From: Salinibacterium sp. G-O1
Lineage (GTDB): Bacteria > Actinomycetota > Actinomycetes > Actinomycetales > Microbacteriaceae
NCBI RefSeq assembly: GCF_030063305.1
Contig: NZ_JASISV010000001.1
Location: 1 to 64,000 of the forward strand
Length of the DNA: 64,000 nucleotides
Direction of reading: 5' to 3'
Position 1 is the first letter of the stretch; each line of letters begins with the position of its first letter. A program made the translations under genes and the position numbers. Positions 1-64,000 of the stretch are shown one piece after another. The notes beneath the pieces were generated by a model. It did not search any database, was not told the origin of the DNA, and saw only the letters and a list, made by a program, of their open reading frames with translations.

Positions 1-3
1 ACC

Positions 4-50
4 TTGCGCAAACTGTCGCTACGTAGACGGCATAACGGCAGTTCGCGCAA
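4..50. repeat. Palindromic repeat, family 1, copy 1
   Basis: Imperfect inverted repeat with 18-base arms at 4-21 and 33-50 (15 of 18 positions pair) and an 11-base loop. The arm begins TTGCGCAAAC. A second copy lies at 155-202 in the same orientation, and both are followed by a similar CTCGGC tail. Such GC-rich intergenic hairpins resemble REP-type elements. A role in transcription termination is possible but there is no T-run. Confidence 0.6.
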
Positions 51-154
51 GCTCGGCTACGGGGCGAGAGCGGCGTGGCGGCGGCTGGGGTGACCTCGGC
101 GAGCGTCACCCCCCGTCCCCGTCACCCTCCCGGTCCCCCCACCTACCGGCGAGT

Positions 155-202
155 TTGCGCAAACGGTCGCTACGGCGACCGGGATAGCGGCAGTTTGCGC
201 AA
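155..202. repeat. Palindromic repeat, family 1, copy 2
   Basis: Inverted repeat with 18-base arms at 155-172 and 185-202 (16 of 18 positions pair) around a 12-base loop. It matches copy 1 at 4-50 closely in both arms, in the spacing and in the following CTCGGC. The rest of 1-291 is G- and C-rich sequence with no convincing gene: its open frames are biased low-complexity Ala/Gly/Pro/Arg stretches. Confidence 0.6.
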
Positions 203-291
203 TCTCGGCGAAGTGGGGGCGAGGGCGGACAGCGCGGCGGGGGCAGCGGGGCCGACAGCCGGCGGCGCGGGGGCGGCGGCGGGCGGCTCAG

Positions 292-1377
292 CTAGTCAAG
301 CAGGTTCGCGGCCACCGTCGAGTGCACGGCCTCCGCGGTGCTCGGGTGGTAGATGCCCGCGAGCACGTCTCGCTGCAGCCGCGCGAGTTCGCCGGTGGCG
401 CGATATCCGCCGCCGCCCGCCGACCGCATGGCCTGGTCGATCACATACCGCGCGGTTTCGGTCGACCTGTGCCGTGCGCCCGTGAGCTTTCTGAACCAGG
501 ATGCCCCGTGGTCGACGACCCGGTCGACATCGGCCGCGAGGCGCTCCAGCTGCGGGGCGATGGCGTCGAGGGCGATGGCAGCATCCGCGATTCGCCAGCG
601 GAAGTCCGGATTCTGGGCGTACGACTCACCGGTGTGGATGGATGTGCGGCGCGTCACAGCCTCGACGGCGAGCTCGAGCCCACGGTCTGCGATCCCGGCA
701 TAGACCGAGCCGATCAGCAGCAGGAAGTTGGCGAAAATGCCGAACACAAACGGGTCAGCATTAGGCCCGACGGGCAAGGTCCTGGCGATGCGCGAGGTGG
801 GCACGAAAGCGCCATCGAGTACGGTCGTGTGGCTCTGCGTGGCACGCATGCCGAGGGTGTCCCAGTCGTCCAGCGAGCGCCACCCCGGTGTATCGCGCGT
901 GATGAACCCGTGCACGAGAGTGTCGCCGTCACGGCCGAACACCCCGAGGCGGGTCCAGGCCGGCGAGAGGGAGGTGAAGATCTTCGTGCCGGTGAAGGTG
1001 AAGCCACCCTCGACTGGCGCCGCGACAGTTGTCGAGTCCCAGAGCACCGCGTCATTGCCTGGCTCGCTCACCCCGAACGCGAACAGTTCCCCGGCCGCGG
1101 CATCCTCAAGCACCCAGTCGAGGCTGTGATCACCACGTTCGGCGAGCACGCGCGCTACCCCAACCCACACGTGATGCATGTTGACGCCGAGGGCGGTGGC
1201 CGGGGCATAGGCGGCGAGCAGCCGCTGGTCGCGAGCCGTGTCGAGCAGGCTGCGCGGTGTCAGATATCCCGCGGCCCGCAGCTCGTCGAGGTCTTCGGTG
1301 AAGAACGCGTTGTCGCGGTCGTAGCCGGCCGCCCTCGAGCGAATTCGGTCGAGCAGATCCTGAGTGAGAACTGTCAT
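292..1377 (-). CDS. Acyl-CoA dehydrogenase family protein
   Basis: This 361-aa protein has the acyl-CoA dehydrogenase fold order: an N-terminal helical part, a middle beta domain with a substrate/FAD segment (FGVSEPGND, FTGTKIFTS), and a C-terminal four-helix bundle ending with the RSAGGGGY segment typical of the flavin contact. Enzymes of this family are FAD-dependent and oxidise acyl-CoA thioesters, although a branch acts on other substrates as flavin monooxygenases. It is slightly shorter than the usual 380 aa. It lies 21 bp downstream of a Gfo/Idh/MocA gene on the same strand, so the two are probably co-transcribed. No electron-transfer flavoprotein gene is nearby. The substrate is unknown. 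Confidence 0.85.
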   Translation of the reverse strand: MTVLTQDLLDRIRSRAAGYDRDNAFFTEDLDELRAAGYLTPRSLLDTARDQRLLAAYAPATALGVNMHHVWVGVARVLAERGDHSLDWVLEDAAAGELFAFGVSEPGNDAVLWDSTTVAAPVEGGFTFTGTKIFTSLSPAWTRLGVFGRDGDTLVHGFITRDTPGWRSLDDWDTLGMRATQSHTTVLDGAFVPTSRIARTLPVGPNADPFVFGIFANFLLLIGSVYAGIADRGLELAVEAVTRRTSIHTGESYAQNPDFRWRIADAAIALDAIAPQLERLAADVDRVVDHGASWFRKLTGARHRSTETARYVIDQAMRSAGGGGYRATGELARLQRDVLAGIYHPSTAEAVHSTVAANLLD

Positions 1378-1398
1378 GCACTCAGGCTATGTCGCGCC

Positions 1399-2439
1399 TC
1401 ACCGCGGCGGGTAGCCCAGCTGGGTGCGCGCGTCATCGATAGTTTCGAGCACGGCGATCGCGGTGGACATGGGATGCTCGGGGGCTTCGGTGCGCCCATC
1501 CGCAATGTGCTGCGCGACCGCGGCCGCCTGCCACACCAGCCCTTCGGTGAAGTTCCCGCTTGAGGGCTCGTCATGCCAGTCGAGGCGCTCGTCATCGGCC
1601 GAGATGAGGGTGAAGCCGCCGGGGGCGATGAAGTTCGGTTGCACCTCGATGCGCGCCGAGGTTCCCGTGATCACGGCTCCGTTGCTCCCGGATGCCAACA
1701 CGGTGGTCGCGGCGAACCCCTGTGCGCCTCCCGCATATTCGAGGGTGATCGCTGCCTGCTCGTCGACACCCGTCGAGCAGAGTGAACCGGAGGCGTGAAC
1801 GGCATCCGGAGCGCCCATGACGAAGTGGATGAACGACAGGGGGTACACACCGAGGTCGAGCAGGGCGCCGCCGCCCAGCTCCCTGTTGTAGAGGCGGTGC
1901 TCTGGATCGAAGCCGAATTTGAAGCTCAGCTCGGCGCTGGTCAGTCGCACGTCTCCGAGTACACCGTCGTCAAGCAACTGCCGGATCACCGTCGACTTGG
2001 GCAGGAATCTCGTCCACATTGCTTCGGCGGCGAAGAGCCCGGCTGCCGTCGCTGCCGCGGCGATCTCGCGCGCCTCGGCCGCGCTGAGCGCGATCGGCTT
2101 CTCGACGAGCACGTGCTTGCCTGCTGCGAGGGCGAGCAGCGCGAGGTCACGGTGCTCGCTGTGGGGCGCGGCGATGTAGACGACGTCGATGTCGGGATCG
2201 GCGACGAGTGCCTCGTATGACCCGTAGACGTTCGGGATGCCGTGCTTCGCAGCAAAAGCGCTCGCACGTTCCAGTGAGCGGGAGCCGACTCCGAGCATCC
2301 GCTGGTCGCTGTTGGCGTGCAGCGTGGTGACGAAAGTGTTCGCGATGGTGCCCGGCCCGAGCACCCCCCATTTCAGCGTGGCGCCGCCCCGCAAGGGGAT
2401 GGCTGTGGACGCCGGAAACACTGTGGGGAAAGAGTTCAT
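1399..2439 (-). CDS. Gfo/Idh/MocA family oxidoreductase
   Basis: A 346-aa NAD(P)-dependent dehydrogenase of the Gfo/Idh/MocA family. The N-terminal Rossmann segment reads WGVLGPGTIANTF, followed by the family signature HVLVEKPIALSAAEA, where Lys of EKP is the conserved catalytic lysine. The C-terminal alpha/beta domain contains GGGALLDLGVYPLSF. Members oxidise sugars, inositols or related cyclic alcohols, and some act on dihydrodiols. It is transcribed away from the beta-phosphoglucomutase/GH65 pair, with a 12-bp palindrome in the shared upstream region. Substrate not determinable from sequence; a role in the same sugar pathway as GH65 is inference. Confidence 0.88.
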   Translation of the reverse strand: MNSFPTVFPASTAIPLRGGATLKWGVLGPGTIANTFVTTLHANSDQRMLGVGSRSLERASAFAAKHGIPNVYGSYEALVADPDIDVVYIAAPHSEHRDLALLALAAGKHVLVEKPIALSAAEAREIAAAATAAGLFAAEAMWTRFLPKSTVIRQLLDDGVLGDVRLTSAELSFKFGFDPEHRLYNRELGGGALLDLGVYPLSFIHFVMGAPDAVHASGSLCSTGVDEQAAITLEYAGGAQGFAATTVLASGSNGAVITGTSARIEVQPNFIAPGGFTLISADDERLDWHDEPSSGNFTEGLVWQAAAVAQHIADGRTEAPEHPMSTAIAVLETIDDARTQLGYPPR

Positions 2440-2460
2440 GGGTCGAATCTACTCATAGCG

Positions 2461-2472
2461 ACGATATATCGT
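2461..2472. promoter_or_regulatory. 12-bp palindrome between divergent genes
   Basis: ACGATATATCGT is a perfect 12-bp palindrome 22 bp upstream of the Gfo/Idh start and about 100 bp upstream of the HAD phosphatase start. Its place in a divergent intergenic region makes it a candidate operator. The cognate regulator is not identified in this window. Confidence 0.4.
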
Positions 2473-2573
2473 GTTTGATTAGGGCCCTGAATGCTGTTCA
2501 ATAGCACATACGGCCCGCTGATGTCGCCGCCTCTGACCAACACGACTCTTCACTCAACACGGAAGGCGTGCCC

Positions 2574-3344
2574 ATGGCCGACATCCTGCCCTGCACCCTT
2601 GCTCCACCCATGAACGGCATTCGCGGCGTCCTGTTTGACCTCGACGGTGTGCTTACGCCGACCACCGACGCGCACATGGCTGCGTGGGCACGGTTGTTCA
2701 CGCCGTACCTGGACGAGCATGGTGTCGCCCCATACACCGAGCAGGACTACTTCGATTTCATCGATGGAAAGCCACGCTACGACGGAGTCCGCTCGATGCT
2801 TGCGGCCCGCGGGTTGGAGCTGCCCGAGGGCGCTCCCACCGACGACCCCTCTGCAGACACCGTCTGCGGGCTCGGCAATCGCAAGAACGACACGGTGAGC
2901 CGCGTGCTCGCCGAGGAGGGCGTCTCTGCGTACCCAGGCTCGATTCTCTTTCTGGATGCCGTGACGAAAGCCGGTCTCCAGGTCGCCGTCGTCTCGAGTT
3001 CACGCAATGCCCCGGCCGTGCTCGAGGCCGCCGGACTGGCCGATCGTTTCGAGATCGTCGTCGATGGCGTGGTCGCCGCGGCCGGAAACATCGCCGGGAA
3101 ACCGGCCCCAGACACGTATTTGCACGCCGCGACGCTCCTGGGCCTCACGGCTGCGGAGTGCGTAGTCATAGAGGACGCGCACTCCGGTGTTCAGGCCGGT
3201 CGCGCCGGCACCTTTGGCCTTGTCCTCGGGGTGGACCGCGGCGCCGGCGCGCAGGAGTTGCTCGACTCCGGCGCTGACATCGTCGTATCCGACCTCCAGG
3301 ACATGCTGCCCCTGGACACCTATCCAGCAGGAGCACGATCATGA
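2574..3344 (+). CDS. HAD phosphatase, beta-phosphoglucomutase-like
   Basis: A 256-aa HAD-superfamily protein. Motif I is GVLFDLDGVLTPT (nucleophile Asp and acid/base Asp), motif II is in VAVVSSSRN, and the motif III/IV region contains GKPAPDTYLHAA and VIEDAHSGVQAGRAG, as in beta-phosphoglucomutase and related sugar-phosphate phosphatases. Beta-phosphoglucomutase converts beta-glucose 1-phosphate to glucose 6-phosphate. It overlaps the GH65 phosphorylase gene by 4 bases (ATGA), a pairing well known from maltose, trehalose and kojibiose phosphorylase operons, where it removes the beta-glucose 1-phosphate product. The ATG at 2574 is preferred over a GTG at 2568 because GGAAGG lies 7 bases before it. 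Confidence 0.9.
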   Translation: MADILPCTLAPPMNGIRGVLFDLDGVLTPTTDAHMAAWARLFTPYLDEHGVAPYTEQDYFDFIDGKPRYDGVRSMLAARGLELPEGAPTDDPSADTVCGLGNRKNDTVSRVLAEEGVSAYPGSILFLDAVTKAGLQVAVVSSSRNAPAVLEAAGLADRFEIVVDGVVAAAGNIAGKPAPDTYLHAATLLGLTAAECVVIEDAHSGVQAGRAGTFGLVLGVDRGAGAQELLDSGADIVVSDLQDMLPLDTYPAGARS

Positions 3345-5866
3345 TGTCGACCAACTCGCGCGATCCGCTCGACCGCAATCGCTTCCCCGTTGACGATTGG
3401 GCACTCGTCGAGAACACCCCGAGCTCTGATGACATGGGCCGCACCGAGACTCTCTTCGCGGTCGGCAACGGCTATGTCGGCATGCGCGGAAACATGGATG
3501 AGGGGCGTGCCGGTCATGTGCACGGCACTTTCATCAATGGCCTGCACGAGACCTGGGCCATCCGTCACGCGGAGGAGGCGTTCGGTTTCGCGCGCGTGGG
3601 ACAGACGATCGTCAATGTTCCGGATGCCAAGATCATCCGCCTCTACGTGGACGACGAGCCATTCATCCTGCCGGAAGCAGACCTGCTGAGCTTCAGTCGC
3701 CGGCTCGACTTCCGCGAGGGTGCGCTGACGCGCTCCGTACTGTGGCGCACGCCATCGGGCAAGCAGGTGCAGGTGGATTCCCGCCGCATGATCTCGTTCG
3801 TCGACCGCCACCTCGGGGTGATCGTCTACGACGTCACCGTGCTCGACGCCGACGCATCCGTCGCCATTTCCAGCCAGCTCTTCAACCGACAGGACGGCAT
3901 CGACGAGTTCGACCAGCCGCCCATCGAGTTCAACGGTGGCCGAGGTGTCACCACTGCTTTCGACCCCCGCAAGGCGGAGACGCTGACCGAGCGGGTTTTG
4001 CTGCCGAAGCTCAAGCGAGCCGTCGACAGCCGCTACACACTCGGCTACCGCTGCGCCAACTCCGGGATGACGGTGGTTGCCGGAATCGACCACATCATCG
4101 AGACCGCCAACGAGTGGGAAGAAACCAGCTCACTTAGCGACGATCTCGCCAAACACGTCTACCGCGTGAAGGCGAAGTCCGGTCAACGCATCCGGATCGT
4201 GAAGACCGTCAGCTACCACAGCTCCCGGGAGGTGCCCACGCGCGAGCTCGCCGACCGCAGCGATCGCACGCTGGATCGGGCAGCGGCCGAGGGTTTCGAG
4301 TTCGCCGCGCAGCAACAGCGCGACTGGCTCACGGAATACTGGGAGCGCACCGACGTCGAGGTTCACGACCAGCCGATCGTGCAGCAGGCGGTGCGGTGGA
4401 ATCTCTTCCAGCTGGCGCAGGCGTCCGCACGCGCTGACGGTCAGGGCGTTGCCGCCAAGGGTGTCAGCGGGACCGGCTACGGCGGCCACTACTTCTGGGA
4501 CACCGAGATCTACGTACTGCCGGTGCTCACGTACACGTCACCGACGGCGGCCAGGAATGCGCTTCGATTCCGGCATTCAATCCTCGAGCACGCGCGCCTG
4601 CGGGCCAAGGAGCTCAACCAGGTGGGGGCACTCTTCCCCTGGCGCACGATCAGCGGCGAGGAGTCATCCGCGTATTACGCCGCGGGCACGGCGCAGTACC
4701 ACATCGATGCAGACATCGCCTTCGCGCTCACGCAGTACGTGGCGGCGACGGGAGACCACGGCCTGCTCACTCGTGGCGCCATCGACATCCTCGTCGAGAC
4801 CGCTCGCATGTGGGCCGACCTCGGTTTCTGGCGTTCGAATGGCGGCGACAGCTTCCACATCTACGGGGTGACCGGGCCCGACGAGTACACGACCGTGGTG
4901 AACGACAACCTGTACACAAACGTGATGGCGAGAGCCAACCTGCGCTCGGCCGCCCTGGCGGTCGAGGCCATGCGCGAGGGCGATCCGGCCAGCCACGAAC
5001 TTCTGGTGGCACGGCTCTCGCTCGAGCAGGATGAGGTGGACGCATGGCGCGCGGCTGCAGACGCGATGTTCATTCCGTTCGACCCGTCGCTGGGCATCCA
5101 CCCGCAGGATGCGCAGTTCCTCGAGAAGGAGCTGTGGGATCTGGCGGCAACCGGTCCGGATAAGCGCCCCCTGCTGTTGCACTATCACCCCCTCGTGATC
5201 TACCGCTTCCAGGTCATCAAGCAGGCTGACGTCGTGCTCGCCCTCTTCCTGCAGGGTGACAAGTTCACAGAAGAGCAGAAGAAGTCGGACTTCGACTACT
5301 ACGACCCGATCACGACGGGCGACTCCACGCTGTCGGCGGTTGTGCAGTCCATCATCGCGGCGGAGGTCGGCTACAGCGACCTCGCCGTCAAGTACTTCAT
5401 GGACGGCCTGTTCGTCGACCTCGCAGACCTGCACCGCAACGCGTCAGACGGCGTGCACATCGCGTCGACCGGCGGAATGTGGAGCGCTCTCGTGTTCGGC
5501 TTCGGCGGTCTGCGCGACCACGAAGGTCGGTTCACCATCGACCCGAGACTGCCCGAGGGCTGGACCGGTCTCACCTACCGAATCATGGTCAACGGCACCC
5601 GTGTGCGCGTGGATGTCACGCAGCCCGAGATCACGTTGACCGTCGAGGTAGGCACCTCCGTGCACTTCGCCGTGCGCGGCGTCGACGTCGACGCGAGCGC
5701 GGGCACGCCGGTCACGGTTAGCCTCGCCCACCACGGGCTCAGGATCGCGGGAGCACCCACCGTGAGCACTGTGGAGGGCGCCCGTCGAGCCGACGGCAGC
5801 GTCATCAGGGCGTCTGTGCCGATCGGCTGGACCCCCGCGGTCGAGCAGGCGGAGTTGAGCGACTAG
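3341..5866 (+). CDS. Glycoside hydrolase family 65 disaccharide phosphorylase
   Basis: An 841-aa GH65 protein with an N-terminal beta-sandwich, a central (alpha/alpha)6 barrel and a C-terminal beta domain. The family catalytic acid lies in GVTGPDEYT (Glu at about residue 515), and YGGHYFWDTEIYVLP is the conserved barrel segment. GH65 enzymes phosphorolyse alpha-glucosides such as maltose, trehalose, kojibiose or nigerose, giving beta-glucose 1-phosphate and the released sugar. The coupled upstream beta-phosphoglucomutase-like gene fits this. Specificity within GH65 cannot be assigned by eye. The stop codon overlaps the convergent ddaH stop codon. Confidence 0.93.
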   Translation: MMSTNSRDPLDRNRFPVDDWALVENTPSSDDMGRTETLFAVGNGYVGMRGNMDEGRAGHVHGTFINGLHETWAIRHAEEAFGFARVGQTIVNVPDAKIIRLYVDDEPFILPEADLLSFSRRLDFREGALTRSVLWRTPSGKQVQVDSRRMISFVDRHLGVIVYDVTVLDADASVAISSQLFNRQDGIDEFDQPPIEFNGGRGVTTAFDPRKAETLTERVLLPKLKRAVDSRYTLGYRCANSGMTVVAGIDHIIETANEWEETSSLSDDLAKHVYRVKAKSGQRIRIVKTVSYHSSREVPTRELADRSDRTLDRAAAEGFEFAAQQQRDWLTEYWERTDVEVHDQPIVQQAVRWNLFQLAQASARADGQGVAAKGVSGTGYGGHYFWDTEIYVLPVLTYTSPTAARNALRFRHSILEHARLRAKELNQVGALFPWRTISGEESSAYYAAGTAQYHIDADIAFALTQYVAATGDHGLLTRGAIDILVETARMWADLGFWRSNGGDSFHIYGVTGPDEYTTVVNDNLYTNVMARANLRSAALAVEAMREGDPASHELLVARLSLEQDEVDAWRAAADAMFIPFDPSLGIHPQDAQFLEKELWDLAATGPDKRPLLLHYHPLVIYRFQVIKQADVVLALFLQGDKFTEEQKKSDFDYYDPITTGDSTLSAVVQSIIAAEVGYSDLAVKYFMDGLFVDLADLHRNASDGVHIASTGGMWSALVFGFGGLRDHEGRFTIDPRLPEGWTGLTYRIMVNGTRVRVDVTQPEITLTVEVGTSVHFAVRGVDVDASAGTPVTVSLAHHGLRIAGAPTVSTVEGARRADGSVIRASVPIGWTPAVEQAELSD

Positions 5867-6696
5867 CGGCGCAACTGCAGCGTGCAGCACTTCACGCCGC
5901 CGCCGCCGAGCAGCAGCTCGGACAGGTCGACGCCGATCGGGTTGTATCCGCGCTCGCGCAGCTGCGCTTCGAAGTTGGTGGCCCGTGCCGCGATGACCAC
6001 GTTGTAGCCGTCGCTGAACGAGTTGAGGCCGAGCACGGCCGCGTCCTCCTCGGTCACGATGATCGCGTCGGGGAATCGTTCGCGAAGAATTTCCAGCGAT
6101 GGCTTGTCGAACGCCGACGGCAGGTAGGCGATGCTCGAGTCATCCAGGATCGCCATCGCGGTGTCGAGGTGATAAAAACTGGGGTTGACCAGGTTGAGTG
6201 AGATCACTTCGCGCCCTGAGATCTCGGCGAGTTCCTTGTGACTGTTGGATGCGCTGCGGAAGCCCATGCCGGCGAGGATGACGCCATCCACCAGCAGGAA
6301 GTCGCCCTCACCCTCGTTCACCTCGACGGGCTCCCGCACGTCGAAGCCGTTGGCCCCAAACCAGTCCATGTAGGCGGGACCTTCGGGCTGGCGCTGGGGG
6401 TGGGTGAAACTCGCACCGTAGGCGATGTTGTCGATCACGAAGCCACCGTTGGCCGCGTACACCATGTCCGGAAGCCCCTCGACGGGGTCGATGAGCTGCA
6501 CGTCGAAGCCGAGGTCGACGTACGTCTGGTACAAGGTCTCCCACTGGCGCACCGCAAGCGCGGTGTCGGTCGGCATCTCGGGATCCATCCACGGGTTGAT
6601 GCGGTACACGACGGTGAAGTGGCTGGGGCGGCACATGAGCACTGTGCGCGGGGTGGCGGTGCGAGCCGGGGTCTGGTTCGTATCGGTCAAAGTCAT
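5863..6696 (-). CDS. ddaH: Dimethylargininase (DDAH-like amidinohydrolase)
   Basis: A 277-aa member of the guanidino-group-modifying superfamily. The MVYAANGGFV segment carries substrate- and active-site residues, a His is found in FYHLDTAMAIL, and the nucleophilic Cys lies near the C-terminus in GGGGVKCCTLQL (Cys270/271). Such enzymes hydrolyse N-omega-methylated arginines to citrulline and methylamines. In actinobacteria the gene often pairs with ornithine aminotransferase (rocD), which is absent here. A divergent Lrp/AsnC regulator gene adjoins it. A ribosome-binding GGAGAA precedes the ATG. Related arginine deiminase-like activity is an alternative. Confidence 0.88.
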   Translation of the reverse strand: MTLTDTNQTPARTATPRTVLMCRPSHFTVVYRINPWMDPEMPTDTALAVRQWETLYQTYVDLGFDVQLIDPVEGLPDMVYAANGGFVIDNIAYGASFTHPQRQPEGPAYMDWFGANGFDVREPVEVNEGEGDFLLVDGVILAGMGFRSASNSHKELAEISGREVISLNLVNPSFYHLDTAMAILDDSSIAYLPSAFDKPSLEILRERFPDAIIVTEEDAAVLGLNSFSDGYNVVIAARATNFEAQLRERGYNPIGVDLSELLLGGGGVKCCTLQLRR

Positions 6697-6787
6697 TTCT
6701 CCAGTGTTTCACGCATCTATCCGCACTTTCAGAGCTTGTCGCGCACAAAACTCGCGTCTGCACCGCCATTGTCTGCGATATTCGCCG

Positions 6788-6793
6788 TAGTCT
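6788..6793 (+). promoter_or_regulatory. -10 hexamer of leaderless lrp-type gene
   Basis: TAGTCT is followed by exactly 6 bases and then the ATG at 6800, with no Shine-Dalgarno sequence. This spacing would start the transcript at or next to the A of ATG. Confidence 0.55.
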
Positions 6794-6799
6794 GATCGG

Positions 6800-7237
6800 A
6801 TGGACAATCTCGACTACGGCATCATCGACCTGTTGAGGCTCAACGCGCGCGCCGGCTACGGCGATATCGGCGACGTGATCGGCCTCTCTGCCTCCGCAGT
6901 TAAACGCCGCGTCGACCGCCTGGTCGCCGATGGCGTCATCCGCAGTTTCACCATTCAGGTGGATCCCGCCGTCGACGGGCTCGCGACCGAGGCGTACGTC
7001 GAGCTATTCTGCCGCGGCACTGTGGCACCGGACGAACTCAAGCAAATCCTGTCCAGCATTCCCGAGGTGGTGGATGCCGGCACGATCACCGGGTCAGCCG
7101 ATGCGATCGTGCACATGCGATCGAGGGACATCGCCTCGCTCGAGGTCGCCCTCGAGAGGCTGCGCCTGGCCCCAAACGTCGATCACACCCGCAGCGCGAT
7201 CGTGCTGTCGCGCCTCGTCCACCGCCAGTACGACTGA
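6800..7237 (+). CDS. Lrp/AsnC family transcriptional regulator
   Basis: A 145-aa regulator. The N-terminal winged helix-turn-helix reads DYGIIDLLRLNARAGYGDIG and continues with GLSASAVKRRVDRLVADGVI. The C-terminal RAM/ligand domain includes VVDAGTITGSADAIVHMRS. Lrp/AsnC proteins bind amino acids and often control an adjacent, divergently transcribed amino-acid gene. Here that neighbour is ddaH, so arginine or methylarginine metabolism is the likely target (inference). The gene appears leaderless. Confidence 0.9.
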   Translation: MDNLDYGIIDLLRLNARAGYGDIGDVIGLSASAVKRRVDRLVADGVIRSFTIQVDPAVDGLATEAYVELFCRGTVAPDELKQILSSIPEVVDAGTITGSADAIVHMRSRDIASLEVALERLRLAPNVDHTRSAIVLSRLVHRQYD

Positions 7238-7279
7238 CGGTGCGACAGAGATGCGCCCCCGTGCTCCCCGAAGCGGGAG

Positions 7280-7285
7280 TAGCGT
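7280..7285 (+). promoter_or_regulatory. -10 hexamer of leaderless gntR-type gene
   Basis: TAGCGT lies exactly 6 bases before the GTG start at 7292 and no ribosome-binding site is present. It is the same arrangement as the preceding Lrp gene. Confidence 0.5.
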
Positions 7286-7291
7286 GATGCT

Positions 7292-7642
7292 GTGAAAGTC
7301 GATCCGGAGTCTGGGGTAACCCTCTACGAGCAGGTGCGCACGCAGATCATCGAACAGATCGAGAGCGGAGATCTCATTGTCGGGGCGAAGCTTCCCACCG
7401 TGCGCCAGCTGGCGAGCGAGCTGGGCGTGGCACCGTACACGGTGGCCCGCGTTTATCGAATTCTCGAGAATGACGGATTCGTGGAGACTCGCGGGCGCAA
7501 CGGCACCGTGATCAGCGGCACGAAGGGCACGGCGGAAGAGTCGCTGCAGGCCGCCGCGAGCGCGTACGCGGTGCGCGCGACAGAGCTTGGTGTTCCCTCC
7601 TCCGATGCGCTGCGTTTCGCACAATCAGCGCTTGGGCTCTAA
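7292..7642 (+). CDS. Short GntR family regulator (YtrA type)
   Basis: A 116-aa protein made of a GntR winged helix (YEQVRTQIIEQIESGDLIVG, then LPTVRQLASELGVAPYTVAR) followed by a short helical tail instead of a large effector domain, as in the YtrA subfamily. YtrA members usually repress an adjacent ABC transporter, but none lies next to this gene: it is convergent with an aldo/keto reductase gene. It starts with GTG and looks leaderless. Its target is unknown. It is unlikely to be the regulator of the sugar block because a FadR-type GntR gene sits beside those operators. Confidence 0.88.
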   Translation: MKVDPESGVTLYEQVRTQIIEQIESGDLIVGAKLPTVRQLASELGVAPYTVARVYRILENDGFVETRGRNGTVISGTKGTAEESLQAAASAYAVRATELGVPSSDALRFAQSALGL

Positions 7643-7651
7643 ACCGCCGGG

Positions 7652-8467
7652 TCAGTGCCCGTCGCTGTCGGAGTTGACGCCGGCGCCCGGTCCGAGGTCG
7701 AGGGTCGCCAGTGCGGCGAGGTCATCGGCATCCAGCTCGAAGTCGAAGATGGAGATGTTCTCGACCATCCGCGCAGGGTGAGCGGTTTTGGGAATCACCA
7801 CAAGCCCCTGCTGCACGTGCCAGCGAAGCGCAACCTGGCTTGCGGTCTTCCCGTGCTTCTCGGCAGCCTCGACGATGGGCGCCTCATCCAGGATGCCCTT
7901 GATTGGGCTCCACGATTCGGTGACGATGCCGTGGGCCGCGTTATAGGCGCGCTGCTCGACCCTCGTGATGGCGGGAGAAAGCTGGATCTGGTTCACGGCG
8001 GGCACCGTCTCCGTCTCTGCGGCGAGTACCCCGAGGTGGGCCGGCAGGAAGTTGGAGACACCGATGGAGCGCACCAGCCCGTCGGCCTTCAGCTTCTCGA
8101 AGGTGCGCCAGGTTGAGACGAACTCCCCGCGGGCTGGCAACGGCCAGTGGATCAGCAGCAGGTCGACGTAGTCGAGCCCGAGGCGCCGGAGAGACTTGCG
8201 CAACCCGTCGATCGCACGGTCCTCGCCCTGAAACTCTCCGTCCAGCTTCGTCGTGATGAACAACTCTGACCGGTCGACGCCACTGGCTTTTACGCCTGCT
8301 CCGACCCCGTCCTCGTTCTCGTAGCGCACGGCGGTGTCGATGTGGCGGTAGCCCAGCCCGATCGCTGCCGAAACCGCATCTCGTGCCTCGTCACCCGCGA
8401 GCGGCCAGGTGCCGAGACCGACCTGAGGGATGCTGTGACCGTCGTTGAGCGGAATGGAGGGGATCAT
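7652..8467 (-). CDS. Aldo/keto reductase
   Basis: A 271-aa NADPH-dependent reductase with the AKR TIM-barrel pattern: the start IPLNDGHSIPQVGLGTWPL, the Asp/Tyr pair in YRHIDTAVRYENED, Lys in LFITTKLD and His in LLIHWPLP, so the whole catalytic tetrad is present. The C-terminal coenzyme segment VVIPKTAHPARMVEN is also seen. It resembles 2,5-diketo-gluconate reductase-type enzymes, which reduce aldehydes and ketones. It is the last gene of the gcvPA operon, 29 bp after the SDR gene. ATG at 8467 (after GGTGG) is preferred over the upstream in-frame TTG at 8482. Confidence 0.9.
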   Translation of the reverse strand: MIPSIPLNDGHSIPQVGLGTWPLAGDEARDAVSAAIGLGYRHIDTAVRYENEDGVGAGVKASGVDRSELFITTKLDGEFQGEDRAIDGLRKSLRRLGLDYVDLLLIHWPLPARGEFVSTWRTFEKLKADGLVRSIGVSNFLPAHLGVLAAETETVPAVNQIQLSPAITRVEQRAYNAAHGIVTESWSPIKGILDEAPIVEAAEKHGKTASQVALRWHVQQGLVVIPKTAHPARMVENISIFDFELDADDLAALATLDLGPGAGVNSDSDGH

Positions 8468-8496
8468 CTTGCCACCATACAAGCCGTGCCAGCGCG

Positions 8497-9255
8497 CTAC
8501 GCGATCCCTCCCCCATCAACGACGAGCGCCGTCCCGGTCACGTAGCTGGCCTCGTCGCTGGCGAGCCAGACGACGGCCGCGGCAATTTCGCTGGGCTCAC
8601 CCATCCGACCGAGCGGACGATCGGCGGACTCGGCGAGGAAGGCGTCTGCGTCGACCGCGAGCTGGGCAGCTTCGTCCCTGAGCATTCCCGTGTTGACGTC
8701 ACCCGGGTTGACCGAGTTGACACGAATGCCCTGTGGTCCGTGGTCGATGGCGAGAGCCCGCGTCATGTTGACCACTGCACCCTTCGAGGCGCAGTACGAG
8801 ATGGCCTGGCCGCCACCCTTCAGCCCCCACCCCGATCCGGTGTTGACGATGGATCCGCCGCCGGCGGCTGCCATGATCGGCACGATGTGCTTGCACATGA
8901 GAAAGATCGATTTCACGTTGACCCCGAAGACCCGGTCCCATTCCTCGGCCGTGGTCTCGACGGCGGTGGTGCGACGAATGATCCCGGCGTTGTTGAAGAC
9001 GACATTGACGCCGCCGAACGCCTCGATCGTGGTCGCGATGACACGCTGGATGTCGGCCTCATCCGAGACGTCCGCCGCGATGGCGATGGCCGTCCCGCCG
9101 GCGGCCCTGATCTCGTCCGCCACTGCCACCGCGGCATCCTCTCGAAGATCGACCACAGCGACCTGAGCCCCCTCCGCGGCGAAGGCGAGCGCTGAGGCAC
9201 GGCCTATGCCGCCCGCTCCGCCGGTGACAATTGCATTCTTGTTCGCGAGACGCAT
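8497..9255 (-). CDS. Short-chain dehydrogenase/reductase
   Basis: A 252-aa classical SDR with the cofactor motif TGGAGGIGRA, Asp after beta-2 (VVDLRED, favouring NAD), NNAG, catalytic Ser in VNTGSGWG, YxxxK as YCASK, and the C-terminal GTALVVDGGGIA. Such enzymes interconvert alcohols and ketones. It follows the NAD-kinase-like gene by about 15 bp within the gcvPA operon and precedes an aldo/keto reductase, so the operon encodes two oxidoreductases of unknown substrate. The ATG at 9255 with GGAA six bases upstream is preferred; an ATG at 9267 is possible. Confidence 0.9.
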   Translation of the reverse strand: MRLANKNAIVTGGAGGIGRASALAFAAEGAQVAVVDLREDAAVAVADEIRAAGGTAIAIAADVSDEADIQRVIATTIEAFGGVNVVFNNAGIIRRTTAVETTAEEWDRVFGVNVKSIFLMCKHIVPIMAAAGGGSIVNTGSGWGLKGGGQAISYCASKGAVVNMTRALAIDHGPQGIRVNSVNPGDVNTGMLRDEAAQLAVDADAFLAESADRPLGRMGEPSEIAAAVVWLASDEASYVTGTALVVDGGGIA

Positions 9256-9270
9256 GTGAGTTTCCATTTC

Positions 9271-10446
9271 TTATTGTGGGGCTGTTACGGGGTAGACGCC
9301 GGAACTTCGAGCGCCGGTGATGACAGAGATGTGGCCGGAAAGCCGCAGGTCGACATCCCGGCTGCCGGTGTCGACGAGTAAGGGGCGACCGGCGAGGTTC
9401 GCCAGTTTTCCCTCGGTCGCGACAACGAGGAGAGGATCAGTACCGAGGGCTTCGATGACTCGCCCCGAGATCTGCTGGTTCCCGCGGCCCAGCAGAAAAC
9501 CCTGGCCGCCGATGACAGTGACGACCGCCCTGATTCGCAAGGTGGATTCAGTCGGGCGAGCTCGGGTGAAGGTCGCGATGAGCTCCAGAAGTTGCTTCTC
9601 GGAGGCATCCGCGAGAAGCAGCGTGCATGCGTTGCCCGCCGCACCCTCGAACCGCACGACATCGACGCCGAGCGGAGTCTTGGGTACACCGAGCTGCCGG
9701 GCGACCTCCATCATCGTGCCCCCGGGGCCGAGCAGGTACAACCATCCGGGCGTCATCCGCGCAATCGCGCCAGCGGCCGCAACGCGCACGGCGGCGGCGT
9801 CAGAGGCGGGCGTCGCGCTCTTGCGGGATTGCGTGCGGCCAGCGATGAACGGCACGGGGACCATGGCGAAGAGCCGGGGATCCACCCGACCCTCCCGGAT
9901 CTGGTCCTCATCCACATCGAGGATTTCGCGCTGTTCGAGCGGCAGCGCTCCCTCCGCCCATTGAGCGGCCAGAGCTCCGGCCGCTGCCGGGCTCACGGCG
10001 AAGCAACTCGAGTACATCTTCACTCCCGCCGGTACGCCGACAACGGGCTGCTCCGCGCCGAGTCCGGCCGCGACATCCCGCGCTGTGCCATCGCCGCCCA
10101 CGAACAGTATGAGGCTCGCGCCAGCGTCGACCAGCGCCGCCGTTGCGGCGGTCGTGTCCGCCCCCGTCGTCGCAGCCGCACCGGCAGGCCGATAGACGAC
10201 CTGAGGGCGCAAGCCGCTCAGCCTCACCGCATCGGCACCCATGGCTCCGTCTGCCGTGATGATCTCAGCCGCCGGATGACGGGTGGCCAGCACCTGCAGT
10301 GCGAGAAGAGCCCGCTCTCTGGCGTTCTGGCGCGCACCCCGTTCGCGAGCGGTGGCCTGCACGACGATGCCGTCGCTGCCCTTAAGCCCGGCCGGCCCGC
10401 CGATCCCCGCTACCGGATTGATGAGCAGGCCGATACTCCGGGTCAT
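9271..10446 (-). CDS. ATP-NAD kinase-like protein (AcoX-type)
   Basis: A 391-aa protein whose N-terminus reads IGLLINPVAGIGGPAGLKGSDG and which carries GGDGTARDVAAG, the diacylglycerol/NAD-kinase-fold nucleotide signature. It matches the group of ATP-NAD kinase-like proteins that includes AcoX of acetoin operons. Its biochemical reaction is not established in general, and NAD(P) or another small phosphate acceptor is possible. The ATG overlaps the gcvPB stop codon (ATGA), so translation is coupled to the glycine decarboxylase subunit. It may supply NADP for the two downstream reductases (inference). Confidence 0.82.
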   Translation of the reverse strand: MTRSIGLLINPVAGIGGPAGLKGSDGIVVQATARERGARQNARERALLALQVLATRHPAAEIITADGAMGADAVRLSGLRPQVVYRPAGAAATTGADTTAATAALVDAGASLILFVGGDGTARDVAAGLGAEQPVVGVPAGVKMYSSCFAVSPAAAGALAAQWAEGALPLEQREILDVDEDQIREGRVDPRLFAMVPVPFIAGRTQSRKSATPASDAAAVRVAAAGAIARMTPGWLYLLGPGGTMMEVARQLGVPKTPLGVDVVRFEGAAGNACTLLLADASEKQLLELIATFTRARPTESTLRIRAVVTVIGGQGFLLGRGNQQISGRVIEALGTDPLLVVATEGKLANLAGRPLLVDTGSRDVDLRLSGHISVITGARSSGVYPVTAPQ

Positions 10447-12008
10447 GCGCCGAAATACTTGCGCTGGTACCCCCGCCAGGTGATCGCCCATCGTTCTGGG
10501 TCATCGAGGTCGTCGTGGTGGATGTGGTGCACGGTCTGGTTGTGCGGTGCGGTGCGGACAATCTCCGGGGTCTCTCGGGCCTCCCGCGCCACCTCGGCGA
10601 GCACGGCCGCGTACTCATCGAGTTCGGCCATGGAGTACGACTCCGTCGGTTCCAGAGTGAAAGGCTGCGGAACGATGTAGGGGTGGTGGCTGGTCCAGTA
10701 GTGCATCCCGAAGTCGGAGGCGCGCACGCCAATTTCCTCGGAGGTGATGCCCGTCTCCTGGAAAAGTTCCTCCCAGGAGTAGCGCACCTGTTCGATCCGG
10801 CGTCGGCCCGTGGCATACGGGGCGGAAGCCCCCGGAATTTCAAGGATCTTCTTCATCAGATAGTTGTTGTTCAACACTGCGGTCTCGGCGACGGCGCGCA
10901 GCCCTTCGCCTCCGAGGGCCATGATCCACGAATAGGCGCGCACCAGGTTCGGGATGACGCCGTAGAACGGGGCAACCTTCCCGATGGAGTTCGGACGGTC
11001 AGAGTCCAGAGCGAAATGATCGCCGTTCTTCGTGATGACCGGGCCGGGCAGGAACGGCTCCAGTTGCTCCGAGACTGCGTTGGCCCCGCTGCCGGGCCCG
11101 CCACAGGCGTGGGGGGTGCCGAAGGTCTTGTGGATATTGAAGTGGCAAACATCGAATCCGGCGTCCCTGGCACGAGTGATTCCGAGGATGCCGTTGGCGT
11201 TCGCCTGATCGTACGACGCGAGGGCCCCCACGGAATGTGCCAACGAGACCCATTCGGTCACCCCCGGGTTGAAGATTCCCGTGTCCTCCGGATTCGTGAT
11301 CATGATCGCCGCGGTCTGCGGGCCGATGACGGCTCGGAGGGCTTCCACATCGGGATATCCGTCTGCGTCGGGGTAAAGGGTGATGACCTTGTAACCGGCG
11401 GCCTTCGCGGTGGCGGCGTTGGACGGATGGCTGAAGATCGTGGTTACCACCTCGGTGCGCTGATCACCTTCACCGTTTGCCTCGTGGAACGCGCGGATCA
11501 TCGAGATGTTGGTCCAGATCGCGGTCGAACCGCCACTCGTATGCAGGGAGACGCTGTGCATTCCGGAGATCTCGGCGAGCATCCTTTCGAGGTTCCAGAT
11601 CAGGCCGAGTACCCCCTGCACATCGGCTTCGTTCTGCATCGGGTGCAGGTCTACCAGCTTCGTCGTGCGAATCAGGGCGTCGTTCACTTTGGGGGCGTAC
11701 TTCATCGTGCAGGTGCCCTGACCCACGTCGACGTTCAGGTCTGCGCCCAGGTTTTCCTGGCTGAGGCGAAGGTAGTGACGAAGTACGCGCATCTGGGCCA
11801 TCTCCGGCAGGGCTGGCGGGCTTGCCCGTCTCATGCCCGCTGGCAGATCGGCGAGAACGTCGCCCACCGCATCGCGGATGCCGGATTCGACCTGCGAAAC
11901 CAGAACCCCGCGCTCGCCCGGATTGGTCAGCTCGAAAATGATGGGCTCATCCCACCTGGCCTGGTGAAAACGGCGCTGGGCTGGCTTGGGTGCGATGGGG
12001 AGGCTCAT
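10443..12008 (-). CDS. gcvPB: Glycine decarboxylase P-protein, subunit 2
   Basis: A 521-aa PLP-dependent subunit of the split (two-subunit) P-protein. The PLP lysine lies in NIHKTFGTPHACGGPGSGA, and HTSGGSTAIWTNISM and ITNPEDTGIFNPG are conserved. With GcvPA it decarboxylates glycine and transfers the aminomethyl group to the lipoyl arm of GcvH. It overlaps gcvPA by 4 bases (ATGA). No gcvH, gcvT or lpd is present here. The operon also carries an NAD-kinase-like gene, an SDR and an aldo/keto reductase and is preceded by the sugar-type operator at 13439, which is unusual for glycine cleavage. Confidence 0.94.
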   Translation of the reverse strand: MSLPIAPKPAQRRFHQARWDEPIIFELTNPGERGVLVSQVESGIRDAVGDVLADLPAGMRRASPPALPEMAQMRVLRHYLRLSQENLGADLNVDVGQGTCTMKYAPKVNDALIRTTKLVDLHPMQNEADVQGVLGLIWNLERMLAEISGMHSVSLHTSGGSTAIWTNISMIRAFHEANGEGDQRTEVVTTIFSHPSNAATAKAAGYKVITLYPDADGYPDVEALRAVIGPQTAAIMITNPEDTGIFNPGVTEWVSLAHSVGALASYDQANANGILGITRARDAGFDVCHFNIHKTFGTPHACGGPGSGANAVSEQLEPFLPGPVITKNGDHFALDSDRPNSIGKVAPFYGVIPNLVRAYSWIMALGGEGLRAVAETAVLNNNYLMKKILEIPGASAPYATGRRRIEQVRYSWEELFQETGITSEEIGVRASDFGMHYWTSHHPYIVPQPFTLEPTESYSMAELDEYAAVLAEVAREARETPEIVRTAPHNQTVHHIHHDDLDDPERWAITWRGYQRKYFGA

Positions 12009-13405
12009 GCGCTCTTCTCCTGGGTGGTGCTGGACGCTGTGGCAGACGCGATGGCATCCGTCAGACGATCGATGTCATGTTGGGTCGTCATCTCGGTGAC
12101 GCACACGAGCAGCTCGTACTCCCCGACCACGACACCGGGGTCGATCGCGAGCGGTCGAAGCCGATCGACAACGGTGCGGCTGTCGACGCCGGTGGCGCTG
12201 AGATCGATGACGAATTCGCGCAGGTGCAGAGCGTTGTCGTTGAGGGTCACGCCGGCGAGCGCGCCGAGCCGTGCCTGCGCGTAGGTGGTGCGCGCAAGAA
12301 TGGTCTCGGCCAGCTCGGCCATGCCCTGCGGTCCCATCAGGGCAAGGTAGACGCCGGCAGCAATACCCCACAGGGCTGCTGCGGTTCCGACCCACTCCTT
12401 TCCCTCCTCGCGAAGCGCGAAGGAGGTGCGGTCGTAGGCGACATCCCCGAATCCGTATTCACCGGCGACATCGGTCGACGCGAGCCCGAACAGCCGCGAC
12501 GGCATCTCCATTACGAACCTGGGATCGTCGTGAACGGCAATGAATCCCCCGTGGGCCCCACCGAACCACTGATGCAATCCCAATGCCTGAATGTCTCCGC
12601 ACACGATGTCGGCGCCCTGGTCAGCGGGCGGCGTCAGTGCGCCGTAACCGATGGGGTCGGTACCGACAACGAGAATCGCACCGACCGCGTGGGCTGCGTC
12701 GGCAAGTTGCCGGATGGCGGTCTCTACGGCTCCGGTGCAGCTCGGGGTTTCCACCCAGACGGCTGCGGTGTCCGCGCCCAACAACGCGATGATCGCCTCG
12801 ACGTGCGCGGTGCCGTCGATCGTGGGCACGAACGTGAGGTCGAGGTTCGGCCGCACAAAGTCGTCGACGCGTGACACCTTGTCTGGCAGCACGTCGCTGC
12901 ACACCACCACGCCGCGACGCCCCGTGATGCGTCCCGCCATCGACAACGCCGTTGCCGTGGCCTGAAACCCGTCGTAGGTCGGCACGTTCACGACCTCCAT
13001 GTTCAGCAGCTCCGCCATGAGCGACTGGTACTGGAACAACGCCTGGAACCGACCGTGGTCTTCGTAGGGTTCGCCAGCGTATGCAGTCAGGAACTCACTG
13101 CGATTGATCACCTCGTCAACGACGGCGGGAACGAAGTGGTTGTATGTGCCGAAGCCAAGGAAGCTCAGTCTTTCCTTGGTGGAGACATTGTGATTCAACT
13201 CGCCTTCGACGTGGCGAACCAGGTCTTGCTCGGCCACCAGCGGCGCCGGCAGGTCGAGCGGGCGGTTCAGTCGAAGGCTGGCAGGGATGTCCGCGTAGAA
13301 ATCCTCGGTGCTGCCTGCCCCGACGGCCGCAAGCATCGCGGCCTTCGTCGCGGGAGCACTATTCGGGATGTACGGATGGACAAAGGAATCTGGCACGTGG
13401 TCCAA
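12005..13405 (-). CDS. gcvPA: Glycine decarboxylase P-protein, subunit 1
   Basis: A 466-aa first subunit of the split glycine decarboxylase. Recognisable segments are SFLGFGTYNHFVPAVVDEVI, TAYAGEPYEDHGRFQALFQY, NVPTYDGFQATATALSMA and GDIQALGLHQWFGGAHGGF. It heads a five-gene operon. Possible starts are TTG at 13405 and GTG at 13396, the latter with GGGG about 9 bases upstream. A promoter TTGACC-17-TAGCTT (13458-13486, minus strand) with operator 13439-13455 directly downstream precedes it. No glycine riboswitch fits in the roughly 50-base leader. The pairing with sugar genes suggests a dedicated P-protein rather than the housekeeping copy. Confidence 0.94.
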   Translation of the reverse strand: MDHVPDSFVHPYIPNSAPATKAAMLAAVGAGSTEDFYADIPASLRLNRPLDLPAPLVAEQDLVRHVEGELNHNVSTKERLSFLGFGTYNHFVPAVVDEVINRSEFLTAYAGEPYEDHGRFQALFQYQSLMAELLNMEVVNVPTYDGFQATATALSMAGRITGRRGVVVCSDVLPDKVSRVDDFVRPNLDLTFVPTIDGTAHVEAIIALLGADTAAVWVETPSCTGAVETAIRQLADAAHAVGAILVVGTDPIGYGALTPPADQGADIVCGDIQALGLHQWFGGAHGGFIAVHDDPRFVMEMPSRLFGLASTDVAGEYGFGDVAYDRTSFALREEGKEWVGTAAALWGIAAGVYLALMGPQGMAELAETILARTTYAQARLGALAGVTLNDNALHLREFVIDLSATGVDSRTVVDRLRPLAIDPGVVVGEYELLVCVTEMTTQHDIDRLTDAIASATASSTTQEKSA

Positions 13406-13438
13406 CCCCGGTTTCTGTCGTCGGTTCAGTACTGAGTA

Positions 13439-13455
13439 CTGTATTTTGTATACAG
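13439..13455. promoter_or_regulatory. GntR-type operator, gcvPA operon
   Basis: CTGTATTTTGTATACAG is an inverted repeat (CTGTAT, 5-base spacer, ATACAG), one mismatch from the site at 15568. It lies just downstream of a TTGACC-17-TAGCTT promoter that points to gcvPA, and between that gene and the GH42 stop codon. This position fits repression. Confidence 0.75.
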
Positions 13456-13460
13456 AAAAG

Positions 13461-15524
13461 CTATAACGAAGTCGGCGTCAGGTCAAGGGTGCGATGAGCG
13501 AGCACCGCGACGCCGAATCCTGGCAGTCGGATGTCAGCGCCGATGGGGATATCCGCACCGCACAGAAGGTCGACCGCTGCCGCCGGCGCTTGAACCAGGA
13601 TCTCGTCGGCCCCGTGGTTTAGGAAGAACGTGAACGACTCGTCGTCACCGACTCGCGTGACCACCTCCAGCAGCCGATTGGGGTGCTGGCGGCGATCGAC
13701 GCTCGCAGCATCGAGGATCTGGCCGAGCACCGCCTCGAGCCCGTTCTCCCGCAGCGCAGCGCTGAGGTACCACGCCGCCCCGGCCCCCGAGGCGTTGCGC
13801 ACGATAGCTGCCCGTCCATCCAGCACCCCCGTCGAGTAGGTCGCGACGACCTCTGCGGAGTCGGCGACGTCGATCCATTCACTCCAGGTCTCGATCTCGT
13901 GATCGGAGCCGGCGAGCGTGATCGCCCCGGTGTCACCATCGGCCAACGGCCACCACTCGTCGACCTCGACACCGAGCAGGTTCCGGAGCGGACCGGGAGC
14001 CCCACCGGGGTGGATCTTCTCCGTCGGGTCTACGACCCCGCTGAACGGACCGACCACCAGGTGACCGCCGCCCTCCACAAACGACGTGAGAGCCTCGGCC
14101 TGCTCCTGGGTGACGACATAGAGATTCGGCACGACCACGACGTCATATCGGGCGAACGGACTCTCGAATCCGCCGCCGGCCTTCACTACGTCGACCGTCT
14201 GACCCAGCGCAAAGAGGGCACCATGCCAGGCTCTGGCCTGCTCCAGCCAGTCCAGTCGCTGTGAGGGAAGGGAATCATTTGCGGAGCTGCCCCACCACGA
14301 GTCCCAGTCGACGACCAGGGCGACTCGCGCCGACACCCTGCTGCCGCGTACAGCGTCTATCTTCTTCAGCTCGGCGCCGAGCGCCGCGGTCTCGGCAAAG
14401 GTGCGGCTCTTTTCGCCACGGTGTCCGAGCATCGCCGAATGGAATTTTTCGGGCCCGAACCTGGCCTGCCTCCACTGGAAGAACATCGCGCCGTCCGAAC
14501 CGTGCGCGATCGCCTGATAGCTGTCGAGACGCATCCGACCGGGCGCCTTGGGCACATTGACGTCACGCCAACTGACCGCGCTCGGGGCCTGCTCGAGCAG
14601 CAACCAGGGCTGGCCGCTCTTTAATGAGCGCATGAGCCCATAGTTGAGCGCGGCTGGCACGTGGGCCAGTGGATCCCCGGGGTCGGGATAGGCATCGTCG
14701 GTCACTACATCTTCGACCGCGGCGAAATCCCAATAGTCGAGCTCCTTGAAGAGGCTCATGAAGTTCGTGGTGACCGGAATGTCGGGGGTCACTCGTCGTA
14801 GGACGTCTATTTCCGACTGGAACAGCTCAAGCAGCGCGTCAGATCCGAATCGCTCAAAATCGAGCAACTGCGAGGGGTTGATGGGTCCCATCGATGTGCG
14901 GGGTGGCTCGATGTGATCGAACGACAGGTAGTGCTGACCCCAGCAACTTGTGCCCCAGGCCTCATTGAGGCCGTCGATGTCGCCGTACCGGCTCTCGAGC
15001 CAGCGACGGAAGTGCGCACCGGAGACAGGGCACCAGCATCGCGGCACGTGGTCTCCGTACTCGTTCGAGATGTGCCACAGAGCGAGCGCCGGGTGTTCTG
15101 CGTAGCGCACCGCCATGGCTTCGGTGAGCCGGAGGGCATGGGAACGGAAGACCGGTGAACTCGGGCAGTACGCCTGACGGGAACCGAACTCCAGGCGCTG
15201 GCCGTGAACATTGTGCGGCAAGATCTCGGGATGCTCCCGAATGAGCCACGCGGGCGGCGTCGCCGTGGCGGTAGCCAGATCCACCTTGATCCCGTGCTCC
15301 CACAGCAGATTGATGACCCGGTCAAGCCAGTCGAAATCGTAGGTTCCCTGAGTTTTCTCGATGCGCGGCCAGGAGAATACCGGCAGCGACACAAGGTTTA
15401 CACCCGCCTCGCGCATGAGTCTGGCATCCTCGACCCACACCTCTTCTGGCCACTGATCAGGGTTGTAGTCGCCACCGTAAGCAAGTGCGTCGAGACGGAT
15501 GGGTCGGGATGGCGTCGTTGTCAC
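13461..15524 (-). CDS. Beta-galactosidase, glycoside hydrolase family 42
   Basis: A 687-aa GH42 enzyme: TIM barrel opening with LAYGGDYNPDQWPEEVW, acid/base Glu in the ALWHISNEYG segment, nucleophile Glu in WLLLEQAPSAVSW, then the trimerisation and beta-sandwich domains. GH42 enzymes hydrolyse beta-galactosides and occur inside the cell, acting on imported oligosaccharides; no signal peptide is present. It starts with GTG, diverges from the FadR-type GntR gene and shares its operator at 15568-15584. With two nearby ABC importers it forms the core of a glycoside-utilisation block. Confidence 0.94.
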   Translation of the reverse strand: MTTTPSRPIRLDALAYGGDYNPDQWPEEVWVEDARLMREAGVNLVSLPVFSWPRIEKTQGTYDFDWLDRVINLLWEHGIKVDLATATATPPAWLIREHPEILPHNVHGQRLEFGSRQAYCPSSPVFRSHALRLTEAMAVRYAEHPALALWHISNEYGDHVPRCWCPVSGAHFRRWLESRYGDIDGLNEAWGTSCWGQHYLSFDHIEPPRTSMGPINPSQLLDFERFGSDALLELFQSEIDVLRRVTPDIPVTTNFMSLFKELDYWDFAAVEDVVTDDAYPDPGDPLAHVPAALNYGLMRSLKSGQPWLLLEQAPSAVSWRDVNVPKAPGRMRLDSYQAIAHGSDGAMFFQWRQARFGPEKFHSAMLGHRGEKSRTFAETAALGAELKKIDAVRGSRVSARVALVVDWDSWWGSSANDSLPSQRLDWLEQARAWHGALFALGQTVDVVKAGGGFESPFARYDVVVVPNLYVVTQEQAEALTSFVEGGGHLVVGPFSGVVDPTEKIHPGGAPGPLRNLLGVEVDEWWPLADGDTGAITLAGSDHEIETWSEWIDVADSAEVVATYSTGVLDGRAAIVRNASGAGAAWYLSAALRENGLEAVLGQILDAASVDRRQHPNRLLEVVTRVGDDESFTFFLNHGADEILVQAPAAAVDLLCGADIPIGADIRLPGFGVAVLAHRTLDLTPTSL

Positions 15525-15567
15525 ATCAACTCACTTTCACAGGGAGGGGTGCCGAAAGGCGAATACT

Positions 15568-15584
15568 CTGTATTCTGTATACAG
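15568..15584. promoter_or_regulatory. GntR-type operator, GH42/gntR intergenic
   Basis: CTGTATTCTGTATACAG is the best copy of the shared operator, with inverted CTGTAT/ATACAG arms. The core TGTATACA, common to all four sites, fits the FadR-family pattern of GT and AC half-sites. It lies between divergent GH42 and gntR, so autoregulation is likely. Confidence 0.78.
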
Positions 15585-15656
15585 GCCGTAGTCGAATCAT
15601 GCTACTCCAAGCGCGACCTAAACTTATGCTCACTACGCACACCCTCGGAGGGCCCC

Positions 15657-16325
15657 TTGGCAATCGAACGCAAAACGCTCCGCTCCCAAGTGCGCGACGA
15701 GCTTCTCGCCCGCATGCGCTCGGGTGAGGCCCAACCCGGTGAGGGGATCAACGAGGTTCAGCTCGCCTCAGAACTGGGCGTGAGCCGTACGCCACTGCGC
15801 GAGGCACTGATTGGACTTGAGAGCGAAGGTCAGATCACCAGCGAGAACGGCAAGGGTTTTCGCTTCGTCAAGCTGAGCGCGTCAGAGTTCGAGGAACTTG
15901 GGCCCATCATGGCGGCCCTGGAGAGCCTCGCAATCGAGCTGACTCCCGCTGATGTGATGAGAAGCATTGGGCGTGAGCTGAAGGTGCTGGCAGACGACTT
16001 CAGTCAAAACATCGCCGAGCACGGCGTCATCGCCCAGCGAGATGATGAATGGCACAGCGTCATGCTCAGCGAGTGCCCCAATGCGCGTCTCCTCGAGACG
16101 ATCGAAGGGGTGCGCGCCCTGTTCCACCGGTATGAGTCACTGCTCGTCCCCAATGAGGTCATGGTCGATCGCGTGGCTGCCGAACACCTGGAGATCGCCG
16201 ATGCTCTCATTGCCGGAGACATCCCGCTCGCCCAGAAGGCGCTGAAGGCCAACTGGATCAATGGCGCGCGGCGAATCCTTGCGAACGCCACCAGCGAGCA
16301 CATCGCACTCCAGGAGCGCAGCTAA
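15657..16325 (+). CDS. FadR-type GntR regulator of the sugar/gcvP block
   Basis: A 222-aa regulator. The N-terminal winged helix reads RSQVRDELLARMRSGEAQPG followed by INEVQLASELGVSRTPLREA, a classic FadR-subfamily sequence. The C-terminal FCD-like all-helical ligand domain contains DDEWHSVMLSECPNARLLET. The likely start is TTG at 15657 with GGAGGG four bases before it; upstream in-frame sequence has no family similarity. It diverges from GH42 across the best operator copy. Its effector is unknown; a sugar acid, sugar phosphate or glycerate-type molecule would fit FCD domains (inference). Confidence 0.9.
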   Translation: MAIERKTLRSQVRDELLARMRSGEAQPGEGINEVQLASELGVSRTPLREALIGLESEGQITSENGKGFRFVKLSASEFEELGPIMAALESLAIELTPADVMRSIGRELKVLADDFSQNIAEHGVIAQRDDEWHSVMLSECPNARLLETIEGVRALFHRYESLLVPNEVMVDRVAAEHLEIADALIAGDIPLAQKALKANWINGARRILANATSEHIALQERS

Positions 16326-17170
16326 CCCTTGACGGCCCCGCCCAGCAGACCCGCGATGAACTGGCGCTGGAAGATCAGAAACAGTATGAGCAAGGGCAGG
16401 GTTGCCAGTAGTGAGCCGAGCATGAGCCCGGAGTAGTCCACCCGCGACAAACCGATCATCGTATTCAGTGCCACCGGCACCGTGTAGTTGTCTTCCGTAT
16501 TGAGCATGAGCAGCGGCCAGATGAACGAGTTCCACTGCGTCATGAACGTGTAGATGATCAGGGCCGCGATCTGCGGCTTCGCCACAGGGAGCACGATGCG
16601 ATAGAAGGTGCGAAATTCGTTGGCGCCGTCAATCCGCGCGGACTCGATGAGCGAATCCGGAAAGTCCAGAAACGATTGCCGCATGAGGAAAATCCCGAAG
16701 GCACTCGCGACAAACGGCAAAATGACGGCCTGGTAGCTGTCGATCCACCCGATGCTCGCCATCATCTGGAACAACGGGACCAACAGCACCTGCATCGGGA
16801 TCATCATCGTGACCAGGATGAGACCGAAGGCAACGTTGCGCCCTCGAAATGAAAATTTCGCCAGTCCATAGCCGGCCATGATGCTCACGATCGAGCTGAA
16901 CGCCGTGTAAACGATGGCCACGGCAAGACTGTTGATCATCACTCGCCCAAAATTGACGTCCTCCTGCAGTCTGGCCAGGTTGGTCAGCAACTCGCCACCC
17001 GGCAGCACGGGTAGAGGCGTGCCGAACAGGTCGGATGTGCGATGGGTTGACGCGACGACCATCCAGAGGAACGGGATGAGGCTGATGATCGAGCCGACGA
17101 GCAGCACAAGGTAGATCGGCGCGTGCCGAAGCGAAGCGCCCAGCCTCGTCGCATCCTGTGAACGTGTCAT
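16322..17170 (-). CDS. Sugar ABC importer A, permease 2 (MalG-like)
   Basis: A 282-aa inner-membrane permease with six predicted hydrophobic segments, starting YLVLLVGSIISLIPFLWMVV. The conserved ATPase-contact loop is DFPDSLIESARIDGANEFRT. It belongs to the CUT1 group of carbohydrate importers. It overlaps permease 1 by 4 bases (ATGA) and ends convergently with the gntR gene. No ATPase gene is in the window, so a shared MsiK-type ATPase encoded elsewhere probably energises all three importers here, as is usual in actinobacteria (inference). Confidence 0.92.
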   Translation of the reverse strand: MTRSQDATRLGASLRHAPIYLVLLVGSIISLIPFLWMVVASTHRTSDLFGTPLPVLPGGELLTNLARLQEDVNFGRVMINSLAVAIVYTAFSSIVSIMAGYGLAKFSFRGRNVAFGLILVTMMIPMQVLLVPLFQMMASIGWIDSYQAVILPFVASAFGIFLMRQSFLDFPDSLIESARIDGANEFRTFYRIVLPVAKPQIAALIIYTFMTQWNSFIWPLLMLNTEDNYTVPVALNTMIGLSRVDYSGLMLGSLLATLPLLILFLIFQRQFIAGLLGGAVKG

Positions 17171-18090
17171 GGTTTCTCCCTCGTGAGTCTGAATTGGACG
17201 AAGGCGATCACGGCAGTCAGCGCCACGATCATCCACCCAATGGCGGACGCGTAGCCGAAGTCGAACTGGCGGAAGCCGACCTTGTAGAGGTAGAGCACGG
17301 GCGTGAGGGTCGCGTCGCTGGGCCCACCCCCGGTGAGAATGAAGTTCTCGTCGAACAGCTGAAGTGCGCCAATCGTCGAGGTAATGCTCGTGAAAAGAAG
17401 CACGGGGCGCAGTTGTGGGATGACGATTCTGAAAAAGATGGCCCTCCGCCCTGCGCCGTCGAGTCGCGCGGCCTCGTACAACTCCTCTGGGATGGCCTGA
17501 AGGCCGGCGAGAATGATGACCATGTTGTAGCCGGTCCACCGCCAGGTGATTGACGCGATGAGGGCAACGCGCGCCCAGGTCTCATTGTTGAGCCAATCGA
17601 CCGGAGCAATACCCAGCAGACCGATCAGCTGGTTCACGGCCCCGCCGTCGGTGGCCAGCATCACCCGGAACACCACCGAATACGCCACAAGGGTCGTCAC
17701 CGCGGGGAGGAAGTGCAGCACACGGAAGCCGCCCCTGAACCTCAGCCAGCTTTGGTTGAGCAGGTACGCGAGCACCACCGCCAGGCTCATCATGAGGGGC
17801 ACCTGAACGACGAGCAATATTCCGGCGTTGAAGAGACTCTTGCCGATGAGGGGATCGAGGAAGAGGCGCGCGTACTGGTCGAGACCGACGAAAACCGTTT
17901 CGCCTCCGACGGTTTTCGTCATGCTCTGCCAGAACGACGATGCCAGTGGATAGGCGAAAAAGATGGCGAAGAGGGCGAGGGCGGGGAGGGCGAAGTAGAG
18001 CCCAGGGCGCTGCAGCTTATGGCCGAGCGCCCTGGGGTTCCTCCGTGCAGCTCCCGCAGGTGACAGTGTCACCCGGGATGGGAGCGACAC
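17167..18090 (-). CDS. Sugar ABC importer A, permease 1 (MalF-like)
   Basis: A roughly 307-aa CUT1 permease with six membrane segments and the coupling-loop motif IPEELYEAARLDGAGRRAIF. A poorly conserved N-terminal tail of about 30 residues precedes the first membrane helix (YFALPALALFAIFFAYPL). I place the start at GTG 18090, one base after the binding-protein stop codon; an in-frame ATG at 18144 would overlap that gene by 53 bases and cannot be excluded. It works with the adjacent MalG-like permease and the lipoprotein at 18092-19402. Confidence 0.9.
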   Translation of the reverse strand: MSLPSRVTLSPAGAARRNPRALGHKLQRPGLYFALPALALFAIFFAYPLASSFWQSMTKTVGGETVFVGLDQYARLFLDPLIGKSLFNAGILLVVQVPLMMSLAVVLAYLLNQSWLRFRGGFRVLHFLPAVTTLVAYSVVFRVMLATDGGAVNQLIGLLGIAPVDWLNNETWARVALIASITWRWTGYNMVIILAGLQAIPEELYEAARLDGAGRRAIFFRIVIPQLRPVLLFTSITSTIGALQLFDENFILTGGGPSDATLTPVLYLYKVGFRQFDFGYASAIGWMIVALTAVIAFVQFRLTREKP

Positions 18091-18091
18091 G

Positions 18092-19402
18092 TCAGTTCGC
18101 GATTTTTCGACCGGTCGCGTTGGCGATCTGGTTCGCGACATCATCGAGGGTCTTCTGGGGATCGGCGCCGTTGATCACCGAGGCGACGACCGCATTGGCC
18201 ACCATGTCCTGGGCTTTCGCGTTGTCGCTCGTGTAGCTGATCGACGGTATTTTCGCCGTTTCGGTGGCAAACAGCTCGTAAACCTTCTCGCCGGAGAAGT
18301 AGGGGTCTGGCTGCTGGAAATAGGGGTCGGCAAGCGCGGGCAGGTACGAGGGGAATAACCCTTCTGTCTTCATCATCGAGACCTGGTTCGTGGTGTCGGC
18401 CAGTGTCCACGCTACGAACGACGCGGCAAGGTTCGGGTTCTTCGCCTGCGACGGAATGGCGAGGCCCGATCCCCCGTTGTTCGACGTGCGGGCACCGCTC
18501 GCGGTAAATCCGGGGAGCTCGGTCACGCCGAACTTCTGCGCCAGTTCCGGCATCTCACCGGTGAGTGTTCCGGTCCACCAGACCGCTTCGGGGTGCACGG
18601 CGGAGTCGCCATCCTTCGTCGCGGTGACGCGACCATCCCATCCCTTGACGTTTTTGATGAGTCCCTTGTCGTTCATCCCCTTGAGCAGGGTCAGCGCCTT
18701 CACCGCCCGGGGCGACGAGACGGTGATCTCACCGTCCGAGTTGAAGAGCCCCTCCCCCTGCTGCTGAAGCATCATCGAGAATGTTGCGCCCGACGACACA
18801 TCGATCGACATGAGGGTGTGACCCGTCGTCGACTTGATCTTCTCGCCAGCGACCACCAGATCGTCCCACGTGCTCAGACTCGCGGGGTCGATCCCGGCTG
18901 CGGCCAGGTAGTCGGACCTGTAAAACAGTCCGACAGTTCCGGAATCCCAGGGGGCGACGAGGATCTGGCCATCGCCGTTTGATGAGGCGGACCACTTCGA
19001 GGGATCGAAGTCGGCCTGCTTATCCCCAATCACCGGCGTGAGGTCAGCGAATCCTTTCGGGAATTCGGTGATGTAGCCGGGAGCGCGATCGGTTTCGATG
19101 GAGACGATGTCGGGGAGGCCGCTTCCCGCCTTGAATCCCACCGACAGCTTGTCGTACGCGTTGTCGTATCCAACGTCCACGACCGTGATCTTCGTGCCGG
19201 GGTGGCTCGATTCGTACTCAGATCCGAGTCGCTTCAATGCTGTTGCAGCGACATCCCACGACCAGACTGTGATCTCGCCAGATACGTCAGCCTGTGGATC
19301 GATGGGCGCCGCCGGCGCGCCAGCCGACCCGCCCGCACAACCTGCGAGCAGCGCCGCTATAGCCATCGCGGCAATCGGCACGGGCAATTTTCTGGATGGC
19401 AA
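18092..19402 (-). CDS. Sugar ABC importer A, substrate-binding lipoprotein
   Basis: A 436-aa extracellular solute-binding protein (family 1). The N-terminal signal peptide PIAAMAIAALLAGC has a lipobox (LLAGC), so it is anchored to the membrane by lipid. The mature part shows the MalE-like features DVSGEITVWSWD and VAPWDSGTVGLFYRSDYL. The start is TTG at 19402 with GAAGGAG five bases upstream. It is the first gene of importer A, and its promoter overlaps the operator at 19426-19442. The ligand is unknown but probably a glycoside handled by GH42 or the GH63-like enzyme. Confidence 0.91.
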   Translation of the reverse strand: MPSRKLPVPIAAMAIAALLAGCAGGSAGAPAAPIDPQADVSGEITVWSWDVAATALKRLGSEYESSHPGTKITVVDVGYDNAYDKLSVGFKAGSGLPDIVSIETDRAPGYITEFPKGFADLTPVIGDKQADFDPSKWSASSNGDGQILVAPWDSGTVGLFYRSDYLAAAGIDPASLSTWDDLVVAGEKIKSTTGHTLMSIDVSSGATFSMMLQQQGEGLFNSDGEITVSSPRAVKALTLLKGMNDKGLIKNVKGWDGRVTATKDGDSAVHPEAVWWTGTLTGEMPELAQKFGVTELPGFTASGARTSNNGGSGLAIPSQAKNPNLAASFVAWTLADTTNQVSMMKTEGLFPSYLPALADPYFQQPDPYFSGEKVYELFATETAKIPSISYTSDNAKAQDMVANAVVASVINGADPQKTLDDVANQIANATGRKIAN

Positions 19403-19425
19403 GGTGACTCCTTCGTCTGTGTGCT

Positions 19426-19442
19426 CAGAATATTGTATACAG
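19426..19442. promoter_or_regulatory. GntR-type operator, importer A
   Basis: CAGAATATTGTATACAG keeps the core TGTATACAG half of the operator while the other half is degenerate (four mismatches to the 15568 site). It overlaps the -10 of a TTGACG-17-TACTGT promoter (19439-19467, minus strand) that points to importer A. Confidence 0.65.
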
Positions 19443-19498
19443 TACACGGACGGCAGAATGACGTCAATGTGGTCCTACGCCTGTCGGATAGCGAGGAG

Positions 19499-21253
19499 TC
19501 AGGGCGAGAGAGTCACGGCGAGATCGATGAACAGCGCGGCGCTCCAGCCGAACGACGTCGTCGCGGTGTGAGCCTTGTGGCCGGTGCTGGGGTTGAAGTA
19601 TTCGCTCGGGCCTCGACCGTGGATGACCAGGGCTACGGTCTGCTCGGCGAGCCGGGTCGCCTCTGCGGGGTATCCGGATGACCGCAGCCCTTCCACCAGC
19701 AATGCGTTGATGTTCACCCACACCGGTCCGCGCCACATCCGCTCGTCAGAGAAGTCCGGGTCGTTCGCCGCAACGGTTGGCACCCCCCAGGTCGTTCCGA
19801 ATTGAGCGGGGTCGCTCAGCGCTGCCACCAGAAGCTCTGCACGCACGGCCGGCAGCTCACCCGTCAGCAGGGGAAGAAGGCTGACCGCAGTGTACGACCG
19901 CACGATTCGCTCGCCGGCGTGGGGCAGGAATCGACCGGTGGCCGCGTCCCACATCGCCAGCAGTCCGGCCAGCGTCGCATCGGCCCGGCGGCCACATGCC
20001 TCAGCGCGCTCGGCGTTGCCCTGTTCGGTGAAGTGGCGCGCAAGTTCACGATCCTGAAGCACGAGGTACGCGCCGAGGTCTGGCGATGCCAGCGGGAACG
20101 GACCGTCAAAGATGGGACTGTCGTCGAGCCCGGATGAATATGGGTGGCCATACTCGGGCATGCCGTCGCCGTCCAGGTCTGAGTGCACGAACCACCAGTC
20201 CTGCGAGCGCGCGATGGTGTCCCAGGCGGCGTTCGCCCAGGATGCGACGGCGGTGCGATCCTGGGCAGGAGTCGACTCCAGCACCTTGCGAAGGGCCCAG
20301 CCCGCGAGCGGCGGCTTCGTGAGTGGAACCGGAGCGGCCGGGTCGGCGATGCTCGACCCGTGTGCGCGCAACACCTCGAGATCGTGTGGCGGCAGGTCGT
20401 CGCTGGATGCCAGCACACCCTCGTCGTGGACGACATCCGGCAGTTGACCCGTGGCGGTGGGGAATCGGAAGGCAATGTCGAGCTGCTCACGCGCCAGCTC
20501 CGGATCGCCGTGGCGAAGTCCAATCGCGATGAAGTACGCGTCCCACTGCCACAGGCCGACGTAGCCGATCTTGGAGGGGACGACGGCCCGTGCGCCATCC
20601 AGTCCGGGCAATTCGACGATGTTTGCGCCCAGGACCCACCAGCACAGAGCGGTCATCGGTTGGAGGTCTTCTCGAACCCGGGGGCAACGATCGAACCATT
20701 CAGCCCAGACCCTGGCGGTCGAACGCAGGTGGTCGTCGTGCTGGAATTCGCCTGCTTCGAGGATCGGTGAGATCGTGACGGACCCGTCGGATGCCGCCTG
20801 GAGCACGACCGAGGCCCCTGGGAGCAGAGGTATCGACCGCCGCGTTCGGTCGCGCAGCTCGAGGTGAACCTCAGCGCTCGCTCGGCCGTCAGCAGGGCCA
20901 GGCTTGCGCACTCCGATGCTGAGAGCGTCTGCTCCCGCGAAGGTCAGTGTGACCTGTCCGCCGCCGAACTCGATTCGGTGCGGAAGCACCCGCGTGATGT
21001 CGAGTGGTTCGCCATCCTTGTCGCACACGCTCAGGCGCTCGATGGCGATGCAGTCGGAGAGGCTGCGCTCGTACTCGGCGCGGCTCACTCGCAGCTCTCG
21101 CCCGCCTTCTGCCGGGGAATCCGGATGTCGCTGCACCAGTATTCGGGAACGCGGGAGGGTGAAGGGGGCCGCCACCAGGTCCAACTGACTGCTGACCATC
21201 TCGATGAGCGCATCGGTGTGCGCTCGGTGCCCCGCGCCGGCGGTGCCCATCAT
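19499..21253 (-). CDS. GH63-like (alpha/alpha)6-barrel glycosidase
   Basis: A 584-aa cytoplasmic glycoside hydrolase of the trehalase/GH63 clan. Family features are the LWQWDAYFIAIGLRHG barrel segment, GHPYSSGLDDSPIFDG (Asp as likely general acid, near 20115-20135) and HGRGPSEYFNPSTG (Glu as likely base). GH63-type bacterial enzymes include alpha-glucosidases and mannosyl- or glucosylglycerate hydrolases. The ATG at 21253 overlaps the permease stop codon, so it is the fourth gene of importer B operon and presumably acts on what that importer brings in. No signal peptide. Exact specificity is unknown. Confidence 0.85.
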   Translation of the reverse strand: MMGTAGAGHRAHTDALIEMVSSQLDLVAAPFTLPRSRILVQRHPDSPAEGGRELRVSRAEYERSLSDCIAIERLSVCDKDGEPLDITRVLPHRIEFGGGQVTLTFAGADALSIGVRKPGPADGRASAEVHLELRDRTRRSIPLLPGASVVLQAASDGSVTISPILEAGEFQHDDHLRSTARVWAEWFDRCPRVREDLQPMTALCWWVLGANIVELPGLDGARAVVPSKIGYVGLWQWDAYFIAIGLRHGDPELAREQLDIAFRFPTATGQLPDVVHDEGVLASSDDLPPHDLEVLRAHGSSIADPAAPVPLTKPPLAGWALRKVLESTPAQDRTAVASWANAAWDTIARSQDWWFVHSDLDGDGMPEYGHPYSSGLDDSPIFDGPFPLASPDLGAYLVLQDRELARHFTEQGNAERAEACGRRADATLAGLLAMWDAATGRFLPHAGERIVRSYTAVSLLPLLTGELPAVRAELLVAALSDPAQFGTTWGVPTVAANDPDFSDERMWRGPVWVNINALLVEGLRSSGYPAEATRLAEQTVALVIHGRGPSEYFNPSTGHKAHTATTSFGWSAALFIDLAVTLSP

Positions 21254-22086
21254 CTGCCGCCCAGTCCGGACGCGGCCATGCTGCTGATGATGCGACGCTG
21301 TCCGATGACGAAAGCGACCAGCATCGGAATGGTGGACACGGCCGAGGCGGCCATCACCAACCCATAGTTGATGGAGCCGAACTGCCCGCGGAACGATGAG
21401 AGCAGTAGCGGAACCGTGAACAGGTCGGGCGTGTTCAGGAGCACCAGTGGGAACAGGAAGGCATTCCACACATCGAGGGCCACGATGATGCTCAGTGCGC
21501 CAAGCCCCGGGCGCAGGTTTGGAAGGATGACGCTCCAGAACGTCCGCCAGCGCCCGGCTCCATCGACCAGCGCCGCTTCCTCCAGTTCCTTGGGCAGCGA
21601 CAGCACGAACTGTCGCATCAGGAAGACGGCGAAAGGATTCACCATCATGGCAGGGACGATCAGGGAGAGGTGTGAATCAACCCAGCCGAGGCTGCTCATG
21701 AGCAGGTAAAACGGAATCAGTGTGACCTGCTTGGGAATCATCTGTGTCGCCAGGAACAAGATGAACAGGAACCGGCTGCCCCGGAACTTGATCCGCGCAA
21801 AGGCATAGCCGGCCATCGATGCCGTCAGCAGGGTGCCGACCACGGCCAGAACCGTGATGTAGACGCTGTTCATGTACGCCTGGGCAAACGGCGCCGCATT
21901 CCAGGCATCGATGTAGTTGTTGAGCGTCCAGGGGTTCGGCCAGAAACTGAGCGGGTCCTGCAGTAACTGCGGGAGCGTCTTCAGTGAGGTCAGCAGCATC
22001 CAGATGAACGGGAACACCATCGCGAGAGCCGCGACCCCCAGTGCCGTGTGGATCAGCAACGTGCGTGTGCGCTGGGTGAGAGTCAT
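21250..22086 (-). CDS. Sugar ABC importer B, permease 2 (MalG-like)
   Basis: A 278-aa CUT1 permease with six membrane spans (first: LGVAALAMVFPFIWMLLTSL) and the coupling loop LPKELEEAALVDGAGRWRTF. The start overlaps the upstream permease stop by 4 bases, and its own stop overlaps the glycosidase start. These overlaps show a tightly coupled binding protein-permease-permease-glycosidase operon. Confidence 0.92.
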   Translation of the reverse strand: MTLTQRTRTLLIHTALGVAALAMVFPFIWMLLTSLKTLPQLLQDPLSFWPNPWTLNNYIDAWNAAPFAQAYMNSVYITVLAVVGTLLTASMAGYAFARIKFRGSRFLFILFLATQMIPKQVTLIPFYLLMSSLGWVDSHLSLIVPAMMVNPFAVFLMRQFVLSLPKELEEAALVDGAGRWRTFWSVILPNLRPGLGALSIIVALDVWNAFLFPLVLLNTPDLFTVPLLLSSFRGQFGSINYGLVMAASAVSTIPMLVAFVIGQRRIISSMAASGLGGR

Positions 22087-23045
22087 TCGGCACCATCCTC
22101 GTAGTGAACGACCTTCTTTTGCACGCCGAACTGGATGAACGTGATGACGAGAGTCAGCAGCAGCAGGATGACCGCCGCCGCGCTCGATGGGCCGAATTCG
22201 AAGCGACCGAAGCCGAGATCGTAGATGTGGTAAACGATGGTGCGCGTGGCGTTGTCCGGGCCAGCGTTTGCCGTGAGCACGAACACAACGTCGAAAGTCT
22301 GCAGCGAGCTGATGAACGCAATCACGGACGAGAAGAAGATGATGGGCGAGAGCAGCGGCAGCCGAATGCTCCAGAAAATACCGAGGGCGCCCGCGCCATC
22401 GAGTTTCGCGGCCTCAATCACGGAGGGTGAAATGTTTTGCAGACCCGCGAGAAAGATGATGACGTTCAGTCCCATCGACGCCCAGATGGAAACAATGCAC
22501 ACCGAGATGAGGGCGAGACCCGGATCGCCGAGCCAGTCGGGCGGTGCGATTCCGAAGATTTTCGAGATGCTCGAACTGAGCACGCCGTCCGCCCGCAGCA
22601 TCTGCTGCCAGATCATCGCAACCGCAACCGTGCTGGTGACCACGGGAGCGAAGAACAGCACCAGGTAGAGGGTGCGGGTCTTCAGCTTCTCCAACGCCAC
22701 GGCAATGACCACCGAGAACCCGAGCCCGATCGGCACGGTGATGGCGGCGATGAGCAGAGTGTTCAGGATGCTGCGCAGCAGCAGCGGATCCTGAAGCTGG
22801 GAAATGAAGTTGTCGAATCCCACCCAGGTGAGTTCGGACAAGCCATCCCACGACGCGAAGGCGAGCACCATGCTGCCCAGGAAGGGGACGAGCACGAAGA
22901 TGGCCATCCCGATCAGCTGTGGGCCGACGAAAACGTAGCCCCAACGTCGGTCACGCCGGCGCCAGCCGGACTCCTTGCGGGGTCCGGCTGGCGGCGGGGA
23001 TGCGAGTCGTGGCTGCTCAACGAGTGAGCTGGGCACGATAGTCAT
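22083..23045 (-). CDS. Sugar ABC importer B, permease 1 (MalF-like)
   Basis: A 320-aa CUT1 permease. After a proline-rich cytoplasmic tail (residues 1-35) come six membrane spans, beginning GYVFVGPQLIGMAIFVLVPF. The coupling-loop motif is ISPSVIEAAKLDGAGALGIF. It lies 9 bp downstream of the binding protein and overlaps permease 2 by 4 bases. No ATPase gene accompanies it. Confidence 0.92.
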   Translation of the reverse strand: MTIVPSSLVEQPRLASPPPAGPRKESGWRRRDRRWGYVFVGPQLIGMAIFVLVPFLGSMVLAFASWDGLSELTWVGFDNFISQLQDPLLLRSILNTLLIAAITVPIGLGFSVVIAVALEKLKTRTLYLVLFFAPVVTSTVAVAMIWQQMLRADGVLSSSISKIFGIAPPDWLGDPGLALISVCIVSIWASMGLNVIIFLAGLQNISPSVIEAAKLDGAGALGIFWSIRLPLLSPIIFFSSVIAFISSLQTFDVVFVLTANAGPDNATRTIVYHIYDLGFGRFEFGPSSAAAVILLLLTLVITFIQFGVQKKVVHYEDGAE

Positions 23046-23054
23046 CCGATCGTG

Positions 23055-24347
23055 CTAGCTGCGCGACTTGCTGATGATGAGATCGGCGACCTCATCGAGC
23101 GCGGTCTGCGCATCGTCGTTGCCCTGGTACAGCTTGAGCATCAGGTCGCTGACGTCACCAGACAGTCCCGGAACCCTGGCTTCCTCCGGCGGCGCCGCGA
23201 AGCCAATGTCCCTCATGTCGAGGAAGGTCTGGGCGTGGGCGGGGTAGCCGTCCTCGAGCACAACGTCATCCGCTCCCTTGATCGACGGAACGGCGTTTCC
23301 GCCGCCGGAGAGTCGGAAGGTCTGGCCCTCGGCGCTCAGGAATTCGGTCCAGAAGGTGAACGCGGCATCCTTCGCCTTGGTGCCTGCGTTGATGGCGAGG
23401 TACGACGCGGCGACTCCGGTGGGAGCTGGAGTTCCGCTCGGCGTGGGCCACGCCACAATGTCGTAGTCGTCCTGCACTCCGGCCGAGGTGACGGTGCCGA
23501 TCGTGTAGCGGCCCTGCGAGAAGAAGCCAGCCTTGTGGGTGACGAAGACGCTGTCGGCGCCCGCTCCTTCGGGCAGGGTGTCTGCGACAACGAATGTGCC
23601 GTCCTGGAAGTTTCTTGCCATGACATCCATCGCCTCGACGCTCGTCACGTCAGTGTTGGCGTCGAACGTTCCCGACGTGTCAAAGGCGGAGCCGCCCTGC
23701 GCCGAGATCCAGCTGTAGTGGGTTGCCCAGTAGTTCCAGAACATCGAGCCTGTCAGCCCCGCCTGCTTGAGGGCAGTGTTCATCTCGAGGTACTTCGCGG
23801 TGGTCCATTCGCCGGCCGCGGCGAGGGTTGCGGGGTCTTCGGTAATTCCTGCAGCCTGCAGCGCGGCCTTGTCGTACCAGAGCACGTCGGGGTTCGCATC
23901 GTTGGGGGCGGCGTAGATGTCGTCGTCGGTCTGGGCGGCACCGAACAGACCGGGGAAGAAGTCATCAGGCTTGGTCTGGCTCTCACCGGATTCCATGAGA
24001 GCTGTCAGGGGCATGAGTCGATTGGATGCCACGAACTGGCCGATCTTGTCATCCCCCACATAGAACACGTCGGGGGCGGTGTTCGAGGTGAGCTGGGCGA
24101 GCAGTTTCGAGTGGTAGTCGCTGTAGGAGGCGACGGGCTGCAGCTTCACCGAGATGTCCGGGTGCCGCTTCATGAATTCCTGGTTGAAATCCTCAAAACG
24201 CGTTAGCTCTTCCGGGGTGCCCCAGGTGGACCAAACAACGGTATTCGGGTCGGATGCGGACGATGTGCCGCTGCACGCGGCCAGTGAGACCGCGATGGCG
24301 GTGGCGGACAGGACGGCGATGAGGCGTCTCGACGATGAGATGCGCAT
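23055..24347 (-). CDS. Sugar ABC importer B, substrate-binding lipoprotein
   Basis: A 430-aa family-1 solute-binding lipoprotein. The signal peptide is LIAVLSATAIAVSLAAC with a lipobox at LAAC. The mature part begins with Ser-rich SGTSSAS and has the MalE-like WSTWGTPEELTRFEDFNQEF. It is the first gene of the importer B/GH63-like operon. AAGAGG precedes the ATG. The promoter TTGACA-17-CAGAAT (24384-24412, minus strand) overlaps the operator at 24380-24396, putting this importer under the same GntR control as GH42 and gcvPA. Confidence 0.92.
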   Translation of the reverse strand: MRISSSRRLIAVLSATAIAVSLAACSGTSSASDPNTVVWSTWGTPEELTRFEDFNQEFMKRHPDISVKLQPVASYSDYHSKLLAQLTSNTAPDVFYVGDDKIGQFVASNRLMPLTALMESGESQTKPDDFFPGLFGAAQTDDDIYAAPNDANPDVLWYDKAALQAAGITEDPATLAAAGEWTTAKYLEMNTALKQAGLTGSMFWNYWATHYSWISAQGGSAFDTSGTFDANTDVTSVEAMDVMARNFQDGTFVVADTLPEGAGADSVFVTHKAGFFSQGRYTIGTVTSAGVQDDYDIVAWPTPSGTPAPTGVAASYLAINAGTKAKDAAFTFWTEFLSAEGQTFRLSGGGNAVPSIKGADDVVLEDGYPAHAQTFLDMRDIGFAAPPEEARVPGLSGDVSDLMLKLYQGNDDAQTALDEVADLIISKSRS

Positions 24348-24379
24348 GCTGGAACCTCTTTCGGTGATCAGAAGATAGA

Positions 24380-24396
24380 TTGTATTCTGTATACAT
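24380..24396. promoter_or_regulatory. GntR-type operator, importer B
   Basis: TTGTATTCTGTATACAT differs from the 15568 operator only at its two end bases. It covers the -10 region of a TTGACA-17-CAGAAT promoter directed to the importer B operon, as expected for a repressor site. Confidence 0.75.
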
Positions 24397-24521
24397 CATT
24401 CACTTCTGTCAAGAGGAAAGTGCGCTGGATTCCCTGCTCGAGCCTGCTTAGGGCACAGTCGTCAGTTTTATGGCGCACCGAGAGAGCGCACGACACCAGT
24501 GGATCGTGCGGCGATCCCTCG

Positions 24522-27500
24522 CTACTCGACCCGCAGGCCAGCCATTTCCGGGTCCGGGTTGCCGAAGCGGTGAGCCGTGATGCTGATCGCCTGCTCGTGC
24601 AGGAACGGCAGCATCTCGATGCGGCCAGATGTCGTCACCGGGCCGCTCCAGACGGCGATATCCACGCTGCCGTTGAGTGCTTCGGCGAGCGCCAGTGGGT
24701 CGCCGCCGATGAGGCGCACCCGCGACGCGTCGAGCGTGCGCACCCTGTTCAGCCATGACTCGTCGGACTCGACGGTGTGCTCGCTGACCAGCACGGGTCC
24801 GAGGTTGCCACCGAGGGTGTCCCCGAATGTCTGCACGAGCGCGGTGGGCAACGGGATTGCCGAGCTGATATCCACGGCGGATCCAGCGCGGCTGGCCGCG
24901 GCGAGCAACCGCACGAGGTGCCCGAGCGGCTCACCCTCGCTCAGGCGGATCGTGACGGGCACCGGGCGGTAGCGGAACACGTTGCGTTCCACGCCGAGAG
25001 CCGAGACATCCCGCGCCACACCGTATTCGGCAGTCCAGGCGTTCTCATCGCTCTGGGCTGCGCGGCGAACCCGGTCGAACTCGGGGAAGTCGAGCCCAGA
25101 CTGTGCCTTCTTGATGACGGATGCCACCTGCTCAGAGATCCCGGGAAGCATGATGTCGTTGCGGGGTTCGGCTTCGACAGCGCCCCACGTTCCGAGCGTG
25201 AGCAGGTAGTTCGGACCACCAGCCTTCGCCGACGTGCCGACGGTGGAACGCTTCCATCCGCCGAACGGCTGCCGACGCACGATCGCGCCCGTGGTGCCGC
25301 GGTTGACGTAGAGGTTGCCGGCCTCGACGGTGTCAAGCCATTTCTCCACCTCAGCCACATTGAGCGAATGGATGCCCGCCGTCAGCCCGTAGTCGACGGC
25401 GTTCTGCAGCGAGATCGCTTCGTCCAGCGTTGCCGCGGTCATGACACCGAGCACGGGGCCGAAGTATTCGGTGAGGTGGAACTCGCTCGCGGCGACGACG
25501 CCCGCGCGCACTCCCGGCGACCACAGCGAACCGGTCTCGTCGAGCTTCTTCGGCTGCACCAGCCAGTGCTCGCCCTCGGACAGGGTCGTCAGGGCGTGCA
25601 GAAGCTTGCCGTGCGCTGGCTCGACGATCGGGCCCATCTGGGTCGTGGGATCCTGCGGATATCCGACCCGCAGGGTGGTGACGGCGTCGACGAGCTGGCG
25701 GCGGAACCGCTCGCTCGAGCCCACGGATCCGACAAGAATCACCAGCGAAGCTGCCGAGCACTTCTGGCCGGCGTGGCCGAAGGCGCTCCTGACCACATCG
25801 GCGACGGCGAGGTCGAGGTCGGCGCTCGGGGTGACGATGATTGCGTTCTTGCCGCTGGTTTCGGCGACGAGCGGCAGGTCTGCCCGCCAGGAACGGAACA
25901 ATTCGGCCGTCTCGTACCCTCCGGTCAGGATGACGCGGTCGACCGCAGGGTGCGACACCAACTGCTGGCCGAGTTCACGCTCCCCGACCTCGAGCAGCGT
26001 GAGCACGTCGCGGGGAACGCCAGCCTCCCACAGCGCCTCGACCATCACGGCTCCGCAGCGGCGGGCAAGCCCTGCGGGCTTGATGATGACGCCGCTGCCA
26101 GCCGCGAGCGCCGCCAACACGGAGCCCGCCGGAATCGCGACGGGGAAGTTCCACGGCGGCGTGACGACGGTCAGTCGCGGCGGCGTGTACGTGGCATCGG
26201 TGATCTCGTCCAGTTCGAGAGCGCGCTCGGCGTAGTAACGGGCGAAGTCGATGGCCTCGCTGACCTCGACGTCACCCTCAGCGACGGTCTTGCCGGCCTC
26301 GCTCGCCATGACCTCGATCAGGCGTCCGCGGTACGCCGCGAGCACATCCCCGGCATCACGAAGCACCTGGGCACGAGCGGCGGCGGGAAGCGACCCCCAG
26401 CGGGTTCCGGCTTTGACGGTGTCAGCTATGCGACGGTTGAGCACCTGCAGGTCGGTGACCCTGGCCTGATCAATGGATGCCACACCCAGCGTTGAGTGCG
26501 CGCTGCGCTCGAGCACCTCCCGTGCCCAGGCCCGGTTCGCGGCGATGGACGGGTCGGTGTCTGGTTCGTTGAAGAACCCGCGCCCCGTGGGCACCTCGAG
26601 GGTGTGTGCGCGGTCCTGGATGCGGTTCGAGCCGGGCACCGCGTCATCCATGTCGGCGAGGGAGGCGAGGAAGCGCTGCTCTTCGCGTGCGAACACCTCG
26701 GGGTTGTCAGCGAGCTCAAAGACGCCGGACATGAAGTTTTCCGAGCTCGCGTTCTCTTCGAGGCGGCGTACCAGGTAGCTGATCGCCGAATCGAACTCAT
26801 GCGGGTGAACCACCGGCGTGTACAGGAGCAGGCCGCCGACGTCGCGCTTGACCGCATCGGCCTGCCCGGTGGCCATGCCGAGCAGCATCTCGAACTCGAC
26901 CCTGCTGGCAACGTTGCGTTGCTTTGCGAGCAGCCACGCGTAGGCGACATCGAACAGGTTGTGCCCGGCGACCCCGATGCGAACGGCGTCGGTGCGCTCC
27001 GGAGTGAACGCCCAGTCCAGCACGCGCTTGTAGTTCGTGTCACTTTCCTGCTTCGACGACCAGGTCGCCACCGGCCAGCCGTGCACGGCCGCGTCAACGT
27101 GTTCCATCGCGAGGTTTGCGCCCTTGACGACGCGCACCTTGATGCCTGCGCCGCCCCGTTCGCGACGCGAGGTCGCCCACTCGGTCAATCCCTGAAGGGC
27201 GGCGAGGGCATCCGGCAGGTACGCCTGCAGCACGATGCCTGCCTCGAGGTTCTGCAGCTGGGGCTGATCGAGCAGCGTCTCGAAGACCGCGATGGTCAGG
27301 TCGAGGTCTTTGAACTCTTCCATGTCGAGGTTGATGAATTTGGCGGTGGGGGATGCCGCGGCGAGCTCGTACAGCGGGGTCAGCCGCTCGACGACCTCCG
27401 CCACCATCTCATCGAAGGCCCACATCGACAACTGGCTCGCCACGGACGAGACCTTGATCGACACGTAGTCGACGTCGTCGCGTTCCAGAAGCTCGCGGGT

Positions 27501-28007
27501 GCCCGCGAGGCGACGATTGGCCTCGTCGTCGCCGAGGACGGCCTCGCCGAGCAGGTTCAGGTTGAGCCGCACTCCCTGGCCCCGCAGCGACTCGAGCGTC
27601 TTCGTGAGCTTGTCGGGCGTCGCATCCACCACAAGGTGCGACACCATGCGGCGAAGCACCCAGCGTGAGATCGGCACGATCGGCCACGGTACGAGCGGCG
27701 CGAATCCGCCGCCGGCCACGATTGCTGCGCGCAGGTACCAGGGCAGGAACGACGGGATGGCGTGACTCAGCTTTTCGAGGTTGCGCCCCGCCACCCTGAG
27801 GTCATGCGGGCGCACCACTTTGTCGACGAATCCGATGGTGAAGGCGAGCCCATTCGGGTCTTTCAGCACTCCGGCAAGACGCTCGGCGCTGACGTCGGCC
27901 TGAACGGCGGAACTCTCGGTGAGCCAGCGGCGCACGGTCGCAATCGTCTCGTCCGCGAGGTCTGGGTGTGAGGTGCTCGCGTTGGAGTGCTCGAGTGACA
28001 TGCTCAT
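24522..28007 (-). CDS. putA: Bifunctional proline dehydrogenase / P5C dehydrogenase
   Basis: A 1161-aa PutA. The N-terminal FAD-dependent proline dehydrogenase barrel includes VSIKVSSVASQLS and RVVKGANLAMEHVDA. It is followed by an NAD-dependent glutamate-semialdehyde dehydrogenase with PWNFPVAIPAGSV, catalytic Glu in LVAETSGKNAI and catalytic Cys in GQKCSAASLVIL. A further domain of about 200 residues ends the protein. It oxidises proline to glutamate in two steps. There is no N-terminal ribbon-helix-helix, so it is not a self-regulating PutA. ATG at 28007 follows GGGAGGAA; a longer start at 28043 is less likely. A LysR gene is divergent. Confidence 0.95.
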   Translation of the reverse strand: MSMSLEHSNASTSHPDLADETIATVRRWLTESSAVQADVSAERLAGVLKDPNGLAFTIGFVDKVVRPHDLRVAGRNLEKLSHAIPSFLPWYLRAAIVAGGGFAPLVPWPIVPISRWVLRRMVSHLVVDATPDKLTKTLESLRGQGVRLNLNLLGEAVLGDDEANRRLAGTRELLERDDVDYVSIKVSSVASQLSMWAFDEMVAEVVERLTPLYELAAASPTAKFINLDMEEFKDLDLTIAVFETLLDQPQLQNLEAGIVLQAYLPDALAALQGLTEWATSRRERGGAGIKVRVVKGANLAMEHVDAAVHGWPVATWSSKQESDTNYKRVLDWAFTPERTDAVRIGVAGHNLFDVAYAWLLAKQRNVASRVEFEMLLGMATGQADAVKRDVGGLLLYTPVVHPHEFDSAISYLVRRLEENASSENFMSGVFELADNPEVFAREEQRFLASLADMDDAVPGSNRIQDRAHTLEVPTGRGFFNEPDTDPSIAANRAWAREVLERSAHSTLGVASIDQARVTDLQVLNRRIADTVKAGTRWGSLPAAARAQVLRDAGDVLAAYRGRLIEVMASEAGKTVAEGDVEVSEAIDFARYYAERALELDEITDATYTPPRLTVVTPPWNFPVAIPAGSVLAALAAGSGVIIKPAGLARRCGAVMVEALWEAGVPRDVLTLLEVGERELGQQLVSHPAVDRVILTGGYETAELFRSWRADLPLVAETSGKNAIIVTPSADLDLAVADVVRSAFGHAGQKCSAASLVILVGSVGSSERFRRQLVDAVTTLRVGYPQDPTTQMGPIVEPAHGKLLHALTTLSEGEHWLVQPKKLDETGSLWSPGVRAGVVAASEFHLTEYFGPVLGVMTAATLDEAISLQNAVDYGLTAGIHSLNVAEVEKWLDTVEAGNLYVNRGTTGAIVRRQPFGGWKRSTVGTSAKAGGPNYLLTLGTWGAVEAEPRNDIMLPGISEQVASVIKKAQSGLDFPEFDRVRRAAQSDENAWTAEYGVARDVSALGVERNVFRYRPVPVTIRLSEGEPLGHLVRLLAAASRAGSAVDISSAIPLPTALVQTFGDTLGGNLGPVLVSEHTVESDESWLNRVRTLDASRVRLIGGDPLALAEALNGSVDIAVWSGPVTTSGRIEMLPFLHEQAISITAHRFGNPDPEMAGLRVE

Positions 28008-28127
28008 GAGGATATTCCTCCCGGGTGGATGCGGCTGGTGCATTCAGTGTGCTCTTTGCCGTATGGGTAGGAAAAGCGATGGTTAGTGCACAATATCCAT
28101 TAGAAGAAATGAACGAATGGATGCCCC

Positions 28128-29012
28128 ATGCTCGATGTGCGCCGTCTGCGCCTGCTGCGCGAGCTCAAGCTGCGGGGCACCATCGCTGCCGTCGCGGCTG
28201 CTCTCTCCTACACGCCGTCGTCCGTGTCGCAGCAGCTCGCGCTTTTGGAGACGGAGGCCGGGGTCGCCTTGCTCGAAAAATCGGGACGGCGGGTGCAGCT
28301 CACCCCCCAAGCCGAGTTGCTCGTTCGCCACACGACAATGCTGCTCGACCGGCTGGAGTTGATGGAGTCTGAACTCGACCAGTCACTGACCGATGTCACG
28401 GGTACCGTGCGGCTGGCGGTGTTCCAGTCGGCGGCGCTCGGCATCATCCCGCAGGCGCTCACCATGTTCAACGAGGAGTACCCGCAGCTGCGCGTGGAGG
28501 TGACCCAGCGCGAGCCCGAAAACGCCCTGTTCGAGACGTGGACGCGCGAGTTCGACCTTGTCATCGCCGAACAATACCCCGGCCATGCGGCCCCACATCA
28601 GGCCGATCTCGACAGGGTGAGCCTGTTTCGTGACGAGCTCAGGCTCGGTGTGCCCTCATCCTTCGACGGCACAACACTGTCGGATGCCAGCGCCAGCGCC
28701 TGGGTGATGGAACCGCGGGGTACGGCCTCACGGCACTGGGCCGAACAGCTGTGTCGGCAGGCGGGGTTTGAGCCGGATGTTCGCTTCGAGACGGCCGACC
28801 TGCAGGCGCAGATCCGGCTCATCGAGAGCGGCCACGCGGTCGCGGTGCTGCCCGGCCTGGTATGGGCCGGACGGGAGCCGAGCATCCGGCTACTCGCCCT
28901 CGATGGCGCGCCCCGCCGGACGATCTTCACGGCGGCGAGAGAGGCCAGCGCGAGCCGGCCCGCGGTCAAGGCATGCCGCGAGGTGCTCGCGCGCGCCGTC
29001 GAGTTTTCCTGA
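28128..29012 (+). CDS. LysR family transcriptional regulator
   Basis: A 294-aa LysR regulator. The N-terminal winged helix is LDVRRLRLLRELKLRGTIAA, then ALSYTPSSVSQQLALLETEA. The C-terminal periplasmic-binding-like effector domain starts near residue 90 (GTVRLAVFQSAALGIIPQAL). It is transcribed away from putA with a 120-bp intergenic region, so control of proline use is the likely job (inference by context; this actinobacterial group often regulates neighbouring metabolic genes). Confidence 0.9.
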   Translation: MLDVRRLRLLRELKLRGTIAAVAAALSYTPSSVSQQLALLETEAGVALLEKSGRRVQLTPQAELLVRHTTMLLDRLELMESELDQSLTDVTGTVRLAVFQSAALGIIPQALTMFNEEYPQLRVEVTQREPENALFETWTREFDLVIAEQYPGHAAPHQADLDRVSLFRDELRLGVPSSFDGTTLSDASASAWVMEPRGTASRHWAEQLCRQAGFEPDVRFETADLQAQIRLIESGHAVAVLPGLVWAGREPSIRLLALDGAPRRTIFTAAREASASRPAVKACREVLARAVEFS

Positions 29013-29037
29013 CCTACCGCTTGCGACCGCCGATGTG

Positions 29038-29043
29038 TACGCT
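29038..29043 (+). promoter_or_regulatory. -10 hexamer of leaderless VOC gene
   Basis: TACGCT is followed by 7 bases and then the ATG at 29051. No ribosome-binding site is present. Confidence 0.5.
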
Positions 29044-29050
29044 GTCAACT

Positions 29051-29473
29051 ATGGCAACGTCATCCATTTTTGTGAACCTCCCCGTCGCTGATCTCGAGGC
29101 ATCCACGGCGTTCTATACGGCCCTGGGCTATGCGGTGAATCCGCTGTTCAGCAACGAGAATGCCGCCTGCATCGTGATGTCAGAGCACATCTACGTGATG
29201 CTGCTCACGACCCCGTTCTTTCAGACATTCACCGACAAGTCGCTCATCGACGCGAAAACCAACATTCAGGTGCTGAACGCGATCGACGTCGAAAGCCGTG
29301 AGGCGGTCGACGAGTGGGCGGAGAAGGCGTTGGCAGCGGGCGGCTCAGAGGCTAAGCCGGCGCGGGACCTGGGCTTCATGTATTCGCGCGATATCGAGGA
29401 TCCCGACGGCCACATCTGGGAAGCCTTCTGGATGGATCCGGCCGCCTCCGAAAACGGCCCGCCCGCGTCCTAG
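29051..29473 (+). CDS. VOC family protein (glyoxalase-like)
   Basis: A 140-aa single-module vicinal oxygen chelate protein. The beta-alpha-beta start reads IFVNLPVADLEASTAFYTAL and the second half contains FMYSRDIEDPDGHIWEAFW, where Glu of WEAFW is the usual metal ligand. Members bind a metal and act as isomerases, dioxygenases or drug-binding proteins. The exact role is unknown. Its stop overlaps that of the convergent MhuD-like gene by 4 bases. It appears leaderless. Confidence 0.88.
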   Translation: MATSSIFVNLPVADLEASTAFYTALGYAVNPLFSNENAACIVMSEHIYVMLLTTPFFQTFTDKSLIDAKTNIQVLNAIDVESREAVDEWAEKALAAGGSEAKPARDLGFMYSRDIEDPDGHIWEAFWMDPAASENGPPAS

Positions 29474-29814
29474 CTGGGCCGGATACCGGTGCCGCCGGCG
29501 ATCGAGTACGACCACAGTTCGCTGCTCACTCCGACGTGCGCCGGCCGCTCGGCGGCGCTCTCACCCGAGCGCTGGGCCTCGCTGCGGTGCCCATGGCCGA
29601 ACGCGGGCGAATTCACCCAGGCCTGGAAGAATTCTTCGTCCGCCCACCGCGTGATGACCAGCCAGGTGTTGCGCTCGTCCGTCGGCTGCAACAGCTCGAA
29701 CCCCTCGAAACCAGCCTGGCCATCCACCGCTCCCGCGCGAGCCGCAAAGCGCTTCGCGAGTTCATCTCCGCTATCTGCGGCGACGGTGATGGCATTGATC
29801 TTGATGACGGTCAT
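29470..29814 (-). CDS. MhuD-like heme-degrading monooxygenase
   Basis: A 114-aa antibiotic-biosynthesis-monooxygenase-fold protein (ferredoxin-like, dimeric). From memory of mycobacterial MhuD, the N-terminus (here MTVIKINAITV, Asn7), KRFAARAGAV, GFEGFELL and the FFQAWVNSPAF segment (Trp66) align, followed by two His residues (74 and 76) where MhuD has its axial heme His75. MhuD opens heme to mycobilins and releases iron. AGGAAG precedes the ATG at 29814. A MarR gene is divergent. Other ABM-fold functions are possible, but Asn, Trp and His retention favours heme degradation. Confidence 0.78.
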   Translation of the reverse strand: MTVIKINAITVAADSGDELAKRFAARAGAVDGQAGFEGFELLQPTDERNTWLVITRWADEEFFQAWVNSPAFGHGHRSEAQRSGESAAERPAHVGVSSELWSYSIAGGTGIRPS

Positions 29815-29850
29815 GGGCTTCTTCCTGACGGGGACGGGGCAATGCACATC

Positions 29851-29870
29851 CTGCCAGTGCCGGCTGGCAG
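29851..29870. promoter_or_regulatory. Dyad between mhuD-like and marR genes
   Basis: CTGCCAG and CTGGCAG form perfect 7-base inverted arms 6 bases apart in the 77-bp divergent intergenic region. It is a candidate MarR operator, or a small hairpin. Confidence 0.4.
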
Positions 29871-29891
29871 CGAGCCGGGCATGATTGAGCC

Positions 29892-30371
29892 ATGGAGCGC
29901 ATCATTTCTGACCAGGAACGCGAGCTGTGGCGCAGCTTCTTTGTGATGCGCCGCCAGCTTGAGCTCACCCTCGAACGGCGGCTGAGTGCCGATGCCGGCA
30001 TTTCGAGCGCAGACTTCGAGATTCTCGTTTCGCTCAGCGAGGGTCCAGCGGAGGGCCTGCGCGCCGGCCACATCGGCGACATCATCGGCTGGGAGAAGAG
30101 CCGGGTTTCGCACCAGATCACGCGCATGGAGCAGCGCGGACTCGTCAGACGCGAGGAGTGCGGCGATGACGCTCGAGGAGTGTGGATCATGCTCACCGCC
30201 GAGGGCAGCAGTGCGGTGCGCGCTGCCTCTGGCGACCACAGCCAGGCGCTGCGGGAGCACTTCTTCGACGTGCTCGATGACGACGAGAAGCGAGCGCTCG
30301 GCATCATTTCCGGCAAGCTTCTCGGCGCCATGAACCCGAGCATCTGCGAAGATCAGCGCGCTGATGCCTGA
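29892..30371 (+). CDS. MarR family transcriptional regulator
   Basis: A 159-aa MarR protein with the winged helix HIGDIIGWEKSRVSHQITRM, the wing RREECGDDARGVWIML and long helices at both ends for dimerisation. It overlaps the downstream FAD oxidoreductase by 8 bases and so is probably co-transcribed with it, and it diverges from the MhuD-like gene. MarR proteins usually repress their own operon and a divergent neighbour in response to small phenolic or oxidising ligands. The ligand here is unknown. Confidence 0.9.
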   Translation: MERIISDQERELWRSFFVMRRQLELTLERRLSADAGISSADFEILVSLSEGPAEGLRAGHIGDIIGWEKSRVSHQITRMEQRGLVRREECGDDARGVWIMLTAEGSSAVRAASGDHSQALREHFFDVLDDDEKRALGIISGKLLGAMNPSICEDQRADA

Positions 30372-31902
30372 CGCGCGCGACGTCGTGATCGTCGGCGGTG
30401 GACACAACGGCCTCGCCGCCGCCGCGTACCTGGCCCTCGCCGGCAAGCGCGTCACGGTGCTCGAGCGCCTGCCGAACGTGGGTGGCGCCGCGGTGTCGGC
30501 ATCGGCGTTCGATGGGGTGGATGCCCGGCTGTCGCGATACTCCTACCTCGTGTCGCTTCTGCCCGAGCGGATCATCCGCGATCTCGGCCTCTCGATCACC
30601 TTGGCCCGTCGCCGCTACTCCTCCTATACGCCGCAGCCGGGCGGCACGGGCGGTCTGCTCATCGACAACTTGGATGCCGCAGCCACAGCGGAGGCGTTGG
30701 GCAGCGATTCCGCGGCCTGGAACACCTTCTACTCGGGTACCGCGACGCTGGCGCGAGCCCTCTTTCCGACGGTGACGGAGCCGCTGCTCACCCGCTCTGA
30801 GGCCCGCTCAGCCGTGGGGGACGCGGCCATCTGGTCGTCGCTCATCGACGACCCGATCGGCTCGACCATCGCGGATACCTTTGGCGATGATCTGGTGCGC
30901 GGCGTTGTGCTCACCGACGCGCTGATCGGCACCCTCGCCCCGAACATCGACGAATCCCTGGCCGCGAACCGGTGCTTCGCGTACCACGTGATCGGCGGGG
31001 GAACCGGCGACTGGGACGTTCCCGTCGGCGGCATGGGGGCTGTCACCGGCGAGCTGGCGCGGGCTGCCCGCACCGCGGGGGCCGAGATCATCACGGATGC
31101 GACTGTCACCGCCATCTCGCCCGACGGCGAGGTGACCTACGTGCGTAACGACGCCGAGATCACCATCGGGGCCACCTGGGTACTGGCGAACGTCGCGCCG
31201 TTTCAGCTGCAGAAGCTGATGGGGGAGTCGCCAGAGAGTCGGCCGGAGGGTGCCCAGGTGAAGGTCAACCTGCTGGTCTCGCGCCTGCCCAAACTCCGTG
31301 ACTCACGCGTGGATCCCGCGGCAGCCTTCGGCGGAACCTTCCACATCAATGAGACGTGGTCGCAACTCGATTCGGCGTTCTCTGCCGCGAGCGCCGGGGC
31401 TATCCCCACCCCGCTGCCGTGCGAGATTTACTGTCACTCGCTCACCGATCCGAGCATCCTGTCGCCAGAGTTGCAGTCTTCGGGCGCGCAAACGCTCACG
31501 GTGTTCGGCCTGCACACCCCCGACCGGCTGGTCACGGAGTCCAACAACGACTCGATGCGCGAGGCGTTGCAGCGTGCGGCGATCGATTCGCTCAACTCGG
31601 TGTTGGCCGAGCCCATTGACGACCTCTTGCTGGTGGATGCCGCGGGCAACCCGACCATCGAGACGAAGACCACCCTCGACCTGCAGCATGCGCTGCACCT
31701 TCCCGGCGGCAACATCTTTCACGGCCCGCTGTCGTGGCCGTTCGCCGAGGATGATGCCGAGCTCGCGACTCCGGCTCAGCGGTGGGGTGTGGCGACGGCT
31801 CACCCGCGCATCCTGCTGTGCGGTGCCGGAGCCCAACGTGGAGGGGGCGTGAGTGCGATCGGCGGCCACAATGCGGCTATGGCCGTGCTCGAGTCATCCT
31901 GA
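30364..31902 (+). CDS. Phytoene-desaturase-like FAD oxidoreductase
   Basis: A 512-aa flavoprotein. The N-terminal dinucleotide-binding motif is VVIVGGGHNGLAAAAYLALA followed by the acidic end of beta-2 (TVLERLPNVGGAA). The C-terminus GAGAQRGGGVSAIGGHNAAM is the second FAD contact, typical of the CrtI/PYROXD2 group. These enzymes oxidise or isomerise C-C bonds of isoprenoids or other hydrophobic molecules. No carotenoid genes are nearby, so a PYROXD2-type role of unknown substrate is more likely than carotenoid synthesis. Co-transcribed with the upstream marR. Confidence 0.87.
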   Translation: MPDARDVVIVGGGHNGLAAAAYLALAGKRVTVLERLPNVGGAAVSASAFDGVDARLSRYSYLVSLLPERIIRDLGLSITLARRRYSSYTPQPGGTGGLLIDNLDAAATAEALGSDSAAWNTFYSGTATLARALFPTVTEPLLTRSEARSAVGDAAIWSSLIDDPIGSTIADTFGDDLVRGVVLTDALIGTLAPNIDESLAANRCFAYHVIGGGTGDWDVPVGGMGAVTGELARAARTAGAEIITDATVTAISPDGEVTYVRNDAEITIGATWVLANVAPFQLQKLMGESPESRPEGAQVKVNLLVSRLPKLRDSRVDPAAAFGGTFHINETWSQLDSAFSAASAGAIPTPLPCEIYCHSLTDPSILSPELQSSGAQTLTVFGLHTPDRLVTESNNDSMREALQRAAIDSLNSVLAEPIDDLLLVDAAGNPTIETKTTLDLQHALHLPGGNIFHGPLSWPFAEDDAELATPAQRWGVATAHPRILLCGAGAQRGGGVSAIGGHNAAMAVLESS

Positions 31903-31923
31903 GTCGGTTCAGCTTGCGCCGCG

Positions 31924-32466
31924 TCAGACCCACTCGCTCGGGGCGGGACCGCGTGTGGGGGGCAGGGCGATGTTCTCGCTCCAGTGGGCGATCCACTGCT
32001 GCGGCGGCATGGCGGTCACGTCGACCCCGGCGAGCGCTGCGAGCTCATCCATGCTGACCGTGCCTCCGCTCTTTTTCAGGAATCGCGCCCTCGTCGTTGC
32101 GCTCGCGAAGATTTCACCGTCGACGACGAATCGCTGCTCGACATAGGTTGCTTTGGCGTCGTAGCCGACGATTTTCGACTCGAGTTCGAATTTCTGCCAC
32201 GGCTGCAGTGACTTGCGAAAAGTCATGGTCTCGTTGGCCATCACCGGGTAGTAGCCTTTCGCGCGCATCTTCGGCCAGAGCCCGGAGCGGATCATCAGGT
32301 CCATGCGTCCGAGGTCCATGATCGAGAAGTACACGCCGTTGTTCATGTGCCCGAGCACGTCGAGATCTGTTGGCAGCACGCGCATGGTCACCCGCCCCAC
32401 GTCATGCACGCCGAGCGCCGAGCGGCCGCGACTGCGGTACATCTGGAAGAGGGTCCTGAAGAACAT
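31924..32466 (-). CDS. Hot-dog fold acyl-CoA thioesterase-like protein
   Basis: A 180-aa single hot-dog-domain protein. It contains LPTDLDVLGHMNNGVYFSIM, in which Asp and the HMNNG segment match the 4-hydroxybenzoyl-CoA thioesterase active-site loop, then GYYPVMANETMTFRKSL. Members hydrolyse acyl-CoA thioesters; this subgroup resembles THEM6-like proteins whose activity is poorly known. The ATG at 32466 is preferred over a GTG at 32472. It is 20 bp downstream of the truncated AbiEi-like gene. Confidence 0.85.
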   Translation of the reverse strand: MFFRTLFQMYRSRGRSALGVHDVGRVTMRVLPTDLDVLGHMNNGVYFSIMDLGRMDLMIRSGLWPKMRAKGYYPVMANETMTFRKSLQPWQKFELESKIVGYDAKATYVEQRFVVDGEIFASATTRARFLKKSGGTVSMDELAALAGVDVTAMPPQQWIAHWSENIALPPTRGPAPSEWV

Positions 32467-32486
32467 GTGCACGCTTTCACGCTAAC

Positions 32487-32900
32487 TCACCGTTGCTCAC
32501 CCCCAGCGCAGCGCTGCGCCTGCGAGCGGGCGATGCTCTCCGAGACGACGGTGCGGCTGCCCTCCAGTTGCAGGCGGCTCCAATGGATGACGGCCGGCCC
32601 GCACGGGTCACTGCCGAGCCGCGATGAACCGTACGGCACCAGCACGTGCACGGGTCTCTCGGGTCGATGGTGCCCTTCGTAGTAGTCGACCGCGCTCACA
32701 CACGCGAGCCTGCCCCCGACTCGCAGTGCCTTCAGCACCTGCAGCGGAGTGTCAATCGAGGCGTAATGCCCGCGGCGCACCCTCAGGATCTGGCGGTAAT
32801 ACAGCCCCATGTCGACCATTTCGGGCCAGCAACCCGCGGCGATCAGTTCGGCGCGTGAGGCGTAGCCTCCCAGCCGCTCGAGCGCTTCGCTTGCCTTCAT
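32487..32900 (-). CDS. Truncated AbiEi-like antitoxin-domain protein
   Basis: A 137-aa protein with an N-terminal winged helix (LGGYASRAELIAAGCWPEMV), the QILRVRRGHYAS wing and SAVDYYEGHHRPERPVHVLV, matching the N-terminal half of the AbiEi-family proteins common in actinobacteria. These usually continue to about 280-300 aa with a DUF559 endonuclease-like domain that is missing here: the frame ends 20 bp before the thioesterase gene. No AbiEii-like toxin lies nearby. It is therefore probably a decayed remnant, though a stand-alone DNA-binding protein is possible. Confidence 0.65.
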   Translation of the reverse strand: MKASEALERLGGYASRAELIAAGCWPEMVDMGLYYRQILRVRRGHYASIDTPLQVLKALRVGGRLACVSAVDYYEGHHRPERPVHVLVPYGSSRLGSDPCGPAVIHWSRLQLEGSRTVVSESIARSQAQRCAGGEQR

Positions 32901-33022
32901 GGGTCAATGGTCGTAGATCGCCACCTCTCCCGCCTCGCCGCTGGGGTTTCGGTGTAAAACCAAGCCGTGCCGGGGCTGTGGAGGAACATTCGGAGCCCGA
33001 CCAACCCATCCCCTCCGCCCCT

Positions 33023-33075
33023 CTGGCAGCTCAGCACATTCCGCCCACGGCGCACCTAATGTGCTGAGTTACCAG
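33023..33075. repeat. Long imperfect inverted repeat
   Basis: Arms at 33023-33040 and 33058-33075 pair at 16 of 18 bases (centre CTCAGCACATT / AATGTGCTGAG) around a 17-base spacer. It lies in the 262-bp intergenic region between the AbiEi remnant and the glycosylase gene. It could be a REP/MITE-like element or a transcription barrier. No T-run follows on either strand. Nothing else is recognisable in 32901-33133. Confidence 0.55.
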
Positions 33076-33133
33076 AACGTTTTCACGAAGGCGCGCAGGC
33101 CGCACAGATGACGGCTCCGCCAGCGCCGTGAGC

Positions 33134-33157
33134 GCGCCATGAACGAATGCATGGCGC
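33134..33157 (-). terminator. Hairpin after the AlkA-like gene
   Basis: GCGCCATG and CATGGCGC form a perfect 8-bp stem with an 8-base loop, starting 5 bp beyond the 3' end of the glycosylase gene. No T-tract follows, as is common for actinobacterial hairpin terminators. Confidence 0.5.
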
Positions 33158-33162
33158 CCGAG

Positions 33163-34074
33163 TCAGTGCCCTCGGTGGTCCTGAATGGTCATTCTGGGGC
33201 CGAAGCGCGGTTTGACGAATCCGCTGACCTCGATCAGTCGCATGATGCGCTGGCGGTGGCCAGCCCAGGGAGAGAGCAGCTCGAGCATGCCGTCGTCGTC
33301 AACGGGCTTGCCGATCAGCGCCCAGCCGACGACCGCCGGCAGGTGATAGTCGCCGACGCTCGGCGAATCCGCATCGCCGTGAGCACGCTGGGTGGTCTCC
33401 GCCGCCGTCCATACCCCGATCCCCGAGATGCTGCGCAGCTTCTTCGCCACCGCAGCACCGTCCCGACCGTGATCGATGGTGCGCTCGAGGGAGGCAGCGA
33501 CGACGGCAGCCCGGATCGCCGTGGCCGACCGCTCAGGCCCGACACCGGCGCGATGCCACTCCCACGACGGCACCCGCCGCCAGGTCTCGGCCGCCGGGAA
33601 CACCATCATCCCGTCGGGCGCGGGGCCGGGAGCCGCCTCGCCGTACTTCGTGATCAGCACCCGCCACGAGTGCCGCGCCTCCTTGCTCGTAACCTTCTGC
33701 TCGAAAATCGCGGCAAGCAGCATCTCGAACACCTGTCGGGTGCGCAGCAGCCGCAAACCCGGGTTGCGACGCAGGGAATCGGCGAGAAGGACGCTGGTCG
33801 AGACATCCAGACCATTCCAGTCGTCACCCCTACCCAAAAGCTCCGGCACCCCATCGATTGCCCACTCGGCGCCTGCGCCCCAGGCTGCGACACCGATGCC
33901 GTGCTGCTCCCGCCGCAGGTGCATCGTCGCGGGGCCGTGCGGCGTGCGGAGGGTTCTCCAGAAACCGGATGCATCAACCCGCAGGGTGGGATCGAACCTG
34001 CCACGGCTCAGAGGTCGCAGCGTCTGTGACAGGTCGACCGGAAGATCGGGCGCGTACAAGGTCGTGATGGTCAC
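33163..34074 (-). CDS. AlkA-like DNA-3-methyladenine glycosylase
   Basis: A 303-aa HhH-GPD-superfamily base-excision glycosylase. An AlkA-type N-terminal beta domain (residues 1-90) precedes the helical domain with the hairpin LRSISGIGVWTAAETTQ and the catalytic Asp in SVGDYHLPAVVGW. It removes alkylated bases from DNA. There is no Ada-like domain. It diverges from trhO with only 49 bp between starts. The GTG start lies 6 bases after a TAGGGT hexamer, so it appears leaderless. Confidence 0.9.
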   Translation of the reverse strand: MTITTLYAPDLPVDLSQTLRPLSRGRFDPTLRVDASGFWRTLRTPHGPATMHLRREQHGIGVAAWGAGAEWAIDGVPELLGRGDDWNGLDVSTSVLLADSLRRNPGLRLLRTRQVFEMLLAAIFEQKVTSKEARHSWRVLITKYGEAAPGPAPDGMMVFPAAETWRRVPSWEWHRAGVGPERSATAIRAAVVAASLERTIDHGRDGAAVAKKLRSISGIGVWTAAETTQRAHGDADSPSVGDYHLPAVVGWALIGKPVDDDGMLELLSPWAGHRQRIMRLIEVSGFVKPRFGPRMTIQDHRGH

Positions 34075-34080
34075 GAGACG

Positions 34081-34086
34081 ACCCTA
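34081..34086 (-). promoter_or_regulatory. -10 hexamer of leaderless AlkA-like gene
   Basis: On the minus strand TAGGGT is followed by 6 bases (CGTCTC) and the GTG start at 34074. Confidence 0.5.
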
Positions 34087-34111
34087 CGTCTGCCCACCGA
34101 TATGAGCCGCG

Positions 34112-34117
34112 TACCCT
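34112..34117 (+). promoter_or_regulatory. -10 hexamer of leaderless trhO
   Basis: TACCCT is followed by 6 bases (TGAACG) and the GTG start at 34124. The divergent glycosylase gene has the same arrangement 26 bp away. Confidence 0.5.
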
Positions 34118-34123
34118 TGAACG

Positions 34124-35002
34124 GTGGCCGTCCCGAAAATCCTTCTCTTCTACATCTTCACGCCGCTGGCCGATCCAGAGGCAGTGCGGCTGTGGCAGCG
34201 CGACCTGTGCGAATCGCTGGGGTTGGGCGGGCGGATCATCCTGTCGAAGGACGGCATCAACGGCACCGTCGGCGGCGAGCTGAAAGCGGTCAAGAAGTAC
34301 ATCCGCAAGACTCGCGAATACGCTCCATTCCACGGCATCGACTTCAAATGGAGCGAAGGTGCAGGAAACGACTTTCCCCGGTTGAGCGTTCGGGTGCGCG
34401 ACGAGCTCGTGAGCTTCGGGGCGCCGGGCGAGTTGAAAGTCGACGACAACGGCGTCGTGGGCGGTGGCGCGAGGGTCAGCCCTGAACAACTACACGAGCT
34501 TGTTGCCGAGAAGAGTGTGACCTTCTTCGACGGTCGCAACGAGTTCGAGTCGAGGATCGGCAAGTTTCGCGACGCGATAGTGCCCGATGTCGCCAACACT
34601 CGCGAATTCGTGGCCGAACTTGAGAGCGGCAAATACGACCACCTTAAGGACGAGCCGATCGTGACCTACTGCACCGGCGGCATCCGATGCGAAGTGCTGT
34701 CGTCGCTGATGATCAACCGCGGCTTCCGGGAGGTCTACCAGCTCGAAGGTGGCATCGCCACCTACGGCGACGCCTTCAGGGACGACGGGCTCTGGGACGG
34801 CTCGCTCTACGTTTTCGACAACCGGATGGCCGTCGACTTCAGCCCGGACACCGTCGTCATCGGGCGGTGCGTGGCCTGCGGCGACGCGACAAACAGAATG
34901 CAGAACTGCAACGAGCTCTCCTGTCGGGAGCAATTCGTCGTGTGCGCCACGTGCGGCGAATCACCGGTGCACTGCGAGCAACACTCCCTCTTAACGCAGT
35001 AA
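34124..35002 (+). CDS. trhO: tRNA uridine-34 hydroxylase (rhodanese-related)
   Basis: A 292-aa TrhO/YceA protein. The N-terminal acylphosphatase-like domain contains [14 protein letters not shown], the rhodanese domain carries catalytic Cys in [15 protein letters not shown], and a Cys-rich C-terminus ([25 protein letters not shown]) probably binds zinc. The family hydroxylates U34 of certain tRNAs using oxygen to start 5-alkoxyuridine formation. The length fits the family. It ends one base before a strong terminator hairpin. Confidence 0.93.
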
Positions 35003-35024
35003 CGCCCCGGCGTAAACCGGGGCG
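35003..35024. terminator. Bidirectional terminator hairpin
   Basis: CGCCCCGG and CCGGGGCG form a perfect 8-bp stem with a CGTAAA loop, placed directly between the trhO stop codon and the convergent small membrane-protein gene. It probably serves both. Confidence 0.75.
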
Positions 35025-35037
35025 CCGCTGGTGTTCG

Positions 35038-35325
35038 TTAGTAGGTGGTGCAGGAAGCCGCTCCGTTGGAGCAGGCCGCCGCGATGGCTGCGGCAAACGC
35101 GATGCCACCGATGATCGACAGCGCGATCATGACGAAGCCGATCACGATGGCAATCGTTGCTGGCGTGTTCTTCTGGCCGGCCGTCTTCGACTGGCTCTTG
35201 GCCACGAAGCCCAGAATGATGCCGATGACGGAGAAGAAGATAGCGACCGGGATGGCGACGATTCCGAGGGTCTTGCCCGGGAAGGTGTCGGGGGCTGCTG
35301 CGTATGCGGGTGGCGGGGTAGTCAT
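35038..35325 (-). CDS. DUF4190-like small membrane protein
   Basis: A 95-aa protein with a short proline-rich head (MTTPPPAYAAAPDTFPGKTL) and two hydrophobic helices: IVAIPVAIFFSVIGIILGFV and a second around IAIVIGFVMIALSIIGGIAF. The loop KSQSKTAGQKNTPA between them matches DUF4190-type proteins. It ends with a cysteine-containing tail (CSNGAASCTTY). The start at 35325 follows GAGGAGT. Function is unknown. It diverges from pfkA. Confidence 0.8.
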   Translation of the reverse strand: MTTPPPAYAAAPDTFPGKTLGIVAIPVAIFFSVIGIILGFVAKSQSKTAGQKNTPATIAIVIGFVMIALSIIGGIAFAAAIAAACSNGAASCTTY

Positions 35326-35458
35326 GATGCACTCCTCAGGTGAGAATAAATTGAACAAATCTTTCAGTGGCCCGACTATAGCGGCGTGAGCGCCTTCGGA
35401 GCGATGGATAGAGGTACCCGGCGCGCTGTGTCGCCGCGGATGCACCATGATTGACTCC

Positions 35459-36484
35459 ATGAAGATCGGAATCCTCACCAGTGGGGGCGACTGCCCCGGC
35501 CTGAATGCTGTCATCCGCGGTGCCGTCCTTAAGGGCACGCAAATCTACAACCGCGAGTTCGTAGGCTTCCGCGACGGCTGGCGCGGCGTCGTCGACGGCG
35601 ACATCATGCCCCTGGAACGCAAAGACATCCAGGGCATCGGCAAGCAGGGTGGAACGATCCTCGGAACCTCGCGCACCAACCCCTTCGAGGGTGACGGCGG
35701 GCCTGAGCGTATTCGCGAGAACATGGAGCGCCTCGGCATCGATTCGCTCATCGCGATCGGCGGAGAAGGCACTCTTGCAGCAGCCAAGAGGTTGACGGAT
35801 GCCGGCATCAAGATCGTCGGCGTGCCCAAGACCGTCGACAACGACCTCTCGGCCACCGACTACACCTTCGGCTTCGACACGGCCACCCAGATCGCGACAG
35901 ACGCGATGGACCGACTTCGCACCACCGGCGACTCCCACGGTCGCTGCATGGTCGCCGAGGTGATGGGCCGCCACGTCGGATGGATCGCCCTGCACTCCGG
36001 GATGGCTGCGGGAGCGCACGCGATCCTGATCCCAGAGCAGAAGACAAGCATCGAGCAGATCTGCGAGTGGGTGAAGTCCGTCATGGACCGCAAGCGCGCC
36101 CCCCTCGTGGTGGTTGCGGAGGGCTTCAAACTCGACACGATGGATGACGCGCACTCCGAACGCGGCCTCGACGCGTTTGGGCGGCCCCGCCTCGGCGGCA
36201 TTGGCGACATCCTCTCGCAGGAGATCGAGGCCCGCCTGGGCATCGAAACGCGCTCCACCACCCTCGGACACATCCAGCGAGGTGGAACGCCAACCTCGTA
36301 CGACCGCGTGCTGGCGACCCGCTACGGAATGGCCGCTGTCGACTCCGTGATCCACGGACGCTGGGGGCGAATGGTCTCGCTCAGTGGCACGACGATCACC
36401 CACGTCGCGTTCGAGGATGCGCTCGGCAAGCTCAACATGGTGCCCCAGTCGCGCTACGACGAGGCCGCAATCCTCTTCGGCTAA
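35459..36484 (+). CDS. pfkA: ATP-dependent 6-phosphofructokinase
   Basis: A 341-aa PFK of the actinobacterial type. Visible motifs are MKIGILTSGGDCPGLNAVIR, IAIGGEGTLAAAKRL, GVPKTVDNDLSATDYTFGFD, MVAEVMGRHVGWIAL and TTLGHIQRGGTPTSYDR. Gly after GGE (rather than Asp as in pyrophosphate enzymes) favours ATP as phosphate donor, while Lys in PKTVDND is the form seen in this ATP-using subgroup. It phosphorylates fructose 6-phosphate in glycolysis. An in-frame ATG at 35447 is an alternative start; homologues begin at MKIGI. Confidence 0.94.
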   Translation: MKIGILTSGGDCPGLNAVIRGAVLKGTQIYNREFVGFRDGWRGVVDGDIMPLERKDIQGIGKQGGTILGTSRTNPFEGDGGPERIRENMERLGIDSLIAIGGEGTLAAAKRLTDAGIKIVGVPKTVDNDLSATDYTFGFDTATQIATDAMDRLRTTGDSHGRCMVAEVMGRHVGWIALHSGMAAGAHAILIPEQKTSIEQICEWVKSVMDRKRAPLVVVAEGFKLDTMDDAHSERGLDAFGRPRLGGIGDILSQEIEARLGIETRSTTLGHIQRGGTPTSYDRVLATRYGMAAVDSVIHGRWGRMVSLSGTTITHVAFEDALGKLNMVPQSRYDEAAILFG

Positions 36485-36488
36485 TGCC

Positions 36489-36893
36489 ATGAACGCACTC
36501 ACGGTCGTCGGATCGATCTTCATCTTCATCGCAGCACTGATCCATCTGATGATCTTCTTCATGGAGAGTGTGCTGTGGTCGCGACCGGCGATCTGGAAGA
36601 GATTCGGACTGGCATCGCAGGAACATGCAGACATCGTGCGACCGATGGCCTTCAACCAGGGTTTCTACAACGTGTTCCTCGCGATCGGGGCGGGCGTTGG
36701 GCTCGTCCTGCTCGGTTCAGAGTCGCTCGGACAGGCCGGTCTCGCCCTGTCGATCTTCGCGGCAGCCAGCATGGTGCTCGCAGCAATCGTGCTTATCGCG
36801 TCTTCGCCCCGGCTCGCCCGGGCAGCAGTCATCCAGGGCCTTGCACCGCTGATCGGGATTGTCCTGCTGGTGCTGTCGATCGGGGTGCTGTAG
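36489..36893 (+). CDS. DUF1304 family membrane protein
   Basis: A 134-aa membrane protein with four hydrophobic helices (VGSIFIFIAALIHLMIFFME first, GLAPLIGIVLLVLSIGVL last) and the DUF1304 pattern HLMIFFMESVLW followed by MAFNQGFYNVFLAIGA. Its function is unknown. It begins 4 bases after the pfkA stop codon, suggesting co-transcription, and converges on hemD. Confidence 0.85.
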   Translation: MNALTVVGSIFIFIAALIHLMIFFMESVLWSRPAIWKRFGLASQEHADIVRPMAFNQGFYNVFLAIGAGVGLVLLGSESLGQAGLALSIFAAASMVLAAIVLIASSPRLARAAVIQGLAPLIGIVLLVLSIGVL

Positions 36894-36899
36894 CCGCCG

Positions 36900-37664
36900 C
36901 TATTCGACGCCGTCCGGAGTCGCGTGCTCGACGAGCGCGGCGATGAGCGATTCCGCAGACCTGTAGTCGGCAATCACGGACACGCGGAGCCCTGCTGCGC
37001 GCGCATCGAACGCGGTGCGCGGGCCAATGCAGGCGACGACCGTGTCCTCAGGGAGTGGAGCTAGTTGGGCTGCAATCTGGCGAGCAACCGATCCTGAGCT
37101 CACCAGAACCGCCTTGATGCGACCGGATGCTACGTCTGCGCGCACGGCGTCGGACGCCGGCACACCCACCGTGCGGTAGGCCGCCACGAACTGCACGTCG
37201 AGCCCGAGGGCACCGAGTCCGGTCACGAGGTTGGGCTCCGCAATGTCTGACTGGGGCACCAGAACGCGACCGCTGATCGCTGTCTTGGGCCACTCCTTCA
37301 CCAGTCCACGCGCAGAATTATCGACAGCCGGCACGAAGTCGACCTGATAACCCGCGAGCGTGAGCGCCGCCGCGGTAGTTTCGCCGACCGCCGCAATGCG
37401 CGTTCCCGCCGGAATTTTTGCGCCCTGCCCTACGAAGACATCGACAGTCGTCGCGCTCGTGATGACCACCCAGTCGAACTGGCCGTCAGATAGCTCGTGT
37501 ATCGCGTTGGCGAGGGCCGGGCCATCGTCGGCGCTCGCAAAATTGATCAGCGGTGCAACGATGGGAATCGCGCCCAGAGTTCTCAGGTCCGCCGCGACTC
37601 CGTCGCCCCATTTTCCGCCTCGGGGAACGAGCACACGCCAACCGCGCAGAGGCTTGGCTGTCAT
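36900..37664 (-). CDS. hemD: Uroporphyrinogen-III synthase
   Basis: A 254-aa two-lobed HemD. It starts RGWRVLVPRGGKWGDGVAAD and contains DWVVITSATTVDVF, AAVGETTAAALTLAGY, VLVPQSDIAEPNLV and AVLVSSGSVARQIAAQL. HemD closes and inverts ring D of hydroxymethylbilane to form uroporphyrinogen III. Sequence conservation in this family is low, but the neighbouring hem genes support the call. It is separated from hemL by three small envelope-protein genes on the same strand. Confidence 0.9.
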   Translation of the reverse strand: MTAKPLRGWRVLVPRGGKWGDGVAADLRTLGAIPIVAPLINFASADDGPALANAIHELSDGQFDWVVITSATTVDVFVGQGAKIPAGTRIAAVGETTAAALTLAGYQVDFVPAVDNSARGLVKEWPKTAISGRVLVPQSDIAEPNLVTGLGALGLDVQFVAAYRTVGVPASDAVRADVASGRIKAVLVSSGSVARQIAAQLAPLPEDTVVACIGPRTAFDARAAGLRVSVIADYRSAESLIAALVEHATPDGVE

Positions 37665-37716
37665 GGCACCATCATCCCCGACCTCGATGGCACATGCTAA
37701 TCGAGGTCAGACGCCG

Positions 37717-37941
37717 TCAGTCGTCGTTACTGAGAATCGCCCATGCGACGACACCGACCGCCACCACAGCGGTGGCGATACCACCGATGATCCATGGCAT
37801 CGGGTTGGCTTCGTAGGAGGTGCGCACCTTCTCGGTCAGTTCCTCGACGTGCTTGGGCACATTGAGCTTCTCTTCGATCGCGTCGAGGGTTGCCTCGAGT
37901 TCGGCCCTGGAGGCCTGGATGCGGCTTTCAACGTCACTCAT
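37717..37941 (-). CDS. DUF3618 domain protein
   Basis: A 74-aa protein with an N-terminal helical DUF3618 segment (VESRIQASRAELEATLDAIE) and one C-terminal membrane helix (WIIGGIATAVVAVGVVAWAI). DUF3618 proteins occur widely in actinobacteria beside holin-like and YtxH-like genes, as here. The role is unknown but probably at the envelope. It overlaps the upstream holin-family gene by 4 bases. Confidence 0.85.
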   Translation of the reverse strand: MSDVESRIQASRAELEATLDAIEEKLNVPKHVEELTEKVRTSYEANPMPWIIGGIATAVVAVGVVAWAILSNDD

Positions 37942-38354
37942 GAGGTCACATTCTTTTCGGTTCCCTTGATGGTGCGGACATCTTTTTTGATGCTCTCAAT
38001 GGTGTCGGTGGGGGCCGGTGGCACGCCCCTCTTCACCGAACGGATTCCGATCAGCGCCAGCACTGCAGCGATGATCAGAATGACCACACCGATGATGAGC
38101 GCAGCGAGCCAGGCCGGCAACACCGTCGCCAGGCCCAAAATGGCGGCCGCAATTAGCACCATAAGGGCGAAGAACGCGAAGGCGGCGGCCCCTGCGAGCA
38201 GACCAATGCCAATTCCCGCGTCTTTGAGCTTGCCGGAGATCTCGTTCTTCAACGACTCAATCTCGTCGCGGACGAGGTCGACCAGCAGGGTCGGGATGGC
38301 GCCAATGAGGGTGAAAAGCGAGCGCCTCGGAGTCTCGCCGCGTTCGCTGGACAT
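37938..38354 (-). CDS. Phage-holin-superfamily (DUF1469-like) membrane protein
   Basis: A 138-aa protein with an amphipathic N-terminus (LVDLVRDEIESLKNEISGKL), two strong membrane helices (GIGLLAGAAAFAFFALMVLI and LPAWLAALIIGVVILIIAAV) and a charged tail. This is the actinobacterial putative holin-superfamily pattern, but there are no phage genes around, so it is an ordinary envelope protein. It forms a trio with DUF3618 and YtxH-like genes. Confidence 0.85.
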   Translation of the reverse strand: MSSERGETPRRSLFTLIGAIPTLLVDLVRDEIESLKNEISGKLKDAGIGIGLLAGAAAFAFFALMVLIAAAILGLATVLPAWLAALIIGVVILIIAAVLALIGIRSVKRGVPPAPTDTIESIKKDVRTIKGTEKNVTS

Positions 38355-38361
38355 CGCGGGC

Positions 38362-38649
38362 CTACTTCGGTGACGTCGACGAGCCGGTCGACGACGTCGA
38401 GGTCTTGGTCGACTGAGCGCCCGACACCTGGCGGACGACCCTCTTCGCGCCGTCGGCGATGAAGTCGGCTACGTCCGGAGCCTTGTCCTTGACGAAATCC
38501 TCGGCAGTGTTGACCTGCTTCTGCACCCGGGGGCTGTTCCAGAACTTGTCAGCAGTCTTGACGATCTTGTTGTAGCTCTCGCGACCGGCACGAGCGCCGA
38601 GTACATACCCGATGCCCATTCCGACGAGCAGCAGAATCTTGCCTTTCAT
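38362..38649 (-). CDS. YtxH-like protein
   Basis: A 95-aa protein with an N-terminal glycine-rich membrane helix (ILLLVGMGIGYVLGARAGRE) followed by a charged helical region and a Ser/Thr tail, the usual YtxH pattern. It is the first gene of the envelope trio. Function unknown; stress-associated membrane roles have been suggested for YtxH proteins. Confidence 0.85.
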   Translation of the reverse strand: MKGKILLLVGMGIGYVLGARAGRESYNKIVKTADKFWNSPRVQKQVNTAEDFVKDKAPDVADFIADGAKRVVRQVSGAQSTKTSTSSTGSSTSPK

Positions 38650-38802
38650 ACGTACACTCCATTTCTGTTGGCGGTACGAAATCTGAAAACTTCTACTCTA
38701 AACATAGCCCCGGTGCCGTTCAGCCGCCTCAGAGAAGGCTGGGGTTCCCTCCTGTGCCGAGCGGCGATAGGGTACGCATTCCCGCCGCGGCATGAAGGTG
38801 GT

Positions 38803-40101
38803 TCAGGCCGGTTGCGCCGCTGCCGCGGCAGCCGCCGCAGCGGGCAGGGCGTCGAGAATGCGCGACACTGCAGTGTCGTCGTGCGCGGCTGAGACGAACC
38901 AGGCTTCAAACACGCTCGGCGGCAGTGAAACGCCAGCATCCAGCATGGCGTGGAAGAACGGAGGAAACCGGAAGGCCTCTTGTGCTTTCACGTCGGCGTA
39001 GTTCAGTGGGGCATCCTCGCGGAAGGCAACGGAGAACAGGTTTCCGGCGTGCTGCACGCTGTGCGCGACGCCCTCCGCTGTCAGCGCGGAGGACACGGCG
39101 CTCGAGATGGTGGATGCCGTCGCATCGAGGTGGCTGTAGACAGCGGCATCCGCAGCCCGCAGGGTCGCGATTCCCGCAGCTACCGCCACGGGGTTGCCGC
39201 TCAACGTGCCGGCCTGATAGACAGGGCCGAGCGGGGCGAGGAGGTTCATCACGTCGGCGCGACCGCCCAGCGCCGCGAGCGGAAGGCCACCGCCGATGAC
39301 TTTTCCATAGGTGACGAGGTCTGGCTGGTACGACGGGTCGAGCCCCCACCAGCCACCGGGTGCAACCCGAAATCCGGTGAGCACCTCATCGATGATGACG
39401 AGCGCGCCGTGCTCGTGAGCGATGCGCGTCAGCTCGGCGTTGAAGCCGGGCTCGGGTGCGACCACGCCCATGTTTGCGGCGGCGGCCTCGGTGATGACGG
39501 CGGCGATCTCGCTGCCGCGCGCAGCGAAGAGCTCCTCGACCGCTGAGATGTCGTTGTAGGGAATAACAATGGTCTGCGCCGCGATCGCAGCGGGCACGCC
39601 GGCCGAGCCGGGGATCGACAGGGTCGCGAGACCCGATCCCGCCTCGGCAAGCAGGCCGTCGGAGTGGCCGTGATAGTGCCCGGCGAACTTCACGAGAAGG
39701 TCCCGGCCTGTCGCGCCGCGCGCGAGCCGGATGGCGGTCATCGTCGCCTCGGTGCCCGTCGACACGAGTCGAAGTCGTTCGACAAGGGATCCGACGCGTT
39801 CGATCACCATTTCGGCAAGTTCCGCTTCGCCCGAGGTGGATGCCCCGAAGCTCAGCCCGCGGGCCGCCGCCGCCTGCACTGCCTCGATCACCGAGGGATG
39901 CGCGTGTCCGAGAATCGCGGGACCCCACGACGTGATGAGGTCGACGTATTCGCGACCCTCGATGTCTGTCACGTAGGCGCCGCGCGCCGAGACCATCGAC
40001 CGGGGTGCGCCACCGACGGAACCGTACGCACGAACCGGCGAGTTCACTCCACCGGGCAACACTGCCCTGGCTCGCGCGAATGCCTCTTCATTGGTGGTCA
40101 T
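38803..40101 (-). CDS. hemL: Glutamate-1-semialdehyde 2,1-aminomutase
   Basis: A 432-aa class-III aminotransferase-fold enzyme. Conserved segments are [50 protein letters not shown] and the PLP lysine in [16 protein letters not shown]. It converts glutamate 1-semialdehyde to 5-aminolevulinate in the C5 pathway, following HemA. The C-terminus ends in an unusual Ala run ([13 protein letters not shown]). It lies 22 bp after hemB. Confidence 0.95.
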
Positions 40102-40123
40102 GGTTCGGTCCTTCCCGGACGGG

Positions 40124-41101
40124 CTAAAGGGGCTGTGTCTTCAACGAACGGGCGAGTTCGCTCGCGTAGTAGGTGAGCACGGCGTCGGCCCCTGCACGCA
40201 CGATGCTGGTCACCGACTCGGAGACGGCGCGCTCACGGTCGATCCAGCCATTGGCGGCCGCGGCCTCGATCATGGCGTACTCGCCGGACACCTGATACGC
40301 CCACACCGGAACGGGGCTTACGGCGGCAGCGTCAGCGAGCACGTCGAGGTAACTCATCGCGGGCTTGACCATGACGATGTCGGCGCCCTCGTTCACGTCG
40401 AGCAGCACTTCTCTGGCTCCCTCCCGGCGATTGCCGGGCTCGAGCTGGTAGCTGCGGCGGTCGCCCTGCAGCGTCGACTGCACGGCTTCGCGGAACGGGC
40501 CGTAGAACGCTGACGCGTACTTTGCGGCGTAACCGAGTATGGGGGTTTCAGAAAATTCCGCGGAATCAAGGGCCTCTCGCACCGCGGCGACCTGGCCGTC
40601 CATCATCCCGCTAAGCCCGAGCAGCTGCGATCCAGACTCGGCCTGAGCCACCGCCATGTCTCGATAGCGCTCGAGGGAGGCGTCGTTGTCGACCCGACCG
40701 CGCGCATCCAGAACACCACAGTGGCCATGGTCGGTGAACTCGTCGAGGCAGAGGTCGGTCTGCACCACGAGGCCGTCGCCAGCCTCGGCGACGGCAGCGC
40801 GCGTGGCCACGTTCAGAATTCCGTTGGGGTCTGTCGCGCCGCTGCCCTGGGCGTCCTTGCGCTCGGGAACCCCGAACAACATCACACCCCCGACGCCGAG
40901 CTCGGCCGCCTCGGCGATCGCCCTGCGCATCGAGTCGAGCGAATGTTGAACGACACCGGGCATCGACGAGATGGGCATCGGCTCGGTCGAACCCTCGCGC
41001 ACAAACATGGGCAGGATCAGTTGCGACGCATGCACCCTGGTCTCGGCGACCAGCCGGCGCATCGCAGGAGTTGCCCGAAGGCGGCGCGGACGGATGATCA
41101 C
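40124..41101 (-). CDS. hemB: Porphobilinogen synthase
   Basis: A 325-aa 5-aminolevulinate dehydratase: [18 protein letters not shown] at the N-terminus, [16 protein letters not shown] at the metal-binding site, and the Schiff-base lysines in [12 protein letters not shown] and [11 protein letters not shown]. It condenses two 5-aminolevulinates. The metal site keeps two Cys but has Asp where Zn-type enzymes have the middle Cys (CLD instead of CxC), a mixed form I recall from other actinobacteria. It overlaps hemC by 4 bases. Confidence 0.95.
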
Positions 41102-42012
41102 GATGCTCCCATCAGGGCGGCGGCCCCGAGATCGAAGAGTTCCTTCGCAACCCGCGCTGCGACATCCCCCGCCGGATCTTTCGCGTCTGAGACATACAGC
41201 GCGTGCGAGCTCGTGAGCCGATCGGCACCGTTGGCCGAATAGACGCGCGCCGACAGGAACAGCATTCCGTCGTCGATGACGCCGTGCGCTCCGAGGGGTG
41301 CTGAGCAGCCGGCCTCGAGCAGTGCCAGAACCTGCCGTTCGGCATTCACGATGATTCTGGATGTCGCGTGGTCGAGTGCCTTCACGAGCTTCTCGTCGCC
41401 GGAGCGAACCTCAAGCGCCAGGGCACCCTGACCGGGAGCCGTCGGCCAACCGTCCAGCCCGAGGTACTCGGTCACGGCATCGAGGCGCCCCAGGCGAGTC
41501 AGTCCGGCTGCCGCGAGCACCACCGCGTCCAGTTCTCCATCAACGACCTTCCGCAGCCGGGTGTCGACGTTGCCACGGATATCGATGACCTGAAGGTCCG
41601 GCCTGCGCGCGAGCAGCTGGGCCACCCGGCGGGGCGACCCGGTGCCGACGCGGGCACCCTCCGGCAGGGTGTCGAGGGTGAACCCGTCGCGCGCGCACAG
41701 GGCGTCGCGGGCATCCACCCGCTTGGGAACAGCGCCGATGGAGAGCCCAGGCTCCTCCGCCGTCGGAAGATCCTTCAGCGAATGCACCACCACGTCGCAG
41801 CGGCCGTCGCGGAGCGCCTCACGCAGTGCGCTGGCGAAGACGCCGGTGCCGCCGAGGCTCGACAACGACTCGGTCGAGGTGTCGCCCTCGGTGCTGATCG
41901 GGACGATTTCGCACTCGACTCCGGTCTTCGCCGTGAGAGCGCTAGCCATCGAGTTTGTTTGGGCGAGGGCCAGGGTGCTTCCCCTGGTGCCAATGCGCAG
42001 CGTGGTCGCCAT
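41098..42012 (-). CDS. hemC: Hydroxymethylbilane synthase
   Basis: A 304-aa porphobilinogen deaminase: LRIGTRGSTLALAQTNSMAS, VHSLKDLPTAEEPGL, GTGSPRRVAQLLARRPDL and the dipyrromethane-cofactor Cys in LLEAGCSAPLGAHG. It polymerises four porphobilinogens. The start at 42012 shares one base with the hemH stop codon (TAATG), so the two are translationally coupled. Confidence 0.95.
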   Translation of the reverse strand: MATTLRIGTRGSTLALAQTNSMASALTAKTGVECEIVPISTEGDTSTESLSSLGGTGVFASALREALRDGRCDVVVHSLKDLPTAEEPGLSIGAVPKRVDARDALCARDGFTLDTLPEGARVGTGSPRRVAQLLARRPDLQVIDIRGNVDTRLRKVVDGELDAVVLAAAGLTRLGRLDAVTEYLGLDGWPTAPGQGALALEVRSGDEKLVKALDHATSRIIVNAERQVLALLEAGCSAPLGAHGVIDDGMLFLSARVYSANGADRLTSSHALYVSDAKDPAGDVAARVAKELFDLGAAALMGAS

Positions 42013-43184
42013 TACGGGGCCAACCCTGCGACGGCGGGCTTGAAGCCGAGCCGCACGTTCTCGCAGCATCCCGAGCGGCAGACGTCGTACCACGGTCCGA
42101 GATCGGTCAGGGCGGGACGATCGGCGGTGGGGATGCCGTCGCGACGCTCGAGCACGAGGTCGACCAGGCCGGTCACGAACGCGGCGTGCACGCCGGGGGT
42201 CGGGACGCGAACCGCGAAGATCCCATTCTCCACAGCGGTCTCCATCGCCTCGGTATCGAGATCCCACTTCACTTCCATGTGATCGGAGATAAACCCGAGC
42301 GGCACGATGACCACGCCGGTGACACCCTGAGCGCCGAGCTCGGTGATCCGGTCGTTGACGTCCGGTTCGAGCCACGGCTGCGTCGGAGGGCCGGAACGCG
42401 ACTGGTACACGAGGTCCCAGCCCACGGCACTGTCCTGGGCCGCGACGACCACCTCGGCAACGGCGAGGTGCTGGGCCGCGTATGCGCCCTCCGGGCCGAA
42501 TCCGCGTTCCTTCGGGCCTGAGCGCTCGGCGTCCGTGGACGGGATGGAGTGGGTGGAGAAGAGGATGTGCGTCTGCTCGGGGGCGATGCCCTGCGCCGCG
42601 ACATCCGCCAGCCCCTGCCGCACGCCCTCGATGAAGGGCTCGACGAATCCGGGGTGATCGAAGAACTGGCGGACCTTGTCGATCTGCAGCACATCGCCGA
42701 GGCCGGTCTCCTCGAGAGCGATCGCGTAGTCCTCGCGGTACTGCCGGCAGCTCGAATATGAGCTGTATGCGCTGGTGCCGATGGCGATCAGCTTCGTAAA
42801 TCCGCGCTCGTTCGCCTCGGTGAGCGCATCGCGCAGGTACGGATCCCAGTTGCGGTTGCCCCACAGCACGGGCAGGTCGATGTCGCGCCGGGCCAACTCC
42901 GCCTCCAGCGCCGCCTTCAGCTCCCGATTCTGGTCGTTGATGGGGCTCACACCGCCGAACGCCCGGTAGTGATGGGCGACCTCCTCGAGGCGCTCCTCGG
43001 GGATGCCACGGCCTCGGGTGACGTTCCTCAGGAAGGGGATCACGTCATCCTGACCCTCGGGTCCGCCGAAGCTGGCGAGGAGAATCGCGTCGTAGGCGAC
43101 TGGCTCCTCGACGTGCTCCGCACCCTGCTGGGCGGCGGGAGTCGCATTTCGCACCAGAGCGGACTGCCCGTTGGTGACGGTCAC
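42012..43184 (-). CDS. hemH: Coproporphyrin ferrochelatase
   Basis: A 390-aa ferrochelatase. AILLASFGGPEGQDDVIPFL, YRAFGGVSPINDQNRELKAA, the catalytic His in ILFSTHSIPS and Glu in GFISDHMEVKWDLD are present. With chdC beside it, the substrate is coproporphyrin III (CpfC). Cysteines in YSSCRQYRED and the C-terminal VCRSGCCENVR are candidates for the [2Fe-2S] cluster of actinobacterial enzymes. The GTG start overlaps the chdC stop codon (GTGA). It has an N-terminal extension of about 30 residues. Confidence 0.94.
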   Translation of the reverse strand: MTVTNGQSALVRNATPAAQQGAEHVEEPVAYDAILLASFGGPEGQDDVIPFLRNVTRGRGIPEERLEEVAHHYRAFGGVSPINDQNRELKAALEAELARRDIDLPVLWGNRNWDPYLRDALTEANERGFTKLIAIGTSAYSSYSSCRQYREDYAIALEETGLGDVLQIDKVRQFFDHPGFVEPFIEGVRQGLADVAAQGIAPEQTHILFSTHSIPSTDAERSGPKERGFGPEGAYAAQHLAVAEVVVAAQDSAVGWDLVYQSRSGPPTQPWLEPDVNDRITELGAQGVTGVVIVPLGFISDHMEVKWDLDTEAMETAVENGIFAVRVPTPGVHAAFVTGLVDLVLERRDGIPTADRPALTDLGPWYDVCRSGCCENVRLGFKPAVAGLAP

Positions 43185-43864
43185 GACAGCACTTCCGCTA
43201 CCTCGTCGAGGCTGATGCGGCGTCCGGTGTAGAACGGCACCTCCTCGCGCACGTGCCTGCGGGCCTCGGTCTGGCGCAGGTGCCGCATGAGGTCGACCAG
43301 GTCGACGAGCTCGGGAGCCTCCAGCGCGAGAATCCACTCGTAGTCGCCGAGGGCGAAGCTCGCCACGGTGTTGGCGAGAACCTGGCGGTACTCGCTGCCC
43401 TTACGCCCGTGGTCGCCGAGCATCGCCCTGCGCTCGTCGTCGGGAAGCAGGTACCAGTCGTAGCTGCGCACGAACGGGTACACGGTCAGCCAGGCCTCTG
43501 GCTCCTTACCGCGCATGAACGCCGGCAGGTGGTTGGCGGTGAACTCGGCGTCGCGGTGCACACCCATCGCGTTCCAGGTCGGCAACAGCGTGGGAAGTGC
43601 GCGGCGAAGCTCACGCAGGGCCCACTGCAGCGTTTCGGGTTCTGTGCCGTGCAGCCAGATCATCAGGTCGGCGTCGGCCCTCATCGACGACACGTCGTAG
43701 AACCCGCGAATGGTGACACCCGCCGACTCGACGGCCGCAACAGCGGGGGCAAGATCCACGGGTCCGGTCGCGCGCGCAGGATCACGTCGAAGAACCGCCC
43801 ACAGCGTGTAGCCGAGGGGTTCAGAGGCGGTTTCTGCGACGGGCGGGCTAACGCTCTCAGTCAT
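43181..43864 (-). CDS. hemQ: Coproheme decarboxylase
   Basis: A 227-aa ChdC/HemQ of the chlorite-dismutase-like fold. YPFVRSYDWYLLPDDERRAM holds the catalytic Tyr, and MLGDHGRKGSEY the proximal His. It converts coproheme to heme b by two peroxide-dependent decarboxylations, the last step of the coproporphyrin route. GGGAGGA precedes the ATG at 43864. There are 96 bp between it and hemG. Confidence 0.95.
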   Translation of the reverse strand: MTESVSPPVAETASEPLGYTLWAVLRRDPARATGPVDLAPAVAAVESAGVTIRGFYDVSSMRADADLMIWLHGTEPETLQWALRELRRALPTLLPTWNAMGVHRDAEFTANHLPAFMRGKEPEAWLTVYPFVRSYDWYLLPDDERRAMLGDHGRKGSEYRQVLANTVASFALGDYEWILALEAPELVDLVDLMRHLRQTEARRHVREEVPFYTGRRISLDEVAEVLS

Positions 43865-43960
43865 GTCTCTATCCTCCCTTCTGCCCCGTCGGTTAGCGAA
43901 TCCACAGCCTCACAGGCGGCTGTGAGTTCCGCAGACCGGGTCGCGGCGTCCGGGCGGGAG

Positions 43961-45181
43961 TCACTCCCGCCCGAGGCAGGTGTCGAGCAACTCCTCAGCG
44001 GTGGCCTCGGCCTGACGGATGACACCGGCAAGGCCCGAGCCCGCGACACTCTCCCCGACCTGCGGCACGGCAAGAACGGAGCCGGATGCCGCGGGCCTCC
44101 GCCATTCGACGCGCGCGAAGTCGACCACCCTCGAGTCGTCGAGGCCCACACCCAGCAGCGCCGAGGCATCCTGCAGCGCGGTGACGTGCAGCGTCTCGGG
44201 TTCGACGTCATAGGAAAGCCGAAGCACGTGCCGGCCCCCGGCGCGTTCGCGCAGCCAGTCCCATTTCGCTGTCGCATGGGTAAGGGCTCTCGCGCTGATT
44301 CCGGCTGCGCCGTCGGCGATGAGCAGGCCGGTCCCTCTGGGGGCAGAGTCGAGTTCGGGCGCATCCACCACCAGGGTCGCGAGCACGATTTTCCGACCGG
44401 CGGTGGGGTCGACGGGCGCGGCCATGACGACAGCACCGTCGATCGACCCGGGTTGCACGGTACGACCGAGCTCCACCTGCACGCCGTAGGTCACGAGGTC
44501 CGCCGTCAGTTCGGTGACGAGGCGGTGCATGCCCCCGCGGATTCCTGCCACGCTCGAGCCAGCCGGGGCCGAATCGCGCATGAACCTCACGGCAGCGGCG
44601 AGCGACCCTTCCCTCGCGAAGGCGGCCCGAAGACCCGGAGCCGCCCGGTCGAGCTGAATGTCGTCGGGATGCAGCGAGTGCACCCCGTGCACGATCGGCG
44701 CGACGAGCTTCTCGAGCACGCCAGAACCCATCCTGCGCCTGACCAGCGCACCGAGGGTGAGCGACTTCCTGGCCCAGAGCGACGGGATGATTGCATCCAG
44801 TTCCGCGCGGATGGCGGCCCGCTGGCCGATCACGGCGATCACATCGGCCGCCAGCGGCGTTCCGGGGATGCCGAGCACGTTGGTGGCGGGCATCGGGACT
44901 GCCGGTCCTGATTGCGGTTGGAGCCAGGCGCCGGCCTCGCCGGGGCTCACGATCTCATCTCCGAGACCAATCTCGGTGGCCAAGGCGGCAACGATGCCGC
45001 CGCGCGTGGCGAAGCTCTCGGCTCCGGCGTCGAGGTCGATTCCGCCGACGGTGTGTCTGGCGACGGTTCCGCCGAGGCGATCGGATGCCTCGACCAGGGT
45101 CACCGACCGTCCGGCCATTGCCAGCCGTCGCGCGACGACCATGCCGGCGACACCGCCGCCGATCACCGTGAAGTCAGTCAC
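43961..45181 (-). CDS. hemG: Coproporphyrinogen III oxidase (HemG/HemY-type)
   Basis: A 406-aa FAD flavoprotein: TDFTVIGGGVAGMVVARRLA at the N-terminus, DLDAGAESFATRGG, PIVHGVHSLHPDDIQLDRAA and GIRGGMHRLVTEL. In organisms with ChdC this oxidase (CgoX/HemY) converts coproporphyrinogen III to coproporphyrin III using oxygen. The GTG start at 45181 overlaps the end of hemE by 8 bases. The length is somewhat shorter than the 450-470 aa usual for the family. Confidence 0.93.
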   Translation of the reverse strand: MTDFTVIGGGVAGMVVARRLAMAGRSVTLVEASDRLGGTVARHTVGGIDLDAGAESFATRGGIVAALATEIGLGDEIVSPGEAGAWLQPQSGPAVPMPATNVLGIPGTPLAADVIAVIGQRAAIRAELDAIIPSLWARKSLTLGALVRRRMGSGVLEKLVAPIVHGVHSLHPDDIQLDRAAPGLRAAFAREGSLAAAVRFMRDSAPAGSSVAGIRGGMHRLVTELTADLVTYGVQVELGRTVQPGSIDGAVVMAAPVDPTAGRKIVLATLVVDAPELDSAPRGTGLLIADGAAGISARALTHATAKWDWLRERAGGRHVLRLSYDVEPETLHVTALQDASALLGVGLDDSRVVDFARVEWRRPAASGSVLAVPQVGESVAGSGLAGVIRQAEATAEELLDTCLGRE

Positions 45182-46229
45182 CGTGAACGAGTGTGACGAT
45201 GCGGCTGAGCACGTCAGGGTCGGTGTCCGGGGGCACACCGTGCCCGAGGTTCACCACGTGGGACGGGGCCGAACGCCCGCGGTCCATCACGTCGTGCACG
45301 TGGGCTTCCAGAACGTGCCACGGCGCCCCGAGCAGGGCGGGGTCGATGTTGCCCTGCAAGGGCACGTCACCACCGAGCCTTCTCGATGCCTCATCCAGCG
45401 GGATGCGCCAGTCCACGCCCATGACGTCGGCGCCGATGTTGTGCATGGCCTTCAGCACCTCGCCACTTCCGACCCCGAAGTGAACTTTCGGCACGTCGAA
45501 ACCGCGCAGGTGGGACAGTGCGCGCTTGGAGTGGGGTGCCACCCGGCGCACGTACTGCTGTTCGCTGAGCGAGCCGACCCACGAGTCGAAGAGCTGAGCC
45601 GCGGACGCCCCTGCTTCGATCTGAGCCTTCAGGAACTCGCCGGACACATCGGCGCACCAGTTGAGCAGCATCGCCCAGCTTTGCGGATCCGAGTACATCA
45701 TCGTGCGCGCGCGCTGCTGGTCTTTCGACGGCCCGCCCTCAACGAGATAGGAGGCGAGGGTGAATGGTGCTCCAGCGAATCCGATCAGCGGTGTGGATCC
45801 GAGCTGCGCAACAGTCATGCCCACGGCCTCCCGGATCGGGTCGAGGGCGGCAGGGTCGATGGGGCGCAAGGCCGCGACGTCCGACGCGCTGCGAATCGGA
45901 TTGGCGATCACGGGCCCGCGACCGGGGACGATTTCGACGTCGATTCCTGCGAGTTTCACGGGAATCACGATGTCGCTGAAGAAGATCGCGGCGTCCACTC
46001 TGTGCCGACGAACGGGCTGCAGCGTGATCTCGCTGGCGAGTTCGGGCGTGAGACAGGCGTCGAGCATCGCGTTTCCGACCCGGATTTCGCGGTATTCCGG
46101 CAGTGAGCGGCCCGCCTGCCTCATGAACCAGACCGGGGTCGTTTCCGGTCGTTCGCCTCGGTACGCCTTGATCAGCGGTGAGGAGCCAGTTCGGCCGTCG
46201 ATGAGTGGATGATTGCTTGACAGAGGCAC
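45174..46229 (-). CDS. hemE: Uroporphyrinogen decarboxylase
   Basis: A 351-aa HemE: PVWFMRQAGRSLPEYRE is the signature carrying the conserved Arg and the substrate loop, DAAIFFSDIVIPVKLAGIDV holds the catalytic Asp, and LIGFAGAPFTLASYLVEGG follows. It decarboxylates uroporphyrinogen III to coproporphyrinogen III. It heads the minus-strand hem operon and has no ribosome-binding site: the GTG lies 7 bases after a TAATGT hexamer that overlaps the hemA promoter. Confidence 0.95.
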   Translation of the reverse strand: MPLSSNHPLIDGRTGSSPLIKAYRGERPETTPVWFMRQAGRSLPEYREIRVGNAMLDACLTPELASEITLQPVRRHRVDAAIFFSDIVIPVKLAGIDVEIVPGRGPVIANPIRSASDVAALRPIDPAALDPIREAVGMTVAQLGSTPLIGFAGAPFTLASYLVEGGPSKDQQRARTMMYSDPQSWAMLLNWCADVSGEFLKAQIEAGASAAQLFDSWVGSLSEQQYVRRVAPHSKRALSHLRGFDVPKVHFGVGSGEVLKAMHNIGADVMGVDWRIPLDEASRRLGGDVPLQGNIDPALLGAPWHVLEAHVHDVMDRGRSAPSHVVNLGHGVPPDTDPDVLSRIVTLVHGD

Positions 46230-46234
46230 GGGGT

Positions 46235-46242
46235 TAACATTA
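46235..46242. promoter_or_regulatory. Overlapping divergent -10 hexamers of hemA and hemE
   Basis: The 17-bp gap between the divergent starts holds TAACAT (46235-46240, plus strand, 6 bases before the hemA GTG) and TAATGT (46242-46237, minus strand, 7 bases before the hemE GTG). The two hexamers share four bases. Neither gene has a Shine-Dalgarno site, so both transcripts are probably leaderless. Confidence 0.55.
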
Positions 46243-46246
46243 GGTC

Positions 46247-47470
46247 GTGCTCCTGTGTCTCAGCTCGAATCATCGCAACGCGAGCTTTGAGCTACTCGAG
46301 AGCCTCTCACTCGCTGCCCCCGGTGCCACTGCCGCGCTGCTGAGCTCCAGTGATTTCGTTACAGGCGCCGTCGTGCTGGCCACCTGCAACAGGTTCGAGG
46401 CTTACCTCGACATCGACGAACCTCTCACCGCCGCGTCGGCCGTAGCGGTGGCATCCACTCTCGCCGCGTTGAGTGACGCCAGCGGGCTCAGCACCGCTGT
46501 TCTGCGCGATTCCATCACGGTCCATGAGGGCCCGGATGTCGCGGCGCACCTCTTCTCTGTTACGTCGGGTCTCGAGTCTGTTGTGATCGGCGAAGACGAG
46601 ATCGCGGGCCAGGTGGGGCGCGCGCTCGACCGGGCACGAACCGGCAACACGACCACCCGCGATCTGGAACAGCTTTTTCAGCGGGCCACCCGCACGAGCC
46701 GTGGGGTAAAGAACCTCACGTCGATCGGCGGCCGCGATCGTTCGCTCGTTCGGCTCGCCCTTGAACTTGCCTCCAGTCGGGTAGCCGATTGGTCTGAGGC
46801 ATCCGTTCTCATCGTGGGAACCGGCCAGTATGCGGCAACAACTGTTACCGCTCTGCGTGACCGTGGGGCCCGCGACATCCGGGTCTTCAGCCGCACCGGT
46901 CGCGGGCCAGCATTCGCCGCCAAGTATGGCGTCACCAACAGCACCGATTTCGAGGTGGATGTGGTGATCGCCTGCACTGCGAACACGGTGCTGGGGCCCG
47001 ATCACTTCGTTGGTGCGGCCCGGCGACTGGTCATCGACCTTGGGCTTCCCCGCAACATCGAGCCTGTCGTTGCCGATCTCGACGGCATCGAGTTACTCGA
47101 TCTGGAAACCGTGCGCCTGCACGCTCCGCTTGATGCACTGTCGGCGCACGACGACGCCACCGCGATCGTTCGGTCCGCTGCAGCTGAATTCACCGCTGAG
47201 CGCGAAATCGAACCCGCGATCGTCGCACTGAGGACGCACGTATTTGACGTGCTCGAGGCTGAGATCGCCCGCGCCCGCGCGCGCGGTGCAGGGGACGAAA
47301 CGGAATCGGCGCTCAGGCACCTGGCGGGAGTGCTGCTGCACGCGCCGTCTGCTCGCGGTCGGGAGCTGGCTCTCGGTGGGCGAGCCGCCGAATTCGCGGC
47401 CGGTCTCGATGCCGTCTACGGAATCACGCCACGGCCGGCGGCGCAGAACGAGCGCACAGAGTCGGCGTAA
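46247..47470 (+). CDS. hemA: Glutamyl-tRNA reductase
   Basis: A 407-aa HemA. The catalytic Cys is in VVLATCNRFEAYLDI, VTSGLESVVIGEDEIAGQVG is a family signature, and a Rossmann NADPH domain contains VLIVGTGQYAATTVTALRD. It makes glutamate 1-semialdehyde from glutamyl-tRNA, the committed step to heme. It is divergent from the hemE operon with a compact shared promoter. The C-terminal dimerisation helix is present, so it is complete. Confidence 0.95.
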   Translation: MLLCLSSNHRNASFELLESLSLAAPGATAALLSSSDFVTGAVVLATCNRFEAYLDIDEPLTAASAVAVASTLAALSDASGLSTAVLRDSITVHEGPDVAAHLFSVTSGLESVVIGEDEIAGQVGRALDRARTGNTTTRDLEQLFQRATRTSRGVKNLTSIGGRDRSLVRLALELASSRVADWSEASVLIVGTGQYAATTVTALRDRGARDIRVFSRTGRGPAFAAKYGVTNSTDFEVDVVIACTANTVLGPDHFVGAARRLVIDLGLPRNIEPVVADLDGIELLDLETVRLHAPLDALSAHDDATAIVRSAAAEFTAEREIEPAIVALRTHVFDVLEAEIARARARGAGDETESALRHLAGVLLHAPSARGRELALGGRAAEFAAGLDAVYGITPRPAAQNERTESA

Positions 47471-47638
47471 GGCTTCCCGCGGCGCTGCCGCGCCTGCACG
47501 AGAGTGAGAATTCGAGCACCACGATCTCTTGCACACAAATCGGGATATGTCTGCAAGAAACCGCGTGATCGAGCACCGTTCGGGTCGCTGGATCACTTTC
47601 GGGGGCAGATCCAGCCCGGCGTAGGTAACAGGATATTC

Positions 47639-47658
47639 TGTCCTCTATTTGGAGGACA
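47639..47658. terminator. Small hairpin after hemA
   Basis: TGTCCTC and GAGGACA form a perfect 7-bp stem with a 6-base loop, 20 bp before a larger hairpin. The rest of 47471-47638 shows no gene or other recognisable element. Confidence 0.45.
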
Positions 47659-47677
47659 AGGGTACAAGCTCACCCCA

Positions 47678-47707
47678 GAACGGGGGGTACTTTTGTACCC
47701 CCCGTTC
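47678..47707. terminator. Strong bidirectional terminator hairpin
   Basis: GAACGGGGGGTAC and GTACCCCCCGTTC form a perfect 13-bp stem with a TTTT loop, between the convergent hemA and surface-protein genes (20 bp after the stop codon of the latter). Confidence 0.75.
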
Positions 47708-47727
47708 CCGAGTACTGCGTTTCGGTT

Positions 47728-49725
47728 CTAGCCCTGGACCTTGCGGCTACGAGCCACCATGAGTCCGGCGAATCCGACGAAGAGCAGCCCACCGGCCAGA
47801 CTCAGGCCCGTGCCGACTGTGAGCCCGGTGTACGCCAGTGTGGGCGGGTCATACGAGAGTGTCGGCGGGTTGAAGCCACAATCCGTTGACGGTGCGGTGA
47901 ACGTCAGTACGACCGGGTTGACCCAGTCAGGGTCAAGTCCGTCTGCAGCCACCGCTGGTGCTGCCGAGATGGTCACATCCGAGCGGTTGGACGGAGCCGG
48001 GTAGGTTCCACTGGCAACTCCCGAAACACCGTTGACGGTCCAGGTGAGTTCACCGACGACCGAACCCAGCGTGTACGAACCAGAAGTGGTGCAGGTGGGC
48101 TGGGTGACCGAGTATGTCGGCGTTACCAGAGCCAGCGGCGGCAGGTCACACGCAGGGATCGGGATCTCGAACGAACGGCCCGCGGCAATGACCGCGAAGC
48201 TCGTGCCGGTGGCCGTCGCATTCTCGATCACCACGTCCACGGATTCTCCCGCAGCAACGACCGTGTCGAATTCGGGGAGTCCGAGGACCTGGAACAGCAC
48301 CGGCTTGGTGCTCGCCGAGTTATCGAACGTCAGTGTCGCAGAGCGGGTCGGCTCCAGCGACAGTCCGTCGTCGAACTCTCCTGGGGTGCAGTCCCCGAAT
48401 GCCGCAACGACATCCGGCTGCTCCACACAGTCGACGAGTACGCCGACGTTGCCCTTGAACTTGATGACCTGGTCGTCATCTCCGGCGAAGTAGTAGTTCG
48501 CCTTCGGGGTTGCCGTAACAACGTAGTCACCGGTCGTCGTATCGAGCTTGACGACGTAGTCGATGCCTTCGGTCGTCTTGGCGACGACAGTCGGTGCGAT
48601 GCCACATTCGGTGGCCGTCGTTACCTCAGGAGCGACGGGAACAACAACGTTGCAACCAGCATCCTGGGCGAACCAGGTTGGGAACGGCCCGGTGAAGCCC
48701 ATTCCATGAAGGAATTTCTCGATGTAGGGGGTGCTCGGTCCGGTGAGGATCGGTCCCGGCTCGGGCTGCCCGGTGAATGATGCGTACACGTCGCCCTGTC
48801 CGCAGGTAATGACGGCCTGGAAGGGGTAGTCGCCCGGGGCGGTGATCTCCTGCTTGCCGTTGACGTAGTCGACTACGTCAAGAGTCTGTGGCCACACCCC
48901 GTCGGTCTTGTACTTCCAGCTGGTTGCCGTAGCCCAGAAGCCCTCGCACAGCTCGCCCGAGATGCTCGGCACGTTCTCTACGTGGATCGTGCCGCTGTTG
49001 CTCGGCCCGTCGTAGGTGTACGAAACCGCTGAGGCAGGGATGCAGTCCGGTGGTGGGGTGCACTCGACGCCGGTTTTCTTCGGGTCAAGCGTGCCCGTGA
49101 ACACCATCGTCAGACCATCGCTGGAAACCCCATCGCCCGCGGGGAAGCGGTGCCCATCGAGTGCGGTTGCAGTAACCGTGTAGTTGACGCCATCGCGAGT
49201 GATGTCGCCCCACGCGAAGTTATTGGGGGCTCCGAGAACGAGTTCGGCGGCGACGTCACAGGTGGCAACAGTCTTGGTGAGGGATGCCATTGCATCTTCC
49301 GGGGTCGGCACGGCACACGATGCCGGCGTCACCACGTCTGACTTCTGGCTGACGAGGTTGCCCGTGCTGTGGTTGGTCCACTGCACCTTCACGGTGAGGG
49401 AGTACCCGGTTCCCGCCGTGGCGTTGCTCTGGGTGGCCTCAACGAATCCGGCACCCTTCACCGTCTGCTCGAGGAGCGAGGTTGGCTGCGAGGGTGAATC
49501 GCCGCCCGTCGAGGTGAGCTCAGCGACCTTGATCGTGGCTGTCTCGTTCGCGTAGCGGGTATCGCCCGTCACACGCCAGGTGATGTACGGAACTCCGCTG
49601 GTGTCGCACGCGGCGGTGCCGCTGACGACGGGGTGAGTAGCTTCTGCTGCACCAGCGACGGCGATAACCGAAAGGCTGGCGGCGATGGCAAGCGTGCCAC
49701 CAATGGCAATGATCTTCTTAAACAC
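47728..49725 (-). CDS. LAXTG-anchored surface protein
   Basis: A 665-aa secreted protein. It has a signal peptide (FKKIIAIGGTLAIAASLSVI, cleavage near AGAAEA) and ends with a sortase signal: LAYTG, a hydrophobic helix (GTGLSLAGGLLFVGFAGLMV) and the tail ARSRKVQG. LAXTG is the motif class-E sortases use. Inside are repeated beta-rich modules; NYTVTATALDGHRFPAGDG and DYVVTATPKANYYFAGDDD are related copies. Pairs of Cys are spaced through the protein. No sortase gene is in the window. The start is GTG at 49725 with AGGAGAT upstream. Function beyond cell-wall display is unknown. Confidence 0.85.
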   Translation of the reverse strand: MFKKIIAIGGTLAIAASLSVIAVAGAAEATHPVVSGTAACDTSGVPYITWRVTGDTRYANETATIKVAELTSTGGDSPSQPTSLLEQTVKGAGFVEATQSNATAGTGYSLTVKVQWTNHSTGNLVSQKSDVVTPASCAVPTPEDAMASLTKTVATCDVAAELVLGAPNNFAWGDITRDGVNYTVTATALDGHRFPAGDGVSSDGLTMVFTGTLDPKKTGVECTPPPDCIPASAVSYTYDGPSNSGTIHVENVPSISGELCEGFWATATSWKYKTDGVWPQTLDVVDYVNGKQEITAPGDYPFQAVITCGQGDVYASFTGQPEPGPILTGPSTPYIEKFLHGMGFTGPFPTWFAQDAGCNVVVPVAPEVTTATECGIAPTVVAKTTEGIDYVVKLDTTTGDYVVTATPKANYYFAGDDDQVIKFKGNVGVLVDCVEQPDVVAAFGDCTPGEFDDGLSLEPTRSATLTFDNSASTKPVLFQVLGLPEFDTVVAAGESVDVVIENATATGTSFAVIAAGRSFEIPIPACDLPPLALVTPTYSVTQPTCTTSGSYTLGSVVGELTWTVNGVSGVASGTYPAPSNRSDVTISAAPAVAADGLDPDWVNPVVLTFTAPSTDCGFNPPTLSYDPPTLAYTGLTVGTGLSLAGGLLFVGFAGLMVARSRKVQG

Positions 49726-49872
49726 GTTCGATCTCCTGGGGGGGGAGTTCGGGCCACGGCAATAGCGGCACACACCGGGGGATGCGTACCAGGAACCGGG
49801 TAAGGCTCGAATGCACCGTTTCGGGGTACTGGATCGAAGTTTCGGGTTCTCTCCAGAGCGGCGCTGTTTAAG

Positions 49873-49894
49873 AGTATAGGGCGCCCCGAGTGGG
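49873..49894 (-). promoter_or_regulatory. Promoter of the surface protein with long leader
   Basis: On the minus strand TTGCCC (49899-49894) and TATACT (49878-49873) are 16 bases apart and point to the gene starting at 49725. This leaves a leader of about 140 bases. I could not match the leader to a known riboswitch class by eye. Confidence 0.45.
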
Positions 49895-49911
49895 GGGCAA
49901 GGGTACAAAAC

Positions 49912-50853
49912 CTAGTGTTTCTGCGGCGTCTTCTCTGGGCGGGCCTGGTGAACGTATTCCAGAAGGTCGACTCCGACCACACGCATGGCTTCGAGCACGC
50001 GCATCCGCGCCGCGAGATTGTCGTCGGTGAATTGCACAGTCACCGCGTAGGCGACAGCGCGACCGCTGCCGCGCAACGCGCCGGCCTCGGCACGCACTCC
50101 CGTGTCTGTGCCCGTCTTATTCACCAGCAGAGTGTCGTGATCAACACCACGGTGCGCCAGGGGGTCAAGCGCAAATGCGCCGGCCACCATCGACGTGTCT
50201 GAGTTCAGTGACAGCCAGCCCAGCACGCGCTGGCTTGTCACGGGGTCGACTATTTCATTGCGCGCGAGGGCGCCGAAAAGCCAGCTGAGCTCGGCGGTGG
50301 AGCCCACGGAGAGCTGGGGAGCGTCATCCGGACCCCGCCTGTCACGCACGAGGTCGAGAAGCGCTGTACGTGTCAGCCCCAGTGATTCGGTTCTGGCGCG
50401 GACCGCAGCGAGACCCACCTGCCTCAACAACACGTTGGTCGCAAGGTTGTCGCTCGTCGCGCCCACCAGGGCAGCAAGGTCCGTCGCCGGCAACGAGGGA
50501 ACCTGAAGGTGCTGCCACAACCCGGAGTCGCCGATGGCGTCCAGCGGCGTCTTGTCCATGATGCCAAGCCCCGGCAGGTCACGGGCGGTGAGCCGGGCTG
50601 ACACCTCGATGAGCAGCAGGATCTTGCCGATGCTCGCGGTGGGCAGCACGATCCGGTCATCGATTGCCACCAGGGTCTTGCCCGAGTTGAGGTCGACGAC
50701 ACTTGCCGACACTCGCGAACCCGAGTACGCGATTTTTCCGAGCGCCCTGAAGGTACCGGTGAAGTTTTCGGCTCCATCGGTTGCCAGGTGCCGGGCAGCT
50801 CTGGGGGCGTGTATGCGCTCCCAGCGCTCGCGAACGCGCGCAGTTTCTACCAA
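49912..50853 (-). CDS. Class A beta-lactamase-like serine hydrolase
   Basis: A 313-aa protein with the serine beta-lactamase/DD-peptidase-fold motifs: SxxK in LPTASIGKILLL, SDN in GATSDNLATNVLL and KTG in LLVNKTGTDTG. The omega-loop Glu of true class A beta-lactamases is not evident (the region reads DDAPQLSVGS). I see no signal peptide, so it may act inside the cell or use another export route. The probable start is TTG at 50853, overlapping the M13 peptidase stop codon, so the two are coupled. Peptidoglycan or ester hydrolysis is possible. Confidence 0.78.
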   Translation of the reverse strand: MVETARVRERWERIHAPRAARHLATDGAENFTGTFRALGKIAYSGSRVSASVVDLNSGKTLVAIDDRIVLPTASIGKILLLIEVSARLTARDLPGLGIMDKTPLDAIGDSGLWQHLQVPSLPATDLAALVGATSDNLATNVLLRQVGLAAVRARTESLGLTRTALLDLVRDRRGPDDAPQLSVGSTAELSWLFGALARNEIVDPVTSQRVLGWLSLNSDTSMVAGAFALDPLAHRGVDHDTLLVNKTGTDTGVRAEAGALRGSGRAVAYAVTVQFTDDNLAARMRVLEAMRVVGVDLLEYVHQARPEKTPQKH

Positions 50854-52814
50854 ATAGTCACTCGGTCTTTCGGGTCGAGCCAAAGTGAATCGTTCTCGGT
50901 AACACCAAATGTTACATAGAACTCGTCGATGTTTCGCACGATCTGATTGCATCGGAATTCGTTGGGGGAGTGCGGGTCGATCGACAGCAGGCGGATGACC
51001 TCCTCGTCTCGCGCCTTCAGCTGCCACGCCTGCGCCCACGACAGGAAGAACCGCTCCGCGCCGGTGAGACCGTCGATCACCGGCGACTGCGCGCCGCCCA
51101 GCGAAATCAGATACGCACGCCACGCGATGGCGAGTCCGCCCAGATCACCGATGTTCTCGCCGATCGTCAACGCGCCACTGACGTGATGCTCGGGAACCTG
51201 AGCCGGGGCGAGTGCATCGTATTGCGCGATGAGCGCGCTCGTACGCTCCTCGAATGCGGCACGGTCGGCGGGCGTCCACCAGTCGGTGAGCCGCCCATCG
51301 CCGTCATACTTCGAGCCCTGATCGTCGAAACCGTGGCCGATCTCGTGACCGATGACGGCGCCGATCGCTCCATAGTTAGCCGCGGCATCCCATGTTTCAT
51401 CGAAGAACGGAGCCTGCAGGATCGCCGCAGGGAACACGATCTCGTTGAAACCGGGGTTGTAGTAGGCGTTGATCGTCTGCGGAGTCATGAACCACTCGTC
51501 GCGGTCGAGCGGCTGGCCGATCTTGCCGAGCTCGCGCTGGAACTCGAACTCGCTGGTGGCGCGGATGTTGCCAATGAGGTCGGCGGCATCCATCTCGAGG
51601 GTTGAATAGTCGCGCCATTTGACCGGGTACCCGATCTTGGGCGTGAATTTCTCGAGCTTCTCGATGGCGCGGGTCCTGGTGTCTTCGCCCATCCACTCCA
51701 GCGAGGTGATGCTCTGGCGGTACGCCTCCACGAGGTTGGCGACGAGCACATCCATCGCGGTCTTGGCGGACTCCGGGAAGTGACGTTCTACGTAGATCCG
51801 GCCGACCGCCTCACCGAGCGCACCCTCAACGAGCGAGACGCCACGCTTCCAGCGGGCACGAAGCTCGGGAGTGCCGGTGAGAGTCTTGCCGTAGAAATCG
51901 AAGTTGGCCGCGACGAAATCGTCGGAAAGGTACGACGCATTCGACCGGATGACCTGCCACGACAGCCAGTCTTTCCAGTTGTCGAGGTTGTCGTCCACGA
52001 GCACGAGCGAGAGACCGGCGAGGAAGCTGGGCTGGCGCACGACAACCTCGTCGAACGATCCCTCGGGAACACCCATGGCGCCCAGCCACAGGTTCAGGTC
52101 GAGAGTGCCGAGCAACTCATCGGCGCTGGACCACGGCATCAGGTTGTACGACTTTTCGCTGTCGCGCGTCGCGACGTTGTCCCAGTGGTGGGACGCGAGT
52201 TCGGTCTCGAGCTCGAAGATGCGATCGGCCCTCGCTGCGGCATCGTCGAGCCCCGCGAGCGTCAGCATGCGTTCGAGATACTCGACATATTTGATCCGGA
52301 TGGCGGCCGACTTCTCTTCGCGGTAATACGACTCATCCGGCAAACCGAGCCCGCCCTGCTCGATGAACACGAGGTAGCGCTCCGGCTGCCCGGGGTCGTT
52401 ATCGACGAACACCTGCACGAACCCGCTGGAACCGCCTCGCTCCAGCTTGCCCAGGGTAGAGAGCAGGCTGTCGATGGATGTCACGGCGGCAGCCTCGGCC
52501 AGCAGCCCGGCTATCGGCGCAGCGCCCAACTCCTGCACTCGCGCCTCATCGAGGAAGCTCGCGTAAAGGTCTCCGACCTTGCGCGCCTCGGTACCGGGCT
52601 CAGCGGCCTGCGACTCAATGATGATGTCGCGAACGGCTCGCTCGGCCTCTTCCGCCAAAACATAGAACGATCCGTACCGGGCCTTGTCGCTGGGAATCTC
52701 GGTTCGGGCGATCCACTTGCCGTTGACGTGCCGGAACAGGTCGTCCTGGGGTCGTACGGAGGAGTCAAGCTCCCCGGTGTCGATTCCAGACGATTGGAGA
52801 GATTCTGAGCTCAT
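50847..52814 (-). CDS. M13 family zinc metallopeptidase
   Basis: A 655-aa neprilysin-type peptidase. The zinc motif is VIGHEIGHGFDDQGS (HExxH), the third ligand is in ENIGDLGGLAIAWRAY, and the substrate segment NAYYNPGFNEIVFPAAIL is present. Residues 1-400 form the large helical domain. It has no signal peptide (it starts MSSESLQSSGIDTGELDSSV), as in other actinobacterial M13 peptidases of the PepO type, which cut oligopeptides. The C-terminal W of the family is present (DRVTIW). Confidence 0.93.
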   Translation of the reverse strand: MSSESLQSSGIDTGELDSSVRPQDDLFRHVNGKWIARTEIPSDKARYGSFYVLAEEAERAVRDIIIESQAAEPGTEARKVGDLYASFLDEARVQELGAAPIAGLLAEAAAVTSIDSLLSTLGKLERGGSSGFVQVFVDNDPGQPERYLVFIEQGGLGLPDESYYREEKSAAIRIKYVEYLERMLTLAGLDDAAARADRIFELETELASHHWDNVATRDSEKSYNLMPWSSADELLGTLDLNLWLGAMGVPEGSFDEVVVRQPSFLAGLSLVLVDDNLDNWKDWLSWQVIRSNASYLSDDFVAANFDFYGKTLTGTPELRARWKRGVSLVEGALGEAVGRIYVERHFPESAKTAMDVLVANLVEAYRQSITSLEWMGEDTRTRAIEKLEKFTPKIGYPVKWRDYSTLEMDAADLIGNIRATSEFEFQRELGKIGQPLDRDEWFMTPQTINAYYNPGFNEIVFPAAILQAPFFDETWDAAANYGAIGAVIGHEIGHGFDDQGSKYDGDGRLTDWWTPADRAAFEERTSALIAQYDALAPAQVPEHHVSGALTIGENIGDLGGLAIAWRAYLISLGGAQSPVIDGLTGAERFFLSWAQAWQLKARDEEVIRLLSIDPHSPNEFRCNQIVRNIDEFYVTFGVTENDSLWLDPKDRVTIW

Positions 52815-52823
52815 GTCGCAAGC

Positions 52824-53906
52824 CTATCCAGCGCGGCTGCGCTCAGGCTGACTCCTGGCCGCCGTTGTCGTGCCGATATGCAACTCACTCGTGAATGCCA
52901 TCGGTGTGGGCGAGCCGCCCTCCACGAGTTCAACCGCGGCGCGACCGGCCGCCCTGCCCTTCTCTACGGCTGGCTGGATGACCGTGGTCAGGTCATACGA
53001 ACCCATGGCGTCGACCTGCGCCCCGTCAAAACCCACGACGCTCAACTCTTCCGGAACCCGGATGCCGAGGCTCTCCGCGGCGCGAATGACCCCCATCGCG
53101 AGCAGGTCACTCTGGGCGACCACCGCCGTCGGAGGATCCGCGCCCTCCAGCAGCTCGAGCCCCGCCGCTCGACCCGCGTCGATCGAACTTCGGGTAGCGA
53201 CGATGCCGCCAAACCCCGGGTACACGTCACGCAGGCCGCGCAGCCGGTCCCGTGTGGTGTGCGAGGTTGCCAGCTCATCCCAGTTCGCGGGCAGCCGCTG
53301 TTGCTCCTTGGCTGCGTCCAGCGGCAGCGCGACGACGGCCACGCTCTCGTGCCCGAGATCGAGGAGGTGACGTGCCAGCCGTGCCGTGGCATCCCGGTTG
53401 TCGAGACTGATTGATAACACTCCCGGCATGTCGTCTGCCTCGATAGCCACGACGGGCATTCCCCGCTGACGGAGAACCGCGACCGACTCGTCGAGCCGGG
53501 TGGAACAGCCGACGAGGATGACCGCATCCATCGGGGCCGACCGGATGTCGAGCTGCGGGCCCCCGATGTCGGAGAGGAGCAACAGCCCGGCCCCGGCGTT
53601 GCCGGTCTCATCTGCGATGCCGTCGAGCATGGCCAGCGACATCGGGTCGCGGAACGCATCCTGAAGCCGTTCCTCGATGACGATGCCGATGATGCCCGAC
53701 CGCCCACGTCTCAGCGACTGCGCCCTCGGATCGGGGCCGGCGTAACCCAGGGTCTGCGCGGCGGTCAGCACTTTCGCTCGAGTGGAGTCGGAGACCGGGC
53801 CAGCGCCGCTGAAAGCGAGCGACGCGGTGGAGCCCGAGACGCCAGCGAGGGCCGCTACCGCAGCCAGCGTCGGCCGCTGGGTCGTCGCACTTGCCTCGCC
53901 GTCCAT
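52824..53906 (-). CDS. LacI family transcriptional regulator
   Basis: A 360-aa LacI/GalR regulator. The helix-turn-helix is RPTLAAVAALAGVSGSTASL and the hinge is YAGPDPRAQSLRRGRSGIIG, followed by a periplasmic-binding-like sensor domain with SVVGFDGAQVDAMGSYDLTT. It diverges from an MFS gene and a perfect 20-bp palindrome lies at the divergent promoter, so it probably controls itself and the transporter. ATG 53906 is preferred; the in-frame ATG at 53933 lies inside the operator. Confidence 0.92.
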   Translation of the reverse strand: MDGEASATTQRPTLAAVAALAGVSGSTASLAFSGAGPVSDSTRAKVLTAAQTLGYAGPDPRAQSLRRGRSGIIGIVIEERLQDAFRDPMSLAMLDGIADETGNAGAGLLLLSDIGGPQLDIRSAPMDAVILVGCSTRLDESVAVLRQRGMPVVAIEADDMPGVLSISLDNRDATARLARHLLDLGHESVAVVALPLDAAKEQQRLPANWDELATSHTTRDRLRGLRDVYPGFGGIVATRSSIDAGRAAGLELLEGADPPTAVVAQSDLLAMGVIRAAESLGIRVPEELSVVGFDGAQVDAMGSYDLTTVIQPAVEKGRAAGRAAVELVEGGSPTPMAFTSELHIGTTTAARSQPERSRAG

Positions 53907-53932
53907 GAGTGGGTAGCTTAGTCGAGTCGCCA

Positions 53933-53952
53933 TTATCGAATCGATTCGATAA
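53933..53952. promoter_or_regulatory. LacI operator, perfect 20-bp palindrome
   Basis: TTATCGAATCGATTCGATAA reads the same on both strands, with a central CG as in many LacI-family operators. It lies in the lacI-type/MFS intergenic region, 31 bp upstream of the MFS start. Confidence 0.85.
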
Positions 53953-53983
53953 CGCCCAGCACCTCGTCACCACAAGGAATTCC

Positions 53984-55231
53984 ATGACACACGTTCCCGC
54001 TGTCGCCAGCGGCCTCAACCGCCGCCAGATCGTGGCATGGCGCAACGCTATCTTCGTAGTTTTCGCGCTGCCGGGTCTTGCCCTGGCCAGCTGGGTGTCG
54101 AGGCTGCCAGCTGCTCGGGACATCCTGGAGGTCTCCCCAGCACAGGTGGGCCTTCTGATCCTGGGCATCTCAGCGGGATCGATCATGGGGCTCATCGCAT
54201 CCAGCCACATCGTCGCGAAAATCGGAGCGGTCACCACCGTCACGTGGGGAGTCATCGTCACGGCGGTCGGCATATTGATCGCGGGTCTCAGCGTCACCCT
54301 GGGTCCGAGCTTTGGTTTGACCTTCGTGGGCCTGATGGTGTTCGGTGCTGCCACCGGCATCACCGACGTGGCGATGAATGTCTCAGGGGCAGCCAACGAG
54401 CGTGCCCTCGGCCGCTCAATCATGCCGATCTTCCACGCATTCTTCAGCTTCGGCACCATGATCGGTGCCGGGCTTGGTGCCCTTGCCGAGCTCGCGGGCA
54501 TCCCGATCGCCACCCACCTCGGCCTCGCCGGTGTCGTCATGGTGGCAGCGATGTTGCTGGTCAGGCGCTTCATCCAGTCTGAGCACGTGATCGAAGGCAA
54601 TGGAGAGCCCGTCGCCCACGACGACGTCTCGATGACCTGGCGCGGCAGGTTGAGCATCTGGCGCGACCCGCGCATCCTCCTCATCGGGGTGGTCGTGCTC
54701 GCTGCCGCGTTCGCCGAGGGCTCGGCCAACGATTGGCTGGCCATCGCGTCGGTCGACGGCCACGGTGTGCCCAACGAGACCGGCGCGCTCATCTTCGGTG
54801 TCTTCGTCACCGCGATGACGGCCGGTCGTTTGGGCGGAGTGTTCCTGCTCGACAAGTTCGGCCGCGTCGCCGTGCTGCGCGGGTCGTTCATGCTCGCCGT
54901 CATCGGCCTGCTGACCTTCATCTATGTGCCGTACACCCCGGTCGCGGTGATCGGCGTCGTGTTGTGGGGCCTCGGCTCAGCGCTCGGTTTCCCGATCGGG
55001 ATGTCGGCGGCGGCGGATGACCCCAAGACGGCCGCGGCCAAGGTCAGCGCCGTGGCCACCATCGGCTACTTCGCCTTCCTGGTGGGGCCGCCGGTGATCG
55101 GTCTGCTCGGTGAGTACGTCGGAGTTCTGCACGCGCTGCTCATCGTGCTGGTGCTTGCCGTCCTCGGTTCACTCGTGGCAGGCGCGGCGCGTGAACCGGC
55201 CGTGCCTGACACCGCCACCCGACTCTCGTAG
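53984..55231 (+). CDS. MFS transporter
   Basis: A 415-aa major facilitator with 12 predicted helices. It begins with a short N-terminus and NAIFVVFALPGLALASWVSR, with the cytoplasmic-loop pattern ASWVSRLPAARDIL and, in the second half, TAGRLGGVFLLDKFGRVAVL. Its substrate is probably a sugar or sugar-like compound, given the LacI-type regulator (inference). AAGGAA precedes the ATG at 53984. The stop codon TAG is part of the -10 hexamer of the next gene. Confidence 0.9.
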   Translation: MTHVPAVASGLNRRQIVAWRNAIFVVFALPGLALASWVSRLPAARDILEVSPAQVGLLILGISAGSIMGLIASSHIVAKIGAVTTVTWGVIVTAVGILIAGLSVTLGPSFGLTFVGLMVFGAATGITDVAMNVSGAANERALGRSIMPIFHAFFSFGTMIGAGLGALAELAGIPIATHLGLAGVVMVAAMLLVRRFIQSEHVIEGNGEPVAHDDVSMTWRGRLSIWRDPRILLIGVVVLAAAFAEGSANDWLAIASVDGHGVPNETGALIFGVFVTAMTAGRLGGVFLLDKFGRVAVLRGSFMLAVIGLLTFIYVPYTPVAVIGVVLWGLGSALGFPIGMSAAADDPKTAAAKVSAVATIGYFAFLVGPPVIGLLGEYVGVLHALLIVLVLAVLGSLVAGAAREPAVPDTATRLS

Positions 55232-55234
55232 GCT
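55229..55234 (+). promoter_or_regulatory. -10 hexamer of leaderless sseB-type gene
   Basis: TAGGCT, whose first three bases are the MFS stop codon, is followed by 6 bases and the ATG at 55241. No ribosome-binding site is present. Confidence 0.5.
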
Positions 55235-55240
55235 TGGTGC

Positions 55241-56023
55241 ATGGCCGACCTCGTAGACAACGCTCCCCTCAGGCACGCAATCGCCCAGTTCGTCGAGAAG
55301 AGCGACCAGTCGACCTATCTGGAGGTCGTGCGCAACATCCTGCACGGCTCCCTGCTTCTGGACACGACCGGCTCTGAGATTGCGATGACCGAGGATGGGT
55401 CATCCATCGCCGAAGGGTCAACTTTCGCCTTCCGTGAAGGAACCGGTCCTGACGGCGAGCGTGCCCTCTTCGCCTTCACCCGTCAGGCGGAGGTCGTGCG
55501 GATGCACGAAGATGCCCCCGCCGCGGTGCAGACCGTGGCCCAGCCCGCCGCCGCAACCCTCGCGTTCGCGGTGGAACAGGGCTACACATGGCTCTACCTC
55601 GATCCCGCCGGACCGACGTGTGGAGTGAAACTCGCTGACATCGAGTTCGCGCTCAAAACCGCCAGGAATGATGCCGTCAAGACCGCGCTCGACACCGACG
55701 GCCCCACCTGGATGAAGACCGCCGTCATCGACGCGCTGTCAAAGGGTGGCACGTTGCTCTACGCGGTGAATGAGACACCCGACGGCGTGCAGGTTCGCAC
55801 CTCCACCAACCCCGACGGGCAGCACGTGGCACTCGCGTTCACGTCGGCAGCCGAGGTTGTGGTGCGCAGCACCACCGATTCCTGGACCGCCATCGATGTG
55901 AGCCGCATCGTGTCTGATGCGCTCGGTGAAAACTTCTCAGGACTCGTCATCAACCCTGCTGGTCCGTGGGTCGAGCTAAACCGCGACGACCTGCTGCAGG
56001 TGCAGTCGCGTCTCGCACCCTAG
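55241..56023 (+). CDS. SseB family protein, two domains
   Basis: A 260-aa protein with two related SseB-like halves: APLRHAIAQFVEKSDQSTYL with LLLDTTGSEIAM, and VKTALDTDGPTWMKTAVIDA with TLLYAVNETPDG. Each half ends in a similar strand-rich segment with a proline-glycine turn (LYLDPAGPTCGVKL and LVINPAGPWVELN). SseB-domain proteins are of unknown function apart from type III secretion-linked relatives. It precedes nucS by 11 bp and is likely co-transcribed with it. Confidence 0.82.
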   Translation: MADLVDNAPLRHAIAQFVEKSDQSTYLEVVRNILHGSLLLDTTGSEIAMTEDGSSIAEGSTFAFREGTGPDGERALFAFTRQAEVVRMHEDAPAAVQTVAQPAAATLAFAVEQGYTWLYLDPAGPTCGVKLADIEFALKTARNDAVKTALDTDGPTWMKTAVIDALSKGGTLLYAVNETPDGVQVRTSTNPDGQHVALAFTSAAEVVVRSTTDSWTAIDVSRIVSDALGENFSGLVINPAGPWVELNRDDLLQVQSRLAP

Positions 56024-56034
56024 GCTCGTAGCTC

Positions 56035-56730
56035 GTGCGCCTCGTTATTGCCAAGTGTTCGGTCGACTACGCCGGAAGGCTCAGTGCCCACCTGCCGCTC
56101 GCCACGCGACTGTTGCTCGTGAAGGCAGACGGCAGCGTGCTGGTGCACTCCGATTCGCTGTCATACAAGCCGCTCAACTGGATGAGCCCACCCTGCACCC
56201 TCGCGGTGATGGAGCCCGACGCCGACCAGGCTGAGGCCGGGGTCATCCAGATCTGGCGCGTGGCCCAGGCCAAGACTGCCGACCTGCTCGTCATCTCGAT
56301 CCACGAGATCATGCACGAGAATTCGTATGATCTCGGCCACGACCCGGGACTTCAGAAAGACGGCGCTGAGCATCACCTGCAGAAATTGCTCGCCGAGCAG
56401 ATCGAGTTGCTGGGTGACGGGTTCCGGCTGGTGCGCCGCGAATACATGACCGCGATCGGCCCGGTCGACATCCTGGCGACGGATGCCACGGGCGGCAGTG
56501 TCGCGGTCGAGATCAAGCGGCGCGGCGACATCGACGGCGTCGAACAGCTCACGCGCTACCTCGAGCTGATGAACCGCGATCCGCATTTGGCCCCGGTGAC
56601 CGGGGTCTTCGCCGCCCAGGAGATCAAGCCCCAGGCGCGCACGCTGGCGCAGGATCGTGGCATCCGGTGCCTGCTTCTGGATTACGACGCGATGCGCGGA
56701 CTCGACGACAGTGACCACCGTCTCTTCTAG
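56035..56730 (+). CDS. nucS: Mismatch-specific endonuclease NucS
   Basis: A 231-aa NucS/EndoMS. The N-terminal domain starts [20 protein letters not shown] and contains [12 protein letters not shown]. The C-terminal RecB-like nuclease carries [13 protein letters not shown] and [20 protein letters not shown] (Asp, Glu, Lys active site). It performs mismatch repair in actinobacteria that lack MutS/MutL. The C-terminus DDSDHRLF fits the sliding-clamp-binding tail. The GTG start lies 8 bases after TAGGCT, so it is nearly leaderless. Confidence 0.95.
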
Positions 56731-56751
56731 CCGCCCTAGGCTTGACTCACC

Positions 56752-57408
56752 ATGAAACCCGAGTTCAGCAGCATCCTGTTCGACCTCGACGGCACCATCG
56801 TCGACAGCGCGCCGGGAATCACGGCGACCCTCGCGTACACGTTCGAGCAGCTCGGCCTTCCGGTCCCGCCGCAAGAGGAGCTCGTCGCGTACGTCGGTCC
56901 GCCACTCCTCGATTCGTTTCGTGATCTGGCAGGGTTCACCATCGAGGAGTCGCAGCACGCGCTCGAGGTGTATCGCCCCGAGTACCTGCGCGCCGGCGCC
57001 TTCAACGCCACCGTGTATCCCGGCGTGGAAGAAGTGCTGAGGGCCATCAGCCACAGCGGTGTGCCGCTGTCGCTCGCGACCTCGAAGCCAGAGGCACCCG
57101 CGACGCTGATCCTCGAGCACTACGACCTGCTGAAGTATTTCGATGTGATCACCGGAGCGTCCCACGACGAGGTGCGCAGCGCGAAAGCGGATGTCGTCGA
57201 GGAGGCGCTCGCGCGACTGGTGCTCATCGGTGCAGACACCTCCAAGTCCGTGCTGGTGGGCGACCGCTCGCACGACGTGCATGGCGCCGCGGCTCACGGA
57301 GTTCCGTCAATCTTTGTGCGCTGGGGCTACGGCTCGCCGCACGAAGAGTCCGGGGCTATCGCCGTCGCCGACACCACAGATCAGCTGCTCATCCACCTCT
57401 TCGGCTAA
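56752..57408 (+). CDS. HAD family phosphatase (Gph-like)
   Basis: A 218-aa HAD hydrolase. Motif I is ILFDLDGTIVDSAPGITATL, Thr/Ser motif II is in PLSLATSKPEAPA, Lys is in VRSAKADVVEEAL, and the acidic motif IV is VLVGDRSHDVHGAAAHG. It resembles phosphoglycolate phosphatases and related nucleotide/sugar phosphatases. Substrate unknown. It is the last gene of the sseB-nucS group, 21 bp after nucS. Confidence 0.9.
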   Translation: MKPEFSSILFDLDGTIVDSAPGITATLAYTFEQLGLPVPPQEELVAYVGPPLLDSFRDLAGFTIEESQHALEVYRPEYLRAGAFNATVYPGVEEVLRAISHSGVPLSLATSKPEAPATLILEHYDLLKYFDVITGASHDEVRSAKADVVEEALARLVLIGADTSKSVLVGDRSHDVHGAAAHGVPSIFVRWGYGSPHEESGAIAVADTTDQLLIHLFG

Positions 57409-57455
57409 TCCACCCGCGGGCAGCTCCCCGCGCCCTTCCCCGCCCGCGCCTTCCG

Positions 57456-57536
57456 TCCAAATGAAGGAGATTTCGCGCGCAGGGGCCGAATTCCCTCCCT
57501 GTAAAAGCATTTCGCGCTAAATCTCCTTCATTTGGA
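57456..57536. repeat. 81-bp palindromic repeat, family 2, copy 1
   Basis: Perfect 18-base inverted arms at 57456-57473 (TCCAAATGAAGGAGATTT) and 57519-57536, with a 45-base interior. The copy at 57931-58011 has identical arms, the same 81-base length and a related interior, and both are followed by TGC[T/C]GCGGGCGGGCAG. Each arm contains AAGGAGAT, a perfect Shine-Dalgarno sequence. It lies in the 194-bp gap between the HAD phosphatase and acylphosphatase genes, which holds nothing else. Confidence 0.85.
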
Positions 57537-57602
57537 TGCTGCGGGCGGGCAGTTCCTCCGCGTCGAGTCGCTGGATCTTCCTCCGGAGAGCACAATGGCC
57601 CT

Positions 57603-57872
57603 GTGGTGCGGAAACAGGCGATCGTTCGCGGCGAGGTGCAGGGCGTGGGGTTCCGCTACTTTGCCTTTCGTGAGGCGACCCAGCTGGGGCTCGCCGGCTA
57701 TGTGCGCAACCGCACGGACGGCGCCGTCGAACTCGAAGTCGAGGGTCAGGAAGCGGCCGTCGACCGGATGCTCAGCTGGCTCAAGCACGGGCCGGCGTCG
57801 GCGGTGGTCGTCTCCCTCGACGTGTCGGATCGTCCGCTGCTCGGCGAGACCGGTTTCACGATCGCCCACTGA
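57603..57872 (+). CDS. acyP: Acylphosphatase
   Basis: An 89-aa small alpha/beta enzyme with the signature GEVQGVGFRYFAF (catalytic Arg18) and GYVRNRTDGAVELEVEG (catalytic Asn36). It hydrolyses acyl phosphates such as carbamoyl phosphate or 1,3-bisphosphoglycerate. It starts with GTG (followed by a second GTG). It is flanked on both sides by copies of the 81-bp palindromic repeat. Confidence 0.93.
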   Translation: MVRKQAIVRGEVQGVGFRYFAFREATQLGLAGYVRNRTDGAVELEVEGQEAAVDRMLSWLKHGPASAVVVSLDVSDRPLLGETGFTIAH

Positions 57873-57930
57873 GTCCCTGGTTGCCCCGTCTGGCGCCCTG
57901 CGGCACCGGATGTCTCGCCCGTTCCCTCCG

Positions 57931-58011
57931 TCCAAATGAAGGAGATTTCTCCGGCTGGGGTCGAATCTTGGCGCTCCTAGGGCACTTCGCGCCAAATCTC
58001 CTTCATTTGGA
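57931..58011. repeat. 81-bp palindromic repeat, family 2, copy 2
   Basis: Arms at 57931-57948 and 57994-58011 are identical to copy 1 and perfectly inverted; the 45-base interior is diverged but shares GGGG-CGAAT and TTCGCGC blocks. The right end supplies the stop codon and last residues of the minus-strand zinc-ribbon gene at 58003-58224. Confidence 0.85.
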
Positions 58012-58224
58012 TGCCGCGGGCGGGCAGTGCATCCGGGTCGACGAATGATCCTGAGTGCGCACAAAGGTGTGCACGCTCATCTCCTGCCCACAGAGAGGGC
58101 AGGCCTTCTCCGACGTCGGGGGTAACGGCTCCTCGTTATACGGGCCGAGTGGAGGCGGGCCAATGTACGGGAAAAGCCGCCTGTTCAGGCGATCCCACCA
58201 TGGCTCTTTCGTTTCTTTGCGCAC
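58003..58224 (-). CDS. Small zinc-ribbon protein
   Basis: A 73-aa protein that I recall as conserved in Microbacteriaceae: WWDRLNRRLFPYIGPPPLGP in the first half and a CPLC knuckle (Cys42, Cys45) with a His-Cys pair near the end (HCP), likely a zinc ribbon. Function unknown. The last residues (CPPAASK) and stop codon are encoded by the palindromic repeat, so the natural end of the protein may have been altered by the element. It diverges from the MarR gene with 22 bp between the starts. GTG start. Confidence 0.72.
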   Translation of the reverse strand: MRKETKEPWWDRLNRRLFPYIGPPPLGPYNEEPLPPTSEKACPLCGQEMSVHTFVRTQDHSSTRMHCPPAASK

Positions 58225-58230
58225 AAATGA

Positions 58231-58242
58231 TTAGTATACTAA
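58231..58242. promoter_or_regulatory. Palindrome holding twin -10 elements
   Basis: TTAGTATACTAA is a perfect 12-bp palindrome in the 22-bp gap between divergent genes. It contains TATACT on each strand: 6 bases before the marR ATG (58247) and 8 bases before the zinc-ribbon GTG (58224). It can serve as operator and as two overlapping -10 elements. Confidence 0.65.
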
Positions 58243-58246
58243 CTAA

Positions 58247-58687
58247 ATGACGCAGATGCAGGATGACCCACTGGCGCTCGACCGTCAGGTCTGTTTCGCA
58301 CTCGCCGCGGCATCCCGAAGTGTCATCGGAATGTATCGGCCCGTCCTGGCACCGCTGGGGCTGACCCACCCGCAATACTTGGTGATGTTGTCGCTGTGGG
58401 AGAGGAGCCCGCGCACCGTGCGAGACATCGGTCAGGCACTGCGGCTCGAGCCGGCAACGCTGTCGCCGCTGCTCAAGCGGCTGGAGAGCGCTGGTCTGCT
58501 GACGCGGCAGCGCAACCGGGAGGACGAACGCTCGCTCGACGTAGAGCTGACCGCCGCCGGCAGGTCGCTGCGTACGAAAGCCGAGCTCGTTCCCGCGCAG
58601 ATCGTCGAACGACTCGGCATGGATGTCGCGGAACTCGAGCGCATCCGTGACTCGCTGACTCAGCTGCTCGCCGCGAGCGACGGCTAG
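58247..58687 (+). CDS. OhrR-like MarR family regulator
   Basis: A 146-aa MarR protein. DRQVCFALAAASR puts Cys16 where OhrR-type redox sensors have their reactive cysteine, HPQYLVMLSLWERSPRTVRD follows, and the helix-turn-helix ATLSPLLKRLESAGLLTRQR and wing are complete. OhrR proteins sense organic hydroperoxides and repress ohr, which is not nearby. It probably represses itself and the divergent zinc-ribbon gene through the palindrome. It appears leaderless. Confidence 0.88.
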   Translation: MTQMQDDPLALDRQVCFALAAASRSVIGMYRPVLAPLGLTHPQYLVMLSLWERSPRTVRDIGQALRLEPATLSPLLKRLESAGLLTRQRNREDERSLDVELTAAGRSLRTKAELVPAQIVERLGMDVAELERIRDSLTQLLAASDG

Positions 58688-58722
58688 CGCGCGTCGCGGC
58701 CTGCCCCGCGTCGCGGCCCGCT

Positions 58723-58790
58723 CCACCGCGCCCGTCTGGCGCGGGTGCGCCCGCGCGCACGCGCGCCCTCGCGCCGAACGGGCGCGGTGG
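58723..58790. terminator. GC-rich long hairpin
   Basis: CCACCGCGCCCGT (58723-58735) and ACGGGCGCGGTGG (58778-58790) form a perfect 13-bp stem around 42 G/C-rich bases. It lies between the convergent marR and FAD-oxidoreductase genes and may separate their transcription. Two GCGTCGCGGCC direct repeats precede it. Confidence 0.5.
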
Positions 58791-58804
58791 CGCTGCCGCG
58801 AGGC

Positions 58805-61063
58805 CTAGTACGCCCTAATCGAGACAACCCGCGCCTGATCGGCGCCGTTGGTGGCGAGGATGCGCAGCCGCAGGGCGTCCGTCTCGACGGCGGGAAAGTG
58901 ATGCACTCGCTGCCGCTTACGGTTGTTGTCGACGCGAGCGACTTCGACCCAATCGCTGTCGGATCGCGCCTCAATCACGTAGTCGCGCACGAGTTCCGGA
59001 AAGACCTCATCCGGCGTGCGGTGGTGATGCAGCGTGTTGAGTTCGACATCCTGATCGTCGTCGAAAACGATGCGAACCTGGTGCACCGTGGTTGGTTGAT
59101 CCCAGTCGAGCCGCAGCACCGGCTCGGCATCCTGAGCCAACGGCGCGGACGCCCACATGTTCGGCCCACCGTAGAACCGTTGAAAGCCGCCCACCGCCCG
59201 CTCCGCGGCGAATGCTGCGGTCGGCGGGTCGAGCCGCGTGCGAACGACTTTCCCGCGCATGGGGATCGCGGGCCATGCGATGACGGGCTCGGACATGTCG
59301 ACCTGAACGTTCAGGTCACCGTCGGCCTGCGCCGCATGAACGAGGGTCATTACGCCCGGAACCTGGGTGTCGCGATAGACGACGCCCAGTTGTTCGTTCG
59401 CGTCGATCACGACGACCACGCTTTCCGGCGTGTTCGGGTGCCAGGCGAGCGGGATTCGCACCCACTGCGGGTTTGGACTCGCGGAGACCTCGACCGACGT
59501 GCGCGCTTGCTCGACGACCGGAACCGCGTTCTGGCGCAGCTCGGTCGTCCACAGCGCGGCCCAGAGTGTCGTGTCGGCGTTGACAGCGATCAGGATGTCG
59601 ATGCCGTCGAGCCGCGGGTCCACCGGCACCAACACCCCCACGTCCTGCGCGAGAGGCAGCGTGTGCTCAGTTCCGGTGCTCGAAAAGTCGGCGGGGTCGA
59701 TCGAGATTGCCGTTGACGAGGCGGAAGCGCGGGCGGTGCGCGCGAGATCCGCCGGGTCTTCATTTCGGACGCCGAAAATCGCCGCATCCTGGCGCAGGAG
59801 CAGCTGTTTGAGTTCGGTCGAGTGCGAGATCGCCAAATCTCGCGGTCGCACCTTGAGATCGATGGCGAGGGATGCGCCGGTTCCCGCCGCCTCGCCGCCG
59901 ACGCCGCACGTTGCCATGACGCGAGTTGACCCGAACGCGACGTGACTCGCGGAAATATTGCGCCCGGCAAACAGCAGATTGGCGACGTTGCGCGAAAAAT
60001 AGTTCCGGAACGGAATCGCGTAGATGCCTTTGGAGTACCGCTGGTGGGCACCCGCCTCCGTCGCGTACATGCCTTCTACCGGGTGGAGGTCGATCGACCA
60101 CCCGCCGAAGCCGACGGCATCATCGAACTCGACCTGATCGAGAATGTCGTTCTGGGTGAGCACGTGGTCACCCAGGAACCGGCGGTACTCGCGCTTGCCC
60201 GGCATGGAGCCGACCCATTCAAGGTCGAGGTTGTCCGCCTCGAACTTCCCGGAGTTCTTGATGTAGTCCCAAATGCCGAAAATGACCGACCGTAGCTCTT
60301 CCCGGATTCGATCGTTATCGTGCACGATGTCGAGCTCGCCGCCCCACTCAATCCACCAGTAGTGCGCTCCCTTGTCGCCGCTTCGCAGGATGCGGGATGT
60401 CGGGATGGGAGTTTCCTCGATGTTCTTTGCCGAGTCGGGCGCGATGAACTTTACGGGGCGCCCTAGGTCCTTCGTGTAGAAGAGGATTGTCGAGCCCAGA
60501 AACTCGTTGTCGGCTTCGTCCGGCGCCCAGGTCTCCCCGAATTCCGACCGGGCTTCCCGACCGAGCCGGAAGTCGGCTCCGGCGAGATAGCCGACAAGCC
60601 CATCCCCGGTGCAATCCAGGAAATAGCTGCCCGTGAACTCCGTGAGCATCTCGGAGCCCATCGTCCATCCGTGCACGGATCGCACGAGGCGCTCCCCGTC
60701 CACGTCGATCGTGTCGACCTCGCGGACGTCCGTGTTCAGGAACAGGCGGATGTTCGGTTCGGCGCGAACCGCATCGAAGACAACTTCATCCCAAATGACC
60801 GGATTGCCTTCGGGATTGCGGTACTGATTTTCCAGATAGAGCTCGCCAATCACGCCACTCTCCCGGGCGTAGCGCTGAATGCCGTGCGCGGTGGCCCCGA
60901 CCACCCACACCCGCACCTCCGAGGAAGAGTTGCCTCCCAGAACCGGTCGGTTTCCGATCAGTGCGACGGACTTGCCGAGTCGCGCTGCGCTAATCGCGGC
61001 GCACACTCCAGCGAGTCCTCCGCCGACGACGGTGATGTCCGAATGGATGGTCTGAGTTTGCAT
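58805..61063 (-). CDS. FAD-dependent oxidoreductase with C-terminal beta-sandwich
   Basis: A 752-aa protein. Residues 1-440 form a flavoprotein domain: DITVVGGGLAGVCAAISAAR, VLGGNSSSEVRVWVVGA, FLDCTGDGLVGYLAGADFR and LFAGRNISASHVAFGSTRVM, the pattern of the FAD-oxidoreductase family PF12831. The remaining 300 residues are beta-rich; the last 150 (WDQPTTVHQVRIVFDDDQDV, YVIEARSDSDWVEVARVDNN, ADQARVVSIRAY) look like a discoidin-type carbohydrate-binding fold. No signal peptide. It is downstream of a sugar ABC importer, so it probably oxidises the imported compound. Substrate unknown. Confidence 0.82.
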   Translation of the reverse strand: MQTQTIHSDITVVGGGLAGVCAAISAARLGKSVALIGNRPVLGGNSSSEVRVWVVGATAHGIQRYARESGVIGELYLENQYRNPEGNPVIWDEVVFDAVRAEPNIRLFLNTDVREVDTIDVDGERLVRSVHGWTMGSEMLTEFTGSYFLDCTGDGLVGYLAGADFRLGREARSEFGETWAPDEADNEFLGSTILFYTKDLGRPVKFIAPDSAKNIEETPIPTSRILRSGDKGAHYWWIEWGGELDIVHDNDRIREELRSVIFGIWDYIKNSGKFEADNLDLEWVGSMPGKREYRRFLGDHVLTQNDILDQVEFDDAVGFGGWSIDLHPVEGMYATEAGAHQRYSKGIYAIPFRNYFSRNVANLLFAGRNISASHVAFGSTRVMATCGVGGEAAGTGASLAIDLKVRPRDLAISHSTELKQLLLRQDAAIFGVRNEDPADLARTARASASSTAISIDPADFSSTGTEHTLPLAQDVGVLVPVDPRLDGIDILIAVNADTTLWAALWTTELRQNAVPVVEQARTSVEVSASPNPQWVRIPLAWHPNTPESVVVVIDANEQLGVVYRDTQVPGVMTLVHAAQADGDLNVQVDMSEPVIAWPAIPMRGKVVRTRLDPPTAAFAAERAVGGFQRFYGGPNMWASAPLAQDAEPVLRLDWDQPTTVHQVRIVFDDDQDVELNTLHHHRTPDEVFPELVRDYVIEARSDSDWVEVARVDNNRKRQRVHHFPAVETDALRLRILATNGADQARVVSIRAY

Positions 61064-61108
61064 GATTTCCAGATGAGGTGAGGGCGGGCGGTCGAGGCGT
61101 CAGCGAAT

Positions 61109-62392
61109 TCAGCGGATCAGGCTGTTGACCTTCGCGCCGGCAGTGGCCATGGCGTCGGCGGCCGACGACTGACCGATCAGCACGGCTTGCACCTGCTCGG
61201 CAATCGCCGTCTCCATTTGCGAGTAGCCGGGGTAGATCCACAGCGGGCTCGACGTTGCCGTCGAGGTAACACGCGACGTGAAGTCTGCGACATAGGTGTT
61301 GGCCGCAACAGCGTCGGCCTTGAGGGCCGTCTGGGTGGTCGGCGGCAGGCCGAGGGACTCGAAGTAGGCGACCGTCTGGTCGTCATCGCTCGTAATCCAC
61401 TGGGCGAACTCGGCCGCCGTCGCCGACCCCTCGCCCTCCGCTACCACGATGAGGTGGCCCCACAGAACGTGCTGTGGCGTGTCGCCACTCGCGAGAACGG
61501 GTCGCGCCATCGACGTCATTTTGTCGCCGAGTCCGCTGTCGGAGGACTGGCCGGTCACGGCCGACTTGCCTACCGGTGCGTCGTCGTACATGGCCGTGGT
61601 CCCCTGCGCGAACAGGGTGCGGGCGGCCGAGCGGTCAACGTCGGGAGCGATCAGGCCGTCGTCGAAGAGCTTCTTGTACCACTTGACGGCGGCGACCGAC
61701 TCGGCGTCACCGAGGGTCGACTTGCCATCCTTGATGATCGGCGACCCGAACGTCTGCATCCAGACAAGGATGTCCTTGAGGCCGGCAGCCTTCGTCGCGG
61801 CCGCGTAGGGGATGACGTTGATGCCCTTGAGGGCGCGCAGTCCCTCCTCGAACTCCTCGATCGTGGCGGGCGACACGGATGCGCCCGCCTTCTCGAAGAG
61901 CTCCTGGTTCAGCACGGGGCCGATCGCGCCGATCGTCCACGGAAGGCCGTACTGCACACCATCGAATTGCCCGGCACCGAGCGCTGCACTCGTGTAGCCA
62001 CGTCCCGTCGAGAATTCGGACAGGTCGGAGAGCTTTCCGAGAGCGACCATCGCCGACAGCCACGCAACGTCGAGTTGCGCTGCGCCTGCGAATTGGCCGC
62101 CACGTACCTGAAGGGTGAGCTGGTTGAGGTAGTCGTTGTACGGGTAGCTCACGGTGGAGGCCGAAACGTTCTTTGTCCCTGCAAACGCATCGATCGCGCC
62201 CTGCAACGGTGCTTTGGCCGCGTCCTCGGAAAGACTCCATGAACCGAAGGTGAAATCGGTTGGCCCATCACCAGGGGCGGCAACGACGCCGGTCGAGGTG
62301 GGCGCGCATCCGGCAAGGCCGAATATGGCCGCGGTGCCGACGCCGATCGCCGAGTAGCGCAGCAGGTCGCGCCGGGAAAGTTGGGTATTCAT
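61109..62392 (-). CDS. Sugar ABC importer C, Tat-exported binding lipoprotein
   Basis: A 427-aa family-1 solute-binding protein. The signal peptide has a twin-arginine motif (LSRRDLLRYSAIG) and a lipobox (LAGC), so export by Tat followed by lipid attachment is likely. The mature part shows DFTFGSWSLSEDAAKAPLQG and YGLPWTIGAIGPVLNQEL. Compared with importers A and B it uses a different export route. It lies between the permease genes and the FAD oxidoreductase. Ligand unknown. Confidence 0.9.
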   Translation of the reverse strand: MNTQLSRRDLLRYSAIGVGTAAIFGLAGCAPTSTGVVAAPGDGPTDFTFGSWSLSEDAAKAPLQGAIDAFAGTKNVSASTVSYPYNDYLNQLTLQVRGGQFAGAAQLDVAWLSAMVALGKLSDLSEFSTGRGYTSAALGAGQFDGVQYGLPWTIGAIGPVLNQELFEKAGASVSPATIEEFEEGLRALKGINVIPYAAATKAAGLKDILVWMQTFGSPIIKDGKSTLGDAESVAAVKWYKKLFDDGLIAPDVDRSAARTLFAQGTTAMYDDAPVGKSAVTGQSSDSGLGDKMTSMARPVLASGDTPQHVLWGHLIVVAEGEGSATAAEFAQWITSDDDQTVAYFESLGLPPTTQTALKADAVAANTYVADFTSRVTSTATSSPLWIYPGYSQMETAIAEQVQAVLIGQSSAADAMATAGAKVNSLIR

Positions 62393-62466
62393 GATTCTCC
62401 TTCGAACATGGGTGGGACAGGTAGTGGTGCGGGTACTTCAGGTGGTGCGAGCGAAATGAATCCGGG

Positions 62467-63369
62467 TCAGCCCTTCACGGCGCCCGCGGTGATTCCGCCG
62501 ACGAGGAAGCGCTGAAGAAAGATGAAGGCAACCACGACGGGAATCGACACCAGCAGCGATGCCGCCATCAGTGCTGGCCACGCCGCGCTTGCTTCAAAGA
62601 TGAACGTGTTGACGAGGCCGGGCGGTACCGTCTGCTTGTCCGGTCCCGCGAGGGTGAGGGCAAAGATGAAGTCGTTCCACCCCCGCACGAATGCGAAGAG
62701 CCCCGCAGCAACGAGCCCGGGTGCCGCGAGCGGCAGCATCACCGAATGGAAGACGCGCCACGGGCCGGCCCCATCAATGCGTGCAGCCTCGATGAGCTCA
62801 TCGGGCAATGCGTCGAAGAACCCCTTCATCATCCACACACACAACGGGAGCGTGAACGTCGTGAACGAGATTATGAGCGCCAGGTACGTGTTGAGCAACC
62901 CGAACTGCGCGAACACGAGGTACAACGTGACCAGCAGTAGTGCCTGCGGGAACATCTGGCTCGACAACACGAAGTACATGAGCGACTTGCGGCCCTTGAA
63001 CCGATACTTCGAGAATGCGAAGCCCATGTACATCGACACGATGACCGACAGCACGGCTGTAGTCACCGAAACGATGATGCTGTTGCGTAGATACCCGAAG
63101 ATCATCGGATTCCCGATCACGTCGGCATAGTGATCGAAGGTGATCGTGGTCGGCCACAGCGTGGGCGGAAATTTGAACACGTCGGCGCTCGGGGTCAGCG
63201 ACGTGACGACAAGCCAGTAGATGGGTCCGAACGCAAACAACGACACGATGACGAGAGCAATCCACATTGCCCATCGGATGGGCCGCCTGCGACGACGCGG
63301 AGTCGCCCGGCGCAACGGGGCCATATCCGACCCGTCATTCACGGGCCTTTGGACATCGATCATGGTCAT
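62467..63369 (-). CDS. Sugar ABC importer C, permease 2 (MalG-like)
   Basis: A 300-aa CUT1 permease with an Arg-rich cytoplasmic N-terminus (RRATPRRRRRPIRWAMWIAL), six membrane helices and the coupling loop DALPDELIEAARIDGAGPWR. It overlaps the upstream permease by 4 bases; 74 bp separate it from the binding-protein gene. Confidence 0.92.
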   Translation of the reverse strand: MTMIDVQRPVNDGSDMAPLRRATPRRRRRPIRWAMWIALVIVSLFAFGPIYWLVVTSLTPSADVFKFPPTLWPTTITFDHYADVIGNPMIFGYLRNSIIVSVTTAVLSVIVSMYMGFAFSKYRFKGRKSLMYFVLSSQMFPQALLLVTLYLVFAQFGLLNTYLALIISFTTFTLPLCVWMMKGFFDALPDELIEAARIDGAGPWRVFHSVMLPLAAPGLVAAGLFAFVRGWNDFIFALTLAGPDKQTVPPGLVNTFIFEASAAWPALMAASLLVSIPVVVAFIFLQRFLVGGITAGAVKG

Positions 63370-64000
63370 CGTGTTTCTCCCGTCGTCTCGCGCGATTTGC
63401 TTTCCTTGTCGCCGCGTTCCGACATCCAGACATAGATGACGACGAGGACGGTCAGCATGAGCATCCAGATCAGACCAAGCGCTCCGGCGTGCCCCAGGTC
63501 GTAACCCTTGAACGCGGTGTCATACACGGCGGTGGCAAACGTCGAAGTCGTGCCCGCCGGACCTCCGCCGGTGAGGACGAAAATGGTGTCGAAGTGCTGG
63601 AAGTTCCAGATGAACTCCAGCAGGATCACCAATCCCGCGATTCCCCCGATGTGCGGCCAGGTCACTGCGAAGAAGCGTCGCACGGCGCCTGCGCCATCCA
63701 TGGAGGCGGCTTCGTGAAGTTCGCCCGGCACGGTCTGGAGTCCGGCAAGCAACATGACCATGATCCAGGGAAATGAGTTCCAGGTCTTGGCGAGAATGAG
63801 TGCCGCCCGCGCCGTGTCGGTCTCGAAAAGCCAGGCGATCGGCGAGTCGATGAGCCCCATTCCGATGAGGGCGCCGTTAAGCACGCCGTAGTTAGCGTCG
63901 AAGATCCACATCCACAAGAACGACACGACCACGCCCGGGATGAGCCACGGCACGAGGAATGCGCCCCTCAGGAAGGCCTGCCCACGGAACCGCTGATTAA
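63366..64000 (-). CDS. Sugar ABC importer C, permease 1 (MalF-like), 5' end missing
   Basis: This CUT1 permease runs off the right edge of the window, so its start is not visible. The open frame continues to 64000 (reading upstream FRGQAFLRGAFLVPWLIPG). Visible features are membrane helices such as VPWLIPGVVVSFLWMWIFDA, the coupling loop VPGELHEAASMDGAGAVRRF and the C-terminal GLIWMLMLTVLVVIYVWMSE. It is co-transcribed with permease 2, the Tat lipoprotein and the FAD oxidoreductase. Confidence 0.9.
   Translation of the reverse strand, partial: NQRFRGQAFLRGAFLVPWLIPGVVVSFLWMWIFDANYGVLNGALIGMGLIDSPIAWLFETDTARAALILAKTWNSFPWIMVMLLAGLQTVPGELHEAASMDGAGAVRRFFAVTWPHIGGIAGLVILLEFIWNFQHFDTIFVLTGGGPAGTTSTFATAVYDTAFKGYDLGHAGALGLIWMLMLTVLVVIYVWMSERGDKESKSRETTGETR

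What the first reader, a model, noticed from the sequence alone, without database searches (positions are those of the whole stretch)
13439..24396. One GntR-type operator in four promoters links sugar uptake, two glycosidases and a glycine decarboxylase operon
Seen directly: CTGTATTYTGTATACAG-type sites at 13439-13455, 15568-15584, 19426-19442 and 24380-24396, all keeping the core TGTATACA. Three of them sit on or just downstream of the -10 of recognisable TTGACN-17-hexamer promoters. The FadR-type regulator gene (15657-16325) adjoins the best copy. FadR-family regulators bind GT/AC palindromes of this kind. A sugar-type repressor controlling gcvPA/gcvPB is, as far as I know, not described.
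Basis: partly seen in the sequence, partly recalled or inferred. Interest (0 to 1): 0.75.

Follow-up and report, generated by a model that had tools for sequence, protein, structure and literature searches.

The report
Repressor regulon joins sugar and GcvP-like genes
One local repressor very probably switches a sugar-uptake and sugar-cutting gene cluster on and off together with a pair of genes labelled glycine decarboxylase, and those two genes look like a distinct enzyme family whose real job is still unknown.

Summary
In detail: the four TGTATACA sites are the only ones in the window (0.02 expected), and the longer motif has one stray hit elsewhere in the genome. The regulator-operator link holds. 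A perfect TGTATTCTGTATACA lies between the GntR/FCD gene and GH42 in 20 of 21 distinct Microbacteriaceae relatives, 30-33 nt after TTGAC in those 20; the window's gcvPA promoter has that geometry (32 nt), its GH42 promoter does not. A related repressor, Atu1419, binds ATGTATACAT (PMC7797058, passages). In Microbacteriaceae relatives gcvPA follows GH42 without its own site; in Actinomadura/Streptomyces, with another gene order, the site lies directly before gcvPA in 7 of 7 loci. Control of gcvPA is thus supported. 'Glycine decarboxylase' is doubtful: the pair travels with an AcoX-like kinase, belongs to its own clade and replaces the active-site motif YTPYQPE[IV]SQG by YAGEPYEDHG; the genome's ordinary gcvHP locus is elsewhere, with a glycine riboswitch. 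Glycine turnover with the shared GcvH is not excluded. The regulon is of an ordinary type; the unassigned AcoX-GcvP-like module is the interesting part.

The parts
7652..8482 (-). aldo/keto reductase, presumed last gene of the gcvPA operon
   Evidence: PF00248
8497..9267 (-). short-chain dehydrogenase; 74-90% identical in Microbacteriaceae clusters, best copies 48-56% in archaeal modules
9271..10491 (-). AcoX-like small-molecule kinase family protein (annotated elsewhere as ATP-NAD kinase)
   Evidence: PF01513 and PF20143 over cut-off; no relative among solved structures by sequence
10446..12008 (-). GcvPB-like subunit of the AcoX-linked type; PLP lysine kept (HKTF)
   Evidence: NF003346 564.7 bits against cut-off 441
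12005..13405 (-). GcvPA-like subunit of the AcoX-linked type, motif TAYAGEPYEDHG; start codon uncertain
   Evidence: NF001696 432.8 bits against cut-off 364
13439..13455 (-). operator of the gcvPA promoter (TTGACC-17-TAGCTT-TTC-operator), without counterpart in the Microbacteriaceae relatives seen
13461..15524 (-). GH42 beta-galactosidase-family enzyme
   Evidence: PF02449, PF08532, PF08533
15568..15584 (.). conserved operator between GH42 and the regulator gene
15657..16325 (+). GntR/FCD (VanR-like) regulator, start TTG
   Evidence: PF00392, PF07729; fold match to PmiR, TM0439 and Atu1419
16322..17170 (-). ABC sugar permease 1b (start placed by homology; named from its place, not scanned)
17167..18144 (-). 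ABC sugar permease 1a (named from its place, not scanned)
18092..19404 (-). solute-binding protein 1 (start placed by eye)
   Evidence: PF01547, PF13416 (on the longer frame 18092-19447)
19426..19442 (-). weaker operator upstream of solute-binding protein 1; counterparts in L068 and L069 and a like copy in L066
19499..21250 (-). GH63/MGH1-like glycoside hydrolase (start placed by homology)
   Evidence: PF22422, PF03200 (on the longer frame 19499-21469)
21250..22086 (-). ABC sugar permease 2b (named from its place, not scanned)
22083..23045 (-). ABC sugar permease 2a (named from its place, not scanned)
23055..24347 (-). solute-binding protein 2
   Evidence: PF01547
24380..24396 (-). operator in the solute-binding protein 2 promoter, over the spacer and -10 of TTGACA-17-CAGAAT

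Best explanation
A local, self-linked repressor of the GntR/FCD (VanR-like) group binds CTGTATTCTGTATACAG, a TGTATACA palindrome with an extra CTGTAT half-site, at four promoters of one catabolic cluster: regulator/GH42, gcvPA, solute-binding protein 1 and solute-binding protein 2. At GH42 in relatives, and at gcvPA here, the operator begins just after the -10 and would cover the start of transcription; at solute-binding protein 2 it covers the spacer and -10. Bound repressor blocks RNA polymerase; a small molecule made from the imported glycoside releases it (inferred, effector unknown). The downstream genes GcvPA-GcvPB-AcoX-SDR form a conserved module. Its GcvP pair keeps the PLP lysine but has a changed substrate site, so it probably works on something other than free glycine, or with another acceptor. 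Shown here: sites, their conservation, promoter geometry, gene linkage, clade and motif change. Inferred: binding, repression, inducer, operon reading, enzyme reaction.
For: Sites confined to the cluster. Perfect 15-mer at regulator/GH42 in 20 of 21 distinct relatives. In 19 Microbacteriaceae genomes with the module, hits with up to 2 mismatches lie within 14 kb of the regulator site, apart from strays in G206 (2) and G090 (1) and a pair on another contig of G376 that I could not place. TTGAC at 30-33 nt in 20 of 20, and at 32 nt before the window's gcvPA. Another gene order in Actinomadura/Streptomyces with the site 36-107 nt before the estimated gcvPA start in 7 of 7, and a 2-mismatch variant at GntR/GH42 in 4 of 5 Streptosporangiaceae. 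DNA contacts of Atu1419 (Glu34, Arg45, Thr46, Arg49; PMC7797058 passages) match E33, R44, T45, R48, invariant in 15 of 15 regulators (matched by motif position, no pairwise alignment made), and Atu1419 binds ATGTATACAT. GcvP-like pair: own side of a branch, support 100, length 1.25; motif change; no glycine riboswitch in the window but a tandem one at the gcvHP locus.
Against: No binding or expression data. The 13439 site has no counterpart in Microbacteriaceae relatives. Four of 13 other genomes with a close regulator (62-67% identity) have no AcoX hit and no motif nearby, so the ancestral role may be different. L077 has its regulator copies 6 kb from GH42 and only a variant site. No solute-binding protein 1 site within 3 mismatches in L089. 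NCBIfam equivalog cut-offs for GcvPA and GcvPB are both passed, and GcvH is present in 46 of 46 module genomes, so glycine decarboxylation with a shared H-protein is not excluded. In L119 an AcoX gene lies beside a canonical-type GcvP pair.
Confidence: 0.8

Rival explanations
1. The gcvPA/gcvPB pair is an ordinary two-subunit glycine decarboxylase that uses the genome's single GcvH to burn glycine released from the imported compound; the repressor simply couples it to uptake.
For: Both subunits pass NCBIfam equivalog cut-offs; PLP lysine kept; GcvH present in 46 of 46 genomes with the module; some other modules lie beside amino-acid, peptide or methyltransferase (MTTB) genes.
Against: Active-site motif YTPYQPE[IV]SQG replaced by YAGEPYEDHG or relatives, while 13 of 16 canonical GcvP copies of module-bearing genomes keep it. 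Separate clade. No gcvT/gcvH listed beside it in seven annotated plasmid contexts (that gene table is incomplete), whereas three annotated canonical pairs sit in gcvT-gcvH-gcvPA-gcvPB runs. GcvH is so common (over cut-off in 10 of 14 control genomes) that its presence says little.
Confidence: 0.3
2. The regulator is an activator or a dual regulator rather than a repressor.
For: The operator lies about 80-113 nt before the regulator's start codon in relatives, upstream of a conserved TA-rich box that may be its -10 (by eye).
Against: At GH42, gcvPA and solute-binding protein 2 the site overlaps the presumed start region or the -10, which suits a block.
Confidence: 0.12
3. The 13439 site is a fortuitous internal match and gcvPA is only read through from GH42.
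For: No counterpart in the GH42-gcvPA gaps of Microbacteriaceae relatives.
Against: Exact core, 16 of 17 letters of CTGTATTCTGTATACAG, and the same TTGAC-to-operator distance as the conserved GH42 promoter; 4 cores in 64 kb against 0.02 expected.
Confidence: 0.1

Closest known systems
Atu1419 (VanR-type FCD repressor of Agrobacterium fabrum; PDB 6za3/6z74)
   Same: Same fold, same DNA-contact residues by motif, shown operator ATGTATACAT with the same core TGTATACA, palindromes over -10 or between -35 and -10, also beside its own gene (PMC7797058, passages)
   Different: Sequence only distantly similar (E 1.2e-6); controls hydroxycinnamate genes; bound zinc in its structures, whereas here the third His of the FCD metal site is Asn199 in 15 of 15 regulators (site positions taken from the HypR/TM0439 numbers in PMC6608401)
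FadR-subfamily regulons of Suvorova et al. 2015 (PMC4494728, passages)
   Same: GT-N2-AC palindrome; an additional half-site near the palindrome; single site in a divergent gap
   Different: No regulon of this content was seen in the passages read
Glycine cleavage P-protein, two-subunit type (1wyt; Priestia, Haloterrigena and Sphingomonas plasmid copies)
   Same: Sequence family, subunit split, PLP lysine
   Different: Motif YTPYQPE[IV]SQG changed, human Y164 position lost, no GcvH nearby, AcoX partner, separate clade
AcoX of acetoin operons
   Same: Member of the AcoX-like kinase family (family name recalled; Pfam gives NAD kinase domains); partner of a multi-subunit catabolic enzyme
   Different: Partner here is GcvP-like, not acetoin dehydrogenase. 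[quoted passage not shown]

Membership tests
GntR/FCD (FadR subfamily) regulator | GntR winged helix plus FCD domain | tested here: met
   PF00392 57.7 bits (cut-off 27), PF07729 48.2 bits (cut-off 24.3); fold
GntR/FCD (FadR subfamily) regulator | GT-Nx-AC palindromic operator near its own gene | tested here: met
   TGTATACA sites; consensus from PMC4494728 passages. Sequence evidence only
GntR/FCD (FadR subfamily) regulator | DNA-contact residues E/R/T/R as in Atu1419 | tested here: met
   E33, R44, T45, R48 invariant in 15 of 15, matched by motif position to the residues named in PMC7797058
GntR/FCD (FadR subfamily) regulator | three-histidine metal site of the FCD domain | tested here: not met
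   H133 and H177 kept, third position Asn199 in 15 of 15 by spacing against HypR/TM0439 numbers; PMC6608401 says the majority, not all, of FCD domains have these histidines
GntR/FCD (FadR subfamily) regulator | binding and effector release | not testable with these tools
   needs EMSA
Glycine decarboxylase (GcvP, P-protein) | family models GcvPA and GcvPB | tested here: met
   both over cut-off
Glycine decarboxylase (GcvP, P-protein) | PLP lysine in HKTF | tested here: met
   HKTF in 69 of 69 hits closest to the window GcvPB
Glycine decarboxylase (GcvP, P-protein) | active-site motif YTPYQPE[IV]SQG (human Y161, Y164 listed as active site, PMC7259800) | tested here: not met
   window reads YAGEPYEDHG. 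1 of 69 GcvPA hits has the strict pattern (L186, canonical type; L119 and L185 in that set are also of canonical type); 13 of 16 canonical GcvP have it
Glycine decarboxylase (GcvP, P-protein) | gcvH nearby or glycine riboswitch | tested here: not met
   only GcvH of the genome at 903 kb; no riboswitch in the window. gcvT was not searched for
Glycine decarboxylase (GcvP, P-protein) | glycine turnover | not testable with these tools
   needs enzyme assay
NAD kinase | NAD kinase domains | tested here: inconclusive
   PF01513 and PF20143 over cut-off, GGDG invariant in 29 of 29, but no solved structure matched at E <= 0.001 by sequence or fold

The most novel reading that the evidence does not exclude
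The AcoX-linked GcvPA/GcvPB pair is an unrecognised PLP enzyme, misnamed glycine dehydrogenase in public annotation, found from Microbacteriaceae to Heimdallarchaeota and a halophilic archaeon. It processes an amino- or oxo-acid other than glycine, with AcoX as an obligate partner. In actinobacteria it has been built into a beta-galactosidase/glycoside-uptake pathway under one FCD repressor, so the aglycone of an imported glycoside would be its substrate.
Probability: 0.45. Interest if true: 0.75.

Novelty: new variant of a known kind. Interest (0 to 1): 0.52.

Why it matters
The regulon ties a GcvP-like enzyme to glycoside uptake by control and by gene order in three actinobacterial arrangements, which gives a substrate class to test. 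It also flags a likely recurrent mis-annotation: AcoX-linked GcvPA/GcvPB copies are called glycine dehydrogenase although their active-site motif is different. And it offers a second system, beside acetoin dehydrogenase, in which to find out what AcoX does.

Tried and rejected
Chance: rejected. Separate gcvPA operator conserved in Microbacteriaceae: looked for in the GH42-gcvPA gaps and not found. Sigma-70 consensus scan as proof of promoters: uninformative, 1 found against 1.9 in shuffles; replaced by footprinting. Test for a module genome without GcvH: none, 46 of 46 have it, so H-protein independence could not be shown. Substrate from neighbours: contexts differ too much (sugar ABC plus GH2/GH42/GH63; polar amino-acid ABC plus racemase; dipeptide ABC plus aldehyde dehydrogenase; MTTB plus aminotransferase; APC permease, AMP-binding and deacylase genes). 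A glycosylated amino acid such as the sugar-bearing hydroxylysine of collagen was considered; speculation only. AcoX fold search: no match at E <= 0.001; weak partial matches to diacylglycerol kinases and unrelated folds. Papers (open-access library only): no paper joining AcoX with GcvP, or a GntR regulator with control of gcvPA, was recognised. One search listed 20 of 33 papers, none of the 20 with AcoX; one search listed 20 of 23 and searches gave short listings, most of them not opened (one search's three papers with 'ATP-NAD kinase' and 'glycine dehydrogenase' were not opened); one search gave one paper, PMC11298487, read in passages and unrelated; one search gave none; one search gave two, not opened. 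Searches were for background; PMC9676059 was read in passages.
Full report
WHAT IS THERE. The window is contig 1, 1-64000, of a 3,143,343-base genome. Its family holds Microbacteriaceae: the 73,555-base contig of G280 has the length of a Microbacterium sp. K24 contig, and their gcvPB genes are identical by 15-mers. Four TGTATACA cores occur in 64 kb, at 13447, 15576, 19434 and 24388; 0.02 are expected. The longer motif with up to 2 mismatches has one stray hit elsewhere in the genome. Among 27 genomes of the genus (own included), the only matches with 0 or 1 mismatch are three of the four sites in the window's own genome; the rest, 19426 included, are 2-mismatch hits.

THE GENES. Reading down from the sites on the minus strand: gcvPA, gcvPB, an AcoX-like kinase, a short-chain dehydrogenase and an aldo/keto reductase after 13439; GH42 after 15568; solute-binding protein 1 and two permeases after 19426; solute-binding protein 2, two permeases and a GH63/MGH1-like hydrolase after 24380. 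The GntR/FCD gene runs the other way from 15657 (for the domains of ten proteins; the permeases were not scanned and are named from their place and reading).

THE OPERATOR IN RELATIVES. The regulator has relatives at E <= 1e-30 in 13 other of 349 genomes drawn from the family, and the AcoX-like gene at E <= 1e-20 in 12 others. Nine genomes have both, 5.1-5.6 kb apart in eight and 11 kb apart in G090. The perfect 15-mer TGTATTCTGTATACA stands between regulator and GH42 in 20 of 21; L077 lacks it. A second site stands 48-94 nt before the estimated start of solute-binding protein 2 in the window and in the five Microbacteriaceae relatives whose stretch reaches that promoter (L067, L072, L074, L075, L076). 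A weaker site lies before solute-binding protein 1 in L068 and L069, with a like copy in L066; in L089, where that gene was also hit, none is found within 3 mismatches. In a whole-genome pattern search of 30 genomes 24 had hits. In the 19 Microbacteriaceae genomes with the module the hits lie within 14 kb of the regulator site, apart from strays in G206 (2) and G090 (1) and a pair on another contig of G376 that I could not place; what lies under the second hits was checked only in the fetched stretches. Strays also occur in G293 (2), which lacks the module, and in G381 (1), an Actinomadura genome whose own operator differs too much for this pattern.

PROMOTER GEOMETRY. At GH42, TTGAC lies 30-33 nt before the operator core in 20 of 20 relatives with the site, with a hexamer TANNNT at spacing 17 in 17 of 20. 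The window's GH42 promoter has no TTGAC there, but its gcvPA promoter has TTGACC-17-TAGCTT-TTC-TGTATACA, distance 32. TTGAC occurs at 4.7e-4 per base in these loci. The 13439 site therefore looks like a genuine promoter-operator gained in this lineage; no counterpart is seen in the relatives' GH42-gcvPA gaps, where gcvPA follows GH42 closely and is presumably co-transcribed.

A SECOND AND THIRD GENE ORDER. In seven Actinomadura/Streptomyces loci the order is (GH42, permeases, binding protein) divergent from gcvPA-gcvPB-AcoX-SDR-GntR, and TGTATACA lies 36-107 nt before the estimated gcvPA start in 7 of 7, which are all the loci of this order (the binding protein was confirmed by Pfam in L103 only). 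In five Streptosporangiaceae loci GntR is divergent from one run GH42-gcvPA-gcvPB-AcoX-SDR-binding protein-permeases-GH63 (GH63 not seen in L141, where the contig ends), with TGAATTCTG[CA]ATACA in 4 of 5 and nothing within 3 mismatches in L099. So the link between the regulator and the GcvP-like genes survives rearrangement.

THE REGULATOR. Its predicted structure (mean pLDDT 84.8) matches FCD regulators PmiR, TM0439 and Atu1419. For Atu1419, which I read in passages (PMC7797058), others showed binding to ATGTATACAT over or near -10 boxes and contacts by Glu34, Arg45, Thr46 and Arg49; the residues at the matching motif positions, E33, R44, T45 and R48, are invariant in 15 of 15 regulators here. 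PMC4494728 (passages) describes 2-nt GT-AC spacings and extra half-sites near the palindrome in this subfamily, which is the shape of CTGTATTCTGTATACAG.

RESULTS AGAINST A TIDY PICTURE. Four of the 13 other genomes with a close regulator (G043, G154, G253, G293) have no AcoX hit and no operator near the gene; in three of them the regulator is divergent from an SDR gene. L077 has two regulator copies 6 kb from GH42 and only a variant site. L101 (Propionibacteriaceae) has module, GH63 and transporter but neither regulator nor TGTATACA in its stretch.

THE GCVP-LIKE PAIR. The genome has one GcvH, next to a single-chain GcvP at 903-906 kb, with a tandem glycine riboswitch upstream, and a second AcoX-gcvPA-gcvPB set at 435-439 kb. 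The window's pair passes both NCBIfam cut-offs and keeps HKTF. In the alignments to solved P-proteins the stretch YTPYQPE[IV]SQG, which holds human Y161 and Y164 (listed as active site in PMC7259800, passages; numbering mapped by me through the PLP lysine), is replaced by YAGEPYEDHG. Over 69 hits to the window GcvPA, the strict canonical pattern occurs once (L186); L119 and L185 in that set are also of canonical type. Of 21 stretches around GcvH genes of module-bearing genomes (L084 and the 20), 16 gave a canonical GcvP, and 13 of these 16 have the strict pattern. A tree of 93 GcvPB rows puts all 67 AcoX-linked DHG-type rows, plus L198, L106 and L127, on one side of a branch of length 1.25 with support 100 (quick method, long branches flagged, L119 next to it). 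L127 reads YAGEPYDDAG; L106's GcvPA hit is short. Seven annotated plasmid contexts of the type list no gcvT or gcvH, with the caution that this gene table is incomplete; in one of them (L198) AcoX is not adjacent but lies elsewhere on the plasmid. Canonical two-subunit pairs in Priestia, Sphingomonas and Haloterrigena plasmids sit with gcvT and gcvH; L195 (Deinococcus) is a canonical-like pair without them. GcvH is present in 46 of 46 module genomes tested, so dependence on a shared H-protein is not excluded.

ACOX. No solved relative by sequence and no fold match at E <= 0.001 (model mean pLDDT 88.4). [quoted passage not shown] A partner role for a multi-subunit enzyme is therefore plausible here too; this is inference.

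VERDICT. The gcv link is real, but 'glycine decarboxylase' should be read as 'AcoX-linked GcvP-like enzyme of unknown substrate'. The enzyme module, not the repressor, carries the interest.

Noticed in passing
G000 contig 1, 435409-438867 (L083 8413-12453): A second AcoX-gcvPA-gcvPB set in the same genome, of the GTPSSDHG sub-type, after a gene that looks like a class III aminotransferase and before one that looks like a 2Fe-2S/FAD oxidoreductase (these two read by eye, not scanned).
   Followed up: partly
L084 3890-4095: Tandem glycine riboswitch upstream of the genome's ordinary gcvHP locus; a guanidine-III riboswitch lies close by at 3033-3098 on the other strand.
   Followed up: no
L070, L071, L073: Close relatives of the regulator stand divergent from a very similar SDR gene without the cluster and without the TGTATACA operator.
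   Followed up: partly
window 7652-24403: The cluster's G+C is slightly lower than the rest of the window (63.5 against 65.3%), and the regulator was not found at E <= 1e-30 in any same-genus genome among the 349 searched (seven are shown in the listing), which suggests acquisition from outside the genus.
   Followed up: partly
window 13427-13441: An inverted repeat CAGTACTGAGTACTG abuts and overlaps the 13439 operator; it may be an extra regulator box or a weak hairpin.
   Followed up: no
L077 5666-7174, L136 10001-11440, L100 10001-11128: The match to the AcoX-like gene is split in L077 and L136 (open frame without stops in L077), and the matched stretch in L100 holds one stop; whether any copy is broken was not settled.
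   Followed up: no
L101 and L098: Propionibacteriaceae and Chloroflexi clusters carry the same module with a GH2 beta-galactosidase in place of GH42 and no regulator in the stretch seen.
   Followed up: partly
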